Positions 1-22,066 are shown, numbered from the stretch's first letter. The stretch is 22,066 nt of DNA from a virus (IMGVR_UViG_3300007760_000949:1-22066), one strand, 5' to 3'. Notes: generated by a model from the letters alone, not told the origin. Translations and numbers: made by a program.

Positions 1-2
1 TT

Positions 3-215
3 TTTGCTGGTTCAAATGTCTATGAGGTTTCTTCAGATGTGTTTATGAAGTGTAAAGGCGAGAAGCCCAGATATGATCGTTATGTAAAGCATGTGGGCTC
101 GGATGATTGTGGGCAAGAAATTCGTGAATTTGGGTTGAAAAATCCAAAGAAAGGTATTATAATTAAGGACTCAAAGTATGGTACTATGATGTATTTAAGA
201 AGAGGTAAAGGGTGA
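3..215 (+). CDS. C-terminal end of an unknown protein (5' truncated)
   Basis: An open frame enters from the left edge and runs 70 codons to a TGA at 213-215. The fragment is mixed charged and hydrophobic, with two cysteines near its middle and a basic tail (RRGKG). I recognise no family. It overlaps the next gene by one base (TGATG), so the two are probably translationally coupled. Because the following genes look like membrane and lysis proteins, a structural or lysis role is possible, but nothing in the fragment itself shows that. Confidence 0.6.
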   Translation, partial: FAGSNVYEVSSDVFMKCKGEKPRYDRYVKHVGSDDCGQEIREFGLKNPKKGIIIKDSKYGTMMYLRRGKG

Positions 216-460
216 TGATTGGCGGCGCGATTAAATTTGCTGCTGATTTTTTGAGTAATATTATTAATGATGTTGTTAATAAATGGATGCAGAGAGAAGA
301 GTCCAGAAAGCGTGGAGAGGCAGAGATAAAGAATGCTATATATGAAGATGCCGCAAAGAGGAAATCGAGGGCAGATAAGGTCTTGGAAAAACCCATTAAG
401 GTGGGAAAGAAACTCCTTGATGGTCTGCGTAATCGTACTGATCGTGAGTCTACTGATTAG
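215..460 (+). CDS. Small amphipathic/coiled-coil protein, possible holin or spanin partner
   Basis: This 81-residue protein starts at ATG 215, which overlaps the previous stop; an in-frame GTG at 212 is an alternative start. AGAGG at 201-205 can serve as ribosome site. The first ~22 residues are hydrophobic to amphipathic (IGGAIKFAADFLSNIINDVV). The rest is rich in Lys, Arg, Glu and Ala with helical, coiled-coil character. It overlaps the lipoprotein gene by 41 bases in another frame, an arrangement common in phage lysis genes. I do not recognise the family. The N-terminal segment is too polar to call a firm transmembrane helix, so a holin or i-spanin role is only a guess from context. Confidence 0.55.
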   Translation: MIGGAIKFAADFLSNIINDVVNKWMQREESRKRGEAEIKNAIYEDAAKRKSRADKVLEKPIKVGKKLLDGLRNRTDRESTD

Positions 461-656
461 TTGTGCCCCTGATTGTGTAAATACGACAAATCCACCTGCG
501 TGTCCTGTGTGGTCAGAAGAAGCAATTAATGAACTGGTGGCTCTTTTGGAGCTTCAATCGGAAGGCGAAATTGACATGACTTCATTGGAATGGCAACTGG
601 GAGAAAACCTAAGGCACTGCGAGGCATTGGATGCGTTTTTAGATAACGACAAGTAG
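420..656 (+). CDS. Small lipoprotein, candidate outer-membrane spanin (Rz1-like)
   Basis: With the ATG at 420 the product is 78 residues. It begins with a hydrophobic stretch (residues 2-13) ending in a lipobox, L12-I13-S14-C15, followed by APDC. This is a typical lipoprotein signal with Cys15 as the lipidated residue. The mature part carries two more nearby cysteines, a Pro-rich patch (NPPACPVW) and an acidic helical tail. The frame stays open upstream to ATG 333, which would add a basic N-region but overlap the upstream gene by 128 bases. The ribosome site does not settle the choice, although GAAAGA lies 9 bases before 420. Size, lipobox and overlap fit an o-spanin; no family match was made. 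Confidence 0.55.
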   Translation: MVCVIVLIVSLLISCAPDCVNTTNPPACPVWSEEAINELVALLELQSEGEIDMTSLEWQLGENLRHCEALDAFLDNDK

Positions 657-673
657 CGCAAGGAGTTTTTGAG

Positions 674-940
674 GTGAATGAAATTTTTAAACAGATCTTG
701 ATCGGAGTGACAATTGCGGCAATTGCTGGTGCTTGGGCTTTTGCCTCTACACGCGCATCGGTTGCGTCTGTTCAGACTGTGATGTGGGAGGTTGAGGAAC
801 TTGAGGATGATATTGATCATGATATTGAAAAGATTGGTTCTGATATCGATGATCTTAAAACATCGGTCAATAATGCCATATTAGAGCAAAGAGAATTTCG
901 CGCTCAGGTTCGAGAGAAGTTACAAATATCATCTAATTAG
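674..940 (+). CDS. Single-pass membrane protein with coiled coil, candidate holin or inner spanin
   Basis: The start is GTG at 674, with a strong AAGGAG (660-665) 8 bases upstream, giving 88 residues. Residues ~8-26 (ILIGVTIAAIAGAWAFAST) form one transmembrane helix. The remainder is acidic with regular hydrophobic spacing (VEELEDDIDHDIEKIGSDID), a clear coiled-coil pattern. One N-terminal helix plus a periplasmic coiled coil is the layout of i-spanins and of some phage holins. Sitting directly after the lipoprotein gene supports a lysis cassette. The order lipoprotein then membrane protein is the reverse of classical Rz/Rz1, so the role is inferred. Confidence 0.6.
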   Translation: MNEIFKQILIGVTIAAIAGAWAFASTRASVASVQTVMWEVEELEDDIDHDIEKIGSDIDDLKTSVNNAILEQREFRAQVREKLQISSN

Positions 941-963
941 TTATTTACAAGTGAGAAAATATT

Positions 964-1995
964 ATGAATTATGTGGACGTGAAATACGTTGGGATACTCT
1001 CATCTCAATTAGAACAATTTAAAAAGAAGAATAATAAACTTTATAATTTCAGGTGCCCCATCTGTGGAGATTCGGAAAGGAATCGCTACAAGGCAAGAGG
1101 GTATTTGTATCCAAGCCCAGACGGAAATTCTTTTATCTACAAGTGTCACAATTGCGGAGATGCCATATCTCTTGGCAATCTGATTAAGCGCGTAGATCCG
1201 ATTTTGTATAAGAAATATATTCTTGAGGGGTTTGGCAAGAAGGACAAAAGGTTCCAACCCAAGAAGACAAAAAGGGCAAAGAAGACACCCAAAATTGATG
1301 CTTCCTATTTGGAAAAGCTTGGTGCAGAGCGAGTTGATCGTATCCCAAAGAACCATGCCATCCATCAATTTATCAATGCCCGTCGCATTCCCGATTCTTC
1401 ATTAGATCGTCTATATTATATAGATGATGATAAGAAATTGGAATGGATAGACCCGATATACAAAGGGAGAATTGTCGGGAATCAACCGAGACTTATTCTT
1501 CCGTTCTTTGATCGCAGAGGGTCTTTGGTGGGCATTGCTGCGCGAGCAATCAATGCAGCATCTACCCTGCGGTATCTTGCGTTCCGTTTGGACAAGGATG
1601 CCCCGATGATCTTTGGGATGGATCGTATCAAAAAGAACTCCAGAAACCCTGTGTATGTGGTGGAGGGTCCGATTGATTCGTTGTTCCTGCCCAATGCGAT
1701 TGCTGTGGGTGGTGCCGACTTCAAGAAGTTGGCATCGGAGATTCGTAAAGATAAGTGTATTATTGTTTTTGACAATGAGCCAAGAAATAATGAAATAATT
1801 AAGAGGATGAAATCTCTCATAGATGAGGGTTATAACGTCTGTGTATGGCCCCAGAATATAAAGGAAAAAGACATCAACGATATGGTGCTTTCGGGCATCC
1901 CCGCGAGCAAAATTGAAGATGTGATAAATAAAAACACATATTCTGGCTTGAAGGCAATGGCAGCATTTAATTCATGGAAGAGGGTGAGTATATAA
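964..1995 (+). CDS. DNA primase, T4 gp61 type (zinc ribbon plus TOPRIM)
   Basis: The 343-residue product matches the usual length of T4 gp61 (about 342). It should lay down RNA primers for lagging-strand synthesis together with the replicative helicase. A zinc-binding domain lies at the N-terminus, with CPIC at 31-34 and CHNC at 61-64. The centre contains a primase-core segment (GRIVGNQPRLILPFFD, ~168-183). A TOPRIM domain follows, with its glutamate in VVEGPIDS (E234) and the metal-binding run VFDNE (D270). A basic linker at ~92-110 is rich in Lys. The gene ends TAATG, overlapping thyX by one base. The gene 41 helicase partner is not in the window. The ribosome site before 964 is weak (AAGTGAG). 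Confidence 0.93.
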   Translation: MNYVDVKYVGILSSQLEQFKKKNNKLYNFRCPICGDSERNRYKARGYLYPSPDGNSFIYKCHNCGDAISLGNLIKRVDPILYKKYILEGFGKKDKRFQPKKTKRAKKTPKIDASYLEKLGAERVDRIPKNHAIHQFINARRIPDSSLDRLYYIDDDKKLEWIDPIYKGRIVGNQPRLILPFFDRRGSLVGIAARAINAASTLRYLAFRLDKDAPMIFGMDRIKKNSRNPVYVVEGPIDSLFLPNAIAVGGADFKKLASEIRKDKCIIVFDNEPRNNEIIKRMKSLIDEGYNVCVWPQNIKEKDINDMVLSGIPASKIEDVINKNTYSGLKAMAAFNSWKRVSI

Positions 1996-2657
1996 TGAAA
2001 CAATTGACATCGAGTGAAGTTAAGTTAGTGGATTATATGGGAAGTGATTTGACAGTAGTTAACGCAGCCAGAGTGAGTTTTAATAAACATGTTGAGCAAT
2101 TCTCAATGGGTGATGAAAGACTGATTAAGTTTCTCGCAGAACATAATCATTGGACCCCGTTTGGGCATTGCTCTATTACAATACGAGAGAAGGTTCCTAT
2201 TTTTGTAGCTCGTCAACGTTTTAAACACACCGTGGGTTTTTGTTACAATGAGGTGTCTCGTAGATATGTGAGTCATGATCCTGAGTTTTTTATGCCAGAT
2301 GAGTGGAGAGCAAATCCAGAAAATAAAAAGCAAGGTTCTTCTAAAACAGAAATTGTGGAGTGGTTGTTGATAAACGAGAGAACTCCATCACTTGCGGTCG
2401 AACAGCATTATAATAAGTCGGCGAAACTATATAATGAATTGCTTGATGCTGGAGTTTGTGCCGAACAAGCGAGAATGGTTCTTCCTCAAGGAATGATGAC
2501 TGAATACTATGTAACAGGGTCGTTGGCAGCTTGGGCTAGAGCTTATAAACTTAGAGTAGAAGAAACAGCCCAAGAGGAGATTCGGTCTTTAGCTGAAGAA
2601 TGGGATAAGATCATTCGTCCTATATTTCCCGTTTCTTGGAAATATTTGATTGGGTAG
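1995..2657 (+). CDS. thyX: Flavin-dependent thymidylate synthase ThyX
   Basis: ThyX converts dUMP to dTMP using methylenetetrahydrofolate, FAD and NADPH. The start is set at ATG 1995, overlapping the primase stop, with GGTGAG 8-13 bases before it; this gives 220 residues. Family features are VVNAARVSF (~21-29), the stretch AEHNHWTPFGHC, and the FAD/dUMP signature region at 73-91. There the usual RHRxxSxNxxSxRY appears as RQRFKH...CYNEVSRRY, so the central RHR is replaced by K77-H78-T79 and one residue is added before NE. N85, E86, S88, R90 and Y91 are kept. I believe cyanophage and other marine phage ThyX proteins share this variant. The gene sits directly before nrdJ, forming a dNTP supply unit. 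Confidence 0.93.
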   Translation: MKQLTSSEVKLVDYMGSDLTVVNAARVSFNKHVEQFSMGDERLIKFLAEHNHWTPFGHCSITIREKVPIFVARQRFKHTVGFCYNEVSRRYVSHDPEFFMPDEWRANPENKKQGSSKTEIVEWLLINERTPSLAVEQHYNKSAKLYNELLDAGVCAEQARMVLPQGMMTEYYVTGSLAAWARAYKLRVEETAQEEIRSLAEEWDKIIRPIFPVSWKYLIG

Positions 2658-2700
2658 TTTACATCGAGGTAAGAAAAAAATCTCAGATAGGAGACAAAGC

Positions 2701-4008
2701 ATGACAACCCCTCAAATGACAGTTTTACAGCAATACATTCATTCGTCCCGTTATGCTCGTTGGGTTCCTTCAAAGGGAAGACGAGAAACTTGGGATGAGA
2801 CAGTAGACCGTTATGTAGATTTTTTTGAAGAACATATTGAAGAGAACACCAAGGGATCGATCAAGGATATTAAGAACAGTCTTCGTGATTCCATTTTTAA
2901 TATGGAAGTCATGCCATCCATGCGTGCCTTGATGACGGCTGGTCCTGCCCTGGCTCGTGAGAACATTGCAGGATATAACTGTTCGTTTGTCGCAGTGGAT
3001 TCTCCGCGGGCATTTGATGAGGCATTATATATTTTAATGAATGGGACTGGTGTTGGGTTTTCTGTGGAAACTCATCATATTAATAAGCTCCCGCTGGTTG
3101 CCGAGGAGTTCCATCAGACTGACACCACCGTTGTTGTTGCCGATAGCAAGCTCGGCTGGGCAAAGGCACTCAAGGAATTAGTGGCAATGCTCTATGCGGG
3201 TCAGGTTCCGAATATTGATGTTTCCAATATACGTCCTGCCGGTTCAACCCTAAAGGTATTTGGTGGCCGTGCTTCGGGTCCAGATCCTCTTGTAGATACT
3301 TTTGATGCCTTTATCAATACATTTCGGGGAGCGTCGGGTAGAAGGCTGAATTCATTGGAATGTCATGATCTGATGTGTTATGTGGCATCGTGTGTTGTGG
3401 TTGGTGGTGTTCGTCGGGCAGCGTTGATTTCTCTTTCTGATTTGACGGATGAACGAATGCGACATGCCAAGACAGGTCAGTGGTATACTACAGAACAGCA
3501 TCGGTCGTTTTCAAATAATTCTGCTGTCTATAATGAAAAGCCTGATGTTGGAATCTTTATGTCAGAGTGGTTGTCATTATACAACTCAAAGAGCGGCGAG
3601 CGTGGAATTATTAATCGCGAAGGCTTGAAGAAAAAGGTAGCAGAGAATGGTCGCAGAGATCCCGATTATGATTTCGGGGTAAATCCATGTTGTTTGTCTG
3701 GAGACACGCAGATCCACACATTAAATGGAGTAGAGTCAATTAGAACCGTTTGTGAGAAAGTGGAAAACGGAGAGCCTGTTCTTGTTCAAATGTATGACCA
3801 CAAGTTGGATAGTGTTGTTTATGGTCCGGTAGAAGCAGCCAATCTAACGCGACCAGACGCAGAACTGATTGAGCTTGAGGTTGTTGACGACGAATCTAAT
3901 GTACATACGCTTAAACTGACGCCTGATCATTTGGTATTTACTGAAAATCGAGGATATGTTAGGGCAGATGAGCTTTCTGAGGAGGATATCCTTGTTGTGA
4001 GTGTGTAA
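2701..4008 (+). CDS. nrdJ: Class II (B12-dependent) ribonucleotide reductase, N-terminal part fused to N-half of a split intein
   Basis: ATG 2701 has AGGAG at 2689-2693, 7 bases upstream. Of the 435 residues, 1-330 are the reductase (N-extein) and 331-435 the intein N-half. The reductase part shows GYNCSF with C94, matching the redox cysteine C119 of Lactobacillus leichmannii RTPR, then NGTGVGFSVE, the loop ASGPDPL, and RRAALISL. It ends in FGVNPC, whose C330 corresponds to the thiyl-radical cysteine C408. The protein then passes into CLSGDTQI, an intein start, and stops at TAA 4006-4008, so no active site exists in this chain alone. The second half is the gene at 4787. The enzyme should reduce ribonucleotides with adenosylcobalamin and so needs host or environmental B12. 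There is no N-terminal ATP-cone domain. Confidence 0.93.
   Translation: MTTPQMTVLQQYIHSSRYARWVPSKGRRETWDETVDRYVDFFEEHIEENTKGSIKDIKNSLRDSIFNMEVMPSMRALMTAGPALARENIAGYNCSFVAVDSPRAFDEALYILMNGTGVGFSVETHHINKLPLVAEEFHQTDTTVVVADSKLGWAKALKELVAMLYAGQVPNIDVSNIRPAGSTLKVFGGRASGPDPLVDTFDAFINTFRGASGRRLNSLECHDLMCYVASCVVVGGVRRAALISLSDLTDERMRHAKTGQWYTTEQHRSFSNNSAVYNEKPDVGIFMSEWLSLYNSKSGERGIINREGLKKKVAENGRRDPDYDFGVNPCCLSGDTQIHTLNGVESIRTVCEKVENGEPVLVQMYDHKLDSVVYGPVEAANLTRPDAELIELEVVDDESNVHTLKLTPDHLVFTENRGYVRADELSEEDILVVSV
3691..4005 (+). other. IntN: N-terminal half of split intein (NrdJ-1-like)
   Basis: These 105 codons follow the NPC of the reductase. Block A is CLSGDTQI, with Cys1 as the splicing nucleophile. 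Block B contains TPDH (the TxxH motif), followed by NRGYVRADEL. The product ends in ILVVSV and a stop, with no C-terminal His-Asn. The length and the motifs LTRPDAEL, TPDH, NRGYVRADEL and VVSV closely follow my memory of the natural split intein NrdJ-1, which has a 105-residue N-half at the same NPC/SEI insertion point. Confidence 0.92.
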
Positions 4009-4019
4009 ATAACAGGTGT

Positions 4020-4027
4020 TATAAATA
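4020..4027 (+). promoter_or_regulatory. TATAAATA, possible T4-like late promoter before the endonuclease gene
   Basis: An exact match to the T4 late-promoter box lies in the 53-base gap between the IntN stop and the endonuclease start, 34 bases before GTG 4062. T4 homing endonuclease genes often have late promoters. However, the window is AT-rich and four other exact copies occur, so chance is a real possibility. Confidence 0.3.
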
Positions 4028-4061
4028 GTATATGGATTGATGGCAAATCTTGGAGGCTGTT

Positions 4062-4838
4062 GTGTTGTTTAGTGAGTCTGAAAAGAAAACACTTAAATCC
4101 TGGTATAATGAATTGAATACTAAAAATCCTTCTCGGAATCAGTATTCTGTGTCTGAAAGACAATGTTGGTTAAATGCGAATCCTTGTCCGTTAACTGAAA
4201 AGATAAAACGTGTATATGATGAGGGACACGGATTTAAAACATTGGCAAAAAACCTTGATTTATCATATTCTGTTGTTCGGAGATTGTGTATAAATTATAT
4301 TGGGTTTGAAACAAGAAGAGGGACCAGCGTAGTAACTGACGCATTAAGAGCGAAAAGGCGAGAAAATGTTTTGGGAGAGAAATCTCCGTGGTTTGATTGG
4401 CCCAGAAAAATGCCTGAGATGACAGCCAAGAACGGTAAGTCTATTCAGGGATATTATAGTAGGGCGTGGGACGGTGAATATGTGTGGCTTCGCTCGACAT
4501 ACGAATACATATATGCGAAGTGGTTGGACCAATTGGGAGTGCGGTGGGAAATTGAGAAAACCTCGTTTCCATTATCTAATGGTGAAAATTATAGACCAGA
4601 TTTTTTTATATACGACGACTCGGGGGAGTTAAAAACTATTGTTGAGGTAAAGTCGAGATATTTCAATAAAGGAAACCGCGAGTATAAGTTTGATTTATTT
4701 AAGTTAGAATATTGCGGAGTAAATTGTTCAATTATAACTAATATGGACCTATATACGAAAATAGGATATCAAAAGGAACTAAAAGAATGGAAATCAAAAA
4801 GAATATCGTCAAGGGACGAGTTAGATCAATTAAGGTAG
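4062..4838 (+). CDS. Homing endonuclease, PD-(D/E)xK-like, inside the split nrdJ
   Basis: GGAGG at 4052-4056 lies 5 bases before GTG 4062, giving 258 residues; TTG 4065 or TTG 4050 are other possible starts. The N-terminal half looks DNA-binding, with a helix-turn-helix-like stretch at ~57-77 (GFKTLAKNLDLSYSVVRRLC) and a NUMOD-like segment, GEKSPWFDWPRKMPEM. The C-terminal half has RSTYE (E148), then RPDFFIYDD (D180), then VEVKS (E195, K197), a PD-(D/E)xK nuclease pattern common among phage homing enzymes and near the Vsr fold. It probably cuts intein-less nrdJ alleles of co-infecting phages at the NPC/SEI site. The last 52 bases overlap the start of the IntC gene in another frame, so the two genes may be co-translated. 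Confidence 0.85.
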   Translation: MLFSESEKKTLKSWYNELNTKNPSRNQYSVSERQCWLNANPCPLTEKIKRVYDEGHGFKTLAKNLDLSYSVVRRLCINYIGFETRRGTSVVTDALRAKRRENVLGEKSPWFDWPRKMPEMTAKNGKSIQGYYSRAWDGEYVWLRSTYEYIYAKWLDQLGVRWEIEKTSFPLSNGENYRPDFFIYDDSGELKTIVEVKSRYFNKGNREYKFDLFKLEYCGVNCSIITNMDLYTKIGYQKELKEWKSKRISSRDELDQLR

Positions 4839-4912
4839 TTTCAAATGAAGACACCTATGATCTTCAGACAGCACACCAAAATTTTTTTGCTGACAACGTT
4901 CTTGTTCATAAC
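4787..4912 (+). other. IntC: C-terminal half of split intein
   Basis: These 42 codons carry block F/G features. VSNEDTYDLQT is followed by HQNFFADNVLVHN, ending in the His-Asn pair needed for Asn cyclisation. The next residue is Ser, the +1 nucleophile. The motifs SNEDTYD, NFFA and LVHN match the remembered C-half of NrdJ-1. Its start lies within the endonuclease gene. Confidence 0.92.
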
Positions 4913-5833
4913 TCCGAGATTATTCTTCGCCCAAATGGATTCTGTAATCTTTCGGAGGTGGTGATTCGAGAGGATGACACGATGGCAGACCTTGAGAGGA
5001 AGGTTGAGGTTGCCACCATTATTGGGACATTACAAGCCACGCTTACCAAGTTTCGTTATCTTCGTGCCGATTGGAAGAAGAACGCAGAGGAGGAGAGGCT
5101 GCTTGGTGTCAGTTTAACGGGAATTATGGACAATAAGATCACCAACGGAAAAAGTGGAGACTTGAAGGAGGTTTTGAGGATTTTAAAGGCAGTTGCCATT
5201 GACACCAATAAGCATTGGGCTGGTGTTCTGGGCATTCCGCAATCGGTAGCAATTACGACAGTAAAACCCTCAGGGACGGTATCGGTTCTGGTTGACTCTG
5301 CGAGCGGCATCCATTCTCGGTTTTCTCCACAATATATTCGTACCGTTCGAGCAGACAAGAAAGATCCAGCCAGTCGCTTTATGATTGATCGTGGTGTTCC
5401 TGTAGAGGATGATATTATTGCGCCGGATCATAATTATGTTTTTTCGTTTCCTGTCAAGGCACCAAAGGGTGCCGTGTTCACGACAGATCTTTCGGCAGTT
5501 GAACAGCTTGAGCGATGGCTGGCATATAAGCAGCATTGGTGCGAACATAACCCATCGTGTACCGTCACGGTGAAGGAGCATGAGTGGGTTGAAGTGGGCG
5601 CGTGGGTATATGAGAATTTTGATGATTTGACTGGTGTTTCTTTCCTCCCACATACGGACCATATATATAAACAAGCACCATTTATAGAAATTGATAAGAA
5701 AACATATACAGAGTTAACTAAAGCCATGCCAAAGGAATTGGATTGGGAGGAGATGGGAGAATATGAAACTTCAGATCAGACGATTGGCTCTCAAACAATG
5801 GCATGTACAGGTGGGAGTTGTGAAATAGTTTAA
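4787..5833 (+). CDS. nrdJ: C-half of split intein fused to C-terminal part of class II ribonucleotide reductase
   Basis: ATG 4787 has AAGGA (4773-4777) 9 bases before it, within the endonuclease gene. Residues 1-42 are IntC and 43-348 the reductase C-extein. The extein opens with SEIILRPNGFC. Its Cys (C53 here, C341 after splicing) lies 11 residues after the radical Cys, the same spacing as C408 and C419 in L. leichmannii RTPR. Further on come VKPSGTVSVL and SGIHSRFSP, the substrate-loop region. The C-terminus is CTGGSCEIV, the CxxxxC redox pair that recharges the active site. The gene ends in TAATG, overlapping the next small gene by one base. It is active only after trans-splicing with the product of 2701-4008. 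Confidence 0.93.
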   Translation: MEIKKNIVKGRVRSIKVVSNEDTYDLQTAHQNFFADNVLVHNSEIILRPNGFCNLSEVVIREDDTMADLERKVEVATIIGTLQATLTKFRYLRADWKKNAEEERLLGVSLTGIMDNKITNGKSGDLKEVLRILKAVAIDTNKHWAGVLGIPQSVAITTVKPSGTVSVLVDSASGIHSRFSPQYIRTVRADKKDPASRFMIDRGVPVEDDIIAPDHNYVFSFPVKAPKGAVFTTDLSAVEQLERWLAYKQHWCEHNPSCTVTVKEHEWVEVGAWVYENFDDLTGVSFLPHTDHIYKQAPFIEIDKKTYTELTKAMPKELDWEEMGEYETSDQTIGSQTMACTGGSCEIV

Positions 5834-6003
5834 TGTCAATAGAAACGGAATATGAAAATAATACGGTTGTTCTCGATTTAGAATGTGTCGAGTGTGATGT
5901 TATTTATGCGATTTACACAGATGTTCATGGGTTCGTAGAAGAGGCACGATATTGCCCGTTTTGCGGTACATATAACGTAGATTATGATCGGGTAGAAGAA
6001 TAA
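5833..6003 (+). CDS. Small zinc-knuckle protein (56 aa), unknown function
   Basis: ATG 5833 shares its A with the nrdJ stop (TAATG), and TAA 6001-6003 shares its last A with the next ATG. The gene is therefore coupled on both sides, which strongly supports its reality despite its size. Four cysteines form two CxxC pairs: C18-V-E-C21 and C41-P-F-C44-G. This is a typical zinc ribbon or knuckle; the rest is acidic. It has no recognisable nuclease or helicase residues. Its place between nrdJ and a RuvC-like nuclease suggests a role in nucleotide or DNA metabolism, but no function can be assigned. Confidence 0.75.
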   Translation: MSIETEYENNTVVLDLECVECDVIYAIYTDVHGFVEEARYCPFCGTYNVDYDRVEE

Positions 6004-6560
6004 TGCCAGTTTTAGCTGGAATTGATTATTCGCTATCGTGTCCAGCAATTTGTGTTTATGACACAAAAAGAGACGCTTTTTGCTATGAAACCGTAAATTT
6101 GTATTTCCGTTCTAATTTAATGCGATTTGAGGCATTCAAGGAAGGTAATCTGGAGGGCAGTAATCACGGTCCCTGGGCGTGCGAAATGGATCGTTATGAT
6201 GATATCAGTTCATGGACACTGAACATACTCGATTCCAATTCTGTAGATCAGGTTTATTTGGAGGGCTACTCGTTCGGGTCCACAGGGCGAGTTTTCAATA
6301 TAGCCGAAAATACTGCTATATTGAAATACAATTTATGGGAAGAATTAATTCATTACGAAGTCATTCCTCCCACGACCGTCAAGAAATATGCAACCGGAAA
6401 AGGCAATGCATCTAAAGAAGATATGTTTAATAAATTTAATGAAGAAAATCCAAATGCAAATTTAAAGGAACTTTTGACACCGAGATCATCTGGTGTTATC
6501 AGCCCGTTGAATGACATTATAGATGCTTATTATATTTTAAAGTACGGGTTATTTAATTAA
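6003..6560 (+). CDS. RuvC-like RNase H-fold nuclease (putative Holliday junction resolvase)
   Basis: The 185 residues show the acidic catalytic pattern of the RuvC/RNase H fold. D8 lies in AGIDYSLSCPAICV on strand 1, E87 in VYLEGYSFGS at the end of strand 4, and D171 and D174 in PLNDIIDAYYIL on the last helix. The central helix (GRVFNIAENTAILKY) and the motif VIPPTTVKKYATGKGNASK, typical of phage RuvC-like proteins, lie between them. The enzyme probably resolves branched DNA during replication and packaging. In T4 this job is done by the unrelated endonuclease VII, and many marine phages carry a RuvC-like protein instead. It ends the replication module, 22 bases before a promoter. Confidence 0.82.
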   Translation: MPVLAGIDYSLSCPAICVYDTKRDAFCYETVNLYFRSNLMRFEAFKEGNLEGSNHGPWACEMDRYDDISSWTLNILDSNSVDQVYLEGYSFGSTGRVFNIAENTAILKYNLWEELIHYEVIPPTTVKKYATGKGNASKEDMFNKFNEENPNANLKELLTPRSSGVISPLNDIIDAYYILKYGLFN

Positions 6561-6575
6561 CAAAAAAAATGCATT

Positions 6576-6610
6576 TTGGGCCTTGACAAACGGGTCAGAT
6601 GTGATAAAAT
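6576..6610 (+). promoter_or_regulatory. Strong sigma70-type promoter with extended -10
   Basis: TTGACA (6583-6588) is followed after 16 bases by TAAAAT (6605-6610), preceded by TG one base upstream (6602-6603), an extended -10. Transcription would start near 6617, just before the gene at 6635. The seven bases before the -35 (TTGGGCC) are the same as at the promoter at 21936. This marks an early or middle transcription unit read by host RNA polymerase. Confidence 0.75.
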
Positions 6611-6634
6611 TATAGGAATTTGGAGGGGAGCTGT

Positions 6635-6817
6635 ATGAGCGGAGTAAAGACAAGGCGGAGCGGTGAGTGTGTTCATCGCTTTTGGTATGAGAAGGGAACT
6701 GATAATAAGTTGATCAGGGTTCTTCGGATTGTTCGTGGAAAGAAGTCTTGGTTTTGGGCTGTCCGTACTGGTGATGGTTATCGTAAGATACCCTCTGATA
6801 ATATCGAACGTCGATAA
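6635..6817 (+). CDS. Small basic protein of unknown function
   Basis: ATG 6635 follows a purine-rich GGAGGGGAG (6622-6630), giving 60 residues. The protein is strongly basic, with several aromatic residues in VHRFWYEKGTD and KKSWFWAVRTGDGYRK, suggesting a small beta-rich, possibly nucleic-acid-binding fold. No family is recognised. It is the first gene after a consensus promoter, so it is probably expressed early, as is usual for small host-takeover or regulatory phage proteins. That role is inferred from position only. Confidence 0.7.
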   Translation: MSGVKTRRSGECVHRFWYEKGTDNKLIRVLRIVRGKKSWFWAVRTGDGYRKIPSDNIERR

Positions 6818-6840
6818 GTTTTTTGAACAGGCGCATGAGT

Positions 6841-6870
6841 TGGGTCGGCGAACCCATGTTGCCTTTTTTT
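6841..6870 (+). terminator. Weak hairpin plus T-run between two small genes (possible attenuator)
   Basis: GGCGA (6847-6851) can pair with TTGCC (6859-6863, one G-U pair), immediately followed by seven Ts (6864-6870). A competing stem pairs TGGGT (6841-6845) with ACCCA (6852-6856), which would exclude the first. Five-base-pair stems are weak, so this is at most a partial terminator. Confidence 0.3.
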
Positions 6871-6897
6871 GAAGCCGACAATATGAGGAATGAAAAT

Positions 6898-7119
6898 ATG
6901 GCATTTGCAACAAATTCTAAGACACGAAAGATCGTTGACTATCTTGCAGAGGGTCGTACCCTTACTGCGGCACAGGCTCATGCCCGCTTCGGCGTGCAGA
7001 ACTTCAGTGCCACGATGTCAACCATTCGGAGGACCGTCGAGGCATATGGTAATTGGGAAGTTACCAAGGATGTCGCGAAGAACGGTGCCATCCGGTATGG
7101 TATTGTTCGACTTTCGTAG
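6898..7119 (+). CDS. Winged-helix/HTH-like small protein
   Basis: ATG 6898 has GAGGAA (6885-6890) 7 bases upstream; in-frame starts from 6823 have no such site. The 73-residue product reads as a helix-turn-helix unit: RKIVDYLAEGRTLTAAQ (helices 1 and 2), then RFGVQNFSATMSTIRRTVE (turn and recognition helix). A short beta wing follows (WEVTKDVAK...IRYGIVRL). Similar small DNA-binding proteins are frequent in marine phages. It may act as a transcription regulator or a host-modifying factor; no target is visible. It shares the 6583 promoter with the preceding gene and is followed by two hairpins that close the unit. Confidence 0.7.
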   Translation: MAFATNSKTRKIVDYLAEGRTLTAAQAHARFGVQNFSATMSTIRRTVEAYGNWEVTKDVAKNGAIRYGIVRLS

Positions 7120-7128
7120 TCTTACATA

Positions 7129-7156
7129 GATTCAGTCTTCTATAGAAGGCTGGATT
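7129..7156 (+). other. RNA hairpin with UAUA loop upstream of terminator
   Basis: Bases 7129-7140 pair with 7145-7156 to form a 12-base-pair stem around the loop TATA. Three or four of the pairs are G-U type, so the structure is stable only as + strand RNA. There is no T-run after it. It precedes the main terminator by 4 bases and may stabilise the 3' end of the mRNA. Confidence 0.5.
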
Positions 7157-7160
7157 GATT

Positions 7161-7219
7161 GGGGGGGCAGGGCGATTAAGTAAGTCCAGAGAGACTCATC
7201 GCCCTGTCCCCCCTTTTTT
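7161..7219 (+). terminator. Strong rho-independent terminator
   Basis: Bases 7161-7176 (a run of seven Gs, then CAGGGCGAT) pair with 7198-7213 over 16 positions, with one G-U pair and a 21-base loop. TTTTTT (7214-7219) and a further T-rich stretch follow. It ends the small-gene transcription unit and separates it from the glycan island. Confidence 0.92.
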
Positions 7220-7290
7220 ATTTTTAGCCTATTTTTTGGTTTATATATATTGTGTGCATGATGAATTATTGATGAGGGAGGAAAAATATC

Positions 7291-8259
7291 ATGTCAGAAG
7301 ATAGTTTTGAGTTTCGTATAGATCAAGAAGAATCCAAGCCAATGGGGGGAACTGAATTAATCTACAATCGTGTTGTGGATTGTATTGATGATGATCTAAA
7401 GGATGAGTTTGTCATTATTCCACAACGTGTTCGTGAAGAACATATAAAAGATTCTCGTAAGAAGATTCTGTGGCTTCATGACCTTGCAGAAGATCCAGAA
7501 TCCGATCACTTAAAGTATGAAGATAATCGACAGATGTTTGAAAAGTTTGTCTTCCCGAGCAATTGGGCACTTTGGGAGTTTCATCAAAAGCTGGGAGTTC
7601 CTTTAGAGAATTCTATTGTTATCCCAAATTGTATTGAGCCTATTCCCGTTCACGAAAAGCCCAAGGATCAGAAGAAGAAGATTGTTTATTTTTCAACTCC
7701 ACATCGTGGTTTAAATATTCTTGAGTCCGTGATTCGTGTAATGGAAAATGCGCGTAATGATTTTGAAGTTGATGTATATTCTAGCTTCAAGCTATATGGA
7801 CGGGATCAGCAAGACGAGCTTCCTGAGTTCAAGGAGTTGTATGAGAGGCTTGGTGATTTGAAGACGGTTAACTATCACGGAACGGTTTCTAATGATGTGA
7901 TTCGTAAGGCATTGACAGAGACGCACATTCTTGCATACCCAAGTAACTATCTAGAAACATCTTGTCTTGTTGCGATTGAAGCAATGGCTGCGGGGTGCAT
8001 GGCAGTTGTTCCTAATTGGGGAGCCCTTCCTGAAACTTGTGCTCGGTTTGCCACGATGTATGATTACCACCCAAACCCAGCACAACATGCCGCGGTTCAT
8101 TATCATTATCTTTGTGGTGCTTTGAATAATTTTTGGAATGATACCAATCAGAGTATTTTGGAGATGCAGACCTCGTACTATAATTACTTCTACAGCATGG
8201 ATATGTGCAAGTTTAAGTGGAACTCTTTGTTAAGAGGATTGCTTAATCGCGAGGATTGA
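7291..8259 (+). CDS. Glycosyltransferase, GT-B fold, GT4-like
   Basis: ATG 7291 has GGGAGG (7276-7281) 9 bases upstream, giving 322 residues. The C-terminal nucleotide-sugar-binding half is clear. KKKIVYFSTPHRGLNIL opens the second Rossmann domain, YHGTVSNDVIRKAL precedes the donor site, and the EX7E motif is E222...E230 in ETSCLVAIEAMAAG, followed by PNWGALPE. The N-terminal acceptor domain is shorter than usual and contains SKPMGGTELIY, a GG loop common in GT4 enzymes. It should transfer a sugar from a nucleotide donor with retention. It opens the island after the terminator; an AT-rich TATATATA stretch at 7243-7252 could be its promoter, but no -35 is visible. Confidence 0.85.
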   Translation: MSEDSFEFRIDQEESKPMGGTELIYNRVVDCIDDDLKDEFVIIPQRVREEHIKDSRKKILWLHDLAEDPESDHLKYEDNRQMFEKFVFPSNWALWEFHQKLGVPLENSIVIPNCIEPIPVHEKPKDQKKKIVYFSTPHRGLNILESVIRVMENARNDFEVDVYSSFKLYGRDQQDELPEFKELYERLGDLKTVNYHGTVSNDVIRKALTETHILAYPSNYLETSCLVAIEAMAAGCMAVVPNWGALPETCARFATMYDYHPNPAQHAAVHYHYLCGALNNFWNDTNQSILEMQTSYYNYFYSMDMCKFKWNSLLRGLLNRED

Positions 8260-8294
8260 AAATTGGATTGGTGGTTATAAAAAGGAACTGAAAT

Positions 8295-9218
8295 ATGATT
8301 GGTAAACTTGCAGTGTATGTATTAACATATCACAATCACACAGCAGATCAACTGGAGAGGTGTTTTTGGTCGATTGATAATCAGCCAACCGAGTTGGAAT
8401 ATGATGTAATTGTAAATTACAATTCAACCAAGCCCGAGCATTTTGAGTCGCTCAAGAAGAATGTTCCTAAAGAATATACTTTGATCAAAACGGAAAGTGA
8501 TGGATTTACTGGAAAGGGTACAAACTCTTGTCTTGATCATTATCTTGAGAACTATGAAGATAAAGGTTGGACTCATATGTGTATCATTGATGGTGATGAT
8601 TATTACTACCCAATGGCATTTGATATTTTAAACGAGCTTGAGCAGAAGTCAGATTTTGATTATCTTAGTGGAATGGCACATCATGTAGATTCTTTGCGTC
8701 CGCTTCCTCCACATCGGGACGATCCAAGAAAGGTTTATCCATACCAACCCAAGCGTTGGATCTGGTCGTTTGTTGATAATAGGCTTCCAGTGTATCCTTA
8801 TATTTTTTGGAATGGCGAACAAATTCCCGGCGGCGAAGTCACTCTTTGCATGTCTACGAAGGCAGTTAAGGCAGACATTCGCGCACTGGAAGGTCCGAAT
8901 AGAGTAGATGATTATTTCTTTATGTTGAAGGCAATCATTGCACACATCAACAAAGAAATTAGATTTGTAAGTACGGATTGTAATGATATTTACGTTTATG
9001 ATTGTACTCAGGACAGTATTACTCGCGGAAATGATGACTTTGATGAAGAGCGTGGTTGGCCTTTTGATAAGAATGGTCTTGTTTATGCAGAGAACAATAA
9101 GGAAGCGTACAAGATATTGGAAGGAGTTACTCGACAACATCTTCCTTATGTTACGATGCCACAGATTTGGACGCATGAATTAAAGTGTCAGTATGCTGCC
9201 ATGAACGAGATTGAGTAA
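8295..9218 (+). CDS. Glycosyltransferase, GT-A fold, GT2-like
   Basis: The 307-residue protein begins with KLAVYVLTYHNHTADQLERC, the first strand and helix of a GT-A domain. It has the metal-binding DGDD at 99-102 in CIIDGDDYYYPMAF. Divergent spacing before the DxD and a long C-terminal half (to 307) distinguish it from the shorter canonical GT2 enzyme that follows. GGEVTLCMSTKAV and a run of aromatic residues (KRWIWSFVDNRLPVYPY) lie between them. Sugar and acceptor cannot be told. The stop shares a base with the next start (TAATG), so the two are coupled. Confidence 0.75.
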   Translation: MIGKLAVYVLTYHNHTADQLERCFWSIDNQPTELEYDVIVNYNSTKPEHFESLKKNVPKEYTLIKTESDGFTGKGTNSCLDHYLENYEDKGWTHMCIIDGDDYYYPMAFDILNELEQKSDFDYLSGMAHHVDSLRPLPPHRDDPRKVYPYQPKRWIWSFVDNRLPVYPYIFWNGEQIPGGEVTLCMSTKAVKADIRALEGPNRVDDYFFMLKAIIAHINKEIRFVSTDCNDIYVYDCTQDSITRGNDDFDEERGWPFDKNGLVYAENNKEAYKILEGVTRQHLPYVTMPQIWTHELKCQYAAMNEIE

Positions 9219-9979
9219 TGAGTACACATTTCAAAATTCTGATTCCTGTATATAATGCAGAGTCATATATCAAAAATGCATTGATTAGTGTGATGAATCA
9301 GGATTATGATAACTTTGAGTGTATCATTACTGATGATTTCTCTACAGACAACACTGTAGATGTTGTTGATGATTTCATTTATGAAAATAAGCTAGAAGAC
9401 TATTTTCATCTCCGTGAGAATCAGAAAAGAATGTTTGCATTGTATAACCTATACTGCATGATTCTTTCTTCTGATGCAGATGACGAAGATGTATATATTA
9501 CTTTGGATGGAGATGACTGGTTAGAGGGTAATGGCGTCTTGTCCAAATTGGATCAGATTTATATGGAAGAAGATTGCTGGTTGACCTATGGAAGTTATGT
9601 TATGTATCCGAGTGGTCATGATTCGTCTTTTCATGTGAGCGAGTATCCCAAAGAAATCATTGATTCTGGAGATTTTAGAAAAGATCCCCAGTGGCGAGCA
9701 AGCCATCTTCGCACCTTCAAGCACAAGCTCGCGAAGAGAATTGAAGAAGATAATCTTGTTGATGAGGATGGCAGTTACTATAGTTATGCATATGATCAGG
9801 CACTCATGTTCCCGATGTTGGAGATGGCTCGCGAACGCATTCGATTTATTCCTGATATACTCTGTGTGTATAATGATGAGAATCCTATGAATGTTCATAA
9901 AGTAGATCCAGAAGTTCAGATTCAGATGGCAAAGAGAGTTCGTAATAATCATAAGAAAAAGGATCGTCTGGAATTATGA
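9218..9979 (+). CDS. Glycosyltransferase family 2 (canonical GT-A)
   Basis: This 253-residue enzyme has a textbook GT2 N-terminus (FKILIPVYNAESYIKNALISV, then NFECIITDDFSTDNT). Its nucleotide-sugar/metal motif is D97-G-D-D100 in ITLDGDDWL. The later YAYDQALMFPMLEMA and IRFIPDILCVYN stretches match the acceptor side and the characteristic C-terminal strand of GT2 enzymes. It inverts the anomeric centre and uses a UDP- or dTDP-type donor; the precise sugar is unknown. It overlaps its upstream neighbour by one base and the next gene by four (ATGA). Confidence 0.9.
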   Translation: MSTHFKILIPVYNAESYIKNALISVMNQDYDNFECIITDDFSTDNTVDVVDDFIYENKLEDYFHLRENQKRMFALYNLYCMILSSDADDEDVYITLDGDDWLEGNGVLSKLDQIYMEEDCWLTYGSYVMYPSGHDSSFHVSEYPKEIIDSGDFRKDPQWRASHLRTFKHKLAKRIEEDNLVDEDGSYYSYAYDQALMFPMLEMARERIRFIPDILCVYNDENPMNVHKVDPEVQIQMAKRVRNNHKKKDRLEL

Positions 9980-10887
9980 ATATTTTTATGGATCGGGTGG
10001 ATTTTACTTCTACGGCTGGACCTCATTGGTTTGGTTGTAAATTGGCAGATGCATTTTTAAAGAAGGGGCATGATGTTCTTCGAGCGGCACCTGATGTGCA
10101 ACTATCGTTTGTTCAGGCGTCGATTAGGCTTCCGGGGGTTCCCTTGTTCCAGAGGCTTGATGGTATTTGGTATGATACAAAAACAGACTATGAGAAGATG
10201 AATGAGCCTATTAAAAAAACTTATGACGTTGCTGATGGAGTAATCTTTCAGTCCAAATTTGATCGTGATTTTATCAGTTATAATTTCGGAAACCATTCCA
10301 ACTATACTGTTATTCACAATGGGGCTGATTTGAATTATATAGAGAGTGTGCCTACCGCCACGGGTTTAGATAATGTACCAACTGTGTGGGCTTGCGCTTC
10401 ATCGTGGGTGAATGGCTGTGGTGAGTTGAGACACAATAAAAGATTGAATGAAAATGTTCGATATTTCCAAGAGCATTCTTCTCCGACTGACATTCTTTGT
10501 GTTGCTGGAGATGTTGGGAATTTTGAGAATCCAGATCCAAAAAAAATAATGTTTTTGGGTGAGCTGGAGGTCTTTACTTTGATTTCCCTGTACAAGCGGG
10601 CTGATTGGTTTATACACCTAGCTTCTCAAGACCATTGCCCAAACGTTGTGGTGGATGCCAAAGCAGCGGGGTGTCGAATTGTGTGCGCTTCCTCTGGCGG
10701 AACCTCTGAGGTTGCAGGAAAAAATGCTGTTGTGGTAACAGATCCAAATGAACATGGATTTGCGGCATATAACTATAACGTACCAACTACTTTGGATTTC
10801 AGTAAGAAGTTGGATAATTGGAATGATGATGTGGATTTGTCTATTGATTCTGTGGCAGATCAATATTTGAAATTTATGGAGAAGTGA
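9976..10887 (+). CDS. Glycosyltransferase, GT-B fold, GT4-like
   Basis: The 303 residues comprise an acceptor domain (AGPHWFGCKLADAFLKKGHDV, then GVIFQSKFDRDFISYNFG and TVIHNGAD) and a donor domain with FIHLASQDHCPNVVVDAKAAGCRIVCASSGGTSEVAG. The region aligned with EX7E reads D...D (DHCPNVVVDAKAAG), so both acidic positions are Asp rather than Glu. VIHNGAD, linking the two domains, is the classical GT4 hinge. It probably works in the same glycan as its neighbours. It is coupled to the previous gene by an ATGA overlap. Confidence 0.85.
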   Translation: MNIFMDRVDFTSTAGPHWFGCKLADAFLKKGHDVLRAAPDVQLSFVQASIRLPGVPLFQRLDGIWYDTKTDYEKMNEPIKKTYDVADGVIFQSKFDRDFISYNFGNHSNYTVIHNGADLNYIESVPTATGLDNVPTVWACASSWVNGCGELRHNKRLNENVRYFQEHSSPTDILCVAGDVGNFENPDPKKIMFLGELEVFTLISLYKRADWFIHLASQDHCPNVVVDAKAAGCRIVCASSGGTSEVAGKNAVVVTDPNEHGFAAYNYNVPTTLDFSKKLDNWNDDVDLSIDSVADQYLKFMEK

Positions 10888-10888
10888 T

Positions 10889-11491
10889 ATGAAGTTATTA
10901 AAGGATTATGATTCTTATGATGATTATGTTGATCATCAAAAAGAAAAGACCTTAGATCCTGTTAGGCGAAAGAAGTGGCTGGGCGAAGAGTGGGACTTGA
11001 AACTGAACGGATTTTCTTATATTTTTGGAAACACTTGTAAAAATATTTTAGAAGAGGGTATGTCCGCATTATGCATTGGCGCAAGAACTGGTCAAGAGGT
11101 TGTGGCGCTAAAGAATCTTGGGCTTGACGCAATTGGTATTGATCTGGTGGAATGCGAACCACATGTTGTTTTGGGGGATATGCATGATTTAGATTATGAT
11201 GATAACTCGTTTGATTTCGTGTTTACAAACGTATTCGATCACTCATTATATCCTAGTGAAATGATTTCTGAGGTTGAGCGGGTTTTGAAAATTGGTGGGT
11301 ATTTTCTTTTACAGATGCAAGTTAGTCAAGAGATTGATGATTATGCAGAGAATGAAATTCAATCTGTAGATGATGATATAGTTACATTATTTGAGAATTC
11401 TGATGTTGTCGTCAATAGAAATATTCCTAGAAATTTTGCGGGAATGAATTGGGAACTTTTAACCGCCAAGGTGGATAATAATGAAGAGTGA
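10889..11491 (+). CDS. SAM-dependent methyltransferase (Methyltransf_11-like)
   Basis: The 200-residue class I methyltransferase has motif I ALCIGARTGQEVVAL at ~60-74 and an acidic residue after strand 2 in AIGIDLVE. GDMHDLDYDDNSFDFVFTN corresponds to motifs II and III, and EVERVLKIGGYFLL to the post-III strand. The first motif reads GARTG rather than GxGxG, a common variant. In this setting the likely substrate is a sugar, giving an O- or N-methylated residue, but a small molecule or protein is not excluded. It overlaps the next gene by 11 bases. Confidence 0.82.
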   Translation: MKLLKDYDSYDDYVDHQKEKTLDPVRRKKWLGEEWDLKLNGFSYIFGNTCKNILEEGMSALCIGARTGQEVVALKNLGLDAIGIDLVECEPHVVLGDMHDLDYDDNSFDFVFTNVFDHSLYPSEMISEVERVLKIGGYFLLQMQVSQEIDDYAENEIQSVDDDIVTLFENSDVVVNRNIPRNFAGMNWELLTAKVDNNEE

Positions 11492-12134
11492 TTTGATTGA
11501 AGACATTGATGGCTTGGTAGTTCCTGAAGAATATCAGAAAATTTGGGATGATATCAATCTACCGATTCAGACCCAAAAAGGCATGGATCACAATTTATCA
11601 GAAGAGGCACTACTCACTTGTTTAGATCAATTGTCTAAGCGGGGGTACTATTTGGTATCCATCGCGGAACAATTTGGCGCGAAGAATTTTGCAGAGGTTG
11701 GCACCGCACAGGGTTGGCAATTCTATACATTTGCTCATTATGCCAAAAAGGTTGGTGGTTTTGTTTGGAGTTGTGATATTCGCGATGTTCGGGACAGAAA
11801 CTATGCTAAAGAATATGCGGACGTAACAGATTTCGTTTCTGGAACAAGTGAAGAGATGGCAGAGGCAATTAAGTTTTCTGGTGAAAAGATTGACATGTTT
11901 TATATTGATGGGTGGCATGATCGAGGGTGGGTGTTGCAGGACGTAGAGCGACTTAAAGAATTTCAGTCGGATAATCCTATTTGGATTTTTGATGATTACG
12001 ATGAGCGGTTTGGTTGCTCTTTGGATATAGATGAAATCTGCGAAAGAATGCCAGATCATTATGTGTACCATGTAGGAAATGCAGCTAGCAGCCAACCCAA
12101 TCATCAGGTTGCCGTGTTTGGGAGGATTGAATGA
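11481..12134 (+). CDS. SAM-dependent methyltransferase-like (Methyltransf_24 type)
   Basis: This 217-residue protein has a class I Rossmann methyltransferase core. FAEVGTAQGWQFYTFA (~70-85) is the SAM-binding loop, VWSCDIRDV (~95-103) the acidic strand, and FYIDGWHDRGWVLQDVE (~139-155) the motif that typifies Methyltransf_24/CmcI-like proteins. IWIFDDYDE follows. The N-terminal 65 residues are helical. It probably methylates a sugar hydroxyl, as many such island proteins do. Its start overlaps the preceding methyltransferase by 11 bases and its stop overlaps the next gene (ATGA). Confidence 0.78.
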   Translation: MKSDLIEDIDGLVVPEEYQKIWDDINLPIQTQKGMDHNLSEEALLTCLDQLSKRGYYLVSIAEQFGAKNFAEVGTAQGWQFYTFAHYAKKVGGFVWSCDIRDVRDRNYAKEYADVTDFVSGTSEEMAEAIKFSGEKIDMFYIDGWHDRGWVLQDVERLKEFQSDNPIWIFDDYDERFGCSLDIDEICERMPDHYVYHVGNAASSQPNHQVAVFGRIE

Positions 12135-13150
12135 ATATTTTGTTTTATTCGAGTCATGATGATATTTCTGTTGGGTCGTATAGAATATGGATTCATGATT
12201 ATTGTTCATATTTTAGAAGTATGGGTATTGATTCTACAATATCATACAACCTAACTGACGATGAGATTGAATCGTATGATGTTATAATTTTAGGAAAGTG
12301 TTTATTCGATCATCATAAATCTATAGTCGATTATGTGAATCTAAAATACCCAAATAAACTTGTTGGGACAATTACACCATCTTCTTCTGTCAGAGATATT
12401 CCTTTTGATTTTGTTATGGCGGGGTCTTTGGAAGAAGCTGATAGTTTATCATTCCACAGAAATGTTATTTTGAATGCACATATTGAGTCTATTTTTTTAG
12501 ATTCCGAAACGAAGGTGCATCAAAATTCAGACACACTTAAACTTTGTGTTCATGGGTGGTCCGCGCACTTGGCGTCATTTGCTCCAAATTTGCAATGGGC
12601 ATTAGAAGAATTTGAAAAAGAGCAGGACTATGAGTTGGTAATTATTTCTGAAACTTCAAATCTTTCTGGCTGGGATATAGGTAAGCCTAATATTAAAAAA
12701 ATCTGTGCAAAGAAATGGGGTATTGATACCATTAGGTCAGATATTCAGTCGTGTGATATAGGAATAGTTCCGGGGATTTATGATTTAACATCTACAGCTT
12801 TTTCAGATGTTGTTAATAACAAGAACGGCTTTTTCGATACTGATTATGTTTTTAGGTTTAAAAACAAATGCAACAATGGCCGTTCTCTTGCATTTTTTCA
12901 ATTAGGTGTCCCGGTGGTTGCAGATTTTAGCCCTAGTCATTTTCATATGATGGGCGATGGTGAGTGTGGATTTGTTGCCCATACAAAAGATGGCTGGTTG
13001 AATTCATTTAGAAAATTAAAGGGTTGTAGTTCTAGGCAGATTATTTCGGATAATGCTAGGTCGAAAGTTGAACTAGAATATGATCCGTTATATTGGGCAG
13101 ATAGATATTATCAGGAGCTTTATTCTTTGTGGAGGGATAAAAATGAGTAG
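12131..13150 (+). CDS. Putative glycosyltransferase, GT-B-like
   Basis: This 339-residue protein opens with MNILFYSSHDDISVGSYRIW, a Rossmann strand-loop typical of GT-B enzymes. Its second half contains LKLCVHGWSAHLASFAPNLQ (start of the donor domain), SCDIGIVPG, and CNNGRSLAFFQLGVPVVAD, where an acceptor-like Gly-Val-Pro-Val turn follows the usual donor-site helix. The EX7E glutamates are not evident, so it is a divergent member. From here the DNA is clearly more AT-rich than in the preceding genes. The tail overlaps the next gene's start by 8 bases. Confidence 0.65.
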   Translation: MNILFYSSHDDISVGSYRIWIHDYCSYFRSMGIDSTISYNLTDDEIESYDVIILGKCLFDHHKSIVDYVNLKYPNKLVGTITPSSSVRDIPFDFVMAGSLEEADSLSFHRNVILNAHIESIFLDSETKVHQNSDTLKLCVHGWSAHLASFAPNLQWALEEFEKEQDYELVIISETSNLSGWDIGKPNIKKICAKKWGIDTIRSDIQSCDIGIVPGIYDLTSTAFSDVVNNKNGFFDTDYVFRFKNKCNNGRSLAFFQLGVPVVADFSPSHFHMMGDGECGFVAHTKDGWLNSFRKLKGCSSRQIISDNARSKVELEYDPLYWADRYYQELYSLWRDKNE

Positions 13151-13877
13151 AGGCGTTTTGTATATTGGGTTTGGTGATAATTTTGTAAAGGAAATGCTTT
13201 TCTCCGCCGAGTCGGTCAAGGTCAATTGTCCCACCATGCACATTACCGTTTTTTCTGACAGGGAGGTTGATTCTGAATTTGTTGATGAGTGCAGGCTTAT
13301 TGAAGTGAAACACATTAGAGCCAAAGTTGATTATATTCAGTTTGCTCCATATGATGAAACAATTTTCTTAGATACCGATACGATTGTTGACCATGATATA
13401 AGTGAAATGTTTGGCATCTTGGAGAAATATGATTTTGCAATGTGCCATGACTTGGCACGCAAGCGAGAAAATGTATCCAAGCTCATTCCAGAATATGATG
13501 ACATTCCATATGCATTTTCTGAGGTTAATCCGGGCGTAATGGTTTTTTCTAAAAACGAGAGAGTGGATAGTTTTTTTTCTAATTGGAGGGAATTGTTTTA
13601 CAAGTATTTTAATGTCTGGCCTTATGAACAGCCCACTTTTAGAGTTGCTCTCTGGCAAAGTGATATGTCTCTTTACATACTTCCGATTGAGTATAATGTG
13701 AGAGGAAAGAATGTCAGGGAGAAGGCGGTGAATATGCATGATGAGTTTGGCGAGGGTCATTTGAAGGCAAGGGTTTATCATATGCACGCAGACTCGAAAA
13801 TTAATCAAGGTCAGTATGATATTCAAAGTGTTGATGAAGCCTTAGAATATTGTAAGAAAAATTATCTGGAGTATTAG
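13143..13877 (+). CDS. Glycosyltransferase, GT8-like (DxD)
   Basis: ATG 13143 has GGAGGG (13131-13136) 6 bases upstream, giving 244 residues; the frame is open further upstream but without such a site. The DxD motif is D77-T-D79 in IFLDTDTIVDHDI, preceded by a typical Rossmann strand (VLYIGFGDNFV) and followed by EVNPGVMVFSKN, as in GT8 and related nucleotide-diphospho-sugar transferases. A His-rich C-terminal stretch (ARVYHMHADSKIN) resembles the third metal/UDP ligand region. It is probably a retaining transferase using a UDP-sugar. Confidence 0.75.
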   Translation: MSRGVLYIGFGDNFVKEMLFSAESVKVNCPTMHITVFSDREVDSEFVDECRLIEVKHIRAKVDYIQFAPYDETIFLDTDTIVDHDISEMFGILEKYDFAMCHDLARKRENVSKLIPEYDDIPYAFSEVNPGVMVFSKNERVDSFFSNWRELFYKYFNVWPYEQPTFRVALWQSDMSLYILPIEYNVRGKNVREKAVNMHDEFGEGHLKARVYHMHADSKINQGQYDIQSVDEALEYCKKNYLEY

Positions 13878-13882
13878 TAAAT

Positions 13883-15142
13883 ATGAAATATATAAATGAT
13901 TTTAAAAACTTTATTCCCTTCGAGACTCCCATATATTATTCTGGGCCATATTGGGACACTCAAGAAATTGATGCTGCGGTTACTGCGTTGACTTCAGGTA
14001 AGTGGGTTTCGTCTGGAGAAAATGTGCATAAATTTGAATGTCGGTTTTCAACGAAGTTTAATCAAAAATATTCTACTATGGTAAATAGTGGAAGTTCTGC
14101 TAATTTGATGATGATTGGTGCGATTAAAAAGGTTTTGGGTTGGGAAGATGATGACGAAATTATATTATCTCCCGTTGGTTTTCCAACTACAATTGCCCCA
14201 GTTGTTCAGCATGGACTTACTCCTGTATTTGTTGATATAGAGTTTGAAACATTAAACTTTGATTTGAATTTGATTGAGGACAAAATAACAGAAAGAACGC
14301 GAGCGATATTTATTTCTCCGGTTTTGGGGAATCCGCCAGACTTTGATCGTTTGCTTGAGATAAAGAGTAAGTATGGTATAGAATTGATTATGGATAATTG
14401 TGATTCTTTGGGAAGCAGGTGGCGGGGGAAGTTTTTGCCCGAGTATACAATTGCATCGTCTTGTTCTTTTTATCCGGCGCATCATATTTCTACAGGTGAG
14501 GGTGGAATGGTGTCTTCTGATAATAAAGAAATTATTACAGTTGCCAGAAGTTTAGCCTCATGGGGAAGAGATTGTTATTGTGTGGGGGCGGCTAATTTAT
14601 TACCAAACGGCACTTGTGGAAAGAGAATTGGTAAATGGTTAGACCATTATGATGACCCGGTAGACCATAAGTATGTTTTTAATAACATGGGATATAATTT
14701 AAAGCCTTTAGATTTGCAGGGAGCAATTGGTTTAGTTCAATTGAAAAAATTTGATGAGATATATGAGAATCGTAGAAATAGTAAATATCGACTAGATCAA
14801 ATTTTAGAGGAAGATGATTCCTATGGGGTTCGTGTGCCTAAAGAATTGGAAGGCGCAGAAACTTCTTGGTTTGGAACACCAATTGTGTGTAATCATAAAT
14901 TAACAAAGACACATTTGGTAAAATATTTTGAGAGTATTAAAGTTCAGACAAGAAATTATTTTGCTGGAAATATTTTATTACATCCTGGGTATAGTCATTT
15001 AGATGATTATAAAAAATATCCGAATGCTAATCAAGTTTTAGATAGGGTCTTTTTTATTGGCGCGTCTCCCCATTATACAGAGGAGGTTTTTTCGCATATT
15101 CGGCAGAGGTTATCAGAGCGGCATTTATATAATCCACTATAG
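13883..15142 (+). CDS. RfbH-like PLP/PMP-dependent sugar 3-dehydratase (DegT/DnrJ family with His for catalytic Lys)
   Basis: The 419 residues have the DegT/DnrJ/EryC1/StrS fold: MVNSGSSANLMMIGA (~66-80), SPVGFPTTIAPV, DNCDSLGSRW (~171-180), SFYPAHHISTGEGG (195-208) and NMGYNLKPLDLQGAIGLVQL. The residue that holds PLP as a Schiff base is H200, not Lys. This is the hallmark of RfbH/E1 and ColD, which dehydrate rather than aminate. E1 also carries a [2Fe-2S] cluster on four cysteines; here only three are present (C231, C233, C245). It could make 3,6-dideoxy or 3-deoxy sugars from an NDP-4-keto-6-deoxy sugar, but would need a reductase partner. The 4,6-dehydratase and nucleotidyltransferase are absent from the window, so the host may supply them. 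Confidence 0.85.
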   Translation: MKYINDFKNFIPFETPIYYSGPYWDTQEIDAAVTALTSGKWVSSGENVHKFECRFSTKFNQKYSTMVNSGSSANLMMIGAIKKVLGWEDDDEIILSPVGFPTTIAPVVQHGLTPVFVDIEFETLNFDLNLIEDKITERTRAIFISPVLGNPPDFDRLLEIKSKYGIELIMDNCDSLGSRWRGKFLPEYTIASSCSFYPAHHISTGEGGMVSSDNKEIITVARSLASWGRDCYCVGAANLLPNGTCGKRIGKWLDHYDDPVDHKYVFNNMGYNLKPLDLQGAIGLVQLKKFDEIYENRRNSKYRLDQILEEDDSYGVRVPKELEGAETSWFGTPIVCNHKLTKTHLVKYFESIKVQTRNYFAGNILLHPGYSHLDDYKKYPNANQVLDRVFFIGASPHYTEEVFSHIRQRLSERHLYNPL

Positions 15143-15159
15143 TATGAAAGGTATATGCA

Positions 15160-15375
15160 ATGATAGATTTGGAATCGTCGTTAAAACAAAAGGGTGAATA
15201 TGTTACTCAGATAATACATTTTAGGGATGGTGTTAAAAGAACATTTGAGAACGTGAAAACCAGTAATATAAAACAAGGACAAATGACAAAATTAGAACTT
15301 AAAGATGGTAGGTATATTCTTGTGAACGATTTTAATGTATTATGTATAGAAGTGTTTGGTGAAAGTGATGAATAA
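15160..15375 (+). CDS. Small unknown protein (71 aa)
   Basis: ATG 15160 has GAAAGG (15146-15151) 8 bases upstream. The product is a compact, beta-rich, Lys-rich protein (VTQIIHFRDGVKRTFENV, then MTKLELKDGRYILVNDFNVLCIEVF). Alternating hydrophobic and polar residues suggest a small barrel or sandwich. There is no signal peptide, membrane helix or catalytic motif. The last 8 bases overlap the following RmlD-like gene, so it is translationally linked to it. No family is recognised; a regulatory or chaperone role within the island is possible but unsupported. Confidence 0.65.
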   Translation: MIDLESSLKQKGEYVTQIIHFRDGVKRTFENVKTSNIKQGQMTKLELKDGRYILVNDFNVLCIEVFGESDE

Positions 15376-16060
15376 TAGGATTATTTTAGGTGATGGGTTG
15401 CTTGGGTCTGAATTAAATAAAAAAACTGGCTGGGATTATATTAGCAGAAAAAAGAATGGAATAGATTTTGTGGATTTGAAAAGTTATGCGTCTTTTTTGG
15501 AGCCATATGATGAAATAATAAACTGCATTGCATATACAAATACTTATGATTTAAATCGGGAACCAAATTGGTCTGTAAATTATGGCGGTGTTGTTGATTT
15601 GTGTGATTTTTGTGTTTTGGAAGATAAGAAATTAATTCACATATCTACAGATTATCTTTATACTCATAGTAAAAAGGAATCAAGTGAAATGGATGTTCCA
15701 GTTCATTGTGCAAATTGGTATGGATACACTAAATTGTTAGCTGATGGGTATGTTCAGTTGAGAGGCAATAATTATTTGTTAATACGTTCGACGCATAAAA
15801 AAGATCCATTTGAATATGATGAAGCATGGAGTAATCAGGTTGGCAATTTCGATTATGTATCTGTAATTTCTGATTTAATTATACGTCTTATAGAAGGTAA
15901 TGCATCTGGACTCTATAATGTTGGGACAGAATTAAAAAGTATGTTTGAGTTAGCCAAGAAGACAAAGTTAGATGTTGTTCCTACCGAAGATATGCCTCAT
16001 AACACTACACCTATAAATATGAGTATGAATTTAAATAAGATGAGGGGGTTTTTAACATGA
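15368..16060 (+). CDS. RmlD-like NDP-sugar 4-keto reductase (short SDR)
   Basis: ATG 15368 follows GGTGA (15359-15363), giving 230 residues. The N-terminal nucleotide loop is GDGLLG (G8-x-G10-x-x-G13), which fits an SDR extended-type NAD(P) site. STDYLY (93-98) supplies the catalytic Ser/Thr, and Y118-G-Y-T-K122 is the YxxxK catalytic pair. ISDLIIRLIEGNASGLYNVG resembles the C-terminal helix of RmlD. At 230 residues it is shorter than typical RmlD (~290), missing part of the substrate-binding domain. It may reduce the 4-keto intermediate made before or after the RfbH-like enzyme. Its end overlaps the next gene by four bases (ATGA). Confidence 0.8.
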   Translation: MNNRIILGDGLLGSELNKKTGWDYISRKKNGIDFVDLKSYASFLEPYDEIINCIAYTNTYDLNREPNWSVNYGGVVDLCDFCVLEDKKLIHISTDYLYTHSKKESSEMDVPVHCANWYGYTKLLADGYVQLRGNNYLLIRSTHKKDPFEYDEAWSNQVGNFDYVSVISDLIIRLIEGNASGLYNVGTELKSMFELAKKTKLDVVPTEDMPHNTTPINMSMNLNKMRGFLT

Positions 16061-16833
16061 AGGGGGCGGTTCTTTACGTTGCACATGGACATAAAGAGGA
16101 ATGGGAAATATCATCTTCTTTTTTTAATTCGTATCCCAAGGATTCTATTTTGAGAGATTTTGATTTATTAGCATACGTTAATTCTACGGAAATATCTCCT
16201 TCTCAGATTGAAAATTATCTTTCAATGTTCCCGAATAAGAACAAACGATTAGTTTATACTCCTTGTAATGGACATACTATTGATTATTCGCTATCATTGG
16301 TGTGTGAAAGTAATGAGTATATAAAAAACACATTTGCAAATAGGTTTGGGTATCTTTTTGGCACTCAAGAGTCGCTGTCTTATACGTTTGATTTGCTACG
16401 TCATTATGATTATGTTGTGTTTTTGTTTCCTGATGTTTATATGACCGATTCAAGAAAGATAGAGGATTATTTAGTAAGTAATTTTGATAATGATTTTGTT
16501 CATCATGTTTTTACGATGCGCGGCGATTTTGATAGGGGATTTTCTATGGATTTTACAATTTATAGGCCTAATAAATTTCCGAATGGAAATCATTTTGCAT
16601 ATTATAGGCATCCTGAATATGTGGAATATATTATAAATAATCATCTTGATGGTAATGTTCCAGAACAGACTTTAAAGTTGATTCTTTTACAAAATGATAT
16701 ATCATATACAATAATGGGGCCGTCTACTAGGAATAATAGAAAGCCGGATGACTTTGGTATTTGGCATTGTCATGATAAAGAAACTGCTAAAAATTTTTTA
16801 ATGGAAAAAAACAATGATGGGAGGTGGACTTAA
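16057..16833 (+). CDS. Unknown protein, possible GT-A glycosyltransferase-like
   Basis: The 258 residues start MKGAVLYVAHGHKEEWEISSS. They include YDYVVFLFPDVYMTDSRKIEDYL (~118-140), placed where GT-A enzymes have their DxD motif, but here the motif reads PDVYM, so only one Asp is kept. FYRH and His-rich stretches (HHVF, HCHD near the end) might bind metal. It lies between the RmlD-like and GT17 genes. The GT assignment rests on fold-like strand order and neighbours only. It overlaps its upstream partner by four bases and lies directly before the next gene. Confidence 0.55.
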   Translation: MKGAVLYVAHGHKEEWEISSSFFNSYPKDSILRDFDLLAYVNSTEISPSQIENYLSMFPNKNKRLVYTPCNGHTIDYSLSLVCESNEYIKNTFANRFGYLFGTQESLSYTFDLLRHYDYVVFLFPDVYMTDSRKIEDYLVSNFDNDFVHHVFTMRGDFDRGFSMDFTIYRPNKFPNGNHFAYYRHPEYVEYIINNHLDGNVPEQTLKLILLQNDISYTIMGPSTRNNRKPDDFGIWHCHDKETAKNFLMEKNNDGRWT

Positions 16834-16834
16834 T

Positions 16835-17695
16835 ATGATTATTGATAGCTTTATTTTTAATAATGAAATTTCCATGTTAAAATATAGATTAAGTGTTTTG
16901 TCTCCCTACGTGGATTATTTTGTTTTGTGTGAATCCACGCATACATTTTCTGGACACGAAAAAGAATTATATTATCACAAAAACAAGCATTTATTTGAAG
17001 AATATGAGTCAAAAATTGTTCATGTTATTGTAGATGATTTTGAGTATTTGCATCCCATAGACTATACCAAGGTTGATGAGTATGGATACTATACTGATGG
17101 TTGGGCAAACGAAAAAAAACAAAGGAATGATATTGCAAGGGGTTTGGATAGGTTAACTATTCAAGACGATGATTTTATAATTCTGGGCGATGTGGATGAA
17201 ATACCAAATCCAAATTGTTTTGGTGAATTGAAGCTCGATGAAATAAATGTATTAAAGGCAAGAACATATTACTATAATTTAAACTGTGTAGAGATGAAAA
17301 AGTATACAGATAAATGTTGTCGTATTTTTACAAAACCAATTTTGAAAAGATATGGAAATTTACAAGAAATTAGAACTTCTATGGGCGCACGAACTGGATG
17401 GTCAACAGCCGGTCATAACATCATAGAAAAGTCTGCTTGGCATTTAAGTTATTTTGGCGATTCCGATTTTATTTTAAACAAGCTAAAATCTTTTTCACAC
17501 TGTCAAGATTCTCGAACAAAAGAGATTACCGAGTCTTCCGATCCGCATGGTTTAGTGGCTGAAAGATTGTCTAAAAGTATGGATTTGTTCGTGGATAGGA
17601 ATACACAATATACTTTTGTGCCTTTAAAGGATAATACTGACCTTCCGCTAAATTATGAAAAATTGATTGATATTTTTGATTTTGAATTGGAGTAG
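16835..17695 (+). CDS. Glycosyltransferase family 17-like
   Basis: ATG 16835 has GGAGG (16820-16824) 10 bases upstream, giving 286 residues. The protein begins IIDSFIFNNEISMLKYRLSVL, then VDYFVLCESTHTFSGHEKEL, ahead of an EKKQRNDIARGLD segment and IILGDVDEIPNPN with the DxD pair D119 and D121. This order is diagnostic of GT17, whose eukaryotic member MGAT3 adds bisecting GlcNAc to N-glycans. Phage and bacterial members are poorly characterised. A GlcNAc-type donor is the family-based guess. The DNA is AT-rich like its neighbours, and the stop codon (17693-17695) lies 4 bases before the next start. Confidence 0.85.
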   Translation: MIIDSFIFNNEISMLKYRLSVLSPYVDYFVLCESTHTFSGHEKELYYHKNKHLFEEYESKIVHVIVDDFEYLHPIDYTKVDEYGYYTDGWANEKKQRNDIARGLDRLTIQDDDFIILGDVDEIPNPNCFGELKLDEINVLKARTYYYNLNCVEMKKYTDKCCRIFTKPILKRYGNLQEIRTSMGARTGWSTAGHNIIEKSAWHLSYFGDSDFILNKLKSFSHCQDSRTKEITESSDPHGLVAERLSKSMDLFVDRNTQYTFVPLKDNTDLPLNYEKLIDIFDFELE

Positions 17696-17699
17696 AACA

Positions 17700-18920
17700 A
17701 TGCGCGAAGAATTTAAGATGAAGAGTATACATTCTTTAGTTGACAATATTCCCTTATTGAATAGCAGATGGGCTGATAGGATTGATGAGATCGAATGTCC
17801 GGCGGATAGTGGAAAACTTCAGCATTGGCTTCATAGGGAATATAATTTTAAAACAGTACAACATAAAATAAAATTTCATGATACTGGATATGTAAATAAA
17901 GAACCATTAAGGATTTTATTTTTTTCTTTTTCTACACTTATGTATGAGTTAGAAGGATTAGAGCTTCCTTTGTATGCATCAAAGGTTTTTCCGAATGCAA
18001 CAATTGATATGTGTTACATTGATGGCAGGGGAAATGTGGATTTAGATAATAGGGGTAAGGTTTATATACTTAGTGTTTTTGATGGTAAAATTACTAAACC
18101 AAAAAATGATTTTTTGAAAGAATATGATTTTGTGGTTACTCGGTCAAGTTCTCTCAATCAAATGAGAAGCAGATTTCCTGATCTATATAAAAATTGTGGA
18201 TATAAAATAAATCTTCAGACGAATAACTTTGCTCCAAATTTTAATATTGGGGAAGATTATAATTTTTCACACACTGATTTTTATGCTCCGGGCGGAAGAG
18301 TATATCAAGACAGGTCAAAGGAAATAACTGAAGATTTTGATTTTCAAAAATATAACATTATCGCTATGTCTGGAACTATTTTTTGGTGGAAAGGTCAAGT
18401 TGAATGGCTAACCTCGATAGACCCAGAACTGCTTCAAAATTACTTATTAGTGTCTTTTGGGAAAATTATGGACGAATCTTATTTTTATAAATTTTTGAAT
18501 GTTGTTAGGGAAAGGGATATTAACTTCGCATATACTGGATTTGTTGATCCAAATTTTGTATGTGACGTTTTGAGTTTTTCTAAAATTTCAATTATGAATC
18601 ACTACGCAACATCTTCAGAACAACCAGTTATTGGTCCAGCAAGAACTTTTGGTGAATCCTTGGTGTGTTCTAATATTTGTTTGCACGGACAAACATATTC
18701 AGAATCATTGCCGGAAGGAAAAACTGCAATTATTCCTGATGCGTGGTCTGAATATACTGTTGAGTACGATCAAAATTCTTCTATTGACATAAACCGTTCT
18801 TTTTTGGAGGCAGAAGAGAAAGTGACTGCGGTTGATTTTTCTAATTTAGAATCCATTGAAGTGAAAATGGATAACATACTACAAAGGTGTTTTACATTAT
18901 GGGCGGAAAATTTAAAGTAG
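17700..18920 (+). CDS. Putative glycosyltransferase, GT-B-like (406 aa)
   Basis: ATG 17700 has GGAG (17689-17692) 7 bases upstream; the frame extends upstream to 17667 without one. The product carries a long N-terminal domain (EPLRILFFSFSTLMYELEGLELPL, an alpha/beta start). A middle segment reads FVVTRSSSLNQMRSRFPDL, and the second domain starts NIIAMSGTIFWWKGQVEWL, the position of the donor domain in GT-B enzymes. TGFVDPNFVCDVLSFSKISIMNHY and GPARTFGESLVCSNICLHGQTY match donor-side strand and helix. Catalytic residues are not obvious. It is tentatively a glycosyltransferase from fold-like features and context, with no family assigned. Confidence 0.6.
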   Translation: MREEFKMKSIHSLVDNIPLLNSRWADRIDEIECPADSGKLQHWLHREYNFKTVQHKIKFHDTGYVNKEPLRILFFSFSTLMYELEGLELPLYASKVFPNATIDMCYIDGRGNVDLDNRGKVYILSVFDGKITKPKNDFLKEYDFVVTRSSSLNQMRSRFPDLYKNCGYKINLQTNNFAPNFNIGEDYNFSHTDFYAPGGRVYQDRSKEITEDFDFQKYNIIAMSGTIFWWKGQVEWLTSIDPELLQNYLLVSFGKIMDESYFYKFLNVVRERDINFAYTGFVDPNFVCDVLSFSKISIMNHYATSSEQPVIGPARTFGESLVCSNICLHGQTYSESLPEGKTAIIPDAWSEYTVEYDQNSSIDINRSFLEAEEKVTAVDFSNLESIEVKMDNILQRCFTLWAENLK

Positions 18921-19342
18921 TAAATCTCGATCCTAAATTTATTACGGAAAATTTTGAAAACTTAAAGATGTGTGGTCAGGAAGATGTTGTTTGGAACCTT
19001 TGGGAATTGGAAAATTTTTTATGTCCACTAGACTTAAAGTTTAAATTGTCATTTTGTGTTTTAAATGATGAGGAAGAAATTGTGGCATATAGCGTATTGT
19101 CTATGAAACAATATGGCGCACATCTTCACATGTTTATGGTGTCTGTTTCATGTAGAAATTCCGGTATTGGCTCTTTTATGTGGAAAGAGATTTGCAAAAG
19201 ATTAGCTTTCCACAATATCCAAGTTTTGCATTTAAAGGTGTATGAAACAAATACCAATGCTATGAGGTTTTATAAAAGAAAAAATATGAAAGTTGTTGAT
19301 TTACTAGATAATCATTATTTAATGTCTGGAACTTTGTTATGA
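18899..19342 (+). CDS. GNAT-family acetyltransferase
   Basis: The 147-residue product (ATG 18899; AAAGG 11 bases before, with GTG 18887 as alternative start) has the acetyl-CoA loop of motif A. MFMVSVSCRNSGIGSFMWKE contains R-N-S-G-I-G, the (R/Q)xxGx(G/A) signature. VLHLKVYETNTNAMRFYKRKNMK is motif B with the typical NxxAxxFY segment. A sugar amino group or hydroxyl is the most likely acceptor in this setting, and it may act on the amine exposed by the deacetylase that follows. It overlaps the upstream gene by 22 bases and the downstream gene by four. Confidence 0.85.
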   Translation: MGGKFKVVNLDPKFITENFENLKMCGQEDVVWNLWELENFLCPLDLKFKLSFCVLNDEEEIVAYSVLSMKQYGAHLHMFMVSVSCRNSGIGSFMWKEICKRLAFHNIQVLHLKVYETNTNAMRFYKRKNMKVVDLLDNHYLMSGTLL

Positions 19343-19959
19343 AGAACGCACTTCTACTTGGTCCGCATCCTGATGATGCATTTATTGGATGCTCTGGTTT
19401 TGTAATCAAAAATGGACACGATTTCAATGTGGACGTTTGTTGTTTTGCTATGAAAAATATAAATCCATCTGAAGAGATTCGCAAACAAGAAGAGATTTCC
19501 TCTTGGCATATGGTCAATAAAAGGGCGAAGGTTTCTTTTTTTGATGGTGAGGATACAAAATTATATAAGAATCGAAACGAAATAATAGATCACATTGAAA
19601 GTTTGGTTTCTCGGGCTAATTATGATTATATATTTACACCTTATCCTGAAGACACTCATCAAGATCATAGAACTATTTCTGAAGCAACCTTGTCGGCGTG
19701 TAGGTATCAGACAAAGATATTATTTTATGAAACACCTTCGACTATCACGTTTCAACCAAATCTTTTTGTAGCGTTAGGTTTACATCAGGCAAAACAAAAA
19801 ATGGAAATTTCTCGCATGTATGAATCACAGATTCTTGGATCTTCGCGGTATCAGATTTCTTTGGAGGAGTATATTGAATCAAAACTACTCAGTAATGGTG
19901 CAACGAGTCGTGTTTGCAGATATGCAGAGGGGTTTGTTGTATATAAGGAAGTTATATGA
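19339..19959 (+). CDS. PIG-L/LmbE-family N-acetylglucosaminyl deacetylase-like
   Basis: The 206 residues begin with LLLGPHPDDAFIGCSG, in which H10 and D13 are zinc ligands, and later have YPEDTHQDHRTISEA with H107 and H110 (the HxxH/HxDH site). D12 is the probable catalytic base. The usual HPDDE reads HPDDA here, so the glutamate after the second Asp is lost. The family removes acetyl groups from GlcNAc-type sugars. With the GNAT upstream it could remodel an N-acyl sugar. The gene overlaps both neighbours by four bases (ATGA). Confidence 0.85.
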   Translation: MKNALLLGPHPDDAFIGCSGFVIKNGHDFNVDVCCFAMKNINPSEEIRKQEEISSWHMVNKRAKVSFFDGEDTKLYKNRNEIIDHIESLVSRANYDYIFTPYPEDTHQDHRTISEATLSACRYQTKILFYETPSTITFQPNLFVALGLHQAKQKMEISRMYESQILGSSRYQISLEEYIESKLLSNGATSRVCRYAEGFVVYKEVI

Positions 19960-20540
19960 GAGTCGCAATACATCAGCCGGAACATTTTCCTTACATGGGT
20001 TTTTTTCAAAAAATGCAGGCATGTGATCTTTTTATTATTTTAGATGACGTGAAATACAAAAAGAATAACTTTCAAAATCGTAATAAGTTTTTGAATTCTT
20101 CTGGTGACGATGAGTGGTTCACCGTTCCTGTGGAGAAGAAAGCTACATCAAAATTGATTAAGGATGTTATTGTTAGCAATGATCCTTCTTGGAGAAGAAA
20201 ACTTCTTGCTAAGATTCAGCAGAATATGAAGGTGGATGTTTCAGAAATCTATGACTTTTCGCGTCTTATAGATATAAATATGAAAAGTATATGCTGGTCT
20301 ATGAATCATTTGAAAATAAACACGCCGTTTATATTTTCTAGCAATTTATTTGTTGGTGGTTCTAAGTCCGAATTGCTTGCCAATATGGTTAGAGCGGTTG
20401 GAGGCACAACTTATATTAGTGGTTCTGGTGGAAAAGATTATTTGAAGATGGAATATTTTGATGGTATTGATGTGGAGTTTTTTGATCCAGATATTCCGAA
20501 TTATTACTCTGTTTTGTATAATATAGGATTGGATAAATAA
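19956..20540 (+). CDS. WbqC-like family protein
   Basis: The 194-residue product starts with MRVAIHQPEHFPYMGFFQKM, the N-terminal HQPxxxPxxGFF pattern of WbqC proteins. LDDVKYKKNNFQNRNKF (D, Y and NRN) and WFTVPVEKK follow, and SGSGGKDYL is the later conserved turn. WbqC genes sit in O-antigen and polysaccharide clusters and are thought to handle amino-sugar formyl or acyl modification, but the reaction is not settled. Its location next to GNAT and deacetylase genes fits acylation of an amino sugar. Confidence 0.85.
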   Translation: MRVAIHQPEHFPYMGFFQKMQACDLFIILDDVKYKKNNFQNRNKFLNSSGDDEWFTVPVEKKATSKLIKDVIVSNDPSWRRKLLAKIQQNMKVDVSEIYDFSRLIDINMKSICWSMNHLKINTPFIFSSNLFVGGSKSELLANMVRAVGGTTYISGSGGKDYLKMEYFDGIDVEFFDPDIPNYYSVLYNIGLDK

Positions 20541-20541
20541 A

Positions 20542-21558
20542 ATGAAAAATATTGTTTATGTTTATAGAAGATATGGTGGCAGCACATATATTATGCTTTA
20601 TGAGCCGTTTATAGTTCTTCGTTCGATGGGGATTTCGTCTTCAGTCCTTCACGTTTCAGAAAAAATAGATCAGGTTAAAGATTCTGTTTTATTTTTTTTG
20701 AAAAATCTGCCTGATAATTCCCTCATTGATAAATTAAAGGATAATAATAATACTATTATATTAATTCCGGCCGATGGAAATGTTTCCGAAATGATTTCAT
20801 ATTTTGAAAACTCCATTAATATAGATGGTGTTATTGTTGCCAGTGATGTATATAAACGTAAATTAGAATCTTTGGGAAAATCTTTTACCGTTAAAGTGAT
20901 ACCGCACAATTATGATTATTTTATAAATTCGGATATGTTTAAAGAAGAGCGTGAAAAGGAATTTAGACTGTTTTTTGGTGGGGGTCAAGATCTTGCTGGT
21001 CCATCTCAGGGCGATTTAGGATTGATTCAATGTTCTGATTATTATCGTGGGTATTTCAAGCCAATCCACTATGCCTTAAAGGATTTTTCTATCAATAATC
21101 CTGTATATAATTTTGAAGATAGGCACAAAATTGTTTTGGAATCTGCTTTCAATCCAGATGTTATATCTCATGTATTGTCAGATGAAAATCCATCAAAATA
21201 CAGTTGTCATTATGCAGTTAGGTGCCCAAAAATTGCTAACGTATCTAATTTTTGGATTGCGAAATCCGCGACTAAGTTGGTTACTGCTGCTGGATCGGGA
21301 GCCAATATAATAACATCATTAGATCCTCCAGTTAGATTTTTAATTGATGAAAGTTATCCATATTCAATAGATACAGAAACCGATAAATTTTTAGACGATC
21401 CTGATCGAACATGTATGGATATGATTGAATATGTTAAGTCAACTTACAAAACTAAAGTTTGGTATGATGCATTGGATATGATGCGAGAAGTTAAAAATAG
21501 AACATCTACCGAAAATATCACCAAAGAATACTTATCTTTTGTTGAGGAGATAGTCTGA
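20542..21558 (+). CDS. Putative glycosyltransferase, GT-B-like
   Basis: The 338 residues show a Rossmann-like N-terminus (NIVYVYRRYGGSTYIMLY, then GVIVASDVYKRKLESLG and KVIPHNYDY). The C-terminal domain has AVRCPKIANVSNFWIAKSATKL and TAAGSGANIITSLDPPVRFL, the region aligned to the donor site. VIPHNYD is the interdomain hinge seen in GT4 enzymes. EX7E is not seen. Assignment is by fold-like pattern and context. The stop shares a base with the next start (TGATG). Confidence 0.6.
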   Translation: MKNIVYVYRRYGGSTYIMLYEPFIVLRSMGISSSVLHVSEKIDQVKDSVLFFLKNLPDNSLIDKLKDNNNTIILIPADGNVSEMISYFENSINIDGVIVASDVYKRKLESLGKSFTVKVIPHNYDYFINSDMFKEEREKEFRLFFGGGQDLAGPSQGDLGLIQCSDYYRGYFKPIHYALKDFSINNPVYNFEDRHKIVLESAFNPDVISHVLSDENPSKYSCHYAVRCPKIANVSNFWIAKSATKLVTAAGSGANIITSLDPPVRFLIDESYPYSIDTETDKFLDDPDRTCMDMIEYVKSTYKTKVWYDALDMMREVKNRTSTENITKEYLSFVEEIV

Positions 21559-21827
21559 TGTTTATAAATCCAGATATTAAGAAGATATATCTAGATGATA
21601 TTGGTGAAGTAGAGATGTATATGAATAGTTTTCAGGCAACAGTAGTATTGCGTGGTCTGCATAGGATATGTGTGGAAGATCGCGATATTTTAATGGGTGA
21701 TTTAAAGACTTCTGGTATATCCTCTGGTATACATTACGCCGCAACACACACGCATCCGGTATATCATCACAAAGAGAACACTCAGCATTCCATATCACGA
21801 AATGTTGACAGATTCAGATATAAATAA
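21558..21827 (+). pseudogene. Remnant of a DegT/DnrJ-type aminotransferase C-terminus (89 aa)
   Basis: The 89-residue frame contains two pieces that resemble the end of DegT-family enzymes. MYMNSFQATVVLRGLHR (20-36) is like the family's 'M-N-x-F-Q-A-A-x-G-L-x-Q-L' helix. RDILMGDLKTSGISSGIHY (42-60) followed by THTHPVY is like the C-terminal 'L..L...GI.TGIHY...H..PAY' block. In intact proteins these blocks are separated by roughly 50 or more residues, so an internal deletion is likely, and the large N-terminal PLP domain is gone. It starts at ATG 21558 after GAGGAG, overlapping the previous stop. It is not a partial copy of the RfbH-like gene in this window, whose corresponding helix reads NLKPLDLQGAIGLVQL. 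It may still be translated. Confidence 0.5.
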
Positions 21828-21928
21828 AATCGTCAAAATTGTTTTAAATTTATATTTAAATATCTTTTATTGGTTTTGAACAAACGTGTTGAATTTAAAT
21901 ATAATTATATACAACATCTTTTTTGAGA

Positions 21929-21963
21929 TTGGGCCTTGACATTTCCACACCGGGAGCTATACT
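21929..21963 (+). promoter_or_regulatory. Sigma70-type promoter for the last gene
   Basis: TTGACA (21936-21941) and TATACT (21958-21963) are 16 bases apart. The -35 and the seven bases before it (TTGGGCC) are the same as at 6576-6588, and the spacer length is also the same. Transcription would begin near 21970, leading to the gene at 22007. The spacer before it (21828-21928) is AT-rich and holds no gene that I can see. Confidence 0.72.
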
Positions 21964-21974
21964 ATACGGGAGCT
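21951..21974 (+). repeat. Direct repeat CGGGAGCT flanking the -10 box
   Basis: CGGGAGCT occurs at 21951-21958 and 21967-21974, 16 bases apart, with the TATACTAT region between. The first copy overlaps the first base of the -10 hexamer and the second sits at the expected start of transcription. Spacing of about 1.5 helical turns and the position suggest a regulatory protein site. Confidence 0.45.
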
Positions 21975-22006
21975 GGGAATACCCCCATCTGACGAAAGGC
22001 AGCCAC

Positions 22007-22066
22007 ATGGCACGTAAGGCAGCGAAGACCCCCCGATCCTATGAAATGCAGGATTTGGGCTCGGAG
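22007..22066 (+). CDS. Start of an unknown gene (3' truncated)
   Basis: ATG 22007 has GAAAGG (21993-21998) 8 bases upstream, and 20 codons are visible before the window ends. The N-terminus is basic (MARKAAKTPR). The DNA here is much richer in G and C than the island before it, resembling phage core genes. Too little is present to name it. It begins a new transcription unit under the 21936 promoter. Confidence 0.6.
   Translation, partial: MARKAAKTPRSYEMQDLGSE

Follow-up and report, generated by a model that had tools for sequence, protein, structure and literature searches.

A fractured nrdJ with an NrdJ-1-like split intein and a free-standing endonuclease gene in a stretch of viral DNA

The ultrafast split intein NrdJ-1, which is in wide use, comes from a marine metagenome survey, and fractured genes with split inteins are said to have been described from marine metagenomes in Dassa et al. 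2009. The splicing half-time of NrdJ-1 is ~26 s (PMC13123727). The fractured arrangement is recorded in PMC3653736 and PMC7090010, the former counting seven nrdA and two nrdJ cases from ocean data, by which the view of the original prediction that such an arrangement was known from marine metagenomes is borne out at second hand.

The whole stretch of viral DNA analysed here (IMGVR_UViG_3300007760_000949, 22,066 nt), referred to as the window, carries a further fractured nrdJ of this already known class, in which a split intein sits at NPC|SE and the halves flank a free-standing endonuclease gene. It resembles the fractured genes of Dassa et al. 2009 in its phage origin, in the breaking of a conserved enzyme by a split intein and in the free-standing endonuclease gene between the halves, while it differs from them in an endonuclease with PD-(D/E)XK signature and fold, for which no Vsr-type match was found, and in having an endonuclease-deleted sister allele. 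That sister allele, the NrdJ-1 contig in its phage setting and a series of endonuclease losses are added here, some of which the original paper may note.

The reductase halves and their split intein

The reductase, the intein and the neighbouring genes are laid out as follows.

964–1995, plus strand: T4 gp61-type DNA primase (phrog_47, E 1e-70; nearest in T4-like cyanophages, ~40%)
1974–2657, plus strand: ThyX (PF02511, E 2e-45)
2701–3690, plus strand: N-extein, NrdJ residues 1–330, ending ...FGVNPC (phrog_367, E 7e-93; TIGR02505, E 2e-49)
3691–4008, plus strand: IntN, 105 aa, with Cys1, TPDH and its own TAA stop at 4006–4008 (NrdJ-1 in PDB 8ubs, E 4e-22; TIGR01445; alignment)
4787–4912, plus strand: IntC, 42 aa, with its own ATG, ending VLVHN (PDB 8ubs, E 5e-9; alignment)
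4913–5833, plus strand: C-extein, NrdJ residues 331–636 (SEIILRPNGFCNL...CTGGSCEIV), Ser+1 first (phrog_367, E 3e-80; RTPR in PDB 1l1l, E 5e-17)
6003–6560, plus strand: RuvC-like Holliday-junction resolvase (phrog_159, E 3e-32)

Just as first proposed, 330 reductase residues are followed by IntN of 105 residues with a stop of its own (2701–4008), then by an endonuclease gene, then by IntC of 42 residues fused to the remaining 306 (4787–5833). The two halves abut on phrog_367, covering positions 28–388 and 389–696, and TIGR02505 is the best NCBIfam match of each, both scoring below its cut-off of 340 bits, which is set for the whole protein. Based on the full-length family match, the NPCSE motif and the C-terminal CxxxxC, the reductase is assigned to the class II (AdoCbl) enzyme NrdJ, with cobalamin dependence predicted from the family match. 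The intein lies within FGVNPC|SEIIL, which is taken to represent N-x-C-x-E, the catalytic motif of ribonucleotide reductases, so that the presumed thiyl-radical cysteine and the catalytic glutamate would be placed on separate halves. Since one half carries this cysteine and the other the catalytic glutamate and the C-terminal cysteines, all presumed here by family, splicing should be needed for activity.

The neighbours named beforehand, a T4-type primase, ThyX and a RuvC-like protein, were all recovered by family matches (phrog_47, PF02511 and phrog_159). In T4-like cyanophages the homologous primase adjoins nrdA, which fits a T4-superfamily phage as the source of the window.

Both intein halves had been described as complete, and Cys1, TPDH, the terminal His-Asn and Ser+1 are indeed all intact; across 13 aligned related inteins, neither Cys1 nor the terminal Asn varies. 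Trans-splicing competence is predicted from these catalytic residues. A resemblance to NrdJ-1 had likewise been claimed, with a profile comparison as the check, and in that comparison both halves matched PDB 8ubs at the E-values listed above. Parting Cys from Ser in NPC|SE, and with Cys1 and Ser+1 in place, the window intein has the hallmarks of an NrdJ-1-type allele, and by sequence comparison it is a sibling of the intein used in laboratories.

The contig encoding NrdJ-1 itself was found as L081 (IMGVR_UViG_3300047403_000169), whose IntN shows no difference from the NrdJ-1 chain in the 102 residues compared and whose IntC agrees at 36 of 37 residues, the mismatch being the terminal Asn, which is Ala in the solved construct. 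Its gene order runs from endolysin and other small genes through primase and thyX to nrdJ-N-IntN, endonuclease and IntC-nrdJ-C, which makes the native phage setting of NrdJ-1 available. L081 and the window share the NPC|SEI site, Cys1 and Ser+1, the split point, the primase-thyX-nrdJ order, an endonuclease of one family between the halves (62% identical) and TATAAATA at an equal distance past the IntN stop, whereas identity is only 46% in IntN, 65% in IntC and 61–64% in nrdJ. The ultrafast splicing of NrdJ-1 has been measured, while the window intein is known here from its sequence.

The endonuclease gene and its expression signals

Three features precede or make up the endonuclease gene.

4020–4027, plus strand: TATAAATA, late promoter motif of T4 type preceding the endonuclease gene (exact match)
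4052–4056, plus strand: GGAGG, Shine-Dalgarno sequence for the endonuclease, lying 8 nt upstream of TTG 4065 (from the sequence)
4065–4838, plus strand: homing-endonuclease gene, 257 aa (alignment; AlphaFold2 model; Foldseek)

The reading frame is open over 4050–4838 with its stop at 4836–4838, and TTG 4065 is the best start, at the aligned position where the L081 homologue has its ATG. The protein comprises an N-terminal helical (HTH-like) region and a C-terminal PD-(D/E)XK nuclease domain, in which E147, P178-D179 and E194-x-K196 are invariant in the alignment of 10 family members. The AlphaFold2 model (mean pLDDT 83.7, pTM 0.54) found its top Foldseek matches among restriction-endonuclease-like folds (TT1808, DrdV, TnsA, VRR_NUC and T7 endonuclease I) at modest E-values of about 0.01–1, the best being 0.013, and family members gave weak Pfam matches to DUF1064, TnsA_N and Phage_endo_I. 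The family profile had no sequence match in the PDB; Vsr was absent from the Pfam matches and from the Foldseek matches listed. On the invariant motif and the model fold, and with no Vsr match in the Pfam and PDB profile searches, the endonuclease is assigned to the PD-(D/E)XK nuclease fold, Vsr-like kinship not being demonstrable. In cultured phages the nearest match is partial, at 36.8%, and confined to Gordonia phages Pupper and SCentae, the Pupper homologue being a stand-alone gene between tail genes.

The endonuclease and IntC reading frames overlap by 52 nt (4787–4838) in different frames, as they likewise do in L004, L009, L020, L056 and L081. This overlap is absent from the original prediction.

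The motif TATAAATA, which is the T4 late promoter consensus, starts 12 nt past the final nucleotide of the IntN stop, and late expression of the endonuclease would probably proceed from this promoter of its own. When the 85 nt at the IntN stop were compared over 30 non-redundant split loci, the motif was present in 8 (expected 0.99 under a Markov model and 0.32 in random windows drawn from those very loci) and ATAAATA in 13 (expected 3.0 and 0.7, respectively); these figures are descriptive, because the pattern was picked after the window motif had been seen. Over the whole window the motif occurs five times, which is not unusual (14 of 100 shuffles).

An own late promoter within an early or middle gene is also the arrangement of T4 I-TevI, I-TevII and I-TevIII and of mobE in phage Aeh1, in which a hairpin around the promoter and start confines I-TevI and mobE to late translation (PMC2988022). 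Strong hairpins at the same place were found in L009 (z -4.6), L046 (z -5.2) and L020 (z -3.0), while that in the window leader was not significant (z -0.6). Unlike the window, those systems involve a group I intron or no splicing element, and nucleases of other families. In the window, no group I intron or other structured RNA was matched in Rfam, and a candidate I-TevI-like autorepressor operator, sought as a copy of the homing site near the promoter in the window, L081 and L004, was discarded, the best 20-mer agreeing at 13 of 20 positions, within the range of shuffles.

Mobility of the split-intein unit

The locus is held with high confidence to be a mobile trans-splicing split-intein element, equipped with a homing endonuclease, in nrdJ of a T4-superfamily phage. 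Under this mechanism the element would occupy the catalytic N-x-C|S-E codons, and two precursors would be made, NrdJ-N (330) with IntN (105) and IntC (42) with NrdJ-C (306). IntN and IntC would associate, Cys1 and Ser+1 would carry out acyl transfer and the terminal Asn would cyclise, and trans-splicing would release the 636-residue reductase. The PD-(D/E)XK protein would cut the uninterrupted nrdJ of co-infecting phages, and break repair would copy the whole IntN-endonuclease-IntC unit into the cut gene; that the whole unit moves is shown by comparison in relatives. Decay or deletion of the endonuclease leaves the gene in two pieces with an endonuclease-free split intein, as contig comparison shows.

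Among the 80 nearest reductase loci on viral contigs, 79 are uninterrupted, the 80th being on contig L017. Eight empty loci (L090–L097) are 73–87% identical to the window halves, and the primase-thyX-nrdJ-ruvC order is kept in seven of them, L097 being too short upstream. With the site empty in such close kin, the window lineage most likely acquired the element after its divergence from them. No identity step marking a co-conversion tract was seen at the insertion junction between the window and its empty relatives. In phages of Pseudomonas, Vibrio and Sinorhizobium, long extensions of tblastn matches were considered as inteins and rejected, the annotated genes there being uninterrupted. The original prediction held that fractured genes with the endonuclease still in place are rare, which is true of nrdJ overall, where one of the 80 nearest loci is occupied and the enzyme is lost from it, but not of occupied split sites, many of which retain the endonuclease gene.

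Evidence of transfer and of selection comes from relatives, since the nearest element to that of the window is too diverged and its synonymous sites are saturated. Between L003 and L004, IntN-endonuclease-IntC is 79–96% identical in 100-nt nucleotide bins, whereas the flanking reductase on both sides is mostly 60–78% identical, with edges near the intein-extein junctions. Synonymous sites of the extein are saturated (pS 0.78), in contrast to 0.42 in IntN and the endonuclease, and purifying selection acts on both (dN/dS 0.07 in IntN and 0.13 in the endonuclease). The whole unit has moved rather than the endonuclease alone, and the comparison shows the split-intein unit to be mobile in relatives of the window.

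It is nevertheless conceivable, though unlikely, that the trans-splicing unit is real while its endonuclease has lost homing activity and the element now passes on by vertical descent. Other nrdJ genes close to that of the window yielded no near relative of the element, and an endonuclease-deleted allele exists, both of which fit such a history, but the catalytic residues of the endonuclease are invariant, and the empty sites of the closest relatives imply fairly recent acquisition. Very improbable is a reductase in pieces, split by endonuclease insertion, whose halves would assemble non-covalently without splicing. Although nrdA of phage Aeh1 with mobE is a functional precedent (PMC2988022), both intein fragments here are whole, have every catalytic residue and are conserved from one family to another, IntN and IntC are under more constraint than the exteins in L003 and L004, and unspliced intein tails would lie within the catalytic loop.

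Endonuclease loss with the gene still split

The contig L017 represents the same phage as the window (99.9% identical, with two mismatches over 1–4016 and few more to ~7 kb), and it lacks one region.

4008–4669, plus strand: region with 657 bp missing in L017, bounded by AATAA direct repeats at 4008–4012 and 4665–4669 (contig comparison)

The deletion, seen in one assembled contig, takes away the late promoter motif together with the N-terminal region of the endonuclease and its nuclease motifs, but spares the stop of IntN, 57 codons at the end of the endonuclease gene and the start of IntC. The protein halves of L017 are 100% identical to those of the window, which speaks against a decaying pseudogene, that is, a broken reductase no longer used by the phage. 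The split frame and overlapping reading frames could suggest such decay, but the extein halves are full length and free of stops, one family is covered end to end and the layout is retained in many independent phages, leaving this reading barely credible. The least probable of all is an assembly artefact joining two variants of a phage population, as might be suspected where closely related contigs occur with and without the endonuclease, because L002 from another data set (IMGVR_UViG_3300007513_000976) covers the whole region at 99.99% with one mismatch over 1–7002, and unrelated, independent phage contigs (L081, L004, L009, L056 and others) carry the genes in identical order, split at the identical codon.

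Further stages of loss are found at other loci. All that survives in L058 is a short N-terminal piece of an L046-type endonuclease (E 5e-4), and nothing but a short gap is left in L029. Split inteins of the class I reductase NrdA in phages (L031, L039, L025 and others) have related IntN and IntC at the homologous catalytic site SNLC|CEI, and differ in that the endonuclease is HNH-like and ~311 aa long. They display the series from full to lost endonuclease as well, with full HNH-like genes at nine loci (gaps of ~965 nt), remnants in L057, L054, L030, L027 and L063, and endonuclease-free gaps of 42, 37, 3, 1 and -4 nt. In the IntN+IntC tree, five pairs differ in the presence of an intact endonuclease (L079/L025, L069/L053, L070/L054, L051/L029 and L046/L058, from nrdJ and nrdA), and the gene is still split in every one, so that repeated endonuclease loss leaving the reductase gene fractured is shown by sequence comparison. 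Protein engineering may draw on the new split-intein pairs, whose +1 residue is serine or cysteine. Together, the empty, endonuclease-bearing, remnant, endonuclease-free split and contiguous loci open the proposed origin of natural split inteins to comparative tests and to phage crosses.

Fracture of genes by split inteins that carry an endonuclease may act as a ratchet, in which the endonuclease arrives, spreads and is lost repeatedly while the gene does not re-fuse, a model that is modestly favoured here. Contiguous inteins exist at both the nrdJ and nrdA sites (L036, L028 and L050), and L028, contiguous in NrdA, is a candidate for a re-fused split intein, with a tree support of only 0.30. 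Without re-fusion after endonuclease loss, free-living split inteins, laboratory ones included, would be the residue of past homing, and the window and L017 would be two states of the ratchet caught within one phage population.

Fractures and endonucleases in nrdJ

Two fractures interrupt nrdJ in L003 and L004, sister contigs sharing a mobile IntN-endonuclease-IntC unit in this gene:
L004:3096-7443, doubly fractured nrdJ
L003:3-5028, doubly fractured nrdJ
The second split intein sits at KPSG|T, its halves separated by an HNH-like endonuclease gene, so that the gene encodes the reductase in three polypeptides. L003 additionally features a contiguous intein at the QFC|N site and, close to its 5' end, a further intein C-terminus; in this contig a GIY-YIG-like gene lies downstream of the reductase.

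A split intein resembling the laboratory intein NrdJ-1 was located in another viral contig (L034:5898-6911, minus strand) at an nrdJ insertion site identical to that of the window, carrying an HNH-like ORF (FFQIHHIKPRCE) in place of the PD-(D/E)XK gene, which may represent an endonuclease swap inside one intein allele. The sole cultured-phage relative found for the window endonuclease is gene 114 of Gordonia phage Pupper (36.8% over 87 aa), a stand-alone gene flanked by tail sheath and virion protein genes.

Inteins of the class I reductase

In 19 loci (L025, L027, L030, L031, L038, L039, L040, L053, L054, L057, L059, L062, L063, L066, L069, L070, L072, L076 and L079) the class I reductase NrdA holds split inteins related to those of nrdJ, placed at its homologous catalytic site, and their endonuclease genes range through all states from full to absent. 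The site holds a contiguous mini-intein in L028, L037, L041 and L055, possibly generated by re-fusion and followed by an apparent part of a second intein.

The sugar island

A long series of glycosyltransferase, methyltransferase and aminotransferase-like genes occupies window positions 7291-21827. Identity with L017, the same phage over the replication block, drops from 99.9% to about 60-79% beyond ~7.25 kb, a sharp transition from that block to a variable surface-sugar island.
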